From Allobosea sp. (lineage in GTDB: Bacteria; Pseudomonadota; Alphaproteobacteria; Rhizobiales; Beijerinckiaceae): 64,000 nucleotides of DNA. A program made the position numbers and the translations under genes. The notes beneath the pieces were generated by a model. It saw only the letters and a program-made list of their open reading frames with translations. It did no database searches and had not been told where the DNA came from. The stretch is taken from positions 186,001 to 250,000 of the forward strand of contig NZ_JAFKFW010000003.1 in assembly GCF_017308015.1 (NCBI RefSeq), given 5' to 3'. Shown here one piece after another: positions 1-64,000 of the stretch (position 1 is the stretch's first letter; every line of letters begins with the position of its first letter).

Positions 1-1535
1 TCGGCCAGCTTCACGAAGTCCGGAAGGGACTGCGAATAGCTCTCCGAATAGCGCCCGCCATGCAGCAATTCCTGCCACTGGCGCACCATGCCCATGTACT
101 CGTTGTTGAGGATGAAGATCTTCACCGGCAGCCGGTACTGCACTGCCGTCGACATCTCCTGCATGTTCATCAGGATGGAAGCCTCGCCGGCGACGTCGAT
201 GACCAGCGCCTTGGGGTGCTTCATCTGCACGCCGATGGCCGCCGGCAGGCCGTAGCCCATCGTGCCGAGACCGCCCGAGGTCATCCAGCGGTTCGGCTCC
301 TGGAACTGCAGATACTGCGCCGCCCACATCTGGTGCTGGCCGACTTCGGTCGTGATGTAGGTGTCGCGGTCCTTGGTCAGCGCATGAAGGCGCTCCAGCG
401 CGTATTGCGGCTTGATGATGGTGTCCGAGCGCTTGTAGCCGAGGCTCTTGCGGCCGCGCCAGCCCTCGATCTGCGTCCACCAGGCGGCGAGCGCGGTCTT
501 GTCCGGCTGGGCGCCGGTCTCGCGCCAGATCCGGACCATGTCCTCCAGCACATGGGCGCAGTCGCCGACGATGCCGATATCGACCTTGACCGTCTTGTTG
601 ATCGAGGACGGGTCGATGTCGATATGGATCTTCTTCGAGCGCGGCGAGAAGCCGTCGATGCGCCCGGTGATGCGGTCGTCGAAGCGCGCGCCGATATTGA
701 TCATGACGTCGCAGTCATGCATCGCGAGATTGGCCTCGTAGGTGCCGTGCATGCCGAGCATGCCGAGCCACTGCTTGTCCGCGGCCGGGAAGGCGCCGAG
801 CCCCATCAGGGTCGAGGTGACCGGGAAGCCGGTCAGACGCGCGAGTTCGCGCAGCAGCGCCGCGGCATGCGGGCCGGAATTGATCACGCCGCCGCCGGTA
901 TAGAACACCGGCCGCTTGGCGCCGGCGATCAGCTCGACCGCGGCCTTGATCTTGTTAAGGTCGCCCTTGACCACCGGGCGGTAGGTCTTGTGCTGGTTGT
1001 CGCGCGGGCGGCTATAGGCACCGGTCGCGAACTGGATGTCCTTGGGGATGTCGATCACGACCGGGCCCGGGCGGCCGTTGGCGGCGACGTAGAACGCCTC
1101 GTGCAGGATGCGCGGCAGGTCGTGGATGCTCTTCACCAGATAGTTGTGCTTGGTGCAGGAGCGGGTGATGCCGACCGTATCGCATTCCTGGAAGGCGTCT
1201 GAGCCGATCAGATGCGTCGGAACCTGACCGGTGATGACGACGAGCGGGATCGAGTCGAGCAGCGCGTCTGTCAGTCCGGTGACGGCATTGGTCGCGCCGG
1301 GGCCGGAGGTGACGAGCACGCAGCCGACCTTGCCGGGGCCGGAGCGGGCATAGCCTTCGGCGGCATGGACCGCGCCCTGCTCGTGGCGGACGAGAACGTG
1401 CTTGACCTTCTCCTGCTGGAAAATGGCGTCGTAGATCGGGAGTACGGCGCCGCCCGGATAACCGAACAGGTGCTCGACACCCTGATCCTGAAGCGCGCGG
1501 ACGACCATCTCGGCGCCGGTCATCATCTCGCTCAT
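1..1535 (-). CDS. ilvI: Acetolactate synthase large subunit, catalytic (3' end cut by window edge)
   Basis: Thiamine-diphosphate enzyme that joins two pyruvates to acetolactate, or pyruvate and 2-oxobutyrate to acetohydroxybutyrate, the first common step of valine, leucine and isoleucine synthesis. About 511 residues are present; the C-terminus and any ilvH small subunit lie outside. The start ATG follows AGGAGA by five bases. The N-terminal ThDP domain shows GYPGG near residue 26, RHEQGAVHAAEGYA with the catalytic Glu at about 52, and TSGPGATN near 76. The C-terminal ThDP domain shows VAGEASILMN near 449, where the usual Gly-Asp of the metal-binding motif is Gly-Glu, then NNEYMGMVRQW. An attenuator with a leader peptide precedes it. 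The family assignment is firm; ilvB or ilvG would be equally valid symbols. Confidence 0.95.
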   Translation of the reverse strand, partial: MSEMMTGAEMVVRALQDQGVEHLFGYPGGAVLPIYDAIFQQEKVKHVLVRHEQGAVHAAEGYARSGPGKVGCVLVTSGPGATNAVTGLTDALLDSIPLVVITGQVPTHLIGSDAFQECDTVGITRSCTKHNYLVKSIHDLPRILHEAFYVAANGRPGPVVIDIPKDIQFATGAYSRPRDNQHKTYRPVVKGDLNKIKAAVELIAGAKRPVFYTGGGVINSGPHAAALLRELARLTGFPVTSTLMGLGAFPAADKQWLGMLGMHGTYEANLAMHDCDVMINIGARFDDRITGRIDGFSPRSKKIHIDIDPSSINKTVKVDIGIVGDCAHVLEDMVRIWRETGAQPDKTALAAWWTQIEGWRGRKSLGYKRSDTIIKPQYALERLHALTKDRDTYITTEVGQHQMWAAQYLQFQEPNRWMTSGGLGTMGYGLPAAIGVQMKHPKALVIDVAGEASILMNMQEMSTAVQYRLPVKIFILNNEYMGMVRQWQELLHGGRYSESYSQSLPDFVKLA

Positions 1536-1582
1536 TACGCTCTCCTGCGGCTGGTCTTTTTGTCTGTCTGGAATGCGGGCAA

Positions 1583-1606
1583 TAAAAAAGGCCCTCGGAG
1601 GGGCCT
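1583..1606 (-). terminator. Attenuator terminator of the acetolactate synthase leader
   Basis: Read on the minus strand, a six-base stem AGGCCC/GGGCCT with a six-base loop is followed by six T residues, forming an intrinsic terminator between the leader peptide and the structural gene. Its left arm, with flanking bases (GGCCCCT), can instead pair with AGGGGCC located right at the leader stop codon. That gives mutually exclusive terminator and antiterminator folds, as expected for translation-coupled attenuation. Confidence 0.8.
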
Positions 1607-1650
1607 GGGCGTGCGCTGGCGTCGGGGACGCCCGGTTCGAAAACCGGCCC

Positions 1651-1695
1651 CTACCAGCGCACCTCTACGAGAATAAGCTTGCGCATTGCGCTCAT
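1651..1695 (-). CDS. Leader peptide MSAMRKLILVEVRW of the acetolactate synthase attenuator
   Basis: A 14-codon ORF ending in TAG, with five branched-chain residues in its last eight codons (Leu-Ile-Leu-Val-Glu-Val-Arg-Trp). AAGGA lies just before the first ATG; a second in-frame ATG at 1686 is an alternative start. Regulatory codons cluster directly before the first arm of the antiterminator pairing. It is too short for ordinary gene callers. The composition and position make a control peptide far more likely than a functional protein. Confidence 0.75.
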   Translation of the reverse strand: MSAMRKLILVEVRW

Positions 1696-1712
1696 GTTCC
1701 TTGACGAAAGTT

Positions 1713-1746
1713 GCCGAACGCTAACGGAGGGCACGCAACCGGTCAA
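1713..1746 (-). promoter_or_regulatory. Probable sigma-70 promoter of the ilv leader
   Basis: On the minus strand TTGACC (1741-1746) is followed after about 16-17 bases by TTAGCG/TAGCGT, an acceptable weak -10, placing transcription start some 20 bases before the leader peptide. The -35 is good and the -10 is poor, so the exact start is uncertain. Confidence 0.45.
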
Positions 1747-1859
1747 GCATTAACATGGTCACGAGCAGCCATTCGTCCGGTCCGGAAAATGCCATGCCCC
1801 AAGGGAACACTTTTTCAATCCGTCGGCCCTAGCGTGAGCGCGCTCGAACCGGGACGTAA

Positions 1860-3323
1860 ATGTATTACGAAGTCCACACCGAGAATATCGCGTCACGCGG
1901 ACACGCGCCGGAGATCGCCCAGATCCTGCGCCGCTTCGCGCTCCATCGCCGCGACGGTGAAACCGCGAGCTATGAAGAACTCTCCGCCGCGCTCCTGCCG
2001 GATTTCGGTCAGGACCTGATGATCCTGGAACCGACCGCCGACGGCGATTATCGCTGGCTGCATTTCGGGCGCGACATCATCCGCTATTCCGGCGCGAACC
2101 GCCTCGGTCAGCGCCTGTCCGGCATGCGCGAGCGCGTCGCCCGCTTCTCGATCGACAGTTTCGACCAGGCCCTGGCCGAGGATCGGCCGCTTTATACCGT
2201 CCATCGATCGAGCGATACGGTGCGCGTCGCACTGTGGGAGCGTCTCGTCATGCCGACCGTGACGCGCGACGGACGCCACCTCATCGTCGCTTTCAGCCGG
2301 CCGCTGCAATTCCGCGAAGACCTGCTCAATGCCGTGCTCGAAAGCTCGCCCAGCGGCATCGTCGCTCTGCGCGCCATCCGCGACACGGCTGGCCAGATCG
2401 AACAGGCCGTCGTCGTCACCGCCAACCGGCGCGCGGCCGAGCTGATCGGGCGTCCGGAGACCGATCTGCTCGACACCGATGGCCGCGAGAGCCTGCCCTT
2501 CCTGTCCGATCCGTCGATCTGGCGCCGTTGCCTTTATGCCATCGACCTGCAGCGCGCGGACATGCTCGAGGTCTCCTTCACGCATGATGGCGCGACGAAT
2601 TGGCTGAAGGTCGCGGTCGCCCCGCTCGGCGACGGGCTGCTGCTGACGCTGACGGATATCACCGACCTCACGGTCGCCAACCAGACCCTGCAGATGCGCG
2701 CCGCCACGCTGGCGCTCGAGATCGGCCGCGAACGGGCGACCCGCCGCGCGCTCTCCGAAGAGATCGGCCTGCGCGAGGAACGCGAGAAGGAACTGCGCCG
2801 CCTCGCGGAGGAAGACCCGTTGACGGCACTGCTCAACCGCCGCTCCTTCACCGACAAGGCAAATGCCGCAATCGTGGCGAGCGAGGCGGAAGGCACCGAT
2901 ATCGCCCTCATCATCGTCGACCTCGACCATTTCAAGCAGGTCAACGATACCTATGGCCACCCGGCTGGCGACGCGGTGATCCGCGCCTTTGCCGATCTGC
3001 TGCTCGGCCAGCTCCGCAACGAACGCAATCTCGTCGGCCGCTTCGGTGGCGAGGAATTCGGCATCCTTCTGCAGGGCTGCGACCTCGCCTCCGCCATCGC
3101 GAGCGCTCGCCAGATCCAGGACGCCCTGCTCACCCGCTCGATGCCGGTTTCCGAAACCCTGGCTCTCAAGGTGACCGCGAGCCTCGGCGTCGCCACGCTT
3201 CAGCCCGGGGAGGCGCTGGCATCCCTGACGGCCCGCGCCGACCAGGCGCTCTATCGCGCCAAGAACGAAGGCCGCAACCGGCTTGGCCTCGCCGAACCCG
3301 TTTCCGTCGCCGCAGCAGCCTGA
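1860..3323 (+). CDS. PAS-like sensor diguanylate cyclase (GGDEF)
   Basis: A 487-residue predicted cytosolic enzyme making cyclic di-GMP from two GTP. Residues about 20-150 form an N-terminal region with no recognised motif; a PAS-like fold starts near LLNAVLESSPSGIV (155-168) and ends near 275; a charged helical linker (about 276-316) resembles the signalling helices that join PAS to GGDEF. The GGDEF domain runs from DPLTALLNRRSF (319-330) to the end, with active-site GGEEF at 396-400. The allosteric RxxD inhibition site is absent: the six bases' worth of residues before the motif read NLVGRF preceded by NER. No transmembrane segment is visible. It is monocistronic, with no strong ribosome-binding site at the chosen ATG. 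Confidence 0.9.
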   Translation: MYYEVHTENIASRGHAPEIAQILRRFALHRRDGETASYEELSAALLPDFGQDLMILEPTADGDYRWLHFGRDIIRYSGANRLGQRLSGMRERVARFSIDSFDQALAEDRPLYTVHRSSDTVRVALWERLVMPTVTRDGRHLIVAFSRPLQFREDLLNAVLESSPSGIVALRAIRDTAGQIEQAVVVTANRRAAELIGRPETDLLDTDGRESLPFLSDPSIWRRCLYAIDLQRADMLEVSFTHDGATNWLKVAVAPLGDGLLLTLTDITDLTVANQTLQMRAATLALEIGRERATRRALSEEIGLREEREKELRRLAEEDPLTALLNRRSFTDKANAAIVASEAEGTDIALIIVDLDHFKQVNDTYGHPAGDAVIRAFADLLLGQLRNERNLVGRFGGEEFGILLQGCDLASAIASARQIQDALLTRSMPVSETLALKVTASLGVATLQPGEALASLTARADQALYRAKNEGRNRLGLAEPVSVAAAA

Positions 3324-3415
3324 GCGTCAATCGCCCGTCGGAAGCATGAGCCCGTTTCCTGAGAAGCCGCGTCGGCTTGTCCTCAGGACGAGGGCTTGCG
3401 GAACCTCCGGACCAG

Positions 3416-4345
3416 TCATCGGTCTCCAAGCCGCCGCGCCGCAATCTCCAGCGCGGCCGCGGGCGCAACCGCTTCCCAGCCATCCATCTGGTGGCGGAAC
3501 CACGTCACCTGCCGCTTGGCATAGGCGCGCGTATCGGCCTGGCCGCGCCGGATCGCCTCCTCGAGGGTGATCTCGCCGTCGAGATAGGCGATCAGGCCGG
3601 GTACGCCATGGGCGCGCATAATCGGCAGCAGAGGATCGAGCCCCCGTCGCTTCAAGCGCACCACCTCGTCGAGCGCGCCCTCACCCATCATCGCCTCGAA
3701 GCGCCGGTCGATCCGCTCCTTCACCGCCGCGCGGTCGGGATACACGAAGAGCCGCAGCGTCGGCACATCGCCCAGCGGCCCCGGCTCGCGCTCGCCCTGG
3801 AAACTCGCCAGCGAGCGCCCCGTCGCCCGGAAAACCTCCAGCGCCCGCATGATCCGCATTCGGTCGCTGGGCCGCAATCGCTCCGCCATGGCGGGATCGC
3901 AGGCCGCAAGCTCGGCGTGGAGCGCAGCCGTCTCGTGCCCCTCGGCATAGGCCCGAAAGGCGGCACGAACATCTTCCGGAACCGGCGGCATCGCCGAAAA
4001 GCCTTCGGTGACGGCCTTGAAATAGAGGCCGGTGCCGCCGACCAGGATCGGCAGCGAGCCATTCGCGCGCAGCTCTTCAAGCAGCATCGTCACATCGGCG
4101 GCATAGCGCATCGCCGAATAATTGACGGCACCGTCGACATGCCCATAGAGGCGATGCGGCACCATCGCCTCCTCCGCCTCGCTCGGCCGGGCAGAGAGGA
4201 TGCGCAGGTCGGCATAGACCTGCATGGAATCGGCGTTGACGACGGTTCCGCCGGTGCGGCGCGCGATCTCGATCGCCAGCGCGGACTTGCCGCTTGCGGT
4301 CGGACCTGCGATGAGCACCGCGCCGAATTGCCTTTCCGCCTTCAC
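3416..4345 (-). CDS. miaA: tRNA dimethylallyltransferase
   Basis: Transfers a dimethylallyl group from DMAPP to A37 of tRNAs reading UNN codons, the first step to ms2i6A. The P-loop GPTASGKS spans residues 14-21, followed by DSMQVY (39-44) and GGTGLYFKA. The chosen GTG start at 4345 has AGGA five to six bases upstream and gives 309 residues, the usual family length; an in-frame GTG at 4357 is possible. The gene is divergent from serB with only 12 bases between start codons, so the promoters of each must lie inside the other's coding sequence. Confidence 0.95.
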   Translation of the reverse strand: MKAERQFGAVLIAGPTASGKSALAIEIARRTGGTVVNADSMQVYADLRILSARPSEAEEAMVPHRLYGHVDGAVNYSAMRYAADVTMLLEELRANGSLPILVGGTGLYFKAVTEGFSAMPPVPEDVRAAFRAYAEGHETAALHAELAACDPAMAERLRPSDRMRIMRALEVFRATGRSLASFQGEREPGPLGDVPTLRLFVYPDRAAVKERIDRRFEAMMGEGALDEVVRLKRRGLDPLLPIMRAHGVPGLIAYLDGEITLEEAIRRGQADTRAYAKRQVTWFRHQMDGWEAVAPAAALEIAARRLGDR

Positions 4346-4357
4346 CCGGTTCCTCAC

Positions 4358-5245
4358 ATGCTCGTCGCCACACTCGTATCCGCCCACGGCCAGGCGCTCG
4401 TCGGCGACGCCCTGCTCGCCCGCCTCGCCTGCGCGGTGCCCGGAATTACCCGCACAGCCATGCTCGATGGCGCGATCGCCGCCGACCTCTTCGCGGAAGC
4501 GGTCGACGCGCGCAAGCTCGAAGCCGATATCCGGGCCTCGCTGGAAGGCGCCGCGATCGACATCATCGTCCAGCCGGCCGCGACGCGCCGCAAGGCGCTG
4601 TTCCTCGCCGACATGGATTCGACCATGATCGGCCAGGAATGCATCGACGAGCTCGCCGCCTTCGTCGGCCTCAAGGAGCATGTCGCCGCCATCACCGAGC
4701 GCGCCATGCGCGGCGAGATCGATTTCGAGCCGGCCCTGCGCGAGCGCGTCGCCCTGCTGAAGGGCGTGCCGCTCTCCGTCGTCGGCGAGATCATCCGTGA
4801 CCGCATCACGCTGACGCCGGGCGGGCGCGCACTCGTCCGGACCATGCGGGCCAATGGCGGCTACACAGCCTTGGTCTCGGGCGGCTTCACCGTCTTCACC
4901 GGGCCGATCGGCCAGACCATCGGCTTCGACGAGCACCGCTCCAACACGCTGCTCGCCAGTGACGGCATCCTGACCGGCACGGTCGCCGATCCGATCCTCG
5001 GGAAGCAGGCCAAGCTCGATGCGCTCGTCGAACTGCGCGCCCGCTTCAAGCTGGTACCGGAGCAGACCATGGCTGTCGGCGACGGCGCCAACGATCTCGC
5101 CATGCTCGGCGAAGCCGGGTTGGGCGCGGCCTTCCGCGCCAAGCCGGCAGTCGCTGCGGCCGCCGACGCCCGGCTCGACCATGCCGACCTCACCGCCCTG
5201 CTCTACGCCCAGGGCTACACGGGCAGCGAGATCGTCCGGGGCTGA
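4358..5245 (+). CDS. serB: Phosphoserine phosphatase
   Basis: HAD-superfamily phosphatase for the last step of serine synthesis, L-phosphoserine to L-serine. 295 residues: an N-terminal ACT-like region (1-75), then nucleophile motif DMDST at 85-89, SGGFTVFT in the middle (motif II) and VGDGANDLAML (motif III/IV) near the C-terminus. A much longer frame runs upstream, but homology begins at this ATG, and upstream residues are antisense to miaA. There is no clear Shine-Dalgarno sequence before it. Ends exactly one base before the stop of the convergent cupin gene. Confidence 0.95.
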   Translation: MLVATLVSAHGQALVGDALLARLACAVPGITRTAMLDGAIAADLFAEAVDARKLEADIRASLEGAAIDIIVQPAATRRKALFLADMDSTMIGQECIDELAAFVGLKEHVAAITERAMRGEIDFEPALRERVALLKGVPLSVVGEIIRDRITLTPGGRALVRTMRANGGYTALVSGGFTVFTGPIGQTIGFDEHRSNTLLASDGILTGTVADPILGKQAKLDALVELRARFKLVPEQTMAVGDGANDLAMLGEAGLGAAFRAKPAVAAAADARLDHADLTALLYAQGYTGSEIVRG

Positions 5246-5587
5246 TCAGTCGACGATAAAGAGCTTCGCGCCGGTCTTCGTCGCGGAGCGATGCGCCTCG
5301 GCATTGTCGGCGACCTGATAGCTCATCCCCGCCTTGAGCGGCAGCACCCGGCCATCCACCAGCGTGGTCTCCATCTCGCCTTCGAGGCACAGAATGATGT
5401 GTCCCTTCGAGCACCAGTGATCGGCGACATAGCCCGGCGAATACTCGACCATCCGCACGCGGATGCGGTTGCCCTCGGGTCCGAAATACTGGACGCGCCA
5501 GATGGCTTCGCCGCTGTCGCCGGCATGGTGCTCGACGGGAATGGTCGACCAGTCGGTGGTGACGAAGGGGATTTCGCTGATCTTCAT
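5246..5587 (-). CDS. DHCW-motif cupin fold protein
   Basis: A 113-residue single-domain cupin. The signature-like DHWCSKGHIILCLEGE lies in the first beta-strand motif near residues 60-75, and a second cupin motif follows around GMSYQVADNAEAHRS. The chosen ATG (M-K-I-S-E-I) is preceded by GGAGA with five bases of spacing; the longer frame upstream lacks such a site. Small cupins of this kind are conserved in proteobacteria but their substrate is unknown. Converges on serB with no gap. Confidence 0.8.
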   Translation of the reverse strand: MKISEIPFVTTDWSTIPVEHHAGDSGEAIWRVQYFGPEGNRIRVRMVEYSPGYVADHWCSKGHIILCLEGEMETTLVDGRVLPLKAGMSYQVADNAEAHRSATKTGAKLFIVD

Positions 5588-5699
5588 CTCGGTCTCTCCG
5601 GGGCCGGCCTGCTCAGATGCGAAGCCAGCAAGCTCTAGCCGCCTTCTGTCCCTCCACGCCAGCATCGGCGTCTCACCGCCGGTCTGCGGCTAGAACATG

Positions 5700-5730
5700 A
5701 AAAAGGGCGGTCCGACACGGACCGCCCTTC
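5700..5730 (-). terminator. Intrinsic terminator downstream of degP
   Basis: Arms AAGGGCGGTCCG and CGGACCGCCCTT form a perfect 12-bp stem with a three-base loop; on the minus strand it is followed by a run of T. It sits 24 bases beyond the degP stop codon and would end the thyA-to-degP transcript block. Confidence 0.85.
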
Positions 5731-5753
5731 GCATTCTGCCGTTACCGGCGATC

Positions 5754-7271
5754 TCAGTTCATCGACACCGCGACGAAGCGAACCTCGCCCTGGCCGTTCG
5801 AGACGAGCAGGAGAGCGGACTTCTTGCCCTCCTTCTTCAGCGCGTCGAGGCGCTTGGTCACGTCCTGCGGCGCGTTGACCGGCTCCTGGCCGACCTCGAC
5901 GATCAATTCGCCGACGAGGATGCGCTTGTCGGCGGCGTTCGAATTGGCGTCGACCTTGGTGATGACCACGCCCTTCAGGCCATCCTTGATCGAATAGCGC
6001 TTCCGGAGTTCGTCCGTCTGCGGTGAGAACTCGAGGCCGAGCGCGCTGGTCACCGCCGGCTTGGCCGGCTCCGCCGTCGGCTTGTTCGCAGAGGCGGACT
6101 GGACCTTCTCGCCATCTTCGAGGCGGCCGAGCTTCACCGTCTTGATCTCTTCCTTGCCCTTGCGGATGATCGCGATCGGCACGTCCTTGCCCACCGGCGT
6201 CGCGGCGACGATACGCGGCAGATCGCGCGAATCCTTCACGTCCTTGCCGTCGAACTTGACGATCACGTCACCGGTCTCGAGGCCGGCCGGCTTGGCCGGG
6301 CCCTTCTCGTCGATACCGGCGACGAGCGCGCCGCGCGCCGCGCCGAGGCCGAGTGCCTCCGCGGTAGCGTCGTCGACGGTCTGGATGCGCACGCCGAGCC
6401 AGCCGCGCCGGGTCTCGCCGAATTCCTTGAGCTGTTCGACGATGTTGGTCGCCAGCGTCGACGGCACGGCAAAGCCGATGCCGACCGAGCCGCCCGTCGG
6501 CGACAGGATCGCCGTGTTGATGCCGATGACCTCGCCGGCCATGTTGAACAGCGGGCCGCCCGAGTTGCCCTTGTTGATGGCCGCGTCGGTCTGGATATAG
6601 GTGTCGTACGGACCCTGGCTGATGTCGCGGTTGCGGGCGGAGACGATGCCCGAGGAGACCGAACCGCCCAGTCCGAACGGGTTGCCGATCGCCATCACGG
6701 GGTCACCGATCCGCATCTTGTCGGAATCGCCGAACTTGACCGCCGGCAGCGGCTTGTCGTGCTTCACGCGGAGCACGGCGAGATCGACCTTGCTGTCCTT
6801 GCCGATCACCTCGGCCTTGAGCCTCAGACCGTCGTTGAAGACCACCGTGATCTCATTGGCGTCGCCGATCACGTGGTTGTTGGTGACGACGATGCCGGAG
6901 GGATCGACCACGAAGCCCGAGCCGGCGGATTGCGAGCGGCGCTGCTGCGGCGCCTGGCGCTCGCCCTGCTGGTTGCGGCGGTTGAAGAATTCCTCGAACA
7001 GGTCGCCAAAGGGCGTGTCCGGGCCGAGCTGCGGCAATTGCGGCAGGTTGCGGCCCTTGGTGTCGTTGGTGGTGACGGCCGCGATGTTGACCACCGCCGG
7101 CATGACCTTGTCGACGAGATCGGCGAGCGAGGTCTGTCCCTGAAGGAGCGGCGTATTGGCCTGCGCATGCCCCGGCGCCAGCACCGGCGACGCCAGCAGC
7201 GCGAGTCCGGCGACGCCGGCAGCGAGAGCGATGCGGACAGGCCTGGCTGCGGAAAGGGTGTTCGATGCCAT
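5754..7271 (-). CDS. degP: Periplasmic serine endoprotease, Do/HtrA family
   Basis: Degrades and chaperones misfolded envelope proteins. The chosen ATG (M-A-S-N) has GAGGA five bases upstream and gives 505 residues; an ATG 12 bases earlier is possible. A signal peptide is clear (basic start, hydrophobic 13-30, AQA near 38). The catalytic triad is His133 (TNNHVI), Asp163 (KVDLAVL) and Ser237 (GNSGGP). Two PDZ domains follow, around 295-385 and 420-500. It is the last gene of the hflK-hflC-DUF2065-degP group, a known alphaproteobacterial arrangement linking FtsH control to envelope stress. Direct repeats upstream (7389-7450) may be regulator sites. Confidence 0.95.
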   Translation of the reverse strand: MASNTLSAARPVRIALAAGVAGLALLASPVLAPGHAQANTPLLQGQTSLADLVDKVMPAVVNIAAVTTNDTKGRNLPQLPQLGPDTPFGDLFEEFFNRRNQQGERQAPQQRRSQSAGSGFVVDPSGIVVTNNHVIGDANEITVVFNDGLRLKAEVIGKDSKVDLAVLRVKHDKPLPAVKFGDSDKMRIGDPVMAIGNPFGLGGSVSSGIVSARNRDISQGPYDTYIQTDAAINKGNSGGPLFNMAGEVIGINTAILSPTGGSVGIGFAVPSTLATNIVEQLKEFGETRRGWLGVRIQTVDDATAEALGLGAARGALVAGIDEKGPAKPAGLETGDVIVKFDGKDVKDSRDLPRIVAATPVGKDVPIAIIRKGKEEIKTVKLGRLEDGEKVQSASANKPTAEPAKPAVTSALGLEFSPQTDELRKRYSIKDGLKGVVITKVDANSNAADKRILVGELIVEVGQEPVNAPQDVTKRLDALKKEGKKSALLLVSNGQGEVRFVAVSMN

Positions 7272-7388
7272 AGGGGTCCTCATGTTCGGAAGAATGCGGG
7301 CCGGTCGATGCAGGCGCGCGCGCCCGGTGCCGCGAGGCAAGCGGACGCGCCCGATGATTGAACTCCGAAATGCGGCGGAAGGGCGACG

Positions 7389-7450
7389 CACGATCATGTC
7401 ATCGAACACGATCATGTGCCTGCCCCCATGTCTACTGCGCCGATGTCTAC
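7389..7450 (-). promoter_or_regulatory. Two direct-repeat pairs upstream of degP
   Basis: CACGATCATGT occurs at 7389-7399 and again at 7407-7417 (18-base period), and ATGTCTAC occurs at 7428-7435 and 7443-7450 (15-base period, overlapping the DUF2065 stop). Tandem sites of this type are typical of response-regulator binding, but no known consensus was recognised, so the role is inferred from position only. Confidence 0.35.
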
Positions 7451-7638
7451 CAGACGCCGCGCGCGACCCAGACCAGGATCACGCCCAGCACCGCCGAACC
7501 GATGCCGATGAGCCGCATCCGGTCCGGCGGAGTTTCCGCCGCGCTGCGCAGGGCATCCTTCGCCAGATGCGGGATCGCGGCGAAGAGAATGCCCTCGATA
7601 GCGAAGACCAGGCCGAGCGCCGCGACGAAATCAAGCAT
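7447..7638 (-). CDS. DUF2065 small inner-membrane protein
   Basis: A 63-residue protein with two hydrophobic helices (about 1-22 and 41-60) joined by a short polar loop containing RMRLIGIGS. It matches the DUF2065 (YjeT-like) family by length, topology and by its place directly after hflC, where the family is usually found. It begins 18 bases after the hflC stop and precedes degP. Biochemical function is unknown; membership of the FtsH-modulator operon suggests a role at the same membrane complex. Confidence 0.85.
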   Translation of the reverse strand: MLDFVAALGLVFAIEGILFAAIPHLAKDALRSAAETPPDRMRLIGIGSAVLGVILVWVARGVW

Positions 7639-7656
7639 CCGCGTCGCCCGCCATGA

Positions 7657-8592
7657 TCAGGGCCGGGCCGGCGCAGGCTGGGCAGGCGTCGCCGGAGCGC
7701 TCGCCTGGCCGTCCTGACGCTGCGCGTTCGGGCCGTTGAAGAAGCGGAAGAACGGCGAATCCGGCGTCAGCACCATCCGCGTATCCGCCGATTTGATGCT
7801 GGCCTCATAGGCCTGCATCGAGCGGTAGAAGGCGAAGAACTCGGGATCCTTGCCGAAGGCTTCGGCGAAGACCTTGTTGCGCTCCGCCTCGCCCGCGCCG
7901 CGGATCTCGTCGGAGTGCTGCTGCGCCTCCGCCACGATCACGGTCGAGTCCCTGTCGGCCCGGGCACGGATTTCCTGTGCCTGCTGGCCGCCGAGCGCGC
8001 GTGCTTCCGCCGCCTCGCGCTGACGTTCCGTCTGCATGCGCTGGAACACCGCCGCCGAGTTCGCCGCCGGCAGGTCGACGCGCCGCAGCCGGACGTCGAC
8101 GACCGACATCCCGAAACGGGCGGCTTCCCGGTTCACGTCGTCGCGGATGCGGTTCATCAGCCGTGTGCGCTCGGTGCGCACCATCGCCGTGAAGCTCGCT
8201 TCCGCCAGCACGGAGCGGACATTGCCGTTCACGATCGAGGCGAGCTGCGAGTTCGCCCGCGGGATGTTGTTGACCGCCTGGTAGAAGCGCAGCGGATCGG
8301 AGATCCGGTAGCGGGTGAAGGCATCGACGACGAGGCGCTTCTGGTCCGAGGCGATGATTTCCTGGGCCGGCAGATCGAGATCGAGGATGCGGTTGTCGAG
8401 CAGGGTCACCTGCTCGAAGGGGGCCGGGAGCTTGAAGTAGAGCCCCGGCGCCGTGACGACGCTGCGGATCGCGCCGAGGCGCAGGACGAGCGCCGACTGC
8501 GTCTGCGAGACCACGAAGGTCGAGGCATAGAGCACGATGGCGACGACGACGACGATGAAGAAGAGCACGCCGCGCAACACGGGGGAGTTCAT
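7657..8592 (-). CDS. hflC: Protease modulator HflC
   Basis: SPFH/stomatin-family protein, 311 residues, anchored by one N-terminal transmembrane helix (about 7-27, very valine-rich) with the band-7 domain in the periplasm. With HflK it forms the large membrane cage around FtsH and tunes its proteolysis. The family hallmark region VVSQTQSALVLRLG begins at residue 27; an Ala/Pro-rich tail ends the protein. Its ATG overlaps the hflK stop (ATGA), implying translational coupling. Confidence 0.95.
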   Translation of the reverse strand: MNSPVLRGVLFFIVVVVAIVLYASTFVVSQTQSALVLRLGAIRSVVTAPGLYFKLPAPFEQVTLLDNRILDLDLPAQEIIASDQKRLVVDAFTRYRISDPLRFYQAVNNIPRANSQLASIVNGNVRSVLAEASFTAMVRTERTRLMNRIRDDVNREAARFGMSVVDVRLRRVDLPAANSAAVFQRMQTERQREAAEARALGGQQAQEIRARADRDSTVIVAEAQQHSDEIRGAGEAERNKVFAEAFGKDPEFFAFYRSMQAYEASIKSADTRMVLTPDSPFFRFFNGPNAQRQDGQASAPATPAQPAPARP

Positions 8593-9749
8593 CGCAGAGC
8601 TCCTCCCTGCTGCTGGCCCGGAGCCGGGCGCCGTTGCTGGAGCTGGTCGAGCGGCAGGTAAGGCACGACGCCCTGCCCGTTGCCGGTCGAGTCGAGGATG
8701 ATCTTGTCCGTCCCGCCCATCACGCGTTCCATCGTCTCCAGGAACAGACGCTCGCGCGTCACGCCCGGAGCGTTCTTGTATTGCTCGTAGACCGCGTTGA
8801 AGCGGCTCGCCTGACCGCGTGCCTCGGCGACGGTCTGCTCCTTGAAGGCTTCGGCCGCCTGGGTCAGCTGCGCGGCACGGCCGCGGGCCTCAGGCACGAC
8901 GCGGTTGGCATAGGTCTGCGCCTCGTTGCGCAGGCGCTCCTGGTCGGCGCGCGCCGCCTGGACGTCGCGGAAGGCGTCGATGACCTGCTGCGGCGGATCG
9001 ACCTTCTGGAGCTGGACGAGGCTGATGCGCACGCCCGCATTATAGCCGTTGAGCGTGTCCTGCATGAGCTGGCGCACTTCGGTCTCGATCGCTCCGCGAT
9101 CGGTCGTCAGCACCGGCTGGATATTGCGGCGGCCGATGATCTCGCGCATCGCGCTCTCGGCTACGGCCTTCACCGTACCCGGCGGATCCTGGATGTTGAA
9201 GACGTAGTTCTCGGGCGCGGCCGGGTCGATCTGCCACTGCACGATGAAGTCGATGTCGACGATGTTCTCGTCGCCGGTGAGCATCAGGCTCTCTTCGATG
9301 ACGTCGGTCTGGCGCGACGCCCTGACCGATTCGACCGTCCGGAACCCGACCTCGGTGGTGACGACGTTCGTCACCTGCGGCTTGATCACGTTGCCGATCG
9401 GATAGGGCCAGTTCCAGTTCGGCCCCTCGCCCGTCTTGCCGGCGAAGCGGCCAAACACGACGTTGAGGCCGACCTCGTTGGGCCGCACGAAATAGATGCC
9501 GGAGCCGAGCCAGATCAGGATCAGGAGCAGCCCCCCGAGAATGAGGCCGCGTCCGCCGATATTGCCGCCAGGAACCAGATTCTTGAGTCGGTCCTGGCCG
9601 CGCCGCAGCATCTCCTCGAGGTCGGGCGGGTTGCCGTTGCCCCCACCGCCTGAACCGCCGCCCCAGGGACCGCCGCCGCCACTACCTCCGCGCTGGCCCC
9701 AGGGTCCACCCCCGCCGCTGCCACCGCCGCTCTGATTGCTCCAAGGCAT
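8589..9749 (-). CDS. hflK: FtsH protease activity modulator HflK
   Basis: Partner of HflC, 386 residues. A glycine-rich cytosolic N-terminus (residues 1-40, repeated GGGG and PWG) is followed by PPDLEEMLRRGQDRLK, a transmembrane helix about 68-88, the SPFH domain beginning at IYFVRPNEVGLNVVFG, and a long helical coiled region. The glycine-rich start and transmembrane placement are typical of HflK rather than HflC. First gene of the hflKC operon; folA lies 154 bases upstream on the same strand. Confidence 0.95.
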   Translation of the reverse strand: MPWSNQSGGGSGGGGPWGQRGGSGGGGPWGGGSGGGGNGNPPDLEEMLRRGQDRLKNLVPGGNIGGRGLILGGLLLILIWLGSGIYFVRPNEVGLNVVFGRFAGKTGEGPNWNWPYPIGNVIKPQVTNVVTTEVGFRTVESVRASRQTDVIEESLMLTGDENIVDIDFIVQWQIDPAAPENYVFNIQDPPGTVKAVAESAMREIIGRRNIQPVLTTDRGAIETEVRQLMQDTLNGYNAGVRISLVQLQKVDPPQQVIDAFRDVQAARADQERLRNEAQTYANRVVPEARGRAAQLTQAAEAFKEQTVAEARGQASRFNAVYEQYKNAPGVTRERLFLETMERVMGGTDKIILDSTGNGQGVVPYLPLDQLQQRRPAPGQQQGGALR

Positions 9750-9903
9750 TCGCGAGCCGTTCCCTTTCGTTCTGTCGAGGCCAAGCCATAAGCAAATGAC
9801 GGCCGTTTGTCAGCGCCTTCGGGCGAAGGTGCCTGGCTGACTTGGTCATGGGCCATGGATTCGTCAACGGCGCAAGCCATTCATCGTGAATGGAAAGCCG
9901 CGA

Positions 9904-10419
9904 TCAGCCGCGCCGATGCCAGGTGACGAAGGTATAGGGGTGCTCGTTCTCGGCATCGGCGGGGTGGTGGTCGTTCATGCCGGCCTCGAAGGCATCGCGC
10001 TCCCAGTCGGGAAAGAGCGCATCGCCCGATGGCTTGGCATGCACGACCGTCAGCTCCAGCCGGTCCGCCAGCGGCAGGGCCTGCCGATAGATCTCGGCAC
10101 CGCCGGCGATTACGACCGAATCCGCCCCGCTCGCCGCAGCCAGCCGCTGCCCGGTCTCCAGCCCCTCGTCGAGCGAATGGGCGATGCTCACGCCATCCGC
10201 GGCAAAGCCGGGATCGCGGGTCAGGACAATGATTTCGCGCCCCGGCAGGGGCTTGCCGATCGAGAGGAAGGTCTTGCGCCCCATCAGCACCGGCCGCCCC
10301 AGGGTCAGGCTGCGGAAGCGCTTGAGATCTGTCTTCAGGCGCCAGATCAGCCGGTTGTCGTCGCCGATCACTCCATTGTCGGCGACGGCCGCGATCACAA
10401 CGATCGGGCGCTTTTCCAT
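9904..10419 (-). CDS. folA: Dihydrofolate reductase
   Basis: Reduces 7,8-dihydrofolate to tetrahydrofolate with NADPH. 171 residues: starts PIVVIAAVADNGVIG, then LIWRLKTDLKRFRSLT (the helix with the catalytic acidic residue; here the segment reads DNRLIWRLKTD), GRKTFLSIG for NADPH binding, and GGAEIYRQAL. Next to thyA, whose reaction makes the dihydrofolate it recycles. The ribosome-binding site GGAGG lies inside the end of the GNAT gene three bases upstream, so the three genes probably form one operon. Confidence 0.95.
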   Translation of the reverse strand: MEKRPIVVIAAVADNGVIGDDNRLIWRLKTDLKRFRSLTLGRPVLMGRKTFLSIGKPLPGREIIVLTRDPGFAADGVSIAHSLDEGLETGQRLAAASGADSVVIAGGAEIYRQALPLADRLELTVVHAKPSGDALFPDWERDAFEAGMNDHHPADAENEHPYTFVTWHRRG

Positions 10420-10422
10420 GGT

Positions 10423-10901
10423 TCAGCCCTCCGCGCCCAGTCGCACCAGCGCCTCGCCCTCCAGCCGCTTCACGGTCCACTCGTCCTGTGCCTTGGCGCC
10501 GAGAGCCCGATAGAAAACGCGCGAGGGCTCGTTCCAGTTCAGCACCCACCAGGCGAGGCGCGGCAGTTTCTCCGCGACACAGCGCCGCGCCAGTCCCGCG
10601 ATCAGCGCCTTGCCGATGCCGCGCCCGCGCTGATCCGGCCGCACGAACAGGTCCTCCAGCCAGATGCCGTGCCGGCCCGAGAAGGTCGAGTAGGTATAGA
10701 ACCACACGGCGAAGCCGACCGGCTCGCCCTCCCACTCGGCGATGTCGCAGAACGCCTTCGGATTCTCCCCGAACAGGGCTTCCGCGATATCGGCCTCGGT
10801 CGCGACGACCTCGTGCAGCAGCTTCTCGTATTCTGCAAGTTCGCGGATGAAGCCGAGCACGAGCCCGGCCTCGCCGGGACGCGCGGAGCGGATGGAGAGG
10901 G

Positions 10902-10905
<4 letters not shown>
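10423..10905 (-). CDS. GNAT N-acetyltransferase (diamine/thialysine acetyltransferase-like)
   Basis: A 160-residue acetyl-CoA-dependent transferase. The pantetheine-binding motif A is [13 protein letters not shown] near residues 87-99, and the C-terminal [13 protein letters not shown] is typical of the spermidine/spermine and thialysine acetyltransferase branch, which also has the EYEKL segment seen near residue 24. The acceptor cannot be fixed from sequence. Its start overlaps the thyA stop by four bases and its end lies three bases before folA, an arrangement kept in many Hyphomicrobiales. Confidence 0.85.
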
Positions 10906-11696
<791 letters not shown>

Positions 11697-11909
11697 GGCG
11701 ACTCTCTGGAAGGCGCGCGACTATAGCGGCTCGCAACCCGCTTGGCCCGCCCGGCCGGCAGGCATCCCCAGCCTTTCAGGCAGATCCTGCCAGCCTGTGG
11801 CGGTAGCCTTGCCGCCTCACGCAAACGCGACGAACCGTGAGACGGCCTCTCCGCAAACCCGCCCCAATCCGCGCCACTCATCGCACAACTGATTCATCGC
11901 GTTTGATTC

Positions 11910-12188
11910 ATGGGAACAGTCGATATGCCGACCCTGAACGCGCCCGGCCGCCTGCTGGCGGCCCTCGCTCTCAACGCCCTGATCGCCTTGTCGGCGCATG
12001 GCGAGGAAACTTTCGCGGATGCGACGATCTCGGAGCAGCAGGCCCGCGACATCGCCTGGAGCGCCGGCCTCGTCCATGTCGAGGAAATCGTCCGCCTCGA
12101 CGATCGTTGGGAGGTGGCAGGACGCACCGCCGAGGACGACGAGATGAACCTCGATATCGACATCAGAAACGGGCGCATTCTCAACTGA
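11910..12188 (+). CDS. Small secreted PepSY-like protein
   Basis: A 92-residue protein with a likely Sec signal peptide (hydrophobic segment about 14-29, ending near SAHG). The mature part (about 60 residues) reads like one PepSY repeat: ISEQQARDIAWSAGLVHVEEIVRLDDRWEVAGR followed by a strand ending NGRIL, the pattern seen in periplasmic PepSY proteins. ATG at 11925 is a possible alternative start. Function is unknown; PepSY domains are usually thought to bind or inhibit peptidases. Single gene just before the tmRNA locus. Confidence 0.65.
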   Translation: MGTVDMPTLNAPGRLLAALALNALIALSAHGEETFADATISEQQARDIAWSAGLVHVEEIVRLDDRWEVAGRTAEDDEMNLDIDIRNGRILN

Positions 12189-12230
12189 GGGCGCTATCCC
12201 GTGATCTTTCGCGAAAAAGCGCGAGAACCC

Positions 12231-12259
12231 TTTCCCAACGCCGCAGGCTTCCCTATATT
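12231..12259 (+). promoter_or_regulatory. Promoter of the tmRNA gene
   Basis: TATATT at 12254-12259 is a good -10 hexamer, with a weak -35 (TTTCCC, 12231-12236) 17 bases upstream. Transcription would begin near 12266, just before the acceptor half. The 15 bases CCCTATATTCGCCGG recur exactly before uvrD at 26495. Confidence 0.55.
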
Positions 12260-12482
12260 CGCCGGTGCCGCTCGCAAGAACGGCTATGGCGATAAACGGA
12301 TCTCGAAATAAGCCTTTCGGACCCGGGGGCAGTACCCGGCGCCTCCACCAAAGCCCTGCTCCGGCAGGCGGCCTCGCGGTGAACCTGCAGGGCTTTGGCG
12401 GGGGCGAAACAGGATCGACGAGGGTGTAAAGGTTATCCTTTTGCTCGGCATGGTTCCGCCGTTATCGGGCCAAAGCATAGTT

Positions 12483-12521
12483 GCCAACGACAACAATGCT
12501 CGGGTTGCTGTCGCCGCGTAA
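12483..12521 (+). other. tmRNA tag reading frame (tag ANDNNARVAVAA)
   Basis: Resume codon GCC followed by 11 more sense codons and TAA. The AND start and the VAA-type hydrophobic C-terminus match alphaproteobacterial proteolysis tags, with the AANDN portion being the known SspB-alpha contact and the last residues the ClpX contact. Confidence 0.9.
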
Positions 12522-12576
12522 GCGGTGCTGGTTCCCAAACCAAAGCCCTTGCGCTTAGCCGCGTAAGGCGGGGCTC

Positions 12577-12612
12577 GGAGGCGCCTGGCAACAGAAGCCT
12601 CCACTTCTTTTT
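12577..12612 (+). terminator. Intrinsic terminator of the tmRNA gene
   Basis: GGAGGC (12577-12582) pairs with GCCTCC (12597-12602), followed by ACTTCTTTTT. It separates the tmRNA from sspB 54 bases downstream, so sspB needs readthrough or its own promoter. Confidence 0.7.
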
Positions 12613-12665
12613 CTGACGGCCTGCCGGCTGTTCCCGCCGGACCTGCAAGCGGAAACCACGACTCG

Positions 12666-13238
12666 ATGTCCAAGGATGTTCTTCGTTACGATCTCATGGT
12701 GCAGGACGCGCTGAAGGGCGTGGTCCGCAAGATCCTGACGGAGGCCGCGCGCGACGGGCTGCCGGGCGAGCACCATTTCTACGTGACCTTCCGCACCGGC
12801 GCGCCGGGCGTGCGCCTGTCGCAGCGCCTGCGCGAGAAGCACCCCGACGAGATGACCATCGTCCTGCAGCATCAGTTCTGGGACCTCAACGTCGGCGAAC
12901 ACTCCTTCGAGGTCGGTCTGTCCTTCTCCGGGGTGCCGGAACGGCTGCTGGTGCCCTTCGACGCGATCTCGACCTTCTTCGACCCTTCCGTCCAGTTCGG
13001 CCTGAAATTCGAGGCGCAGGACCTGGCCGACGACACCGTCGCGCAGGAAGCGGAGCCCGCCGAGGCACCGCCCGCGCCGGCCAGGATCGTGCCGGCTGCC
13101 ATTCCGGCTACGAAAGGCAAGGCACCCGCCAGCGAGCCCGCCCCCGCATCCGCGAAATCGGAACCCTCCGCCGAGGACGATGACAACCGGGGCAGCGCCG
13201 AGGTGGTCAGCCTCGATTCCTTCCGCAAGAAGCCCTGA
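12666..13238 (+). CDS. sspB: ClpXP adaptor SspB, alphaproteobacterial type
   Basis: Binds the tmRNA-added tag and tethers the substrate to ClpX for degradation. 190 residues: the SspB-like fold covers about 1-125 ([19 protein letters not shown] at the start, [14 protein letters not shown], and [16 protein letters not shown]-like segment in the middle), then a long Ala/Pro/Glu-rich linker and a short C-terminal motif [13 protein letters not shown], which resembles the ClpX-docking tail of SspB proteins. It lies directly downstream of the tmRNA gene, matching its partner. Fumarase follows after 11 bases. Confidence 0.92.
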
Positions 13239-13249
13239 CGGCGGCCGCG

Positions 13250-14644
13250 ATGACCGAGACGCGCACAGAAACCGATTCCTTCGGCCCGATCGCGGTGCCG
13301 GCGGATCGCTACTGGGGCGCGCAGACCCAGCGTTCTCTCGAGAATTTCCGCATCGGCGGCGAAAGCGAGCGCATGCCGCTGCCGCTCGTCCATGCGCTGG
13401 TGCTCGTCAAGAAGGCCGCAGCCCATGTCAACGCCAGGCTCGGCCTGCTCGACCAGCGCGTCGCCGGCGCCATCGCCCATGCGGCGGACGAAGCGCTCGC
13501 CGGCAAGTTCGACGGGCATTTCCCGCTGGTGATCTGGCAGACGGGTTCCGGCACCCAGTCGAACATGAACGCCAACGAGGTCCTGGCCAACCGCGCCAAT
13601 GAACTGCTCGGCGCGGAACTCGGCGCCAAGAGCCCGGTCCATCCCAACGACCACGTCAATCGCGGCCAGTCGTCGAACGATTCCTTCCCGACCGCGATGC
13701 ATATCGCCGCCGCGCTTGAGATCACCCGCCGGCTGCTGCCCGCGCTGCGCAGCCTCGAAAAGGCGCTGAACGCCAAGGCTGAGGCTTTCAGGCACCTCGT
13801 CAAGATCGGCCGCACCCATCTGCAGGACGCGACCCCGGTCACGCTCGGTCAGGAATTCTCCGGCTATGCGATGCAGCTTCATCTCGGCATCGGCCGGATC
13901 GAGGCGGCTCTCGGCGGGCTCTATGCGCTGGCGCAGGGCGGCACCGCCGTCGGCACGGGTCTCAACACCCATCCCGATTTCGCCGCCTTCTTCGCCAGGG
14001 AGATCGCGACCCTGACGGGACTGCCCTTCCGCAGCGCCGACAATAAATTCGAGGCGCTGGCGAGCCATGGTGCGCTCGCCGCCGCCCATGGCGCGCTGGC
14101 GGCGCTGGCCTCCGACCTGTTCAAGATCGCCAACGACATCCGGCTGATGGGCTCCGGCCCGCGCTCGGGGCTGGGTGAAATCAGCCTGCCCGAGAACGAA
14201 CCGGGCTCCTCGATCATGCCGGGCAAGGTCAATCCGACCCAGGCGGAAGCGCTGACCATGGTCGCGACCCAGGTGCACGGCAACCAGGCGACGATCGGTT
14301 TCGCCGCTAGCCAAGGCCATTTCGAGCTCAACGTCTTCAAGCCGGTGATCGCCGCCGCCTTCCTGCAATCGGTGCGGCTCCTCGCCGACGCTGCCGAGAG
14401 CTTCCGCGTCAACTGCGTCGAAGGAATCGAAGCCAACGAGGCGCAGCTCAAGGACCTGCTCTCGCGCTCGCTGATGCTGGTGACGGCATTGGCCCCGGCA
14501 ATCGGCTACGACAAGGCCGCCAGCATCGCCAAGGCCGCCCATCACAACGGCACGACGTTGCGCGAGGAAGCGCTCAAGGCCGGCGTCGATGCAGAGCTCT
14601 TCGACAAGACGGTCAGGCCCGAGCTGATGCTCGGCCCGCACTGA
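13250..14644 (+). CDS. fumC: Fumarate hydratase, class II
   Basis: Reversible hydration of fumarate to L-malate in the TCA cycle, iron-independent and tetrameric. 464 residues. Key sites: [11 protein letters not shown] near 105-115, [14 protein letters not shown] near 131-145, [10 protein letters not shown] near 187-196, and the lyase signature [11 protein letters not shown] near 324-334. Begins 11 bases after sspB and is followed 14 bases later by two small genes, suggesting one transcript. Confidence 0.96.
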
Positions 14645-14658
14645 CGGAGGGCTCGCCG

Positions 14659-14853
14659 GTGGCCGAGATCATCAATCTCCGTCAGGCGCGCAAGCAGAAG
14701 GCGCGGGCCGAAGCTCAGAAAACGGCCGAGCAGAACCGCATCTCCTTCGGCCGCACCAAGGCCGAGCGCAGGCTGACCGAGGCCGAGCGCGACAAGGCAG
14801 CCCGCCATATCGACGGGCACAAGCTCGGCCGAGACGAACCGGAGCCGGCATGA
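14659..14853 (+). CDS. DUF4169 family small basic protein
   Basis: 64 residues, highly charged, starting with AEIINLRQARKQKAR and containing ISFGRTKAERRL, the recognisable DUF4169 pattern. Mostly helical with no cysteine or membrane segment. Starts at GTG with GGAGG eight bases upstream. It overlaps the next gene by four bases (ATGA). The pair DUF4169 plus ribbon-helix-helix protein after fumC is a common alphaproteobacterial arrangement; the function is unknown. Confidence 0.8.
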   Translation: MAEIINLRQARKQKARAEAQKTAEQNRISFGRTKAERRLTEAERDKAARHIDGHKLGRDEPEPA

Positions 14854-15074
14854 AGCCCGAGCGCAAGCGCTCGCTCAGCATCGCCGGCCATCGCACCAGC
14901 ATCTCGCTGGAGGCGCCCTTCTGGGAGGCGCTGAAGGAGATTGCGGCCGACGAAGACCGCCCGATCGCCGCCCTCGTCGCCGAAGTCGATTCCGACAGGG
15001 GAGAGCTGAATCTCTCTTCAGCCCTGCGGCTCCATGCACTGGCGCATTATCGGAAATTGGCTGGCAGCGCCTGA
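14850..15074 (+). CDS. Ribbon-helix-helix domain protein
   Basis: 74 residues. The segment HRTSISLEAPFWEALKEIAADEDRPIAALVAEVD has the strand-helix-helix pattern of the RHH_4 family, with ISLE as the DNA-contacting strand. Such proteins are often mislabelled as sulfotransferases in databases. Probably a small DNA-binding protein, translationally coupled to the DUF4169 gene by a four-base overlap. Confidence 0.75.
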   Translation: MKPERKRSLSIAGHRTSISLEAPFWEALKEIAADEDRPIAALVAEVDSDRGELNLSSALRLHALAHYRKLAGSA

Positions 15075-15192
15075 GGCGGCGCGGATGACTGCCGGCCATC
15101 GACAGCCCAGCGCACCACCGAAAAACCCCATTCCGTTTCAGCCGCTTGGCGTAAGATCCGGAATCAAGTTGCGAAGCCGTTGAATCAAACCC

Positions 15193-18100
15193 TCAACGCG
15201 CGGGAGCGCTGCGCGGCTGTGGCAGAGGCTGGATCTGCATCGGCGGCGGCAATGGCGAGACGCCCCCTGTCGGCGACTGCACCGCCCCTTCCGGCAAACT
15301 GCTGCGCGGTGCCCCCGGCAGCACGAGCGGGCCCGGCTGCGGTTGGGGCTGAGCTGGCGGAGCAGTCGGTTGCGCGGCCGCCCGTTCGGCGGCCGCGCGA
15401 GCGCGTTCTTCGGCTTCCGCCCGGCGTCGCGCTTCCAGCTCGGCCCGGGCCTGCTCGGCACGCCGCAAGTCCTCGGCACGCTTTTCCTCGGCCTGCCGGC
15501 GCTGCTCCTCGATGCGCCGCGCCTCTTCCTGGCGCTTCTCCTCGGCGATGCGGGCTTCTTCCTGCGCCTTCAGGAACTCACCGAGCTTACGCTCGTTCTC
15601 GCGCATCTCGCGTTCGGCCCGCAGGCGCCGCGCATGCATCGCCCGCTCGCGCGCATCGGCCTCGAAGGCCTCGACCCGCTCGATCTCGCGCGCCAGAGCC
15701 CGCGCCGCCACCGTGTTCGAGAGCGCGCTGACATCGCTCTCGCGCCGCAGGTTCGAGAGCGGGCCGCGCCAGGCAATGCCGATCTGCGGTGCATCGCCCG
15801 GCCAGCCCTTCGGCAGGGCGCCGAGCGGCCTCAGGCCGAGCCTGAGATCGGCGGTCAGCGCGCGCAGGTCGAGGATGCCGCTCGCCTCGGCGCGCAGGCC
15901 GTTGCGCTCGAAGGCGAAGGGCTGGAGCCGGATCAGGCCGCCAGCGAGCGTGAAGGGCAGCGTGACGTCGCCGAGCGCCCAGGCATCCTTGTCCAGCGCC
16001 TCGCTGAGCCGATCCTGCAGCCGCGACGCATCGCTCTCGGACGCATCCTCGCCGGTTCCTGCGATGATCCGCTCATAAGCCTTCGGATCGAACCGGGAGA
16101 GGCGCGTAGCGCTCAGCGCGAGGCTGCCTGCCCCGCTCAAGCCCGCCACCAGCCGCGCCGGCGTCTCGCCCGATCCACCGAACTCGACCTGCCCCGAAGC
16201 CTTGCCGCCGACGGCCCCCTTGGTGAATTCGCCGAGATCGACCGCCATCAGGCTGAGCCGCCCGTTGAGCTGGGCCAACCCACCATCGCGTCGCAGACCA
16301 AGCCGCCCGGCCACCTGCCCGCCGCCATAGCTGCCGCGGATATCCTCGATCCTGAGTCCGTCCTCGTCCGAGCGCAGCATGAAGCCGGCATTGCGGATCG
16401 TCCCGCCATCGAAGGCGGCAAGCGTCCCGGCCTCCACGGCAATATCGAAATCAGGAAATCCCGACACACGCCCGAAGCGTCCGGTCGACCAGAGCGCATT
16501 CGGCGTCGCCGCCACCTGCCCCAACGCCGCCACCATCAACGAGCGAATATCGGCGGCCGGAACCGCGATACGTCCGGAGGCGCGTCCCTCGCGCGGCAGC
16601 AGCAGCGAACCGTTCACCGCCATGCCGTCGAGATGGGCCGTGATCTCGTCGAGGCGGATCGCCTCCTCGGCGATGGCGAGCCGCGCGGACGCGTCGATCA
16701 CGCCGTCCGGCAGCAGGCGCGCCGGCCCTTCGGCGAGGATCTGCCCCGGCCCGTCCGCCTGCAAGGTCAGGCGAGGTCCCTGCCCGCCATCCTCCACGAC
16801 GATCGACAGCCCCTGCCCGGCAAGGGAGCCGGTGACCTTCCCGCGGGCCAGATCGAGATTGAACCGCCCCGCCCCGCCCTGCTGCGGCAAGGGCAAGCCC
16901 AGGGCGGCGAAGGCCTGCCGCCGGTCGTTGAGTTCGAACCCCAGTGCCGCCCGGCTCCAGTTGCCGGCACGGTCGAGCCTTCCGTCGAGCTTGAGCCGGC
17001 CCGCCACTGCCGTACCCTCTGCCGACAGGCTGGTCTCGCCCGACGCGGCACGTGTCAGCCGAAAGCCGGTGTCGAGCCGCGCGAGCCCTTCGCCGGCGCG
17101 CTGGAATGCCTGGACTGCCGCTTCCGGCAGGACAGGCCCGGCCAATGCCGTCAGCGTCTCGAAGCGCGGCGCCCGGACCCGCCCGGAAATTTCACCCCCC
17201 TCCGCCAGAAGCGCACCGGCTCCTGTGACGGCGACGCCGCCGAAGCCATCGACCGAAAGCCGGCTCAGGCGCCAGATATCGCCCTCGCGCCGGAGGTCGA
17301 GATTGGCCGAACCCGGTGGTGCGTTGCGGAAGCGCAGGTTGGTGAGCGCCAGATCCAGCGCCACGTCGCGCTGCCGGAGCAGGCCGGACAGGCTGTTGCC
17401 GGGAGGAAGCGTATCGAGCGAGAGCCCGTTCACCGCTGCCTTCGCGGCGATGCGGTTCGGCGCGATTTCGCCGGAGGCATCGAGGCGCAGACCCGACGAC
17501 CCCGCGACCAGCAGGCGCTGGAATCGGCCTCCAGTACCCGTCCAGGCGCCGATGATATCGGCATCGATCCGCCCGAGCCGCGCGATGAAATCGGCCAGCG
17601 CCGGATCGAGCCCCGCCCGCGACAGCACCAGCCCGACGCGCCGCGCATCCTCGGCCTTGAGGTTGAGCCGGCCCGAAACGCCTTCGGCATTGAGATTACC
17701 GCTCGCACCCAGCAGCGCGCCGGCCACACGCACGGAGGCGGAGGCTTCGCTCAGCCCCCCGTCATGCAGATGCCCGCGCAGGGCGAGCGTCGAGAAATCC
17801 TCGCCGCGCCAGATCAGTTGGTCGAGATCGAGGCTGACATCGAAGGCGCCCGGCAGCCCCTGCAAGGCGCGCTCGAAACCCTGCCTTTCGGCCAGTGCCG
17901 TCGTCAGCGCATCGGCATCGAGCCGGCGTGCGCGGAGCGCCAGCGAACCCTTGCCCGTGCCGGGGAGATACTGTCCCTCGCCTTCCAGCCGCGCCGCGCC
18001 GCCCGCGAGATCGAGCGTGAGCCCGGAGAGATCGAGCTGCCGGCTGCCGCCCTTGACACGCCCGGTCAGCGCGACGGCACCGCCCGGCGAGAGATTGAAG

Positions 18101-18801
18101 GTCCCATCGAGTTCGGCTCCGAACCCCTCGGCGCCCTTCGGGAAAAGCAGTGCCCCGTCGAAGCCTAGCTGCAGATCCTCGCCGGTGAGATAGGCCTTGG
18201 TCCGCAGCCTTCCGTCAGCCTCCATCTCGCCGGTCGTGACGCGCAGTGAAGCGCCCGCGACCTCGCCTTCGAAGCGCCAGGGGCCGGCGAAGCTCACCGC
18301 CGACATCTCGGCGGCGATCGGCGAGAGCATGACGCCGGGCTTGCCTGCCTCGCGCCAGATCAGTGTCGAGCGGCTGATCGTCAGGCGGTCGAGTCTCGCC
18401 CCGGCCGGAATGCCCGTGCCGCTCCGCTCGGGCAGGCGGATCGTGCCGGCCTCGTCCTGCAGGAGTGAGATCGCCGCGCCGTCCAGCCGCGCTTCCGAGA
18501 AGCGGAACTCACCCCGCGCCAGTGCCGCCAGAGCCAGCTCCACAGTCGCATGTTCGGCGCTGGCGGAACTGGTCGTTCCGTCGCCCGGCCCGATCCGCAC
18601 ATCGTCGAGCGCGATGCGCGGCGACGGCAGCAGGCGCAGGCCGATACCGCCGCCGACCCGCGCCTCCACGCCGAGCGCCTCGCTCAATCGGGCTTCGATC
18701 TGCGGGCGGTAGCTGCGCCAGTCGACGAAGCCGGGGCCGATCAGGGCCGCCAGCAGCGCCAGCACCAGCAGACCGGCCAGAACTGTCAGACTCTCACGCA
18801 A
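15193..18801 (-). CDS. Large AsmA-family protein with C-terminal coiled coil
   Basis: 1202 residues. An N-terminal membrane anchor (about 5-25) is followed by VDWRSYRPQIEARLSEALG, the AsmA start motif, and by repeated beta-rich segments through about residue 1020, as expected for the periplasmic groove of AsmA/TamB-like proteins involved in lipid or outer-membrane-protein transport. The C-terminal 180 residues are different: a highly charged Glu/Arg/Ala coiled coil (about 1030-1130, repeats such as RIAEEKRQEEARRIEEQ) and a Pro/Gln-rich tail. Single gene with about 215 untranslated bases upstream. Cargo is unknown. Confidence 0.88.
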   Translation of the reverse strand: MRESLTVLAGLLVLALLAALIGPGFVDWRSYRPQIEARLSEALGVEARVGGGIGLRLLPSPRIALDDVRIGPGDGTTSSASAEHATVELALAALARGEFRFSEARLDGAAISLLQDEAGTIRLPERSGTGIPAGARLDRLTISRSTLIWREAGKPGVMLSPIAAEMSAVSFAGPWRFEGEVAGASLRVTTGEMEADGRLRTKAYLTGEDLQLGFDGALLFPKGAEGFGAELDGTFNLSPGGAVALTGRVKGGSRQLDLSGLTLDLAGGAARLEGEGQYLPGTGKGSLALRARRLDADALTTALAERQGFERALQGLPGAFDVSLDLDQLIWRGEDFSTLALRGHLHDGGLSEASASVRVAGALLGASGNLNAEGVSGRLNLKAEDARRVGLVLSRAGLDPALADFIARLGRIDADIIGAWTGTGGRFQRLLVAGSSGLRLDASGEIAPNRIAAKAAVNGLSLDTLPPGNSLSGLLRQRDVALDLALTNLRFRNAPPGSANLDLRREGDIWRLSRLSVDGFGGVAVTGAGALLAEGGEISGRVRAPRFETLTALAGPVLPEAAVQAFQRAGEGLARLDTGFRLTRAASGETSLSAEGTAVAGRLKLDGRLDRAGNWSRAALGFELNDRRQAFAALGLPLPQQGGAGRFNLDLARGKVTGSLAGQGLSIVVEDGGQGPRLTLQADGPGQILAEGPARLLPDGVIDASARLAIAEEAIRLDEITAHLDGMAVNGSLLLPREGRASGRIAVPAADIRSLMVAALGQVAATPNALWSTGRFGRVSGFPDFDIAVEAGTLAAFDGGTIRNAGFMLRSDEDGLRIEDIRGSYGGGQVAGRLGLRRDGGLAQLNGRLSLMAVDLGEFTKGAVGGKASGQVEFGGSGETPARLVAGLSGAGSLALSATRLSRFDPKAYERIIAGTGEDASESDASRLQDRLSEALDKDAWALGDVTLPFTLAGGLIRLQPFAFERNGLRAEASGILDLRALTADLRLGLRPLGALPKGWPGDAPQIGIAWRGPLSNLRRESDVSALSNTVAARALAREIERVEAFEADARERAMHARRLRAEREMRENERKLGEFLKAQEEARIAEEKRQEEARRIEEQRRQAEEKRAEDLRRAEQARAELEARRRAEAEERARAAAERAAAQPTAPPAQPQPQPGPLVLPGAPRSSLPEGAVQSPTGGVSPLPPPMQIQPLPQPRSAPAR

Positions 18802-19016
18802 ATTCCGCTGTATGCCCCTGTCGCCATGGTGGAACGGCGTTGCATTTCAGCCTGCCGTCCCCGCGACCGAACCACGCCGCCATTCCGGACTGCCGGAATG
18901 AAGGCCCCGTTTCGTCGCAGGGACGGCCAGCGCCGGAATATCCCATCCTGCCCGCAAGTCGCGGCGAGATCACGACATTTCGGCGAAGCAAGCCAAAGGC
19001 GCAAGCCGCAACGAGG

Positions 19017-20465
19017 TCACAGGACGACGATTTTGCCGGGATTGAGGATGTTGCGCGGGTCGAGCGCACGCTTCAGCGTGCGCATCACCGCGAGCGCCTC
19101 GGCCCCATGCTCCTGCTCGAGATATTTCATCTTCTTCTGGCCGACGCCGTGCTCGCCGGTGCAGGTGCCGCCCATTGCGAGCGCCCGCTTCACCAGCCGG
19201 TCAATGAAGCCTTGAGCCCGCTCGACCTCGGCCGTGTCGGCAAGATCGACCAGGGGCTGCGTGTGGAAATTGCCGTCGCCGACATGGCCGGCGATCGGCG
19301 CGATCAGGCCGGAGGCCTCGATATCGCGCTTGGTCTCCTCGACGCATTCCGCCAGCCGCGAGATCGGCACGCAGACATCGGTGGCGACCGAGTCGAAGCC
19401 GGGACGCAGGGCCTTGGCCGCCCAATAGGCGTCATGGCGCGCCTGCCACAGCTTGGATCGATCCTCGGCCTTGGTCGCCCATTCGAACGGGCCGCCGCCG
19501 AACTCCGCCGCGATCTCGCCGAAGCGCTCGGACTGCTCCTTCACGCCGGCTTCCGTGCCGTGGAACTCGACGAAGAGCATTGTCGTCTCTGCTAAGCCGA
19601 GCTTGGCGTGCAGGTTGACGCCGCGGATCATCACGTCGTCGAGCAGTTCGATGCGCGCAACCGGCAGGCCGGTCTGGATTGTCAGGATCGTCGCGTCGCA
19701 GGCCGCCTTCACCGAGGGGAACGGGCAGACGCCGGCGGCGATCGCCTCCGGGATGCCGTGCAGCTTCAGCGTCACCTCGGTGATGATGCCGAGCGTGCCT
19801 TCCGAACCGACGAGCAGGCGGGTGAGATCGTAGCCGGCGGAGGTCTTGCGGGCGCGCGTCGAGGTCCTGACGATGGAGCCGTCGGCCATCACCGCGGTCA
19901 GCGCCAGAACGTTGTCTTTCATCGTCCCATAGCGGACGGCATTGGTACCCGAGGCGCGCGTCGCCGCCATGCCGCCGAGCGAGGCATCGGCGCCGGGATC
20001 GATCGGAAACATCAGGCCCTGGTCGCGCAGATGCTCGTTGAGCTCCTTGCGGGTAACGCCCGCCTCGACCACCACATCGAGATCCTCGGCATGGACCGCG
20101 ATGATCCGCTTCATCTGCGACATGTCGATGCAGACGCCGCCGAAGACCGCATTCACATGGCCCTCCAGCGAAGTACCAGTGCCGAAAGCGATGACGGGCA
20201 CGCCATGGGCGGCGCAAAGCTTCACGATCTGCGAGACTTCCGCCGTGCTCTGCGGGAACACCACCGCATCCGGCGGCTGGTTCGGGATCCAGGTCAGTGT
20301 ATGGCCGTGCTGCTGGCGCACGGCGAGGCTGGTGACCAGCCGGTTGCCGAAGCTTGCGGCCAAGCCTTGAGTCACCGCCGCGATCGCCTCCGGCGAGGGC
20401 GGCAGCACTGCGGCCGGGACAGGGCTGTCATGAGGAGCGGCGGCAGGCAGGCTCATTGTCAACAT
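19017..20465 (-). CDS. FAD-linked D-lactate dehydrogenase (cytochrome)-type oxidase
   Basis: 482 residues of the GlcD/DLD flavoprotein family that oxidises a D-2-hydroxy acid, probably D-lactate to pyruvate, passing electrons to cytochrome c or quinone. The FAD-binding half contains FGTGTSLEGH near 94 (family PYGxGTS motif), GADASLGGMAATRASGTNAVRYG near 155, and LVGSEGTLGIITEVTLKLHG. The C-terminal half ends with GHVGDGNFHT and GEHGVGQKKM, typical of FAD-oxidase_C. ATG at 20456 has a slightly better ribosome-binding site and is an alternative start. D-lactate is favoured over glycolate because there are no GlcE/GlcF genes next to it. Confidence 0.85.
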   Translation of the reverse strand: MLTMSLPAAAPHDSPVPAAVLPPSPEAIAAVTQGLAASFGNRLVTSLAVRQQHGHTLTWIPNQPPDAVVFPQSTAEVSQIVKLCAAHGVPVIAFGTGTSLEGHVNAVFGGVCIDMSQMKRIIAVHAEDLDVVVEAGVTRKELNEHLRDQGLMFPIDPGADASLGGMAATRASGTNAVRYGTMKDNVLALTAVMADGSIVRTSTRARKTSAGYDLTRLLVGSEGTLGIITEVTLKLHGIPEAIAAGVCPFPSVKAACDATILTIQTGLPVARIELLDDVMIRGVNLHAKLGLAETTMLFVEFHGTEAGVKEQSERFGEIAAEFGGGPFEWATKAEDRSKLWQARHDAYWAAKALRPGFDSVATDVCVPISRLAECVEETKRDIEASGLIAPIAGHVGDGNFHTQPLVDLADTAEVERAQGFIDRLVKRALAMGGTCTGEHGVGQKKMKYLEQEHGAEALAVMRTLKRALDPRNILNPGKIVVL

Positions 20466-20521
20466 CCGGTTCTGGCGCTTAGATTTGGAACAGATCGGTT
20501 TCGCAATTGGTTACGCTTCGA

Positions 20522-20550
20522 CATGGTCCTGCCATACTGGCCGGACCATG
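20522..20550. promoter_or_regulatory. 29-bp near-perfect palindrome in a divergent gap
   Basis: CATGGTCCTGCCA, three central bases, then TGGCCGGACCATG: 12 of 13 positions pair. It lies 57 bases upstream of the D-lactate dehydrogenase gene and 109 before the thioesterase gene, which point away from each other. The TGGTCC/GGACCA core resembles GntR-type operators, but no regulator gene is adjacent, so the ligand and protein are unknown. Confidence 0.45.
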
Positions 20551-20658
20551 ATGCTGACGCCGCTTGCGAGCGATGCATACTAGATCAAGCGACCATGAGA
20601 TGGGCAGCGGCAATATTGCGGCCGTCCCTTGAACCAGGCGCCTGTCAGGGAGGCGAAG

Positions 20659-21231
20659 GTGCAACACGATACCCGCGCCCCGGCGCTGTTCTTCGCGCCC
20701 TTCGTCTCCTCGGCGATGCGGGTCGAGCCTCAATGGATCGACTATAATGGCCATCTCAACATGGCCTATTATCATGTGCTGTTCGACCGTGCGGTCGACG
20801 AGGTCTTCTCGCTGGTCGGCCTCAGCCGCGACTATGCCGAGACGCGCCACGCCTCAACCTTCGCGGCCGAGTGCCATGTCCTCTACAAGCGGGAACTGAC
20901 CGAGGGGGACCTCGTCCGCATCACCGCGCAGCTCATCGCCTTCGACGACAAGCGCCTGCATTATTACCTGGAGATGCGGCACGCCAACGAGGGCTGGCTC
21001 GCGGCGACCAGCGAAAACCTGTCGCTGCATGTCGACATGGTCCACCGCAAGGTCACGCCCTTCCCGGCCGACATCCTCGCCAACATCGCCCTGATGAAAG
21101 CAGCCCACAGCATGATGCCGCTGCCGGCCACGATCGGCCGCATCATCGGCATGCCCAGGAAATCGGCGATCCGGGTCGATGAGACCACCGACGAGCGCGA
21201 GACCGAGACGGCGACCGAAACCCGGCACTGA
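20659..21231 (+). CDS. Hotdog-fold acyl-CoA thioesterase
   Basis: 190 residues. WIDYNGHLNMAYY near residue 27 is the 4HBT-type signature with the catalytic Asp/Asn, followed by the long helix FDRAVDEVFSLVGL. It resembles the thioesterases linked to carnitine and betainyl-CoA metabolism (the family fused to carnitine 3-dehydrogenase). The frame opens at a TTG 30 bases earlier, but the GTG chosen here has GGGAGG at ideal spacing. The C-terminal 20 residues are a polar Thr/Glu tail. Substrate unknown. Confidence 0.8.
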   Translation: MQHDTRAPALFFAPFVSSAMRVEPQWIDYNGHLNMAYYHVLFDRAVDEVFSLVGLSRDYAETRHASTFAAECHVLYKRELTEGDLVRITAQLIAFDDKRLHYYLEMRHANEGWLAATSENLSLHVDMVHRKVTPFPADILANIALMKAAHSMMPLPATIGRIIGMPRKSAIRVDETTDERETETATETRH

Positions 21232-21243
21232 ACGACGATCATC

Positions 21244-22053
21244 TCAGGGATCGTCGTCGGGGATCTTGAGCTTGTGCCCGCACGCCTTGCAGTAGACCGC
21301 GTCCGGCTCATGCCGCTGCAAGGCGCATTCGGGACAGGGGAACAGCACCTTGTTCGGCCGAAACAGCGCCTGCGCCAGGCGCACGAACAGCGTGATCCCG
21401 ACGATCATCACCACGATCGAGGTCAGCTTGCCGGCGACACCCGGCAGGGTCACGTCGCCGAAGCCGGTCGTGGTCACGGTCGCCACCGTGAAATAGAGCG
21501 CCTGGACATAGCTCTCCAGCCCGCCTTCCTGCCGGAAGAAGAAGGTGTAGACGAAGCCGGTCACCACGAAGAGAAAGGTCGCGATATTGCTCAGCGCCCG
21601 GACCACGTTCTCCCATTGGCGGAAGCGGGTCTCGCGGAACTGCGCCCAGACGATGCCCTTATGCGAGAGTGACCACAGCCTGAGGATGCGCAGGAAGCCG
21701 AAATTCTCCAGCCATTGCGGCGCAAGCAGCGTCAGCAGGATGAAAAGATCGAGCAGCAGGGTCGGCTGGCGCAGCAGCCGGAGCATGTTGGTCGAAGCGA
21801 GCAGACGCGCAGCGATCTCCGTCACCATGATCACCGCGACGGAATAGTCGATCCAGAGGAAGGCCGCGTTCTCCCGGAGCAGCGGCGTCAGGATGAAGAA
21901 GGCGATGATCAGGAGATCGACGACCGTCGTCACCGCCTGGAAGCGCAGCGCTGCCGGCGAGCGGCCGTGATAAAGCTGGCGCAAACGGCTCCGCAGGGCT
22001 TCGAAGCGGCTCTGATCGGGCGGGGCGTCGGCGGCATCCATCGCCGCCAGCAT
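21244..22053 (-). CDS. Potassium-channel-like six-helix ion channel with C-terminal zinc ribbon
   Basis: About 269 residues. Membrane helices are visible from about residue 40 onward, with an S4-like basic segment (LRILRLWSLSHKG) and a pore loop TVATVTTTGFGDV whose TTGFGD is a variant of the TVGYGD selectivity filter. After the last helix (IVVMIVGITLFVRLAQALF) the short cytosolic end carries CPEC...CKAC, a treble-clef or zinc-ribbon-like knuckle. A longer frame exists upstream but is not protein-like; the start at 22053 or 22041 is judged best, without a strong ribosome-binding site. Probably a K+ or non-selective cation channel. Confidence 0.75.
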   Translation of the reverse strand: MLAAMDAADAPPDQSRFEALRSRLRQLYHGRSPAALRFQAVTTVVDLLIIAFFILTPLLRENAAFLWIDYSVAVIMVTEIAARLLASTNMLRLLRQPTLLLDLFILLTLLAPQWLENFGFLRILRLWSLSHKGIVWAQFRETRFRQWENVVRALSNIATFLFVVTGFVYTFFFRQEGGLESYVQALYFTVATVTTTGFGDVTLPGVAGKLTSIVVMIVGITLFVRLAQALFRPNKVLFPCPECALQRHEPDAVYCKACGHKLKIPDDDP

Positions 22054-22063
22054 AGGCGTTAAA

Positions 22064-22109
22064 GCATCGCCCCGAAAAGTGCGACGCGGTTTTCGGGCAA
22101 AGCCGATGC
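22064..22109. repeat. 46-bp dispersed imperfect palindrome, copy 1
   Basis: Begins GCATCG and ends CGATGC, with internal CCCGAAAAGTGCGACGC and TTTTCGGGC arms. It lies between btaB and the channel gene. Two further copies of the same 46-base length occur at 46960 and 50726. The type (GCATCGGACC...AAAAGTGG...TTTTCGG...TCCGATGC) is a familiar intergenic repeat of Hyphomicrobiales genomes. Confidence 0.7.
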
Positions 22110-22132
22110 AAGAACAAAAGACCCGCGCACCG

Positions 22133-22810
22133 CTATGCCGCGTCCCGTTGCCGCGTCGCCACCGCATGGACCGCATAACCGCGATAGGCCACGCCGGTCC
22201 GGCAATCGGCCCCGGCCGCTTCCGCCATGGCCTGCACGACCTCGGCCAGATCCTCGCGCGGCGTGACATGGAACAGCGCGAGCCAGCGCAGCAGCGCCAC
22301 CTTGAACGGCGCCGGCAAACCCGCCTGATCGCCGAAATCGACGATATGCAGCGAACCGCCCGGAGCGAGACGCCGCAGAGCCTCGACGACGACGCCCTGC
22401 CAGGGCGGGATCATCGACAGCGCATAGGAGATCACGATCCGGTCGAAACCGGCGCGGCCAAACAGCGCCTGCGGATCGAAGCCGGTGGCATCCGCCTGCG
22501 CGAGCCTGATCCGCCCCTCAAGCCCGGCCTTTGAAACCGAACCTTGCGCCGTCGCCAGCATCGCGCTGGAAACGTCGAGCCCGTAACAGGCGCAATCCGG
22601 ATGGCGCCGTGCGATCCGGATCAGGTTGCGCCCGGTGCCGCAGCCGATCTCCAGCACGCTTCCGCCTTTCGGCGGCTGCAAGCCGTCGATGAGCTGGTCG
22701 CGGCCGAGCAGGTAGAACTTCCGGCTGGCATCGTAGAAATGGCGCTGGTGCCGGTAGATCCGGTCCATCAGCCCGGCGGCCGAGCCGGCCGGCGCCTCTG
22801 CGGCGCTCAC
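22133..22810 (-). CDS. btaB: Diacylglyceryl-homoserine N-methyltransferase
   Basis: SAM-dependent enzyme that adds three methyl groups to diacylglyceryl-homoserine to give the betaine lipid DGTS. 225 residues from the GTG at 22810, which has AGGAG eight bases upstream and overlaps the btaA stop (GTGA). N-terminal YRHQRHFYDASRKFYLLGRDQLI is the typical BtaB start; SAM motif I is VLEIGCGTGRNL, with GLDVS and DFGD further on. Pairing with btaA makes the assignment strong. Confidence 0.92.
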   Translation of the reverse strand: MSAAEAPAGSAAGLMDRIYRHQRHFYDASRKFYLLGRDQLIDGLQPPKGGSVLEIGCGTGRNLIRIARRHPDCACYGLDVSSAMLATAQGSVSKAGLEGRIRLAQADATGFDPQALFGRAGFDRIVISYALSMIPPWQGVVVEALRRLAPGGSLHIVDFGDQAGLPAPFKVALLRWLALFHVTPREDLAEVVQAMAEAAGADCRTGVAYRGYAVHAVATRQRDAA

Positions 22811-24072
22811 CGGGCGGGCTCCTGGAGCACATAGAGATGGAAGCCGCCATAGATCGCCGAGCGATCCTGCCGGCAGAGATCGCGGCTCTTCGCCTCCTCG
22901 TAATGCCACTGGCCGAGGATCGCAGCCGGGATACGGCCCGGCAGCAGGCGCTCATCGGCGGCGGTGCGGAAGATCACCCGCGCACCCGGCCGGGCCGTCC
23001 GCGTGATCTGCGACCACAGCGCCGTGAGATCGGCGTCGTTCATCCAGTCCTGCGCGTCGAGCAGCACATAGGCATCGCAGCTCTCCGCCGGCTGCTCTTC
23101 CAAGCAGGCCGTGACCGCGCTCTGGCGATACGAGACGCCCGAAGCACGCTCCTTCACCGCCGCGAAATGCTGCGGTTGGAGATAGGGCGGGAAGGCCGCG
23201 TCCGGCCCCTCGCCATAGCGCCGGCCGAAAGCCTGCTGGGCGAAATAATTGTCCCTGAGGTCGAAATCGCAGGCGAGGCGCTCGAGCCGGAGCTTCAGCG
23301 CGCCCAGAATGCCGTCCTCGCCATCGGCGGCCAGCGCCTTGTATTGCGCCGGCGGAATGCCGAGACCGTAGAGCGAGGCTGGCTGGCGCACCAGCCAGCG
23401 CACCAGCCTGCGCTCGAAGACCGGCGCGAGATGCCTGTCGTAGAGCGCCCGCTGCTCGGCCAAGTCGCGCGCCGCCAGCATCGCCTTGGGATTGCCGCCG
23501 AGCAATCGCGCCAGCAGATGCCCAGTGCCGATGAAGCGCCCGAGCAGGCCGTAGCGATGGAAGCCTCGAGCGAAGAGATTGATCCGGCGGCGCCCGTTCA
23601 GCCCCCGCCCCTCCCAGTAGCCCCGCGAGACGGCGTCGAGATGATCGGCGATCTCGCGGTCGTAGAGCGTGACATTGGCGCTCTCATTGGCTCGCCCGAA
23701 GAAGCGCAGGAAATCTTCCTGCTTCTCCATCCGCGCCAGCGCCGCGAGCTTGAGCCGCCCGAGCGCGATATGAGTGGCGTTGAGGTCGACGGCGCTGACT
23801 CGGATCGGCGCCGCCGTCAGATAGGACAGGATGTTGCAGGAGCCCGACGCGATCGCGACGACATGATCGCCGGCCTTGAGCTGAAGCGCCGCCATGTCGA
23901 CGACCGGGTCCTCCCAGATCTGCGGATAGACCAGCCCCGAGAAGGCGCGCGCGAACAGCCATTCCAGCATGCCGGCCTTGGAGAGCGTCTTGCTGCGCCG
24001 GACGGCCTGTCCCAGGCCCGAGCTCGTCATGCGGCGGGCCGCGCGCGCCGTTTGCGTCGCCTGTTGCGTCAC
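22807..24072 (-). CDS. btaA: SAM:diacylglycerol 3-amino-3-carboxypropyl transferase
   Basis: First enzyme of DGTS synthesis; transfers the aminocarboxypropyl group of S-adenosylmethionine to diacylglycerol, giving diacylglyceryl-homoserine. 421 residues of the DUF3419 family. Typical blocks: VYPQIWEDPVVDM near 55, IASGSCNILSYL near 78 (SAM-binding), VDLNATHIALGRLKLAAL near 98, and VLLDAQDWM near 350. GTG start at 24072 has GGGAGG seven bases upstream. A Pho-box-like element lies 46 bases before it, consistent with phosphate-limited expression known for rhizobial btaAB. Confidence 0.93.
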   Translation of the reverse strand: MTQQATQTARAARRMTSSGLGQAVRRSKTLSKAGMLEWLFARAFSGLVYPQIWEDPVVDMAALQLKAGDHVVAIASGSCNILSYLTAAPIRVSAVDLNATHIALGRLKLAALARMEKQEDFLRFFGRANESANVTLYDREIADHLDAVSRGYWEGRGLNGRRRINLFARGFHRYGLLGRFIGTGHLLARLLGGNPKAMLAARDLAEQRALYDRHLAPVFERRLVRWLVRQPASLYGLGIPPAQYKALAADGEDGILGALKLRLERLACDFDLRDNYFAQQAFGRRYGEGPDAAFPPYLQPQHFAAVKERASGVSYRQSAVTACLEEQPAESCDAYVLLDAQDWMNDADLTALWSQITRTARPGARVIFRTAADERLLPGRIPAAILGQWHYEEAKSRDLCRQDRSAIYGGFHLYVLQEPAR

Positions 24073-24117
24073 AGGTTTTCCTCCCTTTGCGGGTGGCCGG
24101 GCTGCTAGAGGAGTCGC

Positions 24118-24135
24118 GTGACGGTCCGGTGACGA
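24118..24135 (-). promoter_or_regulatory. Pho-box-like element upstream of btaA
   Basis: On the minus strand TCGTCAC, four bases (CGGA), CCGTCAC: two seven-base direct repeats with the 7-4-7 (11-base period) layout of PhoB boxes, and close to the TGTCAC half-site consensus. TAGCAG lies ten bases downstream, where a -10 would fall if the box replaced the -35. The spacer is G+C-rich, unlike the usual A+T-rich one. Confidence 0.5.
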
Positions 24136-24260
24136 TGCCAGGGGAGTGCCCACGGCTTCGTGAAAAAGCTAACCGGCGCGGGGCTGAAATCAGACGCGGG
24201 AAACGCCATATTGAGGCTAAGAGAGCCAATGAGGCGCCTCCCGCTGACAAGGAGATCGCA

Positions 24261-24701
24261 ATGGGTCTGATGAGCATGTTCGGCGAGCCGAAGGAACAGG
24301 ACGAGAGCTTCCCTTTCCGACTCTCGGACGCTGAGTGGCGCGCGCGGCTGACGCCGGAGCAATATCAGGTCCTGCGCGGGCACGGCACGGAGCGGGCCGG
24401 CTCCTGCGCTCTGAACTACGAGAAGCGCGCCGGTACCTTCTCCTGCGCCGGCTGCGGCCAGAAGCTGTTCCGGTCGGGCAAGAAATTCGAGAGCGGCACC
24501 GGCTGGCCGAGCTTCGACCAGCCGCTGGAAGGCGCGGTCGAGACCAGCGAGGATCGTAAGTTCGGCATGGTCCGCGTCGAGGTGCATTGCGCGAATTGCG
24601 GCGGCCATCTCGGCCACGTCTTCCCGGACGGCCCGCCACCCACCGGCCTGCGCTACTGCATCAACGGCGTGGCGATGGATTTCGAGCCGGAAGCGGCCTG
24701 A
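24261..24701 (+). CDS. msrB: Peptide-methionine (R)-S-oxide reductase
   Basis: Repairs methionine-R-sulfoxide in proteins using thioredoxin. 146 residues, started by an ATG six bases after AAGGAG. Zinc is held by Cys62/Cys65 (SCAGC) and Cys110/Cys113 (HCANC); the catalytic Cys133 lies in RYCINGVAMDF; GTGWPSF and GHLGHVF are further family signatures. Divergent from btaA; the intervening region carries the Pho-box-like element on the other strand. Confidence 0.96.
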   Translation: MGLMSMFGEPKEQDESFPFRLSDAEWRARLTPEQYQVLRGHGTERAGSCALNYEKRAGTFSCAGCGQKLFRSGKKFESGTGWPSFDQPLEGAVETSEDRKFGMVRVEVHCANCGGHLGHVFPDGPPPTGLRYCINGVAMDFEPEAA

Positions 24702-24719
24702 TTATCACTTCGTTCCAAC

Positions 24720-24766
24720 AAAAAGGCCCGGGTACCCCTCTCTCGGAGGGAAAGGGGTACCCGGGC
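24720..24766 (-). terminator. Strong intrinsic terminator after the AidB-type gene
   Basis: Perfect 13-bp arms GCCCGGGTACCCC (24726-24738) and GGGGTACCCGGGC (24754-24766) with a 15-base loop; on the minus strand five T follow. It lies between the convergent msrB and acyl-CoA dehydrogenase genes and may block readthrough from both sides, though only the minus strand has the T-run. Confidence 0.85.
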
Positions 24767-24775
24767 TAAAAGAGT

Positions 24776-26425
24776 CTAGTTCACCAGCGGAACCGCCCGC
24801 CGCGCCAGCGCCGCCGCATCGACGCCCAGTGGCAGGTCGCCGAACTGCCCTGACCAGCCCCCCCCAAGCCGCGTCGCCATGAAGGCGTCCGCCGCGTCTG
24901 TCGGCGCGAAGCGCAACAGCAGCGAACCCTGCAGCATCAACGCCAGCTTCTCGGTCAATCGCCGCGCCTGCCCCTCGTTGCGCATCATCTCCGGCAGATC
25001 GCCCTCCAGCCGCTTCAGCGCCGCATCGTAACGCCGATCCGTTCCTGCAGCGGCCATCAGCTCCGCCCGCAGCACGTCGACCGCCCCCTCATCGCGCGCC
25101 AGCGAGCGCAGCACGTCGAGGCAGATGACGTTGCCCGAGCCTTCCCAGATGGCGTTGAGTGGCGCCTCCCGATAGAGCCGCGCCATCGGGTTCTCCTCGA
25201 TGAAGCCGTTGCCGCCATGGCATTCCAGCGCCTCGGTGACGACGGCCGGCGCGCGCCGCGTGATCCAGTACTTCGCGATCGGCGCCCCGACCCGCGCCAG
25301 GAGCCGCTCGCTTTCGGACACCTCCTGCCGATCGAGCGCCGCGAACAGCCGGAACGCGAGCCAGGCAGCGGCCTCCGCCTCGATGGCGATATCGGCGAGC
25401 ACGTTCTGCATGATCGGCTGGTCGATCAGCGCCTTCTGGAAAGCGCGGCGATGCTGCGCGTGATGCGCCGCGAGCGAGACCGCCATCCGCATCAGCCCGG
25501 AGGACGCCGCCGCGATATCGAGCCGCGAATTGTGATTCATCGACAGGCCAGTCCGGATACCCCGGCCCGGTTCGCCGATGAGGTGGCCGATCGCGCCTCT
25601 GAACTCGACCTCGGAAGAGGCATTGGAACGATTGCCGACCTTGTCCTTGAGCCGCTGGATCGCGATACCGTTGCGCCCGCCGTCCGGCAGCCAGCCCGGC
25701 ACGGCGAAGCAGGAGATGCCCTCGGCCGTGCGCGCCAGCGTCAGGAAGACGTCGGAATGCGGCACCGAGAAGAACCACTTCCGCCCATGCAGCGAGAAGG
25801 TGCCGTCGCGATTATCCTCGGCAGAAGTCTGAGTCTGCCTCAGATCCGAGCCGCCCTGCGTCTCCGTCATCGCCGTGCCGACGGTCGCTCCCGTCTTGAG
25901 GTGGGCCGGTCCCTGCCGCGGGTCATAGCGGTCGGAGGTGACGAGCGAGCCCCATTGCTCCCACACGGCCGCATCCGGTTTCAGCACCGGCACGGCGGCA
26001 TAGGTCATGCTGATCGGACAGCAGATACCGCTCTCCGCCCCGTACCAGAGATATTGCAGGGCGGCGCGAGCCACCTGCGCGCCGGATTCCGGCCGGTTCC
26101 AGGCGAGCGCATGCGCCTCCTGCCCGATGGCGAGCCCCATCAACTCATGCCACGCCGGATGGAAGGCGATCTCGTCGATCCGGTTGCCGAAACGGTCGAA
26201 GGCTTTCAGTTCAGGCGGGTAACGATTGGCGAGATAGGCCAGCTCCTGCACCCGTGCCGAACCGACCGTCCGCCCCGCCTCGCTCAAGCGTGCGCGCGCC
26301 CAGTCGGCTCCGAAGGCCGAGACGATGCCGGGCAGCACCGGATCGGCGGCGAAGGCGTCGTACTCCGCCAGCACCGGCACCTGATTGGTGACCTCCCAGC
26401 GCGCCGTTTCGCCTAGCTCAGCCAT
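24776..26425 (-). CDS. aidB: Acyl-CoA dehydrogenase family protein, AidB type
   Basis: 549-residue FAD protein of the AidB branch, longer than ordinary acyl-CoA dehydrogenases (about 390) because of the extra C-terminal domain. MTETQGGSDLRQTQT near 200 is the FAD-binding signature of this branch; KWFFSVPHSDVFLTLAR and ECHGGNGFIEENPMARLYREAPLNAIWEGSGN are also diagnostic. In E. coli AidB is induced by alkylation damage and binds DNA; the native reaction is unclear. The ATG chosen follows GGGAGG. Divergent from uvrD, so both may answer to DNA damage, although no LexA box was recognised between them. Confidence 0.88.
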   Translation of the reverse strand: MAELGETARWEVTNQVPVLAEYDAFAADPVLPGIVSAFGADWARARLSEAGRTVGSARVQELAYLANRYPPELKAFDRFGNRIDEIAFHPAWHELMGLAIGQEAHALAWNRPESGAQVARAALQYLWYGAESGICCPISMTYAAVPVLKPDAAVWEQWGSLVTSDRYDPRQGPAHLKTGATVGTAMTETQGGSDLRQTQTSAEDNRDGTFSLHGRKWFFSVPHSDVFLTLARTAEGISCFAVPGWLPDGGRNGIAIQRLKDKVGNRSNASSEVEFRGAIGHLIGEPGRGIRTGLSMNHNSRLDIAAASSGLMRMAVSLAAHHAQHRRAFQKALIDQPIMQNVLADIAIEAEAAAWLAFRLFAALDRQEVSESERLLARVGAPIAKYWITRRAPAVVTEALECHGGNGFIEENPMARLYREAPLNAIWEGSGNVICLDVLRSLARDEGAVDVLRAELMAAAGTDRRYDAALKRLEGDLPEMMRNEGQARRLTEKLALMLQGSLLLRFAPTDAADAFMATRLGGGWSGQFGDLPLGVDAAALARRAVPLVN

Positions 26426-26497
26426 TGCTGCCACCTCCCTGTGGAACGGGATATAAAATGATCGCTCCGGCAGGGCGCAATCCTGACGGCGACGCCC

Positions 26498-26503
26498 TAT
26501 ATT
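26498..26503 (+). promoter_or_regulatory. Probable -10 element of the uvrD promoter
   Basis: TATATT inside CCCTATATTCGCCGG (26495-26509), the same 15 bases found before the tmRNA gene. It sits 38 bases ahead of the uvrD start. No good -35 was seen. Confidence 0.45.
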
Positions 26504-26540
26504 CGCCGGAGAACGAATCACGCACGAGCAGCGCACACCC

Positions 26541-28919
26541 TTGTCCGACGCAGACCCCTTTTCCGCTCCCCCGCCCCGCCCCGGCGGCCTCGCCGCGCGC
26601 GCTGCCGCGCAGCCGGCGGCCGGCTATCTCGCGGGGCTGAACCCGGAGCAGCGTCAGGCGGTCGAGGCGACGGAAGGCCCGGTTCTGGTGCTGGCCGGCG
26701 CCGGCACCGGTAAGACCCGCGTGCTGACCACCCGCATCGGCCACCTGATCTCGACCAGCCGCGCCTACCCGTCTCAGATCCTCGCCGTCACCTTCACGAA
26801 CAAGGCGGCGCGCGAGATGAAGGAGCGCGTCGCCCATCTCGTCGGCCCCGTGGCGGAGGGCATGCCCTGGCTCGGCACCTTCCATTCGATTTCGGCCAAG
26901 CTCCTGCGCCGCCATGCCGAATTGCTCGACCTGCGCAGCGACTTCACCATCCTCGACACCGACGACCAGATCCGCCTGATGAAGCAGGTGATTCAGGCCG
27001 AGGGCATCGACGAGAAGCGCTGGCCCGGCCGCATGCTGGCAGGCTTCATCGATAGCTGGAAGAATCGCGGTCTCGCGCCCAAGGATGTGCCCGCGGGCGA
27101 AGCCGCCGTCTTCGCCCATGGCAAGGGCGGCAAGCTCTATGCCGCCTATCAGGAGCGCCTGAAGGCGCTGAACGCCGTCGATTTCGGCGATCTGCTGCTG
27201 CACTGCCTGACATTGTTCCGCGACTATCCGGACGTGCTCCAGACCTATCACGACCGCTTCCGCTACATCCTCGTCGACGAGTATCAGGACACCAACACGG
27301 CCCAGTATCTCTGGCTGCGGCTGCTGGCGCAGGGCCGCCGCAACATCTGCTGCGTCGGCGACGACGACCAGTCGATCTATGGCTGGCGTGGCGCCGAGGT
27401 CGACAACATCCTGCGCTTCGAGCACGATTTTCCAGGTGCGACGGTGATCCGGTTGGAGCGCAACTACCGCTCCACCGGCCATATCCTCGCGACCGCCTCG
27501 AAGCTGATCGCCCGCAACGAAGGCCGTCTCGGCAAGACCCTGCGCACCGAAGACGCGCTCGGCGAGAAGGTCACCATCACCGGTGCGTGGGACAGCCAGG
27601 AGGAAGCGCGCCTGATCTCCGACGAGATCGAGGCGATGCAGGCCAAGAAATACAATCTCGCCGAGGTCGCGGTGCTCGTGCGCATCTCCGCCCAGATGCG
27701 GGAGATCGAGGAACGCTTCGTCCAGGCCGGCGTGCCTTATCGCGTCATCGGCGGCCCGCGCTTCTACGAGCGCGCCGAAATCCGCGATGCGCTCGCCTAT
27801 CTGCGCTGCGTGGTCTCAGCCACCGACGATCTCGCCTTCGAGCGCATCGTCAACGTGCCCAAGCGCGGCCTCGGCGATACGACGGTCCGGCTCCTGCACG
27901 AGCACGCCCGCGCCACCGGTTTCTCGCTGATGCAGTCGGCCCGCGCCGCAGTCGAGAGCGACGAGCTGAAGTCCAAGGCTCGCACGTCGCTGCGCGAGCT
28001 GGTCGAGGCCTTCGGCCGTTGGCAGGCCAACGCCGAGAACATGCCCCAGGGCGAGCTTGCCGAGCTGGTGCTGGAAGAGTCCGGCTATACCGAAATGTGG
28101 AAGAAAGACCGGTCGGCCGACGCCGCCGGGCGGCTGGAAAACCTCAAGGAACTGGTGCGCTCGCTCGACGGGTTCCCCGACCTGCCCGCCTTCCTCGAGC
28201 ACGTCGCGCTGGTGACGGACCTCGCGGACGGCGAGGCCGAGGCGCGCGTCTCGATCATGACCCTGCACGCTGCCAAGGGGCTGGAATTCGACACCGTCTT
28301 CCTGCCCGGCTGGGAGGAAGGCCTGTTCCCGAACCAGCGCGCCCTCGACGAGAGTGGCCGCGCCGGCCTCGAGGAAGAACGCCGCCTCGCCCATGTCGGC
28401 CTCACCCGCGCCCGCAAGAAGCTGAAGCTCTATTTCGCCTCGAACCGGCGCATCCACGGCCTCTGGCAGACCAGCCTGCCCTCGCGCTTCATCGACGAAC
28501 TGCCGGAGGAACATGTCGAGGTCGAGCAGGCCCCGACCAGCTATAGCCAAGGCGGCTACGGCGCCTCGCGCTTCGACCGGATGGAGAGCTTCGGCTCCAG
28601 CTACAACACGCCGGGCTGGCAGCGCGCGCAGGAGAACCGGGCGAGGAATGGCGGCGGCAGCGGTTTCTCGGAAAGCGGCCGCGGCTTCGGCCAGGGCAAT
28701 TTCGGCGGCGGCTCGCGCCAGCGCGGTCCGCTGCTGATCGAGGGCGAGCTGACCGCGAAATCATCCGGCGAATCCGCCTATGGCGAGGGCGCCCGCGTCT
28801 TCCACGTCAAGTTCGGCCCCGGCTCCGTCGCCAGCGTCGACGGCAACAAGCTCACCGTCGATTTCGACAAGGCCGGCCGGAAGATGGTGCTCGACTCGTT
28901 CGTGCAGAAGGCGGGCTAG
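26541..28919 (+). CDS. uvrD: ATP-dependent 3'-5' DNA helicase UvrD/PcrA
   Basis: Superfamily 1 helicase for nucleotide-excision and mismatch repair, displacing UvrC-oligonucleotide products and RecA. 792 residues. Walker A GAGTGKT near 53-59, motif II VDEYQDTN near 250, GDDDQSIYGWRGA near 275, LERNYRS near 311, TLHAAKGLEF near 574 and VGLTRARKKL near 617. A C-terminal Tudor-like module (KFGPGSVASVDGNKLTVDFDKAG) is as in PcrA. The only available start is TTG, and no ribosome-binding site is strong. Confidence 0.95.
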   Translation: MSDADPFSAPPPRPGGLAARAAAQPAAGYLAGLNPEQRQAVEATEGPVLVLAGAGTGKTRVLTTRIGHLISTSRAYPSQILAVTFTNKAAREMKERVAHLVGPVAEGMPWLGTFHSISAKLLRRHAELLDLRSDFTILDTDDQIRLMKQVIQAEGIDEKRWPGRMLAGFIDSWKNRGLAPKDVPAGEAAVFAHGKGGKLYAAYQERLKALNAVDFGDLLLHCLTLFRDYPDVLQTYHDRFRYILVDEYQDTNTAQYLWLRLLAQGRRNICCVGDDDQSIYGWRGAEVDNILRFEHDFPGATVIRLERNYRSTGHILATASKLIARNEGRLGKTLRTEDALGEKVTITGAWDSQEEARLISDEIEAMQAKKYNLAEVAVLVRISAQMREIEERFVQAGVPYRVIGGPRFYERAEIRDALAYLRCVVSATDDLAFERIVNVPKRGLGDTTVRLLHEHARATGFSLMQSARAAVESDELKSKARTSLRELVEAFGRWQANAENMPQGELAELVLEESGYTEMWKKDRSADAAGRLENLKELVRSLDGFPDLPAFLEHVALVTDLADGEAEARVSIMTLHAAKGLEFDTVFLPGWEEGLFPNQRALDESGRAGLEEERRLAHVGLTRARKKLKLYFASNRRIHGLWQTSLPSRFIDELPEEHVEVEQAPTSYSQGGYGASRFDRMESFGSSYNTPGWQRAQENRARNGGGSGFSESGRGFGQGNFGGGSRQRGPLLIEGELTAKSSGESAYGEGARVFHVKFGPGSVASVDGNKLTVDFDKAGRKMVLDSFVQKAG

Positions 28920-28924
28920 CAATT

Positions 28925-29422
28925 ATGCCCCGCGACGCCAGAGAGATAGCCAATATAATACTTGATAGATCGGAATATTTAAATTTACATATCTCAAATC
29001 TATCACTTAATAAAATATTATACTTTGTAAATGGCGTGAATTATAAATTCACAAATGAAGATCTATTAATGGACAGATTTGAAGCTTGGGAGTATGGGCC
29101 TGTAATTAAAGAGATATACTATCAATTCAAAAAACATGGCTCCGAGAGAATAACAAGCCGAGCAACAACCACAGATTTTTTGACTGGAAAAACAGAGATA
29201 TTTCCAAAAACAATAACCAGCGATGAGTTAGATCGGATTTTGCCAGTCATTGATTTTTTTTCCCGCGTTCCCTCTGGAAAGCTTGTGGATTGGAGCCATA
29301 TGGAAGGCTCGCCATGGTACGAGACATGGCATCATGCAGGGCGATTGAATGTTGGGATGAAAATCTCGAACGAGAGTATGAGGGCCTATTTTAGGAGTTC
29401 GTGGTCAAAAGCGGGAGCATGA
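28925..29422 (+). CDS. Panacea-domain (DUF4065/SocA-like) protein, candidate antitoxin
   Basis: 165 residues. The Panacea pattern is visible: ILDRSEYLNLHISNLSLNKILYFVNG at about 13-38 (family 'LNKLLYF'), DRFEAWEYGPVIKEIYYQFKKHG at about 50-72 (family 'E.W.YGPV...Y..FK.Y'), and a helical C-terminus with GSPWYETWH near 128. In other systems this domain is the antitoxin partner of many unrelated toxins, and in SocA it is a proteolysis adaptor. A+T-rich codon use differs from all neighbours. One base separates its stop from the next gene, so the pair is likely co-translated. No good ribosome-binding site was seen. Confidence 0.8.
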   Translation: MPRDAREIANIILDRSEYLNLHISNLSLNKILYFVNGVNYKFTNEDLLMDRFEAWEYGPVIKEIYYQFKKHGSERITSRATTTDFLTGKTEIFPKTITSDELDRILPVIDFFSRVPSGKLVDWSHMEGSPWYETWHHAGRLNVGMKISNESMRAYFRSSWSKAGA

Positions 29423-29423
29423 A

Positions 29424-30146
29424 TTGGCCAATTTGAAACTTCCGACTGTTCAGCATTTCTCGACACATTGCGGCGGAACTGTTGCCGACATCCGAAAGAG
29501 GATTGAGAAACGAGCCGGCGGCGGAAGTGGCATCAGCTATGAAACGCTTCGGACACAATGGCTTTTCGATCGATTCCAACTGGGAATTGACGCCGAACAG
29601 ATCGAGAAAGCTATCAAAGCCACTTTGAAACCTAAAAACGCCAAACATAATTTGGCTGCGCTTCAGGCGTTATCAAAATATATCAAAGAGAACTCTTTTT
29701 CTGGAGCGATCCGCGTCGATCCTCGGCTGTTCCCCATCGGACGCGGCCTGTATGTTCCAGTCAATCCTCCGTTTGTTCTGATTGACGCTAGGCGCCCCCG
29801 ATTGTTTTGGCCAAGCTTCTGGAAAACACCCGGGAAATTGAATGGCATCCCAGGGAGAGTTTTTATATCAATCCTTGAACGAGAGATGTTCGGCCGTTCA
29901 GATTTTAGATCACTCGACCTTGATTTTGTTGACCTCTCTTGCCCAACTGGAAGCACAACTCGTGGCGCACGAGTGTATAATAGAAAGGACTTTCATAGCC
30001 TTTCAGACAAAGAGCTAGCACAAGAGCTTGAGAAATTCGTAGAAGCTTATTTCCTAGCAAAGGAGCCTGTTTCCAAAGAGCGAGCAGATTCCGAACGGCC
30101 CACTCAGTCTCCAGGCAGCGACCTGCCACTTTTTCCGGAAGGTTAG
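29424..30146 (+). CDS. Unrecognised 240-residue protein paired with the Panacea gene
   Basis: I do not recognise this family. It starts at TTG with GGGAG seven bases upstream, one base after the Panacea stop. Residues 1-100 look helical and charged (ADIRKRIEKR, DAEQIEKAIKATLK, ALSKYIKEN); 100-175 have a mixed fold with PFVLIDARRPRLFWPSFWKTPGK and IPGRVFISILEREMFG; the last 30 residues are polar and probably disordered. No signal peptide, membrane helix, nucleotide-binding loop or metal motif is obvious. By position after a Panacea-domain gene it could be the toxin of a toxin-antitoxin pair, or another effector; that is inference. Base composition is intermediate (first 60 bases about 45% G+C). 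Confidence 0.7.
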   Translation: MANLKLPTVQHFSTHCGGTVADIRKRIEKRAGGGSGISYETLRTQWLFDRFQLGIDAEQIEKAIKATLKPKNAKHNLAALQALSKYIKENSFSGAIRVDPRLFPIGRGLYVPVNPPFVLIDARRPRLFWPSFWKTPGKLNGIPGRVFISILEREMFGRSDFRSLDLDFVDLSCPTGSTTRGARVYNRKDFHSLSDKELAQELEKFVEAYFLAKEPVSKERADSERPTQSPGSDLPLFPEG

Positions 30147-30159
30147 GCCCAGCGCTAAG

Positions 30160-30447
30160 ATGGGTTTCTACGTCGCCATCATCGAGGATGCCGGCCCTGA
30201 CCATGCCGTCGGCGTCTGGTTTCCCGATCTGCCCGGCTGCTTCGCGGCCGGCGATACGCTGGATGAAGCCTTGCTCAATGCTCCCGAGGCAGTTGCACTC
30301 TGGATCGAAGCTCAAGGCGGTTCAGCCCCCCGCGCCCGGACGTCCAGCGAATTGCGCAGCGATCCAGAGACTTCCGCAGACATGGCCGCACACGCCATAG
30401 CTCTGATCCCGGCACCCGGCCTATCGCTGCAGCCAGCAGCGGAGTAG
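30160..30447 (+). CDS. HicB-family antitoxin-like protein (no HicA seen)
   Basis: 95 residues. FYVAIIEDAGPDHAVGVWFPDLPGCFAAGDTLDEALLNAPEAVALWIEA is the partial RNase-H fold of HicB antitoxins (strand, strand, 'PDLPGC.A.GDT..EA...A.EA'). There is no C-terminal helix-turn-helix and no hicA toxin gene next to it. Base composition is normal for the chromosome. Either a solitary antitoxin or a domesticated regulator; it lies 13 bases after the cassette. Confidence 0.8.
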   Translation: MGFYVAIIEDAGPDHAVGVWFPDLPGCFAAGDTLDEALLNAPEAVALWIEAQGGSAPRARTSSELRSDPETSADMAAHAIALIPAPGLSLQPAAE

Positions 30448-30489
30448 AAGCGGCTCGTCCCTGCCGCAGCTTCAGCGATCCGACCGACC

Positions 30490-30912
30490 ATGCCTCCCGA
30501 GATCACCCTCACCGACGCCGAAGACGACGCTTTCCGCAAGCTGCTCGGCGAAGGCCTGAAAGACTATAACGACGCGGCGATCGGCCGGCACGATCGCCAG
30601 GAACTGCAGATCCGCATCAGCGATCCGGAAACGGGGAAGCCGATCGGCGGGCTCGCCGGGCGCACCTCGCTCGGCCTGCTCTTCATCGATACCGTCTACC
30701 TGCCGAAAAGCCTGCGCGGCACCGGCATCGGCAGCCGCATCCTCGCCATGGCCGAGGAGGAAGGCCGCAGGCGCGGCTGCAGCAAGGCCGTGCTCTTCAC
30801 CATCAGCTTCCAGGCGCCGGAGTTCTACAAGAAGCTCGGCTGGCAGGTTTTTGGCGAGATCGCCCCCAAGCCGCCGGGCGCGACCCGCATCTACCTGACC
30901 AAGGACCTCTGA
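30490..30912 (+). CDS. GNAT family N-acetyltransferase
   Basis: 140 residues. Motif A VYLPKSLRGTGIGSRILAMAEEEGRRRGC (about 74-100) and QAPEFYKKLGWQVFGEI near the C-terminus define the fold. Acceptor unknown. The nearest named relatives by feel are the small YjdJ/ElaA-sized acetyltransferases, but nothing specific is visible. It is convergent with the HxlR gene four bases away and follows the HicB-like gene on the same strand. Confidence 0.8.
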   Translation: MPPEITLTDAEDDAFRKLLGEGLKDYNDAAIGRHDRQELQIRISDPETGKPIGGLAGRTSLGLLFIDTVYLPKSLRGTGIGSRILAMAEEEGRRRGCSKAVLFTISFQAPEFYKKLGWQVFGEIAPKPPGATRIYLTKDL

Positions 30913-30916
30913 GCGC

Positions 30917-31336
30917 TCAAGCCCCGCCTTCCCGCTCGCGGAACGCTTTTCGCGCTGCCGAAACCTCGGCGTAGTAGGTCTCGGCCCAGGTCCAGACGCC
31001 GCAGAAGGCGGCGCTGAGTTCGCGCCCCAGCTCCGTCAGCGTGTAGTCGACATGCGGCGGGATCACCGGATGGACGGTGCGAATGACGAGCCCGTCGCGC
31101 TCCATCTCGCGCAGCGTCTTGGTCAGCATCTTCTGGCTGATGCCGCCGACGATACGGCCGACCTCGGTGAAGCGCAGCGTGCCGTGCTCCTCCAGCGCTT
31201 CCAGCACCAGCATCGTCCATTTGTCCGCCACCTGCGCGATGACCTGCCGCACCAGCGACTCCACCGCCGGACTGACCGGCGGGATGGCCTCGCTGCGCTG
31301 ATGCATCGCCGCCATGGCGGCCCGGATCGCCTGCAT
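30917..31336 (-). CDS. HxlR-family winged-helix regulator
   Basis: 139 residues. The HxlR core is clear: QVADKWTMLVLEALEEHGTLRFTEVGRIVGGISQKMLTKTLREMERDGLV, then VDYTLTELGREL. No cysteine is placed for redox sensing in the N-terminal region. The ATG at 31336 has GGAGAG six bases upstream; the longer frame is not protein-like. It is divergent from a short-chain dehydrogenase gene with 102 bases between starts, the usual HxlR-target layout; GTATGG occurs twice there (31358, 31394) but without a clear palindrome. Confidence 0.88.
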   Translation of the reverse strand: MQAIRAAMAAMHQRSEAIPPVSPAVESLVRQVIAQVADKWTMLVLEALEEHGTLRFTEVGRIVGGISQKMLTKTLREMERDGLVIRTVHPVIPPHVDYTLTELGRELSAAFCGVWTWAETYYAEVSAARKAFREREGGA

Positions 31337-31438
31337 CGCACACTCTCCTTTTGGTGCGTATGGCACTTCCAAGCGCCTTCTTTCCATTGAAGAGTATGGG
31401 CGCCATCTCGTCTCGCGCAACCACGAGAGGGTCTTGCC

Positions 31439-32194
31439 ATGAAAATTTCCGGAAACACCATCCTCGTCACCGGCGGCGGCTCGGGCATCGGCCGGGCGCT
31501 GGCCGAGGCGCTGCACGCCAAGGGCAACAAGGTCGTCATCGCCGGGCGCCGCGAAGCCGTGCTCGATGCGGTCACCGCCAACAATCCCGGTATGGAATCG
31601 ATGCTGCTCGACATCCAGGAAGCGGCCGATATCGCTGCCTTCGCTCAAAGGGCCGCCGAGCGCTTCCCGAGCCTCAATGCCGTCATCAACAATGCCGGCA
31701 TCATGAAGCCGGAGAACGTCCCGGCCGCCGACAACCTCGCCATCGCCGAGGAAACGGTCGCGACCAACCTGCTCGGACCGATCCGCCTGACGACGGCGCT
31801 CCTGCCGCATCTCCTGAAGCAGCCGCGCGCCGCGGTGCTGACCGTCTCGTCGGGCCTCGCGTTCGTGCCGCTGGCGGCGACCCCGACCTACAGCGCGACC
31901 AAGGCCGCGATCCATTCCTGGTCGATCGGCCTGCGCGAGCAGCTCAAGGGTACATCGGTCGAGGTCATCGAGATCGCACCGCCCTATGTGCAGACCGAGC
32001 TGCTCGGCCCTCATCAGGCTGTCGATCCAGCCGCGATGCCCCTCGCCGATTTCATCACGGAGGTGATGACGATCCTCGAAACCCAGCCCGAGGCCACCGA
32101 GGTCATCGTCGAGCGCTGCAAGCCGCTGCGCTTCGCCGAGGCGACTGGCACCTTCGGTCAGGTCTTCGCGGCGCTGAACGCGCAGCGCACCTGA
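31439..32194 (+). CDS. Short-chain dehydrogenase/reductase
   Basis: 251 residues, classical SDR fold. NAD(P)-binding TGGGSGIGRAL near 11-21, NNAG near 84-87, catalytic Tyr and Lys in YSATKAA near 152-158 with the Ser before it (VSSGLAF). Resembles the DltE/YvaG-like reductases often controlled by HxlR regulators and induced by reactive electrophiles. Substrate unknown. The start ATG is preceded by GAGAGGG. Divergent from the HxlR gene. Confidence 0.87.
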   Translation: MKISGNTILVTGGGSGIGRALAEALHAKGNKVVIAGRREAVLDAVTANNPGMESMLLDIQEAADIAAFAQRAAERFPSLNAVINNAGIMKPENVPAADNLAIAEETVATNLLGPIRLTTALLPHLLKQPRAAVLTVSSGLAFVPLAATPTYSATKAAIHSWSIGLREQLKGTSVEVIEIAPPYVQTELLGPHQAVDPAAMPLADFITEVMTILETQPEATEVIVERCKPLRFAEATGTFGQVFAALNAQRT

Positions 32195-32206
32195 GGCGGG
32201 CGCTCC

Positions 32207-32980
32207 TCACGCCACCGCAGCCATGTTCGAAGCGCAGACAGCCCGATTCCGGCCCTGCATCTTCGCACGGTAGAGCTGCGCGTCTGCTTCGGCGATCAAA
32301 TGCGCGAGCATCATGCCGCCGGCCCAGCCGGCGGCACCGATACTCACGGTCAGGCTGACAGCCGCGCCACCCGGCGTCTCGATCCTGAGGCGCCGGACAG
32401 CATCGAGTATCCGTTTGGCAACGGCTCTTGCCTCCGAAAGGTCGATCTGCGGAAGGCAAACCGCAAACTCCTCGCCTCCGAGCCTGCCGGAGAGGCCACC
32501 CTCGCCCACCGCTTCCACGATCGTCCGCGCCAGCCTTCGCAAGGCGTCGTCGCCGACCGGATGGCCGAAGCGGTCGTTGACCTGCTTGAAGTGGTCGGCA
32601 TCGATGAAGAGCAGCGTTCCTTCGCCGCCAGCGGCCACCGCTTTCTCCAGCTCCGCAAGGAAGCTTTCGCGGTTCAGCAGCCCGGTCAGGCCATCGCGGC
32701 GCGCCCTTTCCAGCAAGGCCTCATGCGTCGCCGACAATTCGTCATGCAACCGCGCGATCTCGCCATGTGCGTCCTTCAGGCGCTGCGCCTGCCGGAACTG
32801 CCAGGCGCTCGCCGGCCAGGCGATCAGGAGCGGGCAGAGGATGCACATCAGCCAGGCAGTGCCGTCCACGACTCCGCCGAGCATCGGGACCACCGTCAGC
32901 GCCAGAGCAAGCGAAGCCGCGATCGACAGCAATGTCGCGAGGCTTGCCTTCAGAATGATCGCGCGTGTCGAGGCCGTCAT
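32207..32980 (-). CDS. Membrane-anchored diguanylate cyclase
   Basis: 257 residues from the ATG at 32980; an upstream ATG at 33037 adds 19 unlikely residues. Two transmembrane helices (about 10-30 and 37-54) precede a short coiled segment (DAHGEIARLHDELSATHEALL) and the GGDEF domain, which starts DGLTGLLNRESF and carries GGEEF with the preceding residues LSGRL; the RxxD inhibitory site is missing, as in the other GGDEF protein of this window. Makes cyclic di-GMP at the inner membrane. The signal is unknown. Confidence 0.88.
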   Translation of the reverse strand: MTASTRAIILKASLATLLSIAASLALALTVVPMLGGVVDGTAWLMCILCPLLIAWPASAWQFRQAQRLKDAHGEIARLHDELSATHEALLERARRDGLTGLLNRESFLAELEKAVAAGGEGTLLFIDADHFKQVNDRFGHPVGDDALRRLARTIVEAVGEGGLSGRLGGEEFAVCLPQIDLSEARAVAKRILDAVRRLRIETPGGAAVSLTVSIGAAGWAGGMMLAHLIAEADAQLYRAKMQGRNRAVCASNMAAVA

Positions 32981-33077
32981 GCCCCGCGGGTAGCAGCGAA
33001 TACTGAACGGGGGGTTTAGCAGCGCCGCCCCGGCCATTTCCGATGACAGCGGCGGGGGCGCCTGCTAAGCCGGCGCC

Positions 33078-34025
33078 ATGCGTGAAGGCCTCCTGCCAGC
33101 GACGGTCGCGACCGTCCTCGAACTTTCCACCTCGGGCGAACAGGCCCGGGCCCTCACCGAATTGCTGGGAGAGATTTTCGACCCGACCGAAACCGCGATC
33201 TCGGCCTTCGAGGTCGAGGACGGGATCACCACGCTGTCGCTGAACATCCCGTGGAAGGTCGAGATCTATTTCGCCAATCCGCCCGACGAGGACGCGGTGC
33301 GCGATCTGCTGCGCCCCATCGTCGGCGAACTCGTGGACATCACGCCCTTCACCACGGTCAACACCAAGGACTGGGTCGCCAACAGCCTGGACGGGCTGAA
33401 GCCCGTGCGCGCCGGCCGCGTCCTCGTCCATGGCGCGCATGACCGGCACGTGGTCCGCACCAATGACGTTGCCATCGAGATCGAGGCCGCGCTCGCGTTC
33501 GGCACCGGCCATCACGGGACCACCGCCGGCTGCCTGCTCGCGCTCGATGCCGAGCTGAAGAAGCGCCGCCCGCGCCATGGCATCGATATCGGCACCGGCA
33601 CCGGCATTCTCGGGCTGGCGCTCGCCAAGCAGATCAAGCGCAAGGTCGTCGCCGGCGATATCGACGCGGTCGCGGTCGAGGTCTCCGCCCATAACGCCCG
33701 GCTCAACCACGCGCCGAACGCGCTCGATCTCTATGTCGCGCCGGGCCTGCGCCACGCCAAGGCCTGGCGCCCCGGCCATTTCGATTTCGTCTTCGCCAAT
33801 ATCCTGGCCGGCCCGCTGAAGCGGCTCGCCCCGTCGATCGCGCGCGTGCTCTCGTCGAACGGCACGCTGATCCTGTCAGGCCTGCTGGCGATGGACGTCG
33901 CCGGCGTCGTCTCGGCTTACCGGCATCAGGGCGTCTATCTCGCCAGCCATTCGTTGCGCGAAGGTTGGGCGACGCTGGTCATGAAAAAAGGCGGCGCAGC
34001 CCAGAGGCCACGCCGCCTTGTCTGA
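33078..34025 (+). CDS. prmA: Ribosomal protein L11 methyltransferase
   Basis: Trimethylates L11 (RplK) with SAM. 315 residues, family length. ALAFGTGHHGTTAGCLLAL contains the GTGHHGTT motif of PrmA; SAM motif I is GIDIGTGTGILGLAL; FANILAGPLKRLAP is the family NILA.PL motif. The last codons (MKKGGAAQRPRRLV) overlap a hairpin and A-run that act as a terminator on the other strand. Confidence 0.95.
   Translation: MREGLLPATVATVLELSTSGEQARALTELLGEIFDPTETAISAFEVEDGITTLSLNIPWKVEIYFANPPDEDAVRDLLRPIVGELVDITPFTTVNTKDWVANSLDGLKPVRAGRVLVHGAHDRHVVRTNDVAIEIEAALAFGTGHHGTTAGCLLALDAELKKRRPRHGIDIGTGTGILGLALAKQIKRKVVAGDIDAVAVEVSAHNARLNHAPNALDLYVAPGLRHAKAWRPGHFDFVFANILAGPLKRLAPSIARVLSSNGTLILSGLLAMDVAGVVSAYRHQGVYLASHSLREGWATLVMKKGGAAQRPRRLV
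33984..34019 (-). terminator. Terminator for leftward small genes, inside the end of prmA
   Basis: Stem AAGGCGGCG/CGCCGCCTT with a 14-base loop, and six T on the minus strand. It would end transcripts from the 42-residue gene at 34072-34200; the same bases are the last codons of prmA. Confidence 0.65.
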
Positions 34026-34071
34026 CCTCCTGCGCTTCCTCGGGGAAGCGCGAGGCCGTTACGCGTTCGGC

Positions 34072-34200
34072 TCAGAAGCCGATATAGCCGTACTTCTTCT
34101 CGGCATCGGCCTGCAGGCTGCGGGCATCGTGCCAGACGGCGGCGGCGAACTTCGCGGCATCGGCGATCTGTTCGTAGATGTGCTTGATGATGGCGATCAT
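34072..34200 (-). CDS. 42-residue conserved-looking small protein
   Basis: ATG with AAGGA about eight bases upstream and a TGA stop, too short for the usual ORF cut-off. Sequence starts MIAIIKHIYEQIADAAKFAA and ends KKYGYIGF; it is one amphipathic helix with aromatic ends, no cysteine and no full membrane segment. It follows the 80-residue gene on the same strand by 56 bases and precedes a terminator, which supports a real transcription unit. Family not recognised. Confidence 0.5.
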   Translation of the reverse strand: MIAIIKHIYEQIADAAKFAAAVWHDARSLQADAEKKYGYIGF

Positions 34201-34256
34201 GATGAAGGTCCTTGAAGGTTGCCTGCTGCGCGGCGCGAGGCCGCGGCGGCATGAAT

Positions 34257-34499
34257 TCAGCGGTTGAAAGGCAGGGAGACGTCGCTTGACAGCGTCGCGG
34301 ACGGGTAGCCGCCCAGCACGATCTCGGCCTCGTTGACGAGGAGGTTGCGGGCGCGCAGTTCGCGAGCTGCTGAGCGCTGGCGGCTCGCGACGAGCGCGGC
34401 GTAGAAGCGTTGCATCAGGCCAGGCTTGCTGGCGCGGGTTTCGCCGCGGGTCCGAGCCGATACAGGCAGCAGGTCGGCATTATCCAACACGTAAGTCAT
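34257..34499 (-). CDS. 80-residue uncharacterised protein with basic helical core
   Basis: ATG preceded by GGAGA at seven bases. Residues 28-55 (MQRFYAALVASRQRSAARELRAR) form a basic amphipathic helix similar in style to the core of small DUF1127-like proteins of Hyphomicrobiales, but the match is not firm. N- and C-terminal parts are polar. Likely co-transcribed with the 42-residue gene. A+T-rich upstream bases with repeated GCATAT words (34595-34620) suggest a regulated promoter. Function unknown. Confidence 0.55.
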   Translation of the reverse strand: MTYVLDNADLLPVSARTRGETRASKPGLMQRFYAALVASRQRSAARELRARNLLVNEAEIVLGGYPSATLSSDVSLPFNR

Positions 34500-34769
34500 G
34501 GGTCCATCTCCGAAAAACGAAGGACAGTCCCGGTCGCTTCCTCGTTCTCTTATGCGACCAAGGTGGGGTCATTTCGCACTTGCGAGAAGATATGTTCGCA
34601 TATGCAAGATATGCAGAAAACGCATGCGATCCGTCCATATCCATTAATGTTTGCGCAGATTGCATAACCAATCGGCACAATGCGGAGCAGGAAGGCTGCC
34701 CCGTCCCACGGAACGGGCAGCTCGCGGCCGACGCATTTGCGCTGGCGCTTTCGCGAACGCGAGGCAACG

Positions 34770-36632
34770 ATGCCGCGACCCAAGCCGGACCCCGCCATGA
34801 CCGATTCGATCCTGCCGACCTGCCGTTTCCAGTCCTTCTCCGAGCCGAGCGATCCGAAGCTCGTCGCCGGCCGCGTCGCCGCCCTGCGCAAGGCGCTGGC
34901 AGCGCAGGGACTCGACGGCTTCGTCATCCCGCGCGCCGATGAGCATCAGGGCGAATATGTCCCGGCTCACATGGCCCGCCTCGCCTGGCTGACCGGCTTC
35001 ACCGGCTCGGCCGGCAATGCGGTGGTGCTGTCCGACAAGGCGGCGCTGATCGTCGACGGCCGCTACACCATCCAGTCGGCCGAGCAGACCGACACCACCG
35101 TCGTCACGCCGGCCCGCATGGAGGAGACGCCGCTGGAGCGCTGGGTCGAGCAGAACCTGCCGGCCGGCGGCAAGCTCGGCTACGATCCCTGGCTGCATAC
35201 GGTGGACGGCCTCGCCCGCCTCGAAAAGGCAGCGGCCGCGGCCGGCGGCAGCCTCGTCGCCGTCAAGGCCAATCCGGTCGACGCACTCTGGAGCGACCGC
35301 CCTGCCCCGCCGGCCGCACCGATCAAGGCGCATCCGGCCGCCTTCGCAGGCGAGGACAGCGCCGCGAAACTCGCCCGTATCCAGAAGGCGCTGACAGAGG
35401 CCAGGGTCGACGCACTCGTCGTTTCCGATCCGCACGCGCTCGCCTGGGTCTTCAATATCCGCGGCGGCGATGTCGAGCACACGCCGCTGCCGCTCGGCTA
35501 TTCCATCGTCCCGCGTGAAGGCCGGCCGACCGTCTTCCTCGCGCCGGAGAAGATCACCAACGAGGCCGGCGATGCGATCGGCGCCGTCGGCGAGATCGCG
35601 CCTCCGGCCGAACTCGACAAGCAGATCGCGAAACTCGGCGCGGCCAAAGCCAAGGTCCGGCTCGATGCCGCGACCGCCGCTTCGGCGCTGGCGACCCTGA
35701 TCCGCGACGCCGGCGGCACGCCCGATGCGGGCTCCGATCCGATCGCGCTGATGAAGGCGCGCAAGAACGAAGCCGAGCTGGATGGCGCCCGCAACGCCCA
35801 TCTGCGCGATGGCGCCGTCATGGTGCGCTACCTGTCCTGGCTGGCACGCGAGGCGCCGAAAGGCGGCCTCACCGAGATTGACGCCGTCGCCGCGCTCGAG
35901 GCCGAGCGTTTGAAGACCGGCCTGCTCAAGGACGTCTCCTTCACCACCATCGCCGGTGCCGGCCCCAATGCGGCGCTGCCGCATTACCGCGTCAGCGAGG
36001 CGAGCAATCGCAAGCTGGAGCCGGGCATCTTCCTGGTCGATTCAGGTGGCCAGTACGAGGACGGCACCACCGACATCACCCGCACCATGGTGATCGGCAC
36101 CCCCACGGCCGAAATGCGCGACCGCTATACCCGCGTGCTCAAGGGGCATGTGGCGATCTCGCGGCTGGTCTTCGTCAAGGGTACCTCGGGCGCGCAGCTC
36201 GACGCCTTCGCCCGGCTGCCGCTCTGGCAGGGCGGCTTCGATTTCGATCACGGCACCGGCCACGGCGTCGGCAGCTATCTCTCGGTGCATGAAGGGCCGC
36301 AGCGCCTCTCCAAGCTCGGCACCACGCCGCTGGAGCCGGGCATGATTCTCTCCAACGAGCCCGGCTACTACAAGCAGGGCGAATACGGCATCCGCATCGA
36401 GAACCTGATCGTCGTCGAGGAGCGCCGGATCCCCGGAGCCGAGCGGACGGTCTACGGCTTCGAGACGATCACCTGGTGCCCCTATGAGCGCGCCCTGATC
36501 GAGAAGGACATGCTCGATGCCGGCGAGATCGCCTGGATCGACGCCTATCACGCCAAGGTCTGGGAAAAACTCTCGCCGCAGGTCGAGGGCGAGGCGAAGG
36601 CGTGGCTGGAGCAGGCCTGCCGGCCGCTTTAG
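34770..36632 (+). CDS. pepP: Xaa-Pro aminopeptidase (M24B), long form
   Basis: Removes N-terminal residues that precede proline; di-metal enzyme. 620 residues, like the eukaryotic-type aminopeptidase P with two creatinase N-domains (about 10-150 and 185-330) before the pita-bread catalytic domain (about 340-560). Metal ligands are visible: Asp in VDSGGQYEDGTTDITRT (two Asp), His in HGTGHGVG, Glu in NEPGYY and Glu in GIRIENL. The ATG chosen follows GAGG by six bases; ATG for M-T-D-S-I, nine codons later, is also possible. C-terminal extension of about 60 residues is typical of the long form. Confidence 0.92.
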   Translation: MPRPKPDPAMTDSILPTCRFQSFSEPSDPKLVAGRVAALRKALAAQGLDGFVIPRADEHQGEYVPAHMARLAWLTGFTGSAGNAVVLSDKAALIVDGRYTIQSAEQTDTTVVTPARMEETPLERWVEQNLPAGGKLGYDPWLHTVDGLARLEKAAAAAGGSLVAVKANPVDALWSDRPAPPAAPIKAHPAAFAGEDSAAKLARIQKALTEARVDALVVSDPHALAWVFNIRGGDVEHTPLPLGYSIVPREGRPTVFLAPEKITNEAGDAIGAVGEIAPPAELDKQIAKLGAAKAKVRLDAATAASALATLIRDAGGTPDAGSDPIALMKARKNEAELDGARNAHLRDGAVMVRYLSWLAREAPKGGLTEIDAVAALEAERLKTGLLKDVSFTTIAGAGPNAALPHYRVSEASNRKLEPGIFLVDSGGQYEDGTTDITRTMVIGTPTAEMRDRYTRVLKGHVAISRLVFVKGTSGAQLDAFARLPLWQGGFDFDHGTGHGVGSYLSVHEGPQRLSKLGTTPLEPGMILSNEPGYYKQGEYGIRIENLIVVEERRIPGAERTVYGFETITWCPYERALIEKDMLDAGEIAWIDAYHAKVWEKLSPQVEGEAKAWLEQACRPL

Positions 36633-36741
36633 AACCCCACGTCATCGTCGGGCTCGTCCCGACCATCCACGTCTTCGCTGGTCGAAGGTCGCGTTCAAAA
36701 CGTGGATACTCGCCACAAGGGCCAGCATGACGGCGCGCTTG

Positions 36742-37041
36742 CTAGAGCACCATCCTGAACCCAACCACCGCAACAACCCCGACCGCGACCACGCCCAGCA
36801 AGGGCAGCCGCGTCGCGGCGAGTGCCGTCACCGCCGCCGCCGCCGTCTCCGCCCAGCCGGTCGCAAGTGCGCTCGGCGCGATCACCGCGATCAGCACAGC
36901 CGGCGGAATCGCGTCGAAAGCTGCCTGCGCGCGCGGCGAGAGGCTGAGTCGCCCGGCCAATGCCAGCCCGGCGACACGCGTGAAATAGGTCACGATCGCC
37001 ATGCCCAGGAAGGCGAGAAGATTGATCGGATCGACGCTCAC
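36742..37041 (-). CDS. azlD: AzlD branched-chain amino-acid exporter, small subunit
   Basis: 99 residues, four hydrophobic helices, AzlD domain (NLLAFLGMAIVTYFTRVAGLAL at the start, a conserved FTR...R pattern). Works with AzlC to export branched-chain amino acids or toxic analogues. GTG start overlaps the azlC stop by four bases (GTGA). Confidence 0.9.
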   Translation of the reverse strand: MSVDPINLLAFLGMAIVTYFTRVAGLALAGRLSLSPRAQAAFDAIPPAVLIAVIAPSALATGWAETAAAAVTALAATRLPLLGVVAVGVVAVVGFRMVL

Positions 37042-37751
37042 GCCTCGGCCTCCTTGGTGACCGGCTGCTCTTCGCTGCCCGCCGCGAGCCACGCCGCAAG
37101 CAATCCGCACAGAGCCCCCGCAGCGACATGCCAGGGCGGCCCGACGAGCCGATAGGTCACGGCCGAGGCGATGCCGGCCGCAGCCACCGTCCAGAACGTC
37201 ACCCGTCCCTTCCAGAAAGCGGCGACGAGCGCGATGAACAGCGCCGTGAAGGCGAAATCGGCGCCGAGCCGCTTGGGGTCACCCAGCACGGCACCGATCA
37301 TCGCGCCGAGCGTAGAATTGATCAGCCAGCCCGCGACGAAGGGGATGACCATCGCGAACCAGTAGGCCGGCGTCAGGCGGTGGGTGCGGGCGCGCTTCTC
37401 GGCCAGCGCCCAGTTCTCGTCGGCCATGTAGTAGAGGCCGAGGAATTTCTGCCAGCGGCTGAAGCCCTGCAGCTTCGGCGCAAGAGAAGCCCCCATCAGC
37501 ACATGACGCGCATTGATGAGCAACGTCGAGAACACCAGCGCGGCGACCGGCGCGGGGCTCGCCCAGAGTTCGATCGCTGCGAACTGCGCCCCGCCGGCGA
37601 AGACCATGAGGCTCATCAGGAAGACTTCGAGGGGCGAGAGCCCCTTGCTGGCCGCGACCGCGCCGAAGAGCAGCCCGATGGGCGCCGCAGCCACCGCAGC
37701 CGGCCAGATATCGTTCAGGCCGCGCCTGATGTCGTCGCGGATCGTGGACAT
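37038..37751 (-). CDS. azlC: AzlC branched-chain amino-acid exporter, large subunit
   Basis: 237 residues, about seven membrane helices. Family landmarks are AAAPIGLLFGAVAASKGLSPLEVFLMSLMVFAGGAQFAAIEL near the N-terminus and INARHVLMGASL in the middle. Start ATG (M-S-T-I-R-D-D) chosen because upstream residues lack homology; ribosome-binding site weak. Forms an operon with azlD and follows an AraC-type gene 31 bases upstream on the same strand, a common regulator-exporter pairing. Confidence 0.92.
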   Translation of the reverse strand: MSTIRDDIRRGLNDIWPAAVAAAPIGLLFGAVAASKGLSPLEVFLMSLMVFAGGAQFAAIELWASPAPVAALVFSTLLINARHVLMGASLAPKLQGFSRWQKFLGLYYMADENWALAEKRARTHRLTPAYWFAMVIPFVAGWLINSTLGAMIGAVLGDPKRLGADFAFTALFIALVAAFWKGRVTFWTVAAAGIASAVTYRLVGPPWHVAAGALCGLLAAWLAAGSEEQPVTKEAEA

Positions 37752-37782
37752 GCAATGGGTTCTTTCGAAGAATGTGCCGGTC

Positions 37783-38646
37783 TCAGGCGGCATGCGCCGC
37801 GCGGAAGGCTCCGGGCGTGACGCCAAAGCGGGCCTTGAAGGCACGGGTCAGATGCGGCTGGTCGCAGAATCCGGTCGCCGCCGCGACCTCGCCGGGCATC
37901 TCGCCGCGCCGTAATCGCTCGCGCGCTCGCCGCACACGGACATCGACCAGATAGGCATGGGGTGTCAGCCCGGTTTCGCTCCGGAAGGCGCGGATCAGGT
38001 GGTGGCGCGGCAAGCCGGTGAGCCGTGCCAGATCGGCCAGCGACAGATCCTCTTCATAGCGGGTCTCGAAGACTTCGCGGGCCCGAGCAACGGACCCGCT
38101 CTCCACGCCCACCGGCCGAGCGGCGAGATCGGCATGATGCGTCAGGCAGCGGGCATAGAAGCGCAACAGCATTTCCTCGCCAGCCAGTTGGTCCCCGCCA
38201 TCCTCGATCGCACGATGAGCAGCTGCGAAGAGCGCCGCGCCCTCGGCATCCTCGACCAGAGGCTGTGGAAAGAACGGCGTCCCGATCGCATCCCGGCCAC
38301 TCAGTGAAGCCGCCACCTCGCGGATCAGCCCGACCTCGGGATAGGTCATGCGGTAGCTGTAGCCCGGCCCATAGGGCTCACCGTCATGCGTCTCGAGCGG
38401 ATTGACGAAAGTGATCTGACCCGGCCGCGCATAGTGACGCACGCCGCGGACCCGGAAGGTTTCGCAGCCAGCTTCGATGGCGCCCATGACATAGCTGTCG
38501 TGCTGGTGCGGCGCGTACGCGTGGCTGCGGAAGGTTGCGGCAAGGCAATCCAGCCCACCGAAGCGTGCGGCTGGAAACAGCTTTGCCCGCTCGCCGGCGA
38601 CGAGCGTTTCCAAGCCTAATGTCTCAACGTGGGTGACTGCTTCCAT
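37783..38646 (-). CDS. AraC-family regulator of the azlCD exporter
   Basis: 287 residues. An N-terminal cupin sensor (HDSYVMGAIEAGCETFRVRGVRHYARPGQITFVNPLETHDGEP, about 50-95) and a C-terminal double helix-turn-helix domain (LADLARLTGLPRHHLIRAFRSETGLTPHAYLVDVRVRRARERL, then GFCDQPHLTRAFKARFGVTPGAFR). Upstream of and co-oriented with azlCD, so it probably controls that operon in response to an amino acid or drug analogue. ATG at 38646 is preferred to the upstream extension. Confidence 0.88.
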   Translation of the reverse strand: MEAVTHVETLGLETLVAGERAKLFPAARFGGLDCLAATFRSHAYAPHQHDSYVMGAIEAGCETFRVRGVRHYARPGQITFVNPLETHDGEPYGPGYSYRMTYPEVGLIREVAASLSGRDAIGTPFFPQPLVEDAEGAALFAAAHRAIEDGGDQLAGEEMLLRFYARCLTHHADLAARPVGVESGSVARAREVFETRYEEDLSLADLARLTGLPRHHLIRAFRSETGLTPHAYLVDVRVRRARERLRRGEMPGEVAAATGFCDQPHLTRAFKARFGVTPGAFRAAHAA

Positions 38647-38742
38647 GGTGCAAGCATAGACCCTCTCGCCCCGTTGCTGTCTTGAAGAAAAGTGATCGGG
38701 CACATCACGCGCCCGATCGGTTTTGCCGCTCTCGACAGAGCC

Positions 38743-39987
38743 TTAGAGAGCGTGTGCGGCGGCTCCTGCCCCGACACGCTCGGGGCTCCTGGAGCCCAGC
38801 AGCAGCACGCCTGCTCCGCCGACCAGCGTCGCGACGGTTGCATAAGCGATGACTCCGAGCGTCCCGAAGCCATCGACCAGCAGGCCGCCGAAGACGGCGC
38901 CGCTCGCGATCGCGATCTGGAAGGCCGCGACGATCAGACCGCCGGCCGATTCGGCCTCATCTTCCGGCGCGACGCGCACCAGCCAGGTCTGGAAGCCGAC
39001 CGGCAACGCGCCGAAGGCGAAGCCCCAAAGCCCGACCGCGATGGCCGAGGCAAGCGGCGACGCACCGACGAAGAGCAGGCTCACGCCCACCAGCGCGATC
39101 AGGAAGGCACCGAAGACAACCGAGGCCTTGGCGCTGCGTGCCGTGATCGCCCCGCCCGCGAAATTGCCGAAGAAGCCACCGACGCCATAGGCCAGCAGGA
39201 CGAACGAGATCGCTTCGACCGAAAGCCTGGGGATCTGCTCCAGGAAGGGGCGAATATAGGTGAAGCCCGCGAAATGGCCGGAGATCACCACGACGATGCC
39301 GGCGAGCACGAGCGCGATGCTGGGCTGGCCGAGCAGGCGGAACAGCGTGCGGATATCGGGCGAGCCGCGCGCCGGCAGGCGCGGCAATACCGCGATCTGG
39401 ACGACCAGCGCCGCGACGCCGACCAGCGCCGAGAGCCAGAACACGAAGCGCCAGCCCATCACGTTGCCGAGATAGGCGCCGATCGGCGCAGCGCTGACAG
39501 TGGCGAGGGAGACCCCGGCGAAGATCAGCGACATCGCCTTGGGCAAGGCGCGGGGCGGCACGAGCCGCATCGCGGTCGCCGCGACCATCGACCAGAAAGC
39601 GCCGAGCCCGATGCCGAGCAGCACGCGGGCGAAGAGCAGTGTCGGCAGATTGGTCGCCACGGCGGCGATGATGCTGGACACGATCAGCAGGCCGGTCAGC
39701 GACCAGATCACGATGCGCCGGTCGATACCGCGTGTCACGATGGCCGCGGCGAGGCCGGCGATGCCGCCGACGACCGCGGTCGCGGTCACCGCCTGCCCGG
39801 CGGCGCCGACGGAAACGCCGACATCGGCTGCCATCGGGGTCAGCAGGCTCGCCGGCAGGAACTCGGCCGTGACGAGGCCGAAGACGCCGAAGGTCAGGGA
39901 GGTGACGGCGGCCCAGGCCGGCTTGTCGCGGGCCTCCTCGGTGCTGTCGTCGAATTCAAGGGCAGTGGCGGACAGGGAATCTGACAT
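38743..39987 (-). CDS. MFS efflux transporter (NepI/AraJ-like)
   Basis: 414 residues, 12 predicted helices, Major Facilitator drug:H+ antiporter-1 type: LTFGVFGLVTAEFLPASLL (helix 1 with the family TEF motif), then RLVPPRALPKAMSLIFAGVSLATVSAAPIGAYLG. Similar to purine-nucleoside and sugar/drug exporters (NepI, AraJ, YdhP); substrate unknown. ATG at 39987 follows GGAGAG. Divergent from an AraC regulator with 96 bases between. Confidence 0.87.
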   Translation of the reverse strand: MSDSLSATALEFDDSTEEARDKPAWAAVTSLTFGVFGLVTAEFLPASLLTPMAADVGVSVGAAGQAVTATAVVGGIAGLAAAIVTRGIDRRIVIWSLTGLLIVSSIIAAVATNLPTLLFARVLLGIGLGAFWSMVAATAMRLVPPRALPKAMSLIFAGVSLATVSAAPIGAYLGNVMGWRFVFWLSALVGVAALVVQIAVLPRLPARGSPDIRTLFRLLGQPSIALVLAGIVVVISGHFAGFTYIRPFLEQIPRLSVEAISFVLLAYGVGGFFGNFAGGAITARSAKASVVFGAFLIALVGVSLLFVGASPLASAIAVGLWGFAFGALPVGFQTWLVRVAPEDEAESAGGLIVAAFQIAIASGAVFGGLLVDGFGTLGVIAYATVATLVGGAGVLLLGSRSPERVGAGAAAHAL

Positions 39988-40044
39988 GGGGTCTCTCCAT
40001 GAGGTCGCCGGAAGATGGGCGTGGCCCCGTGGAGTTTCCATGCT

Positions 40045-40062
40045 ATATCATCCGCATATCAT
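40045..40062. promoter_or_regulatory. Tandem ATATCAT repeats, candidate AraC operator
   Basis: ATATCAT at 40045-40051 and 40056-40062, an 11-base period, in the 96-base gap between the divergent MFS exporter and AraC genes. AraC-family dimers often bind direct repeats. No motif of a named regulator was recognised. Confidence 0.4.
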
Positions 40063-40083
40063 GACCGTTCGTCCAGAGTTGCC

Positions 40084-41058
40084 ATGACCGCTTCTGCCGA
40101 CCACCTGACCGAGATGCTCCGCGGACTGAGGCTCGACGGCGTCGATTACAGCCGCTGCCAGTTGGCTGCGCCCTGGGGCATCGTCTACCCGCCGACCCAG
40201 CAGGCCTATTTCCATTTCATCTCGCGCGGCGGCTGCTGGTTGAAGACGCCGGCCGGTGAATGGCTGGAGCTCGCCGATGGCGACACCGTGCTGCTGCCCC
40301 GCGGGGGCGGCCATGTCCTCGCCAGTTCGCCCAAAGCCCTCGCTTCGCCACCCTGCGAATGCCGGGTGCTGGAGGCCTATGGCAATGTCTTCGATGTCAA
40401 GGGCGGCGGCACGGGCGAGCATATGCTGCTCTTCACCGGCCGCATGACCTTCAATGTCGATCTCGACCACCCGTTGCTGCGCCTGATGCCGGACCTGATG
40501 CGGATGAGCGATTTCATCGCCGACGAGCCAGGCCTCCCGCATCTGCTGGAGGCGATGGGCCGCGAGGTGATGCTGGACCGGGTCGGAGCCGGCGGCATCC
40601 TCGCCCGCCTCGCCGACGTGCTGGCGGCGGCGATCATCCGCGCCTGGGTCGAGCGTGGCTGCGGCGCCGCCAAAGGCTGGGTCGCGGCGGCGCGCTGCCC
40701 GGTGATCGGCAAGGTACTGGCCGCGATCCACGCCCATCCCGAAACCGACTGGACCGTGGAAAGCCTTGCCGAACTGATGGGCGCCTCCCGCTCCGGCTTC
40801 GCGGAGCGCTTCGCCGCGGTCGTCGGCGAGACGCCGGCCCGTTATGTCGCGCAGGTGCGGATGCATCAGGCAAGGCAATGGCTCGCCCGCGACAAATTGC
40901 GGATCGCAGTGGTGGCCCAGCGCCTCGGCTACGAGTCGGAAGCCTCGTTCAGCCGCGCCTTCAAGCGCATCACCGGGCTGGCACCGAGTCAGGTCCGGAC
41001 GGCGGGCGAAGCGCCGCCCATGGCGATGTTCACGCCGGCAGCGGAAGCGGCGGAGTAA
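40084..41058 (+). CDS. AraC-family regulator with cupin sensor
   Basis: 324 residues. N-terminal cupin-type effector domain (QQAYFHFISRGGCWLKTPAGEWLELADGDTVLLPRGGGHVL), a middle helical region, and C-terminal AraC DNA-binding domain (LAELMGASRSGFAERFAAVVGETPARYVAQVRMHQARQWL, then AQRLGYESEASFSRAFKRITGLAPSQ). Matches the AraC_binding_2-like exporter regulators that sit divergent to MFS genes. Start ATG at 40084 preferred to a longer frame. Confidence 0.88.
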   Translation: MTASADHLTEMLRGLRLDGVDYSRCQLAAPWGIVYPPTQQAYFHFISRGGCWLKTPAGEWLELADGDTVLLPRGGGHVLASSPKALASPPCECRVLEAYGNVFDVKGGGTGEHMLLFTGRMTFNVDLDHPLLRLMPDLMRMSDFIADEPGLPHLLEAMGREVMLDRVGAGGILARLADVLAAAIIRAWVERGCGAAKGWVAAARCPVIGKVLAAIHAHPETDWTVESLAELMGASRSGFAERFAAVVGETPARYVAQVRMHQARQWLARDKLRIAVVAQRLGYESEASFSRAFKRITGLAPSQVRTAGEAPPMAMFTPAAEAAE

Positions 41059-41078
41059 ATATCCGCCCTCTCCACGCC

Positions 41079-41190
41079 GTCATCCCGGACAAGCCGCGTA
41101 GCGGCGGCGATCCGGGATCCATTCCGGAGCGCTCCCGATAATGGTTCCGGAATGGATCCCGGGTCTTCGCTTCGCTCCGCCCGGGATGAC
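41079..41190. repeat. Nested inverted repeat (GTCATCCCGG type)
   Basis: Outer arms GTCATCCCGG (41079-41088) and CCGGGATGAC (41181-41190); inner perfect 15-bp arms GGGATCCATTCCGGA (41114-41128) and TCCGGAATGGATCCC (41146-41160). It fills the gap between the AraC and ligA genes, which converge on it, and a related copy is at 44751-44844. May serve as a terminator or as a small non-autonomous repeat. Confidence 0.7.
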
Positions 41191-41210
41191 AGCGGAGAAT
41201 GGACAGTTAC

Positions 41211-43385
<2,175 letters not shown>

Positions 43386-43589
43386 TTAGGCGAGATGCGC
43401 GTGACGAGAAAGGGCAGCAGGCTTTGCTGCGAGCGCAAGGCGGTGTCGCCTCGAAAGCCTGCGACAAACCGGGCATTCGCGGGTATAATTTCCAGGCTGG
43501 GAATTGGAAGCTCGACGCCGCAGGCCGTTGACGCCAAGGATCAAGTCGACAGCCACTGGGCGAACCGGGCCGGAACCGGGAGACACGCC

Positions 43590-44381
43590 ATGGCCAATCT
43601 CGACGGCACAGTTCACGATATTGTCTCGCTCACGCAGCCGCGCATCAGGACCATCACCACGCGGGACCTGAACGAGGCGCTGCTGCGCGGCTGGGAGGAT
43701 TTCAAGGCGCAGCCGAGCCACCTCGTCTTCATCGCCCTGATCTATCCCGTTGCCGGCATCCTGCTGGCGCAGCTCACCGTGAGCTACAACATCTTCCCCC
43801 TGCTCTTCCCGCTGCTTTCGGGCTTCGCGCTGCTCGGCCCCTTCGCCGCGATCGGGCTTTACGAGATCAGCCGCCGCCGCGAAAAGGGCATCGACTCATC
43901 CTGGATGCACGCCTTCGCGGTGCTGCGCTCGCCCTCGATCGGGCAGATCGTGCTGCTCGGGGCGATGCTGACCGGGATCTTCCTCGGGTGGCTCTTCAGC
44001 GCCTGGTTCCTCTATCGCGGCCTGCTCGGCTTGCCCGCCGATGTCTCCACCGCCGATTTCCTGCGCGCCGTGTTCACGACGGCTGACGGCTGGATCATGA
44101 TCGTGATCGGCAATGCGATCGGCCTGCTGCTCGCCATTCTCGCCTTCTCGATCTCGGTCGTGTCGTTCCCGCTGATCATCGACCGGCATGTCGATGCGCC
44201 GACGGCGATCCGCGCCTCGATCGCCGCCGTCGAGGCCAATCCGCGCGTGATGATGATCTGGGGCCTGATGGTGACCGGCCTCCTCGTGCTTGGCTGCCTG
44301 CCGATGCTGGTCGGCCTGATCGTGGTCATGCCGGTGCTCGGCCACGCTACCTGGCATCTCTACCGCAAGGTCGTCGCCTGA
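43590..44381 (+). CDS. DUF2189 membrane protein
   Basis: 263 residues with about six helices (for example LVFIALIYPVAGILLAQLTVSYN and TGIFLGWLFSAWFLYRGLLGL). IRTITTRDLNEALLRGWEDFKAQPSHLVF near the start is the DUF2189 (cytochrome c oxidase subunit I-like) signature. ATG with GGGAG seven bases upstream; the longer frame to 43098 is antisense to ligA. No partner gene gives a clue to role. Confidence 0.85.
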   Translation: MANLDGTVHDIVSLTQPRIRTITTRDLNEALLRGWEDFKAQPSHLVFIALIYPVAGILLAQLTVSYNIFPLLFPLLSGFALLGPFAAIGLYEISRRREKGIDSSWMHAFAVLRSPSIGQIVLLGAMLTGIFLGWLFSAWFLYRGLLGLPADVSTADFLRAVFTTADGWIMIVIGNAIGLLLAILAFSISVVSFPLIIDRHVDAPTAIRASIAAVEANPRVMMIWGLMVTGLLVLGCLPMLVGLIVVMPVLGHATWHLYRKVVA

Positions 44382-44464
44382 GCCTTCCGAACCATCGCCG
44401 GCATTCTCGGGCGGAACGCGGCTTCGACCCGAGGATATCACGAGAAGAGTAGCGGGTTTCCGGA

Positions 44465-44487
44465 ATGCTCGGGTCAGGCCCGAGCAT
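44465..44487. repeat. GCTCGGG hairpin repeat, copy 1
   Basis: ATGCTCGGG/CCCGAGCAT, perfect nine-bp stem with five-base loop. The same sequence with a longer stem occurs at 60475-60505 in the murB-murC gap. Lies downstream of the DUF2189 gene and could end its transcript, though no T-run follows. Confidence 0.6.
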
Positions 44488-44604
44488 CGCCAACGCGTCC
44501 ATGCCGGCACCACCCCGGGGCCCCGGCGGGAACCTTTGAACCCCGAAACGGGTTCACCTCCTGCCAGATCGAGCCGCACGGCTCTGTTCCATCAGGGGGC
44601 TTTC

Positions 44605-44679
44605 ATGAACAACGTCATTTATATCGTCGGTCTCATCGTGGTCGTGCTCGCCATCCTCTCCTTCCTCGGCCTGCGCTGA
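44605..44679 (+). CDS. 24-residue single-helix membrane protein
   Basis: MNNVIYIVGLIVVVLAILSF, then LGLR and TGA; ribosome-binding site GGGGG six bases upstream. The whole product is one transmembrane helix of a type found again and again in alphaproteobacterial genomes (MN..IYIVGLIVVVL.ILSFLGLR). It is too short for standard gene finders. Function unknown. Confidence 0.7.
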   Translation: MNNVIYIVGLIVVVLAILSFLGLR

Positions 44680-44750
44680 GAAACAGGAGCGAGAGCCCGC
44701 GCCATTCGCCGGCGTGGCTTGAATCCCAAATCATTTCCGACAGCCGCTTC

Positions 44751-44844
44751 GTCATCCCGGGCTTGTCCCAGAAGCCGTCCTCAGGCGCTTGCACCTTATG
44801 ACGGTTTCCGGGCCGGCGCGGTTGCGCGGCTCGTCGGGGATGAC
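44751..44844. repeat. GTCATCCCGG inverted repeat, copy 2
   Basis: Left arm GTCATCCCGGGCTTGTCC at 44751, right arm CGGGGATGAC ending 44844. Related to the nested repeat at 41079-41190. Lies between the 24-residue gene and the end of the helicase gene. Confidence 0.6.
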
Positions 44845-44869
44845 GGCGACTTGTTATAAAGGCTGAGGC

Positions 44870-46882
44870 TCAGCCGCGCGGGCCACCGCGCGGCTTGCCC
44901 TTGCCGAAAGGCTTGGCACCATCCGGCCTGCCGGCGAAAGGCTTGCCCTTCCCTGCGAACGGCTTCTTGAAACCGCCCCCGGGCTTGCCATCGTCGCGGC
45001 GCGGCGGGCGTGCCTCGTCGCGTGGCGGGCGGCCTTCCGCACGATAGGGCTTGCGCTCCTCGTCACGCGGCCCGCGCTGGTCGCCGTCGCGCGGCGGAAA
45101 GCGCTTGCGCGGCCCCCGGTCCTCGCCGGCAGCCGGCTCGTCGCCCCAGCTCCTGCGCGGCGCAGCCGGGCGTTCGGCCTTGTCGGCGAAGGCCTTGGCC
45201 GGACGACGTTCGGCTTCGGTCGTGGGCTCGATCACGATCTTGTCGCGATCCGGAATACGGACCGCATCGTAGAAGCGATCAGCCACGTCGGCATCGATCT
45301 CGACCTTGGTCTCGCGGTCGAAGATGCGGATCGCGCCGACCTCGTCGCGCGTGATCCGGCCGCGGCGGCACAGCATCGGCAGAAGCTGGCGCGGGTCGGC
45401 GCCCTGCTTGCGGCCGATATCGAGGCGGAACCAGACGGTGTCGCCACGCGGGCCGGCGGGCTTGCGCGGACGCTCGCCATCCTCGCCCTCGTCGCGCCCG
45501 GCGCCGAAGGGGCGGCGCTTGGCAGCATAATCCTCATTCGTGCGAGCCGGGCGGCGCTCGTCGCGGCCGAAACCGGGATCACCCACCTCTTCCGCCGCCG
45601 GCAGGCGGGCGCGATACAGCCGCACCAGGGCAGCGGCGATATCGCGCGCCTCGCGGCCCGCCATCAGCGCATCGATCATGCCGGCATCATCCTCGGAGCC
45701 GTCGCCATTGAGCAGCGGATCGGAGAGCAGGCGCTCCTGATCGAGGGCGCGGATCTCCTCCTCGGTCGGCGGGCCGATCCATTCGGCCTCGACCTTGGCT
45801 TCCATCAGCAGGCGCTCGGCCTTGCGGCGGCGTGACTGCGGCACGAGCAGGACGCTCGTGCCCTTGTTGCCGGCGCGGCCGGTGCGGCCCGAGCGATGCT
45901 GCATCACCTCGGAATCGTTCGGCAGCTCGGCGTGGATGACGAGGTCGAGCCCCGGCAGGTCGATGCCGCGCGCCGCGACATCGGTCGCGACGCAGACCCG
46001 CGCCCGGCCGTCGCGCAGCGCCTGGAGCGCCGCGTTGCGCTCGTTCTGGCCGAGTTCACCCGACAGCGCGACGGAGGTGAAGCCGCGCTCCAGCAGGATC
46101 GCCTCGAGATGGCGCACGGCATTGCGGGTGTTGCAGAAGACCAGCGCCACCGGTGCATTGTGGAAACGCAGCAGGTTGACGACGGCGAGCTCGGCTTCCT
46201 TCGGGAAGACGCGCACGGCCTTGTAGGCGATGTCGGCATGGCCACGCCGGGTCGCTTCCACCTCGATACGCAGCGCGTCGCGCTGGTAGCTCTGGGCGAG
46301 CTGGACGATCGCCTTCGGGAAGGTCGCCGAGAACAGCAGGCTGCGGCGGCTCTCGGGCGCCGTCTTCAGGATGAATTCAAGATCGTCGCGGAAGCCGAGA
46401 TCGAGCATCTCATCGGCTTCGTCGAGCACGACGGCCTTGAGCGCGGAGACGTCGAGGCGGCGGCGCTCGATATGGTCGCGCAGGCGGCCGGGCGTGCCGA
46501 CCACGATATGCGCGCCCTCGTCGAGCAGCATCGCCTCGCGGCGCGGGTCCATGCCGCCGACACAGGAGATCACCCGCGCGCCGGTCTGGGCATAGAGCCA
46601 GGCGAGTTCGCGCTGCACCTGCAAGGCGAGTTCGCGCGTCGGCGCGATGATCAGGGCCAGCGGCTCGGCGGCAGGGCCAAGCTTCTCGGCGGTGCCGAGC
46701 AGGGTCTCGCCGATGGCGAGGCCATACGCGATGGTCTTGCCGGAGCCGGTCTGCGAGGAGACCAGCAGGTCGCGCCCGCGGGCGGCGTCTTCGAGGACGG
46801 CGCTCTGCACCGGCGTCGGGTCGGAGTAATTACGATCGGCGAGCGCGCGCGCGAGCGGCGGGCTCGTGAGAGAAAAAGACAT
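44870..46882 (-). CDS. DEAD-box RNA helicase with DbpA-type RNA-binding domain
   Basis: 670 residues. Q-motif F..P.PVQ, Walker A SQTGSGKT near 43-50, PTRELA, GTPGRL, DEADEMLDLGF, SATFP, and HRSGRTGRAG complete the helicase core (about 1-370). A DbpA-like RNA-binding domain follows at about 475-560 (TVWFRLDIGRKQGADPRQLLPMLCRRG). The last 110 residues are basic, with Arg/Lys/Gly/Pro repeats (KPFAGKGKPFAG). Similar to DeaD/CsdA, which act in ribosome assembly and cold adaptation. Confidence 0.93.
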   Translation of the reverse strand: MSFSLTSPPLARALADRNYSDPTPVQSAVLEDAARGRDLLVSSQTGSGKTIAYGLAIGETLLGTAEKLGPAAEPLALIIAPTRELALQVQRELAWLYAQTGARVISCVGGMDPRREAMLLDEGAHIVVGTPGRLRDHIERRRLDVSALKAVVLDEADEMLDLGFRDDLEFILKTAPESRRSLLFSATFPKAIVQLAQSYQRDALRIEVEATRRGHADIAYKAVRVFPKEAELAVVNLLRFHNAPVALVFCNTRNAVRHLEAILLERGFTSVALSGELGQNERNAALQALRDGRARVCVATDVAARGIDLPGLDLVIHAELPNDSEVMQHRSGRTGRAGNKGTSVLLVPQSRRRKAERLLMEAKVEAEWIGPPTEEEIRALDQERLLSDPLLNGDGSEDDAGMIDALMAGREARDIAAALVRLYRARLPAAEEVGDPGFGRDERRPARTNEDYAAKRRPFGAGRDEGEDGERPRKPAGPRGDTVWFRLDIGRKQGADPRQLLPMLCRRGRITRDEVGAIRIFDRETKVEIDADVADRFYDAVRIPDRDKIVIEPTTEAERRPAKAFADKAERPAAPRRSWGDEPAAGEDRGPRKRFPPRDGDQRGPRDEERKPYRAEGRPPRDEARPPRRDDGKPGGGFKKPFAGKGKPFAGRPDGAKPFGKGKPRGGPRG

Positions 46883-47191
46883 GCGATAACGGCCTAAGGG
46901 TTGCGGCGTAAGATGAAGGAACGGCGCGAAGCGTGGGCGATGGGTTCAGGCGGCACTAGACGATCGGACCGAAAAGTGGAATTCACCTTTCAGAGAATCC
47001 GATGCCAAAACAAATAATTAGACCGCCCCCCAAGGCGCCCCGAGGGACGCATGGCGATCTAACGGGCAGCTGCACCATCGGATGAGAGCGGCTCATAAAG
47101 CAAAGCGCTACAAAAGGAAATGCGGCATTCCTGCGCCTCGCGCAGGGCTGAGTCGGGCCGGACGCGCACGATACCCGAAGCGGAGAACATC
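46883..47191. other. 309-base intergenic region with one dispersed repeat
   Basis: No gene is supported. It holds the 46-bp repeat at 46960-47005 and the promoters of the divergent helicase and MBL genes, which could not be resolved. Confidence 0.6.
46960..47005. repeat. 46-bp dispersed imperfect palindrome, copy 2
   Basis: Left arm ACGATCGGACCGAAAAGTGG, right arm AGAGAATCCGATGC; same length and arm words as copies at 22064 and 50726. The left arm is more degenerate. Confidence 0.6.
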
Positions 47192-48013
47192 ATGGTCCAG
47201 CATTCCCGCCGCGTCGGCACCTACGAGATCTCGGTCCTGCATGATGGCGTCTTCGAGGCGCCGCTGGACGTGCTGATCCATGCCGATGGCGAAATCGCCC
47301 GCGACGGTGCTATCGCGCGCTGGGGCAAGCCGAAGGTCAGCATCATCGTGAACTGCTTCGCGTTGAAGGGAGCGGATGGGATCACGCTGGTTGATGCCGG
47401 CACCGGCCCCTCCTGGGGCGCGGCGATGGGCCATGCGCCTGCCGCGATGGCCGCCACGGGGATCGTGCCCGAAGACGTGTCCCGCGTCCTGATCACGCAT
47501 CTCCATGGCGATCATGCGCTCGGCCTGTTCGACGGCGACAAGGCACGGTTTCCGGAGGCCGAGATCATCGTACCCGAGGCCGATTTCGGCTTCTATGGCG
47601 ACGACGCCAATCGCGCACGGACCCCGGATAAGAAGCAGGGCGCCTTCGCCATCACGGTCACGCTGAAGAAGCTCTATGCCGGCCGCATCCGCCCCGCCCC
47701 GGCGGGTAAGGTTCGGCCCGGCATCAGCCTGATCCCGCTCCCTGGCCATACGTTCGGCCATAGCGGCTATCTCATCGAGGGCCAGGACGAGAGCCTGCTG
47801 CTCTGGGGCGATGCGCTGCATCTTTCCGATCTCCAAGCCTGCGACCCGGATATCGGCTTCGTCTATGATTTCGACGCTGCGACCGCGTTGGCCTCCCGTC
47901 GCGGCATCCTGGAACGCGCCGCGCACGAGAACTGGCTCGTCTCCGGCGGGCATGTCGACGGCTTCAGACGGGTGGCGAAGAAGGGCGCGGGCTACGAATT
48001 GCAGCCGGCCTGA
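47192..48013 (+). CDS. Metallo-beta-lactamase-fold hydrolase
   Basis: 273 residues. Di-metal site residues are in THLHGDHALGL (near 107), PLPGHTFGHSGY (near 185), LLWGDALHL and a late GGH. It belongs to the general class of MBL enzymes acting on lactones, thioesters or sulfonates, and resembles AHL-lactonase/quorum-quenching-like branches; substrate unknown. ATG at 47192 has GGAG at good spacing. Convergent with recN, five bases away. Confidence 0.85.
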   Translation: MVQHSRRVGTYEISVLHDGVFEAPLDVLIHADGEIARDGAIARWGKPKVSIIVNCFALKGADGITLVDAGTGPSWGAAMGHAPAAMAATGIVPEDVSRVLITHLHGDHALGLFDGDKARFPEAEIIVPEADFGFYGDDANRARTPDKKQGAFAITVTLKKLYAGRIRPAPAGKVRPGISLIPLPGHTFGHSGYLIEGQDESLLLWGDALHLSDLQACDPDIGFVYDFDAATALASRRGILERAAHENWLVSGGHVDGFRRVAKKGAGYELQPA

Positions 48014-48017
48014 GCTC

Positions 48018-49700
48018 TCAGCCGCGCAGCCCCGCCGCCTGCAGCAGGCGCCCCGCGGCCGCTCGCGCTTCCTCGGTGATCGAAGCGCCGGCCAGCATCC
48101 GCGCGATCTCCTCGCGCCGCGCCTGATCCTCCAGCGCAGTGACGCGCGTCACGGTGCGCGACGCCTCGCCCTCCTCCGCCGATTTGGCGATCAGGAAGTG
48201 CTGGCCGGCCTTGGCCGCGACCTGCGGCGCATGCGTCACCGAGATCACCTGCACCCGGCCGGCAAGCCGCGCCAGCCGCTCGCCGATCGCGTCGGCCACC
48301 GCCCCGCCGACGCCGGTATCGATCTCGTCGAAGACCAGAGTGGGGGCCGAGCCGCGCTCGGCCAGCACGACCTTGAGCGCCAGCATGAAGCGCGAGAGCT
48401 CCCCGCCCGAAGCGACCTTCATCATCGGCCCCGGCCGCGTGCCCGGATTGGTCTCGACCCAGAACTCGACCTTGTCGAAGCCTTCCGGCCCGCGCGCATT
48501 CTCGTCGCTGTCGATCCGCGTGATGAAGCGTGCCCGCTCCAGCTTCAGCGGCGGCAACTCGGCCTTCACGGCCGCATCGAGGCGTGCTGCAGCCGCCTGC
48601 CGTGCCCTTGAGAGGGCTTGCGCCAGCCCGACGAAGGCCGCTTCGGCTTCGTTCAGCTCGGCTTCCAACCGCGACAGCGACGATTCGCTCTCGTCGAGCG
48701 CGGCCAGATCGCTCGCCATCGTCGCCGCCAGCACGGAGAGCCCGTCCACCGGCACGTCGTATTTGCGGCCCGCTGCCCTCAGAGCGAACAGCCGCTCCTC
48801 GACGCGCTCCTGTTCGCGCGGGTCGTATTCCGCGGCCCGCGTTGCCGCGGCGAGCGCCTCGCCGGCCTCCTCCAGCGCGACGATCGCGGTGTTGAGCGCC
48901 GCGATCGAGGGATCGACCAGCTCCGGCGCCTGGCTCGCGCGGCGCTCCAGCCGGCGCAGCACCGCGGCGAGCGTCGGCACGGCGGAGGATTGCCCGCCGA
49001 CCGCCTCATAGGCCTCGTTGAGGTCGCGCGCGACCTTCTCGGCCTGCATCATGCCCTGGCGGGTGGCGGCGAGTTCGTCCTCCTCGCCGGCCTGTGGCGC
49101 GAGCTTGGCGAGCTCCTCCACGGCATGGCGCAGGAAACCCGCTTCCTTGCGCGCCGCTTCCACGCGCAGGCGTTGCGACTGCAGGGCCTGCCGCGCCCGC
49201 TTCAACGTCTCGCTAGCGCCGGCGACCGCTTCAGCCTGCGCCTCCAGCCCGCCGAAGCCGTCGAGGATCGCGCGGTGCTGGGCCGGATCGGTCAGCGCGC
49301 GGTCGTCATGCTGTCCGTGAATCTCGACGATCGCGGCACCGACCATGCGCAGGATCTGCACGGAGACCGGCTGGTCGTTGATGAAGGCGCGAGTGCGTCC
49401 GTCGGCATATTGCACGCGGCGCAGGATCATGTCGCCGTCGGTGTCGATCTCCTGCGCCTGCGCAAGCCTGCGGGCGGGATGCGTCAGCGGCAGATCGAAA
49501 ACCGCGCTGACCTGGCCCTGTGCCTCGCCATGGCGCACGAGCGAGCCGTCGCCGCGCCCGCCGAGCGCGAGCGCGAATCCGTCGAGCAGGATCGACTTGC
49601 CTGCGCCGGTCTCGCCGGTCAGGACGCTCAGCCCGTCATGGAAGCCGAGATCGAGCCTGTCGATCAGGACGATATCGCGAATCGAGAGCTGCGCCAGCAT
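48018..49700 (-). CDS. recN: DNA repair protein RecN
   Basis: SMC-like ATPase that acts at double-strand breaks with RecA. 560 residues. Walker A GETGAGKS near 29-36, HGQHDDRALTDPAQHR near 154, then a coiled coil (about 180-370), the C-terminal ABC signature SGGELSRFMLALK near 420, and Walker B VFDEIDTGVGG near 447. Follows bamD in the same direction. Confidence 0.95.
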   Translation of the reverse strand: MLAQLSIRDIVLIDRLDLGFHDGLSVLTGETGAGKSILLDGFALALGGRGDGSLVRHGEAQGQVSAVFDLPLTHPARRLAQAQEIDTDGDMILRRVQYADGRTRAFINDQPVSVQILRMVGAAIVEIHGQHDDRALTDPAQHRAILDGFGGLEAQAEAVAGASETLKRARQALQSQRLRVEAARKEAGFLRHAVEELAKLAPQAGEEDELAATRQGMMQAEKVARDLNEAYEAVGGQSSAVPTLAAVLRRLERRASQAPELVDPSIAALNTAIVALEEAGEALAAATRAAEYDPREQERVEERLFALRAAGRKYDVPVDGLSVLAATMASDLAALDESESSLSRLEAELNEAEAAFVGLAQALSRARQAAAARLDAAVKAELPPLKLERARFITRIDSDENARGPEGFDKVEFWVETNPGTRPGPMMKVASGGELSRFMLALKVVLAERGSAPTLVFDEIDTGVGGAVADAIGERLARLAGRVQVISVTHAPQVAAKAGQHFLIAKSAEEGEASRTVTRVTALEDQARREEIARMLAGASITEEARAAAGRLLQAAGLRG

Positions 49701-49771
49701 CGGCGCTCAACCCTGTTTCCGGATCTGGCAGGGTCGCCGGTAGCCCGTCATGCGAGGGGCGTCCTCTCTCG

Positions 49772-50695
49772 TCAGAGACGGCTGACCCCGAGGAAGCCGC
49801 CGACCGTGCGCGAGAAGCCTTGGAAGGCGCGGCTGATATAGGAGCCGCGATCCTCGCGAGGCTCCAGGCCGCCGCTCTGCAGCAGGACATAGGCGTCCTT
49901 GTACCACGGGCTGTCCGGGAAGTTGTGCCCGAGCACCGCCGCCGCCGTCTGCGCCTCGTTGGTGATGCCCATCGCCATATAAACCTCGGTCAGGCGCATC
50001 AGCGCCTCCTCGACATGGCGCGTGGTCTGGTACTTGATGATGACTTCGCGGAAGCGGTTCACCGCGCCGGTATAGTTGCGCTTCTCCAGATAGTAGCGCC
50101 CGACATTCATCTCCTTGCCGGCGAGCTGGTCGCGCGCCACCAGAAGCTTCTCCTTGGCGTCGAGCACATATTCCGACTTCGGATAGGTGGCGATGAGCTG
50201 CTCCAGCGCCTGGATCGCCTGGGCGGTCCGCTCCTGATCGCGGGTCGCGTCCGGAATCTGGTTATAATAGGACATCGCCAGGATGTACTGGGCGTAGGCC
50301 GCATCGGGGCTCGCCGGGTTCTGGGCGATGAAGCGCTTGGAAGCGGTGATCGCCTCCTCCCATTTCGACGCCTGGAAATTGGTATAGGCCGTCATCAGCA
50401 GGCCCTTACGGGCATAGGGCGAGAACGGCGCGGTCTTGTCGATATCCTCGAATTTCTTCGAAGCGCCTTCGCTGTCGCCGTTCTGCAGGCGGGCCAGCCC
50501 CTCGTTGTACAGCTTGTCGGCCGGCGTCGGCGGCGTCAGGTCCGGCTTGTAGACCTCCGGCCTGTCGAAGGGATTGAGCGAAGACAGGGTATCACAGCCG
50601 CCGAGCAGCAAGGCGGCGCCCAGCGCAAGAGCGATGCCCCTGCGCGGCGAAAGACCGCGATGGATTGCCGGAAGGCTTTGCCGCGTCACGCTCAC
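49772..50695 (-). CDS. bamD: Outer-membrane protein assembly factor BamD
   Basis: Lipoprotein of the BAM complex. 307 residues from the GTG at 50695, which has AGGA eight bases upstream; a second GTG follows two codons later. Signal with lipobox LLGGC, Cys34 the acylated residue. TPR-like helices follow, with the family segments DKLYNEGLARLQNGDSEGASKKFEDID, PYSPYA-like motif PFSPYARKGLLMTAY, and YYIEKRNYTGAVNRF-like block. Length exceeds that of E. coli BamD (about 245) as usual in alphaproteobacteria. Lies between lpxC and recN. Confidence 0.93.
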   Translation of the reverse strand: MSVTRQSLPAIHRGLSPRRGIALALGAALLLGGCDTLSSLNPFDRPEVYKPDLTPPTPADKLYNEGLARLQNGDSEGASKKFEDIDKTAPFSPYARKGLLMTAYTNFQASKWEEAITASKRFIAQNPASPDAAYAQYILAMSYYNQIPDATRDQERTAQAIQALEQLIATYPKSEYVLDAKEKLLVARDQLAGKEMNVGRYYLEKRNYTGAVNRFREVIIKYQTTRHVEEALMRLTEVYMAMGITNEAQTAAAVLGHNFPDSPWYKDAYVLLQSGGLEPREDRGSYISRAFQGFSRTVGGFLGVSRL

Positions 50696-50725
50696 GTCGT
50701 CCGTCCTCTTTCGATCGTCCCTCAG

Positions 50726-50771
50726 GCATCGGACCCAAAAGTGGAAGCCACTTTTCGGGATAATCCGATGC
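50726..50771. repeat. 46-bp dispersed imperfect palindrome, copy 3
   Basis: GCATCGGACCCAAAAGTGG and CTTTTCGGGATAATCCGATG with terminal C: the most regular of three copies. It is just upstream of the bamD start, in the lpxC-bamD gap. Confidence 0.75.
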
Positions 50772-50975
50772 TGAAACCAAGAACCGGATCGCCAGTTTGC
50801 GTCTGGTAGGACGCAGGCGATCCAGCTTCCGGGAAGCATGCCTTACCTCAGACGCTTCCGCCGCGCCACTGCCGAAAACCGGTTATGACGGGATTCCGCA
50901 TCGCTGCGGCATCTGGGACAAAAACCCGGCGATTGGAAGGCGAGGCAGCATCTCGCCGGATTTGACTGGGGGAAC

Positions 50976-51923
50976 CTAGTGCAGATCCGGCGCGAAGGCA
51001 GCCGGAGCAGCCGCCGCCATCTGCACGGCGCGCGGCGCCGCGAAGACCGGCTGAGATTCGACGATCGCGAAATTCGCACGGTCGGCGAACAGCGCCTGGA
51101 GGATCTGGACGTTCATCCGGTGACCGCCGCAATAGGAGCGGAACTCGCCGATGATCGGATAGCCGGCAAGCGCGAGATCGCCGATCGCGTCGAGCACCTT
51201 GTGCCGCACGAACTCGTCGCCGTAGCGCAGCCCCTCGGGATTGATCACCTTGTCTTCGCCGACGGCGACGGTGTTCTCGAGCGAGGCGCCCTGGGCGAAC
51301 CCCGCCTTCCAGAGCTGCTCGACATCGCGCATGAAGCCGAAGGTGCGGGCCTTCGAGATCTCGCTGGCATAGGCCTGCGCATCGAGGTCGAAGATCTTGC
51401 GCTGGCGGCCGATCACGACGCTGTCGAAATCGATCTCGACGTCGAGGCGGAAGCCGTGCTCGGCCGGGGCGAGCTCGGCGAAGGCGCGGCCCTGCTCGAT
51501 GCGGACCGGCTGGAGAACCTTGAGATAGCGGCGCGGCGCGGCGAGCGTCGCCATGCCGGTCGCCTCGATGGCGGCGACGAATTCGCGGGCGCTGCCGTCC
51601 ATGATCGGCATTTCCGGCCCGTCGATCTCGACCAGCACATTGTCGAGGCCGAGGCCGGCGCAGGCCGACATCAGATGCTCGATCGTCGAGACGGAAGCCG
51701 GGCCGCGGTCGCCGATCACGGTGCAGAGTTCGGTGGCGCTGACCTTGGTGTGCTTGGCGTGGATGAGCTGGGGCGGCATGCCCTCGATGCCCGTCCGCAG
51801 GAAGACGACGCCGGAATTGGCGCTGGAGGGCTTGAGGCAGATGCTGGCGGGGGCGCCGGAATGAACGCCGATGCCGGTCAGGGTCACGGCTGCCCGCAAG
51901 GTCGTCTGCCGATCGAAGGTCAT
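50976..51923 (-). CDS. lpxC: UDP-3-O-acyl-N-acetylglucosamine deacetylase
   Basis: Zinc enzyme for the committed step of lipid A synthesis. 315 residues from the ATG at 51923 (a TTG four codons upstream opens the frame but is less likely). TLTGIGVHSG near the start, STIEHLMSACAGLGLDN (first zinc His region), MDGSAREFVAAI, and HKVLDAIGDLAL with later FRSYCGGHRMN. Follows ftsZ in the cluster, the standard alphaproteobacterial order. Confidence 0.96.
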   Translation of the reverse strand: MTFDRQTTLRAAVTLTGIGVHSGAPASICLKPSSANSGVVFLRTGIEGMPPQLIHAKHTKVSATELCTVIGDRGPASVSTIEHLMSACAGLGLDNVLVEIDGPEMPIMDGSAREFVAAIEATGMATLAAPRRYLKVLQPVRIEQGRAFAELAPAEHGFRLDVEIDFDSVVIGRQRKIFDLDAQAYASEISKARTFGFMRDVEQLWKAGFAQGASLENTVAVGEDKVINPEGLRYGDEFVRHKVLDAIGDLALAGYPIIGEFRSYCGGHRMNVQILQALFADRANFAIVESQPVFAAPRAVQMAAAAPAAFAPDLH

Positions 51924-52229
51924 TCGGTTATCCAATCCTGACCACCGGGTTCAGCCTGCTCTCCGCCGGAGCGAAGGTGGCACGGTCCGGCGATGTCTTT
52001 CCAAGGCCGGCACCGGAGCAGACCCGGCGCGCTGTCGTTCTGATGCGCCGCAAGATAAGCTTTTGGGGCCGCCTCTCAAAATCACGCTTTCTTTCGCTGT
52101 GTTACAGCGCTTTCCAGGCGGATCGCGCCATATAAAGCGCTGAAAGATAAACATTTTCTAACAACGAAAAACCCGCCGCGGAAGAACCGCGGCGGGTCTT
52201 GTTACAGAGCCGTCGAAGGCTCGATCCCG
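51924..52229. other. 306-base lpxC-ftsZ gap
   Basis: Contains the terminator of ftsZ at 52167-52197 and presumably the lpxC promoter; no open reading frame or RNA gene is supported. Confidence 0.6.
52167..52197 (-). terminator. Intrinsic terminator after ftsZ
   Basis: Arms ACCCGCCGCGG (52171-52181) and CCGCGGCGGGT (52187-52197) form a perfect 11-bp stem with a five-base loop, followed on the minus strand by five T. It separates ftsZ from lpxC transcription. Confidence 0.88.
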
Positions 52230-53939
52230 TCAGTTCGCCTGGCGGCGCAGGAAGGCGGGGATTTCCAGATGGTCCTCCTCGCTGGAACGAGTCGGAGCGG
52301 CGCGGCCATGCGGGTCGAGCTGGCCCTGCGCCGGGCGCGAGGCCGGCTGCTGCTGCACGGGGCGGCGCATATACTCGGCATGCGCTGCGCTCGGCGCGGC
52401 CGCCTGCGGCATCGGGGCCTGCGGCATCTGGCGGACGGGTGCCGGGGCCGGAGCCATCTCGGCCTCCTCGTCCTTGCGACCGCCGAAGCCGACCGAGGCG
52501 AGGCGCTGCATCAGCGACATGCGCTTCTGCTCGACGGCGCTCGGGGGCTGCGGCGCAGCCTGGGCGCCGCGATGGGCGTTGAGCTGAGCCTGGCCGGGAG
52601 CCGGCAGATCCTCGACGCGCGGCATGCGGGTCGGGCGGACGACCGCGCGTTCCGGCATCGGCGGGATGAAGCTCTCGTCGAAATGCAGGCTCGGCTCGGC
52701 ATGATGGACGGGCTCGGGCGCCGGCGGAGCGGCCATCACCGGGCGCGGCTGCACCGGCTCGATGCGGATATCCTGCGCGACCTGGGCGACCGGAGCGGGC
52801 TCCGGCATCGGTGCGGGGACGACGCGGGCCGTCTCGATCACGGGCGCCGGCGGGGCGACCGGGCGGGCGGTGGCGACCGCGGCGTTGCTGCGCAGGCGGG
52901 CCTCGGCCTTCAGGCGCTCGGCGACCTGGGCGATGCGGGCCTCGGTGTCGTCGTTCTCGACCAGAGACGAGATCGGCTTGTCGATGCCGGTCGCGACGAC
53001 CGAGACGCGCACGGTGCCTTCCAGCGATTCGTCGAAGGTCGCGCCGACGATGATGTTGGCCTCGGAATCGACCTCCTCGCGGATGCGGGTGGCGGCCTCG
53101 TCGACCTCATAGAGCTTCATGTCGCGCCCGCCGGTGATCGAGATCAGCAGGCCGCGCGCGCCCTTCATCGAGACGTCGTCGAGCAGCGGGTTGTTGATCG
53201 CGGCCTGGGCCGCGGTCAGCGCGCGCTTCTCGCCCTGCGCCTCGCCGGTTCCCATCATCGCCTTGCCCATGCCGCGCATCACGGCGCGCACGTCGGCGAA
53301 GTCGAGATTGATCAGGCCGGGCCGGACCATCAGGTCGGTGATGCAGGCGACGCCCGAATAGAGCACCTGGTCGGCCATGCCGAAGGCATCGGCGAAGCCG
53401 GTGGTCTCGTTGGCGACGCGGAACAGGTTCTGGTTCGGGATGACGATCAGGGTGTCGACCGCCTCGTTCAGCTCGCCGATTCCGGCCTCCGCCATGCGCA
53501 TGCGGCGCTGGCCTTCGAACTGGAACGGCTTGGTCACGACGCCGACCGTCAGGATGCCCATGTCGCGGGCGCCCCGGGCGATCGCGGGCGCGGCGCCGGT
53601 GCCGGTGCCGCCGCCCATGCCGGCGGTGATGAACACCATGTGGGCGCCCGCCAGATGGTCACGGATCTCGTCGATGACCTCTTCGGCCGCCGCGCGGCCG
53701 ACTTCCGGCTGCGAGCCGGCGCCGAGGCCCTCGGTGACCTGCAGGCCCATCTGCACGATGCGCGAGGCGCGCGACAGGGCGAGAGCCTGTGCGTCGGTGT
53801 TGGCGACGACGAAATCGACGCCGTCGAGGCCGGCCTCGATCATGTTGTTGACCGCATTGCCGCCAGCGCCGCCGACGCCGAACACCGTGATCCGGGGCTT
53901 CAGTTCCCGGATGTCCGGGGCTTGCAGATTCATCGCCAT
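52230..53939 (-). CDS. ftsZ: Cell division GTPase FtsZ
   Basis: Tubulin homologue forming the Z-ring. 569 residues. GTP-binding [15 protein letters not shown] near 20-34, tubulin signature GMGGGTGTG at 107-115, and [11 protein letters not shown]. After the core (about residue 320) come 240 residues of Pro/Ala-rich linker and a conserved C-terminal peptide [12 protein letters not shown] that binds FtsA and other partners. The long linker is usual in Hyphomicrobiales. Start ATG has AGAGG at good spacing. Ends with a terminator. Confidence 0.97.
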
Positions 53940-54066
53940 GGTTGCCTCTTTTGATCCCTTGTCCGGCGCCTGGCGGGAGCCGTCCCGATTGCTACGTTTG
54001 ACGCCGTGGCCCGCCCTTTCGAACGGACCCTACTCACTCAATTCTCGACCCTGGCTCGCGCCGGGG

Positions 54067-55398
54067 TCAGAAACTGTCCTTCAGCCACCGCCCGACACGC
54101 GAGAAATAGCCGTCCGTCCCGGTCATCAGCGAGCGCCCGCTGATGGCGCGCGGCTCGAAATGCTCGACATGGGCGACCTGCGGATAGACCAGCAGGCCGA
54201 CTGCCGCCGCGAAGGCCGGGCCCTTGCCGGCTTCCGGCAAACCCTTGATCCCGAGCGGGCGCCCGGTGCGGACCTGGCCGCCGAGGATGCGCCGCGCCAC
54301 TTCCGGCAGGCCGGTGAGCTGGCAGGCGCCGCCGGTGAGGACGACGCGCCGCCCGGCCTGGGCCGAGAAGCCGGCATTGTTCAGCCGGTCGCGCACCAGT
54401 TCGAGGATCTCCTCGACGCGCGGCTTGATGATCCTGACCAGATGCGACTTGGCGAGATGGTTCGGCATGTCGCGCTCGTCGTCGTCGACCTGCGGCACCG
54501 CGATCATGTCGCGCTCGTCGGAGGCGCTCGAAATGCAGGAGCCGTGCAGCGTCTTCAACCGCTCGGCCGCCGAGACGCGGGTCGAAAGGCCGCGCGCCAC
54601 GTCCATGGTGATGTGATTGCCGCCGACCGCGATCGCGTCGGCATGGACGAGATGCCCGCCCGAGAACACGCCGAGCGAGGTCGAGCCGCCGCCGAGATCG
54701 ACGAGGACGACGCCCATCTCCGATTCGTCGTCGACGAGGACCGAGAGGCCGGAGGCGTAGGGGGTCGCGACCACCGCCTCGACTTCGAGATGGCAACGCT
54801 CGACCGCGAGCATGACGTTGCGTGCCGCCGCCGCCTCGCTGGCGACGACATGCATGTCGACCGAGAGCTTGCCGCCGATCAGCCCGCGCGGATCGAGCAC
54901 GCCCGGCACGCCGTCCAGCGCATAGCCGGTCGGCAGGGCATGGAGCACGGCCTTGCCGGGGCGCAGGGCGTGGGTCGCGGCAGTCGCGAGCACGCGCTTC
55001 ACATCGGCATCGCCGACCGAGCCGGAGCGCAGGTCGACGCTGGCGGCATAATGCTGCGAGCCGATGCGCCCGCCGGTCAGGTTGACGATGACCGACTGCA
55101 CCTCGACCTTGGCCATGCGCTCGGCCGCATCGACCGCAGCCCGGATGGCGCGCTCGGCGCTTTCGAGATCGACGATCGCGCCGCCCTTCAGGCCGAGCGA
55201 GCGCTGGTGGCCGATGCCGATGATGCGGGCGACATGGGTGCGCCCGCGCAGCCGCTCGTTGGTCTCGGCCGGGCTGAGCTCGGCGATCAGGCAGACGACC
55301 TTGCTGGTGCCGATGTCGAGAATCGACAAGGTCGCGCTCTTGCGCGACGACAGCGGACGCATCCGGGGAGTCAGGCCCTGGGAGGTGACGTGGTTCAC
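54067..55398 (-). CDS. ftsA: Cell division protein FtsA
   Basis: Actin-like ATPase that anchors FtsZ to the membrane. 443 residues. ILDIGTSKVVCLIAEL (phosphate-1), LVDLGGGSTSLGVFSGG (phosphate-2), VVLTGGACQLTGLPEVA (adenosine motif) and a C-terminal amphipathic helix GYFSRVGRWLKDSF. The start is GTG, overlapping the ftsQ stop by four bases (GTGA). The N-terminus is extended by about 20 residues relative to E. coli. Confidence 0.96.
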   Translation of the reverse strand: MNHVTSQGLTPRMRPLSSRKSATLSILDIGTSKVVCLIAELSPAETNERLRGRTHVARIIGIGHQRSLGLKGGAIVDLESAERAIRAAVDAAERMAKVEVQSVIVNLTGGRIGSQHYAASVDLRSGSVGDADVKRVLATAATHALRPGKAVLHALPTGYALDGVPGVLDPRGLIGGKLSVDMHVVASEAAAARNVMLAVERCHLEVEAVVATPYASGLSVLVDDESEMGVVLVDLGGGSTSLGVFSGGHLVHADAIAVGGNHITMDVARGLSTRVSAAERLKTLHGSCISSASDERDMIAVPQVDDDERDMPNHLAKSHLVRIIKPRVEEILELVRDRLNNAGFSAQAGRRVVLTGGACQLTGLPEVARRILGGQVRTGRPLGIKGLPEAGKGPAFAAAVGLLVYPQVAHVEHFEPRAISGRSLMTGTDGYFSRVGRWLKDSF

Positions 55399-56357
55399 GC
55401 CTCGCCTCCCTTCTTCTTGGCCTTGCTCTTGAGCTGGTCGGCGCGTGCCGCGGCCGCCTCCTCCGAAAGCCGCATGGTCACCCGGTCGGGCTGGCGCAGA
55501 TCGATGGCGAGCACGTCCTTCTCGAGGATGCGGTAATCGCTCTCCAGCGACACGAGGCGCTGCACCGCGGCCTCCGGCTTGGTTTCGGGCAAGCGCACAT
55601 CCATGCCGTTGTCGAGTTTCAGGTTCCAGCGGCGCCCGGAAACGAGCGTCGCGGCGCGGATATGCTGGGCGAAGGGACCGGCCTTGCTGCGCAGAGCCAG
55701 ATATTCGGCAGCACGATTATTGGCGTCCTTGCCGACGACCAGCGGCAGATAGGCGAAACGACCGTCATCCATCTTGTCGATCACCGTGCCGTCGGCCGCG
55801 ATCACGAAGAGCTCGCCCTTCACCTGCCAGAGCGCATAGGGCTCGCGCTCGGTGAGCGCGATCGAGACCTCGCCCGGATAGAGCTTGCGGACGGCGGCCT
55901 CGCGAATCAGCGGCGTCGCCTCGAGCTGCTTGCGGGCCTCGTCGGCATCGAAGAACACCAGCGAGGTCTTCGAATCGATGCCGGCCGCGACCAGGACCTC
56001 CTGTTCGGACAGCCCCGCGAGGCCGGAGATGGTGATGCGGTCGATGCCGAAGCCGAGCGCCCGCGCGAACATGTGGCGCGGCTCACCGTAGTTGTCCTGC
56101 ATGGTCTGCCAGTGGCCGCCGAGCACGAAACCGCTGCCGAGGCTGAGCGTGAGGAAGCCGAGCGCCAGCCAGGTGCCGAGGCCCTGCGGCAGGCGCTGTG
56201 CCAGCGGCACCGCGATGGCGCTGCGGCGCGAGCGGCGCATCCAGCGGCTCTGGCGCTGCTCGCCCACCAGCAACTGGGGGGCGGCATGTGCGACCGGGAG
56301 CCGGGAGAGTGGCCGGGCAGGCGCGAAACGGGGCATGGCAACGGTTTTCGCCGACAT
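55395..56357 (-). CDS. ftsQ: Cell division protein FtsQ
   Basis: Bitopic protein linking the Z-ring to septal synthesis. 320 residues from the ATG at 56357 (a longer frame enters ddl). A basic cytosolic N-terminus (about 1-65) precedes the transmembrane segment LALGFLTLSLGSGFVLGGHW, then the POTRA domain FGIDRITISGLAGLSEQEVLVAAGI. The C-terminus is lysine-rich. It overlaps ftsA by four bases and follows ddl by five. Confidence 0.93.
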   Translation of the reverse strand: MSAKTVAMPRFAPARPLSRLPVAHAAPQLLVGEQRQSRWMRRSRRSAIAVPLAQRLPQGLGTWLALGFLTLSLGSGFVLGGHWQTMQDNYGEPRHMFARALGFGIDRITISGLAGLSEQEVLVAAGIDSKTSLVFFDADEARKQLEATPLIREAAVRKLYPGEVSIALTEREPYALWQVKGELFVIAADGTVIDKMDDGRFAYLPLVVGKDANNRAAEYLALRSKAGPFAQHIRAATLVSGRRWNLKLDNGMDVRLPETKPEAAVQRLVSLESDYRILEKDVLAIDLRQPDRVTMRLSEEAAAARADQLKSKAKKKGGEA

Positions 56358-56362
56358 CGCTT

Positions 56363-57277
56363 TCACCGATCGAGGGAGGCGTCCTCCACCATCCATTTGA
56401 CGAGCTCACCGAAATCCAGGCCCGCATGGGCAGCCAACTCGGGCACCAGGCTGGTTTCGGTCATACCGGGCTGCGTATTGACCTCCAGCCAGACGAGCGT
56501 GTCGCTCTCGTCGTGGTAACGGAAGTCAGATCGGCTGACGCCCCGGCATCCGATTGCTTGATGCGCCGTTAACGCACACTCTTCGATCTGCTGGTAAATT
56601 TTCGGTAAAATTTGAGCCGGACAGATGTGGATCGAGCCGCCTTTCGCGTACTTCGCGTCGTAGTCGTAAAACTCGCCGGTTGCGGCTTGTATTTCGGTCA
56701 CACCGAGGCTGCGGTCGCCCATCACGGCGCAGGTCAGTTCGCGTCCGGCGATGAAGGTTTCGGCCAGCAGCATCTCGCCGCAAGGCCAGTCCGGCCGGGC
56801 GATTTCCTGCGGCGGATGCTCCCTGTCCTTCTTCACGATCACGACGCCGACGGAGGAGCCCTCGTCGATCGGCTTCAGCACATAAGGCGGCGGCAGGACA
56901 TGCTTCTTGGCGGCCGCGAATCGCGAGACGTTGACGCCGTGGGCGACCGGCACGCCAGCCGCCTTCACCACCGTCTTCGCCCGGTCCTTGCGGATTGCCA
57001 GCGCCGAGGCGAGCACGCCGGAATGGCTGTAGGGAATGCGCAGGATCTCCAGCACGCCCTGAATCGTGCCGTCCTCGCCGAAGCGGCCATGCAGGGCGTT
57101 GAAGGCGACATCGGGCTTCAGCTTCGCCAGCACCTCGGCGATGTCGCGTTGCACGTCGACGCGGGTGACGCGGTAGCCGACGCCCTCCAGCGCCCGCGCG
57201 CAGGCCGCGCCGCTGTTGAGGCTGACCTCACGCTCGACGGACCATCCGCCCATCAGCACTGCAACATGTCTGGTCAT
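56363..57277 (-). CDS. ddl: D-alanine--D-alanine ligase
   Basis: Makes D-Ala-D-Ala for peptidoglycan. 304 residues, ATP-grasp fold: [17 protein letters not shown] at the start, [25 protein letters not shown] near 60-84, [15 protein letters not shown] near 135, and [18 protein letters not shown] near 270. DdlB-type by its place before ftsQ. Confidence 0.95.
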
Positions 57278-57397
57278 CGACGCTTCGCTCCTGCGATGCG
57301 TCCAACCTCGTTAAACTTGGTTAACGGGGAGTTAACCATGACGGGCATGGCGTTCAGAGGGGGCGTCGGCGCCGCCTCTGAACCCGCGTGAACTCCG

Positions 57398-57907
57398 CTA
57401 CGGCCGGGCCTCGCCGATCTTGGCGAGGAGGCGCCTGAGTTGCGCCCGCTCCTCTCCCGAGAGCGCACTGACCAGCCGCTCCTCGGTCGCGACATGGCTG
57501 ACGACGATTCGGTCCGCCAGCGCGAAGCCGGTCTCGGTCAGCACGATCCTCAGCGCCCGGCGATCGGAAGGGTCGGCCTGCCGCTCGATCAGCCCGCGCT
57601 TCTGCAACCTGTCGAGCCGGTTGGTCATCGCCGAGGTCGAGATCATCATGTCCTCGGCCAGTTCGGAGGGCGACAGCGCCCGCCCCCTGCCCTGCCGCCT
57701 GAGCGTCAGCAGCACGTCGAACCCGGCTAGATCAAGAGTGTCTCCGGCGAGGTTGGCGGAGACCCCGTCACGGACGCGATCGGCCGCACGCCAGAGATCG
57801 CCGCAGACGCCCATGACGCTCGTATCGAGATCGGGCCGCTCCCGCCGCCATTGCGCCAGGATGGAATCCATCGAGCCGCCCTGCACGTCCCGGCGCTCTT
57901 GACTCAT
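57398..57907 (-). CDS. MarR-family regulator
   Basis: 169 residues. The winged helix is clear: LSPSELAEDMMISTSAMTNRLDRLQKRGLIERQADPSDRRALRIVLTETG. Upstream helices form the dimer arm. The ATG follows GGGGC; a downstream ATG (M-D-S-I-L) is possible. Divergent from a nitroreductase-like gene, with overlapping A+T-rich palindromes between them, the usual MarR target layout. Confidence 0.88.
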   Translation of the reverse strand: MSQERRDVQGGSMDSILAQWRRERPDLDTSVMGVCGDLWRAADRVRDGVSANLAGDTLDLAGFDVLLTLRRQGRGRALSPSELAEDMMISTSAMTNRLDRLQKRGLIERQADPSDRRALRIVLTETGFALADRIVVSHVATEERLVSALSGEERAQLRRLLAKIGEARP

Positions 57908-57933
57908 TTTAATGCCCCGCCTAATTACACGAC

Positions 57934-57954
57934 ATCAAATAATTTGATATCAAA
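57934..57954. promoter_or_regulatory. Overlapping palindromes, probable MarR operator
   Basis: ATCAAAT-A-ATTTGAT (57934-57948) and TTTGATATCAAA (57943-57954) overlap. Both are perfect, very A+T-rich in this genome, and lie between the divergent marR and nitroreductase genes; they resemble classic MarR-family sites. Confidence 0.65.
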
Positions 57955-58018
57955 ATATCTGACTTCGAATCACAATATCACCCGCCCCCTTGAGGGCAAG
58001 CTGCGCGGACATCCTGTC

Positions 58019-58603
58019 ATGGAACAGAGGATCGCCAATTTCCCGATCGATCCGGTCTTTCTCGACCGCTGGTCGCCCCGCGCCTTCCAGCCCGAAGAGA
58101 TCGATCAGCACGCCCTGCTGACAATGCTCGAGGCCGCACGCTGGGCGCCTTCCGCCTTTAACGAGCAGCCCTGGCGGTTCCTCTACGCCCTGCGCGGCGA
58201 CGCGCACTGGCCGGAATTCCTGGCCTCGCTCGACGATTTCAACCGCGGCTGGGCGCAGAACGCGGCGGCGCTCGTCTTCGTGTTGTCGGATGCCGGCGCC
58301 GCTGCGGCCGATGCGCAGGCGCGATCTCCGGCGCTGCGCAGCTTCGACACGGGCGCGGCCTGGTCGCTGCTCGCCCTTCAAGCCACACGGCTCGGCTATC
58401 ACGCCCACGCCATGGCGGGGCTCGAATACGATGTCGCGCGCCGCAACCTCGCCGTGCCCGGCCGCTTCCGCATCGAGATCGCCGTCGCGATCGGCCGCCG
58501 CGGCCCGCCCGACCTCCTGCCTCCGGGTCTCCGCGAGCGCGAACAGCCGAGTCTGCGCCGTCCCCTCGCGGAAACCGCCTTTGCCGGCCCTTTCCCCGCC
58601 TGA
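58019..58603 (+). CDS. Nitroreductase-family flavoprotein
   Basis: 194 residues. RWSPRAFQPEEIDQHALLTMLEAARWAPSAFNEQPWRFLYA is the FMN-binding start of the nitroreductase fold (R-S-R-F, A-P-S, N-Q-P-W motifs). No NADPH motif is certain. The ATG is the first in-frame one after the operator region and has a weak ribosome-binding site. Divergently controlled by the MarR gene; likely reduces quinones, nitroaromatics or a native electrophile. Confidence 0.85.
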   Translation: MEQRIANFPIDPVFLDRWSPRAFQPEEIDQHALLTMLEAARWAPSAFNEQPWRFLYALRGDAHWPEFLASLDDFNRGWAQNAAALVFVLSDAGAAAADAQARSPALRSFDTGAAWSLLALQATRLGYHAHAMAGLEYDVARRNLAVPGRFRIEIAVAIGRRGPPDLLPPGLREREQPSLRRPLAETAFAGPFPA

Positions 58604-58639
58604 CAGCCCCGTGACCATCATCCCGCTTGGGAGCCCGCC

Positions 58640-59533
58640 ATGTCGCTAAGCCTCAACAGAGTCCTGCTGACGACGGTCCTCGTGCCCTGCATCTGGGGCA
58701 CGACCTACATCATCTTCACCCAGACGCTGCCGGTCGATCATCCGCTGCTCGTCGGCGCGCTGCGGGCCCTGCCCGCCGGATTGCTGCTGATGGCGCTCGG
58801 CCCCGGCCTGCCGCCGCGCGACAAGCTGCTGCCGCTGGCGGCACTCGGCCTCGCCAATATCGGCATCTTCTTCGCCTTGCTCTTCGTCAGCGCGGCGCGC
58901 CTGCCCGGCGGACTTGCCGCCACCGTCGGCTCGACCCAGCCCCTGATCGTCGGCCTGCTCGCCTGGCCCCTGCTCCGCCGGCGTCCGGGGCGCGGGCAGA
59001 TTCTGGCAGCGCTCGCCGGCCTCGTCGGCGTCGCCCTCCTGGTGCTCGATCCGCATGCCAAGCCCGATGCGCTCGGCATCGTCGCCGGCCTCCTGAGCGC
59101 CGCCTCGATGGCGACCGGCACCGTATTGATCGAGCGCTGGGGCAAGATGGGTTCGCCGCTCGCGATCGCGGCCTGGCAGCTCACGCTCGGCGGCCTGATC
59201 CTGTTGCCGGTCGCGCTGATCGTCGAAGGCCCGCCGCCGCTGCCGAGCGCCCTGAACGGGATCGGCCTGACCTATCTCGTGCTGGTCGGCACGGCCCTGA
59301 GCTATTGGCTCTGGATCAGGGGCATCACCACGCTGGGCGCCGGCGTCGCCTTCCTCGGGCTGCTCAGCCCGACCATGGCGACGCTTCTGGGAGCGCTGCT
59401 GCTGGGCGAATGGCTGAGCCCGCTCCAGTTCCTGGGCATCGCGATCGTGCTCGGCTCGACGATCGTCGGGATGGTCCTCTCGCGCCGCCGCGCCTCGGCA
59501 GTGACGGCTACGCCGCAACCCCGAGCCGCTTGA
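58640..59533 (+). CDS. EamA/DMT-family exporter
   Basis: 297 residues, ten helices in two EamA repeats (about 8-140 and 150-285). [18 protein letters not shown] at the start and a second [10 protein letters not shown] turn are typical. GGGAG lies six bases before ATG. It sits 36 bases after the nitroreductase gene, so probably in its operon under MarR control. Substrate unknown. Its last 26 bases overlap the convergent murB gene. Confidence 0.85.
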
Positions 59534-60434
59534 TCTCCCACTGGAGCTCGAAGCCGGAACTCTCCTTGACCCGGCGGCGAACCTCCTCGCCGAGCCCCTC
59601 GATATCGGCGGCCGTCGCGCCGCCGGTGTTGATCAGGAAGTTGCAGTGCATCTCCGAGACCTGCGCCCCGCCGACGCGCAGGCCACGGCAGCCGGCGGCG
59701 TCGATCAGCTTCCAGGCCTTGCCGCCTTCGGGATTCTTGAAGGTCGAGCCGCCGGTGCGCTCCTTGATCGGTTGCGCCGCCTCGCGGGCGGAGGTCACGC
59801 GGTCCATCTCGGCGAGGATTTCCGCCTGATCGCCCGGCCGGCCCTGGAACAGGGCGGAGGTGAAGATGATGCCGCGGGTCGATTCCGCGCTGTTGCGATA
59901 GGTGAAGCCCATTTCGGCATGGGAGAGCGTCACGATCTCGCCCTTGCGGGTGACGCCGCGCGCCGAGACCAGCACGTCGGTCGTCTCGCCGCCATGGGCG
60001 CCGGCATTCATGCGTAGCGCCCCGCCGATCGAGCCGGGGATGCCGCGATAGAAGGCCAGCCCGTCGAGCGAGGCATCGGCCGCGGCGCGAGCGACCTTGA
60101 CGTCCGGCACGGCCGTGCCGGCACGCAGCCGGTCGCCGCTCTCCAGCGCGATCTCGCCGAAAGCCTTGCCGCCGAGTCTGACCACGACGCCGGGAATGCC
60201 GCCATCGCGCACGATCAGATTGGAGCCGAGGCCGATCACCGTGACCGGAACGTCCTCCGGCAGCTTCGACAGCAGATAGGCGAGGTCGTCGTCATCAGCC
60301 GGCGTGAACAGGATCTGCGCCGGGCCGCCGACACGGAACCAGGTCAGGCCCGAAAGCTCCTGATTGGCAAGAAGCCGGCCCCGCAGGTCGGGAGCCGAGG
60401 CGCGGATATCGGAAGAGAGGTCTGCGAAGGGCAT
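59508..60434 (-). CDS. murB: UDP-N-acetylenolpyruvoylglucosamine reductase
   Basis: FAD enzyme reducing enolpyruvyl-UDP-GlcNAc to UDP-MurNAc. 308 residues. [15 protein letters not shown] near 30, [43 protein letters not shown] and the catalytic [21 protein letters not shown]. Its 3' end overlaps the eamA gene on the other strand by 26 bases. Confidence 0.96.
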
Positions 60435-60474
60435 GGCGTCGCTTTAGAGCATGATGGTCCGGGACGAAACTGCC

Positions 60475-60505
60475 CGTCATGCTCGGCTCAGGCCCGAGCA
60501 TGACG
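60475..60505. repeat. GCTCGGG hairpin repeat, copy 2
   Basis: CGTCATGCTCGG/CCGAGCATGACG, perfect 12-bp stem with a seven-base loop, in the 93-base murB-murC gap. Same motif as the hairpin at 44465. It may affect transcript processing or termination between murC and murB. Confidence 0.6.
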
Positions 60506-60527
60506 GCGCAATTGCGGCGTGTCCGGC

Positions 60528-61934
60528 TTACCCCTTCAGCGCCGCCAGTTCCCCCGGCAGCGCGTAGGCCCATTGCGTGATGTTGCCGGCGCCCAAACAG
60601 ACGACATAGTCGCCAGGCCCCGCCAGCTCCGCCACCATGCCGGCGAGCTTGTCGGAAGCTTCCAGCGGCAGTGCATGGCGGTGGCCCCGCGCCCTGATGC
60701 CGGCGACCAGCGAATCGCGGTCGGCGCCGGCGATCGGCGCCTCGCCGGCCGCATAGGTATCGGCCACGATCACCGTGTCGGCATCGTTGAAGCAGGCGGC
60801 GAAATCGTCGAACAGGCTCGACAGGCGCGTGTAGCGATGCGGCTGGACGATCGCGATCACCTTGTTCTTGGTCGAGGCGCGGGCGGCCTTGAGCACCGCG
60901 GCGATCTCGACCGGATGGTGGCCGTAATCGTCGAAGATCAGCGCGCCATTCCACTCGCCGGTCTTGGTGAAGCGGCGTTTCACGCCGCCGAAACCGGCCA
61001 GCGCCTCGCGGATGCGCGGCACGGGGATGCCGAGATCATAGGCGACCGCGATCGCAGCCGTGGCGTTCAGCGCGTTGTGATGGCCGGGCATCGGCATCAC
61101 GAGGTCGCGGATCACCTCGTCGCGGCCGGTCTTGCGGTCGCGGATCAGCAGCGTGAACCTGGCCTGCCCGCCCGAGAGGTCGATGTCGATCAGGCGGAAA
61201 TCGGCCTGCGGGTTCTCGCCATAGGTGACGACGCGGCGGTCGGTGATCTGGCCGACGAGCCCCTGCACGGTCGGATGGTCGATGCACATCACAGCGAAGC
61301 CGTAGAACGGCAGGTTCTCGACGAAGGAGCGGAACGCCGCCTTGATCGCGTCGAAGGTGCCGAAATGGTCGAGATGCTCGGGATCGATATTGGTGACGAT
61401 CGCGACATCGGCCGGGAGCTTCAGGAAGGTGCCGTCCGACTCGTCGGCCTCGACCACCATCCAGTCGCTCTCGCCCATGCGGGCATTGGTGCCGTAGGCG
61501 TTGATGATGCCGCCGTTGATCACGGTCGGGTCGAGCCCGCCCTTCTCCAGCAGCGTCGCGACCAGCGAGGTCGTGGTCGTCTTGCCATGGGTGCCGGCGA
61601 TGGCGACACAGCTCTTCAGGCGCATCAGCTCGGCCAGCATCTCGGCGCGGCGCACCACCGGCAGGCGCTTCTCGCGCGCGGCGAGCAACTCCGGATTGTC
61701 GCGCTTGATCGCGGTCGAGACCACGACGACCTCGGCCTCGCCGAGATTCTCCGCCTTGTGGCCGACGAAGGTGGTGATGCCCTTGTCGGCGAGGCGCTTG
61801 ACGTTGGCGCCGTCGGAGGCGTCCGAGCCCTGCACCTTGTAGCCGAGATTGTGCAGCACCTCGGCGATCCCGGACATGCCGATGCCGCCGATGCCGACGA
61901 AATGGATGGAGCCGAGCTTCGGCGGCAGCTTCAT
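60528..61934 (-). CDS. murC: UDP-N-acetylmuramate--L-alanine ligase
   Basis: Adds L-Ala to UDP-MurNAc with ATP. 468 residues. N-terminal [15 protein letters not shown] near 12-26, ATP loop [13 protein letters not shown] near 114, [13 protein letters not shown] and FQPHRYTR-like [13 protein letters not shown]. Lies 15 bases after murG; followed by the hairpin repeat and murB. Confidence 0.96.
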
Positions 61935-61949
61935 GGTCCTGGAATCCTG

Positions 61950-63053
61950 TCAGTTCGAAGATTGAGCCGTCGCGATCACGAGATCGGCCAGGCGGTCGGC
62001 GGCGTCGGGGATGCCGGCGCTCTTCGCGTTTGCCGCCATCGTCGTCAAGTGAGCGGGCTGCGCGATCAGCTTGGACAATTCGGCGGCAAGATGGCGCGGC
62101 GTGAAGTCCGGCTGGAGGATGCGGGTCGCCCCGCCTGCGCTTTCGAGGAAGGCGGCGTTGGCCGCCTGATCCTGGTCGAGCGAGCCCGGCAGCGGCACCA
62201 GGAGGGCCGGCCGGCCGATCACGGTAAGCTCCGCCACGGTCGAGGCGCCGGAGCGCGCGATGACGAGATGCGCCGCAGCCATCTGCGCCGGCAGATCCTT
62301 GAAGAACGGCGCGATCGTCGCCTTGACCCCGAGCTTCTCGTAGATGCCGCGCACCCGCTCGTCATCCTCGGGCCGCGCCTGCTGCACGATGGTGAGACGC
62401 GCCCTCTCGGCATCCGTCAGCAGCTGGATCGCCGGAGGCACGATATCGGCCATGATGCGCGCACCCTGGCTGCCGCCGAAGACGAGCAGTCGGATCTTGC
62501 CCTCGCCCGGCCAGCCATAATCATGGCCGGCGGCCTCGATCACGGCCGGGCGCACGGGGTTGCCGACATGGCGGCACTTGGCCTGCTGTGCCTCGCTGAG
62601 GCCGCCGACCTTGGCGAAGCCGGTCGCGATCACATCGGCGCGGCCGGCCAGGAAGCGGTTGGCACGGCCGATCACGGCGTTCTGTTCGTGGATGAGCGTG
62701 CGCACCCCCGCAAACGAGGCGCCGAGCACCGGCGGCACGGTCGGATAGCCGCCGAAGCCGACGACGACGGCGGGTTTCACCTGCCCGATGATCCGCCGGG
62801 CCGCGAAAGTGCCCTTGGCAATGGCGAAGAGCGCCTTGGCCTTCTGCAACGGCGAGCGGCCGGACGGCGTCGCCGCCGGCACGGCATGCACGGCCTCAGC
62901 CGGGAAATTGCCGGCGAATTCGGCGGCGCGCGTGTCGGTCATCAGCACGACGCGCATGCCCTTGGCATGCAGCGCGTGGCTCAGCGCCTCTGCCGGGAAG
63001 AGATGGCCGCCGGTGCCCCCGGCAGCCAGCATGACGAGCTTGCCCGTAGCCAT
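61950..63053 (-). CDS. murG: Lipid II synthase MurG
   Basis: Glycosyltransferase adding GlcNAc to lipid I on the inner leaflet of the cytoplasmic membrane. 367 residues. AAGGTGGHLFPAEAL near 10 (donor-lipid G-loop), GFGGYPTVPPVL near 95, HEQNAVIGRAN, VFGGSQGARI near 190, and ARSGASTVAEL near 270. Between ftsW and murC. Confidence 0.96.
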   Translation of the reverse strand: MATGKLVMLAAGGTGGHLFPAEALSHALHAKGMRVVLMTDTRAAEFAGNFPAEAVHAVPAATPSGRSPLQKAKALFAIAKGTFAARRIIGQVKPAVVVGFGGYPTVPPVLGASFAGVRTLIHEQNAVIGRANRFLAGRADVIATGFAKVGGLSEAQQAKCRHVGNPVRPAVIEAAGHDYGWPGEGKIRLLVFGGSQGARIMADIVPPAIQLLTDAERARLTIVQQARPEDDERVRGIYEKLGVKATIAPFFKDLPAQMAAAHLVIARSGASTVAELTVIGRPALLVPLPGSLDQDQAANAAFLESAGGATRILQPDFTPRHLAAELSKLIAQPAHLTTMAANAKSAGIPDAADRLADLVIATAQSSN

Positions 63054-63057
63054 GGCA

Positions 63058-64000
63058 TCAGCGTCCGAAATCGACGGCGCGCGGCCGCCGCCGGGTCAAT
63101 GCCAGCAGGAATCCCGTGCCGACCGCGAGCGAGAGCAGCGACGAGCCGCCATAGGAGATGAAGGGCAGCGTCATGCCCTTGGCCGGCATCATGTGCAGGT
63201 TGACCATCATGTTGATCGCGGCCTGGATGCCGAAGAGCAGGGCCAGCCCGGTGACGGCGAGGCGGATGAACGGGTCCTCCGCCTTCTGCGCGACGAACAG
63301 CGCCCGGATGACGATGATCGCGAAGAGCGCGACCAGCAGCATGCAGACCACGATGCCGAACTCCTCGGCCGTGACCGCGAAGATGAAATCGGTATGGGCG
63401 TCCGGCAGGATGCGCTTCACGGTGCCCTCGCCCGGGCCTTTGCCGAGCCACCCCCCCTGCGCGAAGCTCTCCAGCGCCGTATCGACCTGGAAGGAATCAC
63501 CCGAGCCCTTGTCCATGAAGCGCTCGATGCGGGCGCGGACATGCGGCACCAGTTCATAGGCGACGACGATGCCGACGGCGCCGATGCCGCCGAGCCCGAT
63601 CACCCAGAACCAGTGCAGGCCAGCGACGAAGAACAGCCCGCACCAGACGAGGCTGACCAGCATGGTCTGGCCGAAATCGGGCTGCAGGACGAGCGGCACG
63701 ATGGTGACCGGCAGCAGCAGCAGTGCCAGGATCGTGCCCGGCAGGTCCGGCCGGCGCGTGCCCTCGGCGAAGGCCCAGGCCGCCATGACGACGAAGGCGG
63801 GCTTCAGGAACTCGGAAGGCTGCACCGAACCCAGCGGGCCGAGCGTCAGCCAGCGCTTGGCGCCCTTCACCTCGACGCCGAAATAGAGCGTCGCCACCAC
63901 CATGGCGAGCGAACCGAGATAGATCAGCAGCGCGGCACGGCGGACCTGGCGCGGCGTCATCAGCGACACCCCGAGGAAGATCACCAGCGCACCGACGAGA
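63058..64000 (-). CDS. ftsW: Septal peptidoglycan glycosyltransferase FtsW (5' end outside window)
   Basis: SEDS-family polymerase of lipid II at the division site. About 314 C-terminal residues are present; the start lies beyond the window. Multi-pass membrane protein: KRWLTLGPLGSVQPSEFLKPAF is the SEDS active-site region, GIVVCMLLVALFAI follows, and GMTLPFISYGGSSLLSLAVGTGFLLAL ends it. Next to murG as usual. Confidence 0.95.
   Translation of the reverse strand, partial: LVGALVIFLGVSLMTPRQVRRAALLIYLGSLAMVVATLYFGVEVKGAKRWLTLGPLGSVQPSEFLKPAFVVMAAWAFAEGTRRPDLPGTILALLLLPVTIVPLVLQPDFGQTMLVSLVWCGLFFVAGLHWFWVIGLGGIGAVGIVVAYELVPHVRARIERFMDKGSGDSFQVDTALESFAQGGWLGKGPGEGTVKRILPDAHTDFIFAVTAEEFGIVVCMLLVALFAIIVIRALFVAQKAEDPFIRLAVTGLALLFGIQAAINMMVNLHMMPAKGMTLPFISYGGSSLLSLAVGTGFLLALTRRRPRAVDFGR

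Follow-up and report, generated by a model that had tools for sequence, protein, structure and literature searches.

The two-gene cassette lying directly behind uvrD in the window (the whole 64,000-nt, or 64 kb, stretch of DNA analysed) most probably encodes a divergent SocAB-type, type VI-like toxin-antitoxin pair, a reading to which we assign a probability of roughly 70%. The tail of its SocB-like toxin would dock on the beta clamp and stall replication forks, the SocA-like antitoxin would neutralise it, and the pair would have been acquired horizontally, replacing hicA. The well-documented parts of the analysis are the SocAB-like clade to which the pair belongs, the tail of that clade and the exchange of hicA. 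The clade offers some twenty natural variants of the toxin, while the step from hicA to socAB provides a clean case of a toxin gene swapped at a chromosomal site, with the old antitoxin gene surviving. All coordinates refer to the + strand unless stated, and L-numbers denote comparison loci.

Identity of the two genes

The cassette is tightly packed between its neighbours. Its 5′ neighbour is the uvrD helicase gene (26541..28919, recognised by Pfam), and 5 bases past the uvrD stop codon, which ends at 28919, the socA-like antitoxin gene begins with ATG (28925..29422, 165 aa). The socB-like toxin gene (29424..30146, 240 aa) starts one base past the socA-like stop codon with TTG, a start backed by the relatives, whose first residues align with it. 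A hicB-like antitoxin gene (30160..30447; Pfam HicB_lk_antitox, E 4e-16) follows as the 3′ neighbour. G+C content is 33.3% in the first 300 bases of the socA-like gene, 39.2% over that gene and 48.5% over the socB-like gene, compared with 67.7% in uvrD and 67.0% in the whole window; the 500-base stretch from 28951 is the window's G+C minimum, at 37.8% (50-base steps over 64 kb; mean 67.0%, sd 4.0). Coordinates and composition thus agree with the sequence-only reading, which had described a low-G+C two-gene cassette with its second gene one base on, between uvrD and a HicB-like gene. Of the limits it had given, 28921..30146, the start lies 4 bases 5′ of the ATG at 28925. A promoter scan returned four promoter-like sites against 1.1 expected, all on the minus strand and none ahead of the socA-like gene; expression of socAB by read-through from uvrD is conceivable, if weakly indicated.

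By its domain content the first gene is a Panacea/SocA-type antitoxin, as had been proposed. It matches Pfam SocA_Panacea (PF13274) with E 9.5e-18 and 65.6 bits, above the curated cut-off of 25.7, and carries at residues 58-60 the tripeptide GPV, named as the Panacea signature (PMC8832971); it therefore has both marks of a Panacea antitoxin, the domain above cut-off and the signature. Its match to NCBIfam SocA_antitoxin (NF047745) is strong (E 8.9e-42, 142.7 bits) and falls under the equivalog cut-off of 190.

The second protein, which the sequence-only reading could not place in any family, can now be assigned to a divergent branch of SocB. Its own match to NCBIfam SocB_toxin (NF047746) is weak (E 5.9e-4, 18.9 bits, equivalog cut-off 210), and it has no significant Pfam family. 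Comparison of the clade profile with a profile of six SocB-family proteins gave an hhalign probability of 98.3% (E 1.6e-14, 205 columns), and SocB_toxin is matched by 15 of the 17 aligned clade members; together with the NCBIfam match, these results rule out an unplaceable partner. Pfam searches with the SocB clade yielded scattered families with a best E of 0.023, and sequence searches of the PDB gave a best E no better than 0.3. For the 17 aligned members, adenosine deaminase is the one other family listed besides SocB_toxin, matched by a single member at E 0.029, which looks like chance. Within the clade, the window SocB shares 43% identity with L059 and 21-28% with most other members in long alignments. 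Profile searching of both proteins, which had been suggested as a check, thus recovered SocA_antitoxin and SocB_toxin, and because both matches miss their equivalog cut-offs the pair is filed as a SocAB-like sister clade and not as SocAB proper. On homology, then, the second gene is a divergent SocB-like protein and the pair a SocAB-like sister group, its likeness to Caulobacter crescentus SocB being drawn through the NCBIfam models, the six SocB-family proteins and published descriptions rather than through a direct protein comparison.

The exchange behind uvrD and the spread of the clade

The site behind uvrD is occupied differently within the genus. The uvrD gene itself is present in every one of the 26 genomes sampled from the genus, the window's own among them. 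In 10 of the 25 genus-mates it is followed by hicA (84-100% identical to the copy in L015, L015 counted) and hicB; four have a GNAT gene and no hicAB, and in ten no such gene is seen within the approximately 1.5 kb examined (162 bases only in L034). The remaining one, L037, carries a different hicA-hicB unit, its HicA 48% identical, ahead of the usual hicB; this looks like a further instance of a different toxin-antitoxin unit occupying the place of hicA. Over the same extent of DNA (roughly 1.5 kb, 162 bases in L034), socAB is present behind uvrD in none of the 25.

L015, the genus-mate used as reference (UvrD 97%), allows the exchange to be delimited. By blastn its homology to the window ends at 28915 and resumes at 30169, within the first hicB codons, which places the unstranded left and right exchange boundaries at 28916..28924 and 30147..30168, respectively. 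The L015 counterpart of socAB is a stretch of 327 bases holding hicA (Pfam HicA_toxin, E 2.9e-19), and a search of the window's own genome (56 contigs, estimated 100% complete) for HicA_toxin gave nothing at E ≤ 0.001. Taken together, the break in homology, the hicA gene in the L015 gap and the lack of HicA in the own genome are most simply explained if socAB took the place of hicA together with the sequence upstream of it and the opening bases of hicB, and left hicB intact as an orphan. HicAB would thus be the resident of the site, kept in 10 of 25 genus-mates and represented by a different hicAB in one more, whereas the window genome retains hicB only. A mobile element was considered as the carrier and, as judged by repeats and tRNA genes, rejected, there being no direct repeats at the cassette ends and no tRNA gene within positions 20000-40000 of the window.

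Relatives are patchily distributed. Searches with the window protein found them in 3 of 385 genomes of the class, own included, and searches with the SocB model in 5 of 385, own not among these; in the window's family they occur in 5 of 119 genomes, own included, and in this 119-genome sample a SocB match is absent from anywhere in the four other genus members drawn. In the family to which L052 belongs, 119 genomes were screened with the Caulobacter SocB as the goal; this yielded the loci L090 and L091 and no identified C. crescentus SocB. The named genome collection (genome_contigs) holds 20 clade loci. As a side observation, the SocB model matched none of 14 control genomes, Caulobacter vibrioides among them, and the control strain of that species may lack socB.

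The two genes keep company. Of the 20 genome_contigs loci, 19 have a SocA-type ORF just 5′ of SocB, the one in L058 being truncated and the L044 and L045 pairs being the same; the exception, L056, has no upstream SocA-type ORF, and its own SocB frame is cut at the N-terminus. In L058 (214-1000, apparently on the same contig as L004 and L009) the cassette seems to be broken: its SocA frame stops early, and its SocB frame begins late. In phylogenetic trees the window copy pairs with L059, a Hyphomicrobiales metagenome genome, for both SocA (support 94/94, not starred) and SocB (100/100), which fits two genes travelling together. Partner swapping had been hinted at by the blastp order for SocA, in which L051 and L055 rank above L059, and was rejected because both trees join the window with L059, within the limits set by long branches and by SocA support that is not starred.

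Flanks compared among the window and 19 of the 20 loci (L058 omitted) are mostly unrelated: those of L044 and L045 are identical, sharing is otherwise convincing only in L053/L055 and L041/L046, and L049 shows one weak match to the window flanks (26% identity, E 8.9e-11). The related pairs in variable surroundings that the sequence-only reading had proposed to look for were thus found. Its view of an acquired toxin-antitoxin unit is supported by the homology, the distribution, the differing flanks and the lack of the pair behind uvrD in the 25 genus-mates; SocB homology together with this last result also speaks against the other outcome it had envisaged, a housekeeping enzyme conserved at the locus.

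Patchy occurrence and flanks that mostly differ are in keeping with an accessory, mobile function and, with it, the proposal that the cassette is an anti-phage unit acting by abortive infection, in which SocB would halt replication during infection. Toxin-antitoxin networks that include Panacea have been related to phage defence systems (PMC10440598), and such a role would be compatible with the clamp mechanism, so that the odds of the two overlap. Neither protein matches any family in PADLOC-DB 2.0.0 (E up to 1), which weighs against the proposal, and we regard it as unlikely, the evidence neither favouring nor refuting it. Among plasmids and phages, tblastn with the window SocB and a central relative found nothing, and a scan of viral contigs for the SocB clade gave 37 stretches, none of them confirmed. 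More distant SocAB pairs than those of the window clade do exist on such replicons: Rhodobacter phage RC1 (L093, 1786-3015) carries a SocA-SocB pair whose SocB scores 72.3 bits against NF047746, and Rhizobium plasmid pCB3171_1 (L092, 1660-3024) carries another, both without a clamp-type tail. In the record of phage RC1 the annotation of the SocB frame is confined to its last 110 codons. The SocA match of phage RC1 is shared by Rhodovulum phage RS1.

The C-terminal tail and the mode of action

Complete SocB proteins of the clade end in a linker that is poorly conserved, varying in both length and sequence, followed by a short hydrophobic terminal motif, as in DQPGLFD, DQPNLFD, NQPSLFGR, SDQLGLFD, SQLSLI and GQGDLF. 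By their sequence these tails have the shape of the bacterial clamp-binding motif, for which the consensus QL(S/D)LF has been given (PMC9690074). The window SocB carries SDLPLF (residues 232-237, 30117..30134), a clamp-binding-type motif without the leading Q, in a C-terminus predicted to be disordered, and its nearest relative, L059, retains DLPLF. In the AlphaFold2 model of the window SocB, pLDDT falls below 50 at residues 228-235 and 238-240, and low confidence here and in the model of a relative is read as a disordered tail.

With the pattern Qxx[LMIF][FLI], which is QL(S/D)LF loosened after the tails had been seen, the last 15 residues match in 15 of 20 clade proteins; among 364 background proteins there are 4 matches, and among 24 other Panacea partners there are none. 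A looser pattern, [LM]F in the last 12 residues, gives 15/20, 17/364 and 3/24, respectively. The clade count drops L047, which is cut at a contig end, and the 24 other partners come from 30 Panacea loci, less 4 with a SocB partner and 2 without a downstream ORF. When tails were shuffled (2000 rounds), the mean was 0.25 and the maximum 3, against 16 of 26 SocB proteins observed. Five copies escape the Q pattern, namely those of the window, L046, L051, L058 and L059. None of the six SocB-family sequences matches it either; five of them have hydrophobic tails (SGPLL, TNPFNF, RGLF, DDLFS and ESFAF), and L091, also among the six, has none. The conserved tail of the clade points to contact with the clamp, and in the window copy the clamp-binding motif is putative. 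Separately, a far SocB relative in L066 (1924-2688; E 5.1e-7 with the SocB profile) adjoins a Panacea gene and ends in -EPGLF.

In C. crescentus the target of SocB is DnaN, the beta clamp, to which it binds, stopping elongation; SocA serves as the adaptor that hands SocB to ClpXP (PMC5422525, PMC5812544, PMC7566177). The window pair shares with that system the order socA-socB, a Panacea antitoxin, a homologous SocB body and, at the level of the clade, a clamp-type C-terminal motif; it differs in lying below both NCBIfam cut-offs, in belonging to a separate clade and in having SDLPLF without the Q. It likewise resembles the PanAT (Panacea) type II pairs, in which a Panacea antitoxin with the GPV signature precedes the toxin, whereas its toxin falls in the SocB group and the Q-type clamp tail is found in none of the 24 other Panacea partners. 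The other Panacea antitoxins tested are described as neutralising their toxins by direct binding, without ClpXP or Lon (PMC8832971), which makes the type VI step uncertain for the window pair. The RipA toxin-antitoxin system of Streptococcus pneumoniae is also described as targeting the sliding clamp (PMC12795458).

Given the function of C. crescentus SocAB and the direct-binding Panacea antitoxins, the best-supported model is that SocB stalls replication through a tail that contacts the clamp and that SocA restrains it; toxicity, clamp binding and the mode of neutralisation are what we infer for the window pair on this basis. SocB would consist of a folded, probably inactive nuclease-like domain and a disordered C-terminal tail, whose motif would insert into the hydrophobic cleft of the DNA polymerase beta clamp (DnaN). 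Once on the clamp, SocB would displace Pol III and other clamp clients, and replication forks would stall. SocA, the Panacea protein, would bind SocB and keep it harmless, either by handing it to ClpXP, the Caulobacter mode, or by inhibiting it directly, the mode of other Panacea antitoxins. The cassette would have arrived by horizontal transfer and replaced hicA behind uvrD, leaving the orphan hicB.

The tail could instead be incidental here, in which case the cassette would be a Panacea type II pair with a SocB-derived toxin whose target is not the clamp but, for example, DNA that it grips with its nuclease-like fold. The Q is missing from the window tail, the SocB proteins of phage RC1 and the Rhizobium plasmid keep the body and the Panacea partner with no clamp-like tail, and the body resembles DNA-binding nucleases of the RecB/Cas4 type. 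Against this, the motif is highly enriched in the window's own clade while the linker preceding it varies, and the nearest relative keeps DLPLF, which leaves a non-clamp target rather unlikely. That the cassette is a decayed remnant without function is very improbable: it replaces part of another locus and has a G+C content unlike that of its host, yet both frames are intact and closely coupled and family-conserved residues are retained.

A predicted nuclease-like fold in SocB

The body of SocB (about residues 5-216, 29436..30071) is predicted to adopt a PD-(D/E)XK nuclease fold of the RecB/Cas4 type. The AlphaFold2 model of the window SocB has a pLDDT of 84.9 and a pTM of 0.81; its top Foldseek/VIA matches are RecB/Cas4/exonuclease-type structures, and the model of a relative gave the same fold, so that the predicted structure has the features expected of this fold. 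Compared with RecB/Cas4-type nucleases (AdnAB, AddAB, ACE1, MGME1, RecE and Exo5), identity is about 10%, and the window SocB differs in lacking a (D/E)xK triplet throughout its 240 residues. Of the other 16 clade members, 11 have such triplets, though at sites other than the mapped one. At the position mapped as catalytic, by sequence alignment and strand order rather than by superposed structures, (D/E)xK is found in 0 of 25 proteins (window and relatives).

It is tempting to propose that the SocB-type toxins are PD-(D/E)XK nucleases of the RecB/Cas4 type that have lost their activity and now serve to plug the sliding clamp, with a nuclease-dead, DNA-binding body and a disordered C-terminal clamp-binding peptide locking the clamp together with the adjacent DNA; the window clade would then be a second, wide branch, mobile among alphaproteobacteria and able to displace toxin genes, here hicA. 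We put this forward tentatively, at somewhat less than even odds, and its inactive-nuclease component is the boldest part, drawn from predicted models and sequence. If true, an origin from a nuclease fold would account for the emergence of a clamp inhibitor, and SocB would be expected to have a DNA-binding surface.

The fold match to RecB/Cas4/exonuclease-type nucleases could also be taken to mean that the SocB-like protein is an active PD-(D/E)XK nuclease toxin, which is highly improbable given the lack of the triplet in the window SocB and the residues at the alignment-mapped position. SocB is thus probably inactive as a nuclease: that position reads S-F-W in 17 of 17 clade proteins, [D/N]-x-R in the six SocB-family sequences, H-P-R in the phage protein and F-P-R in the plasmid protein.
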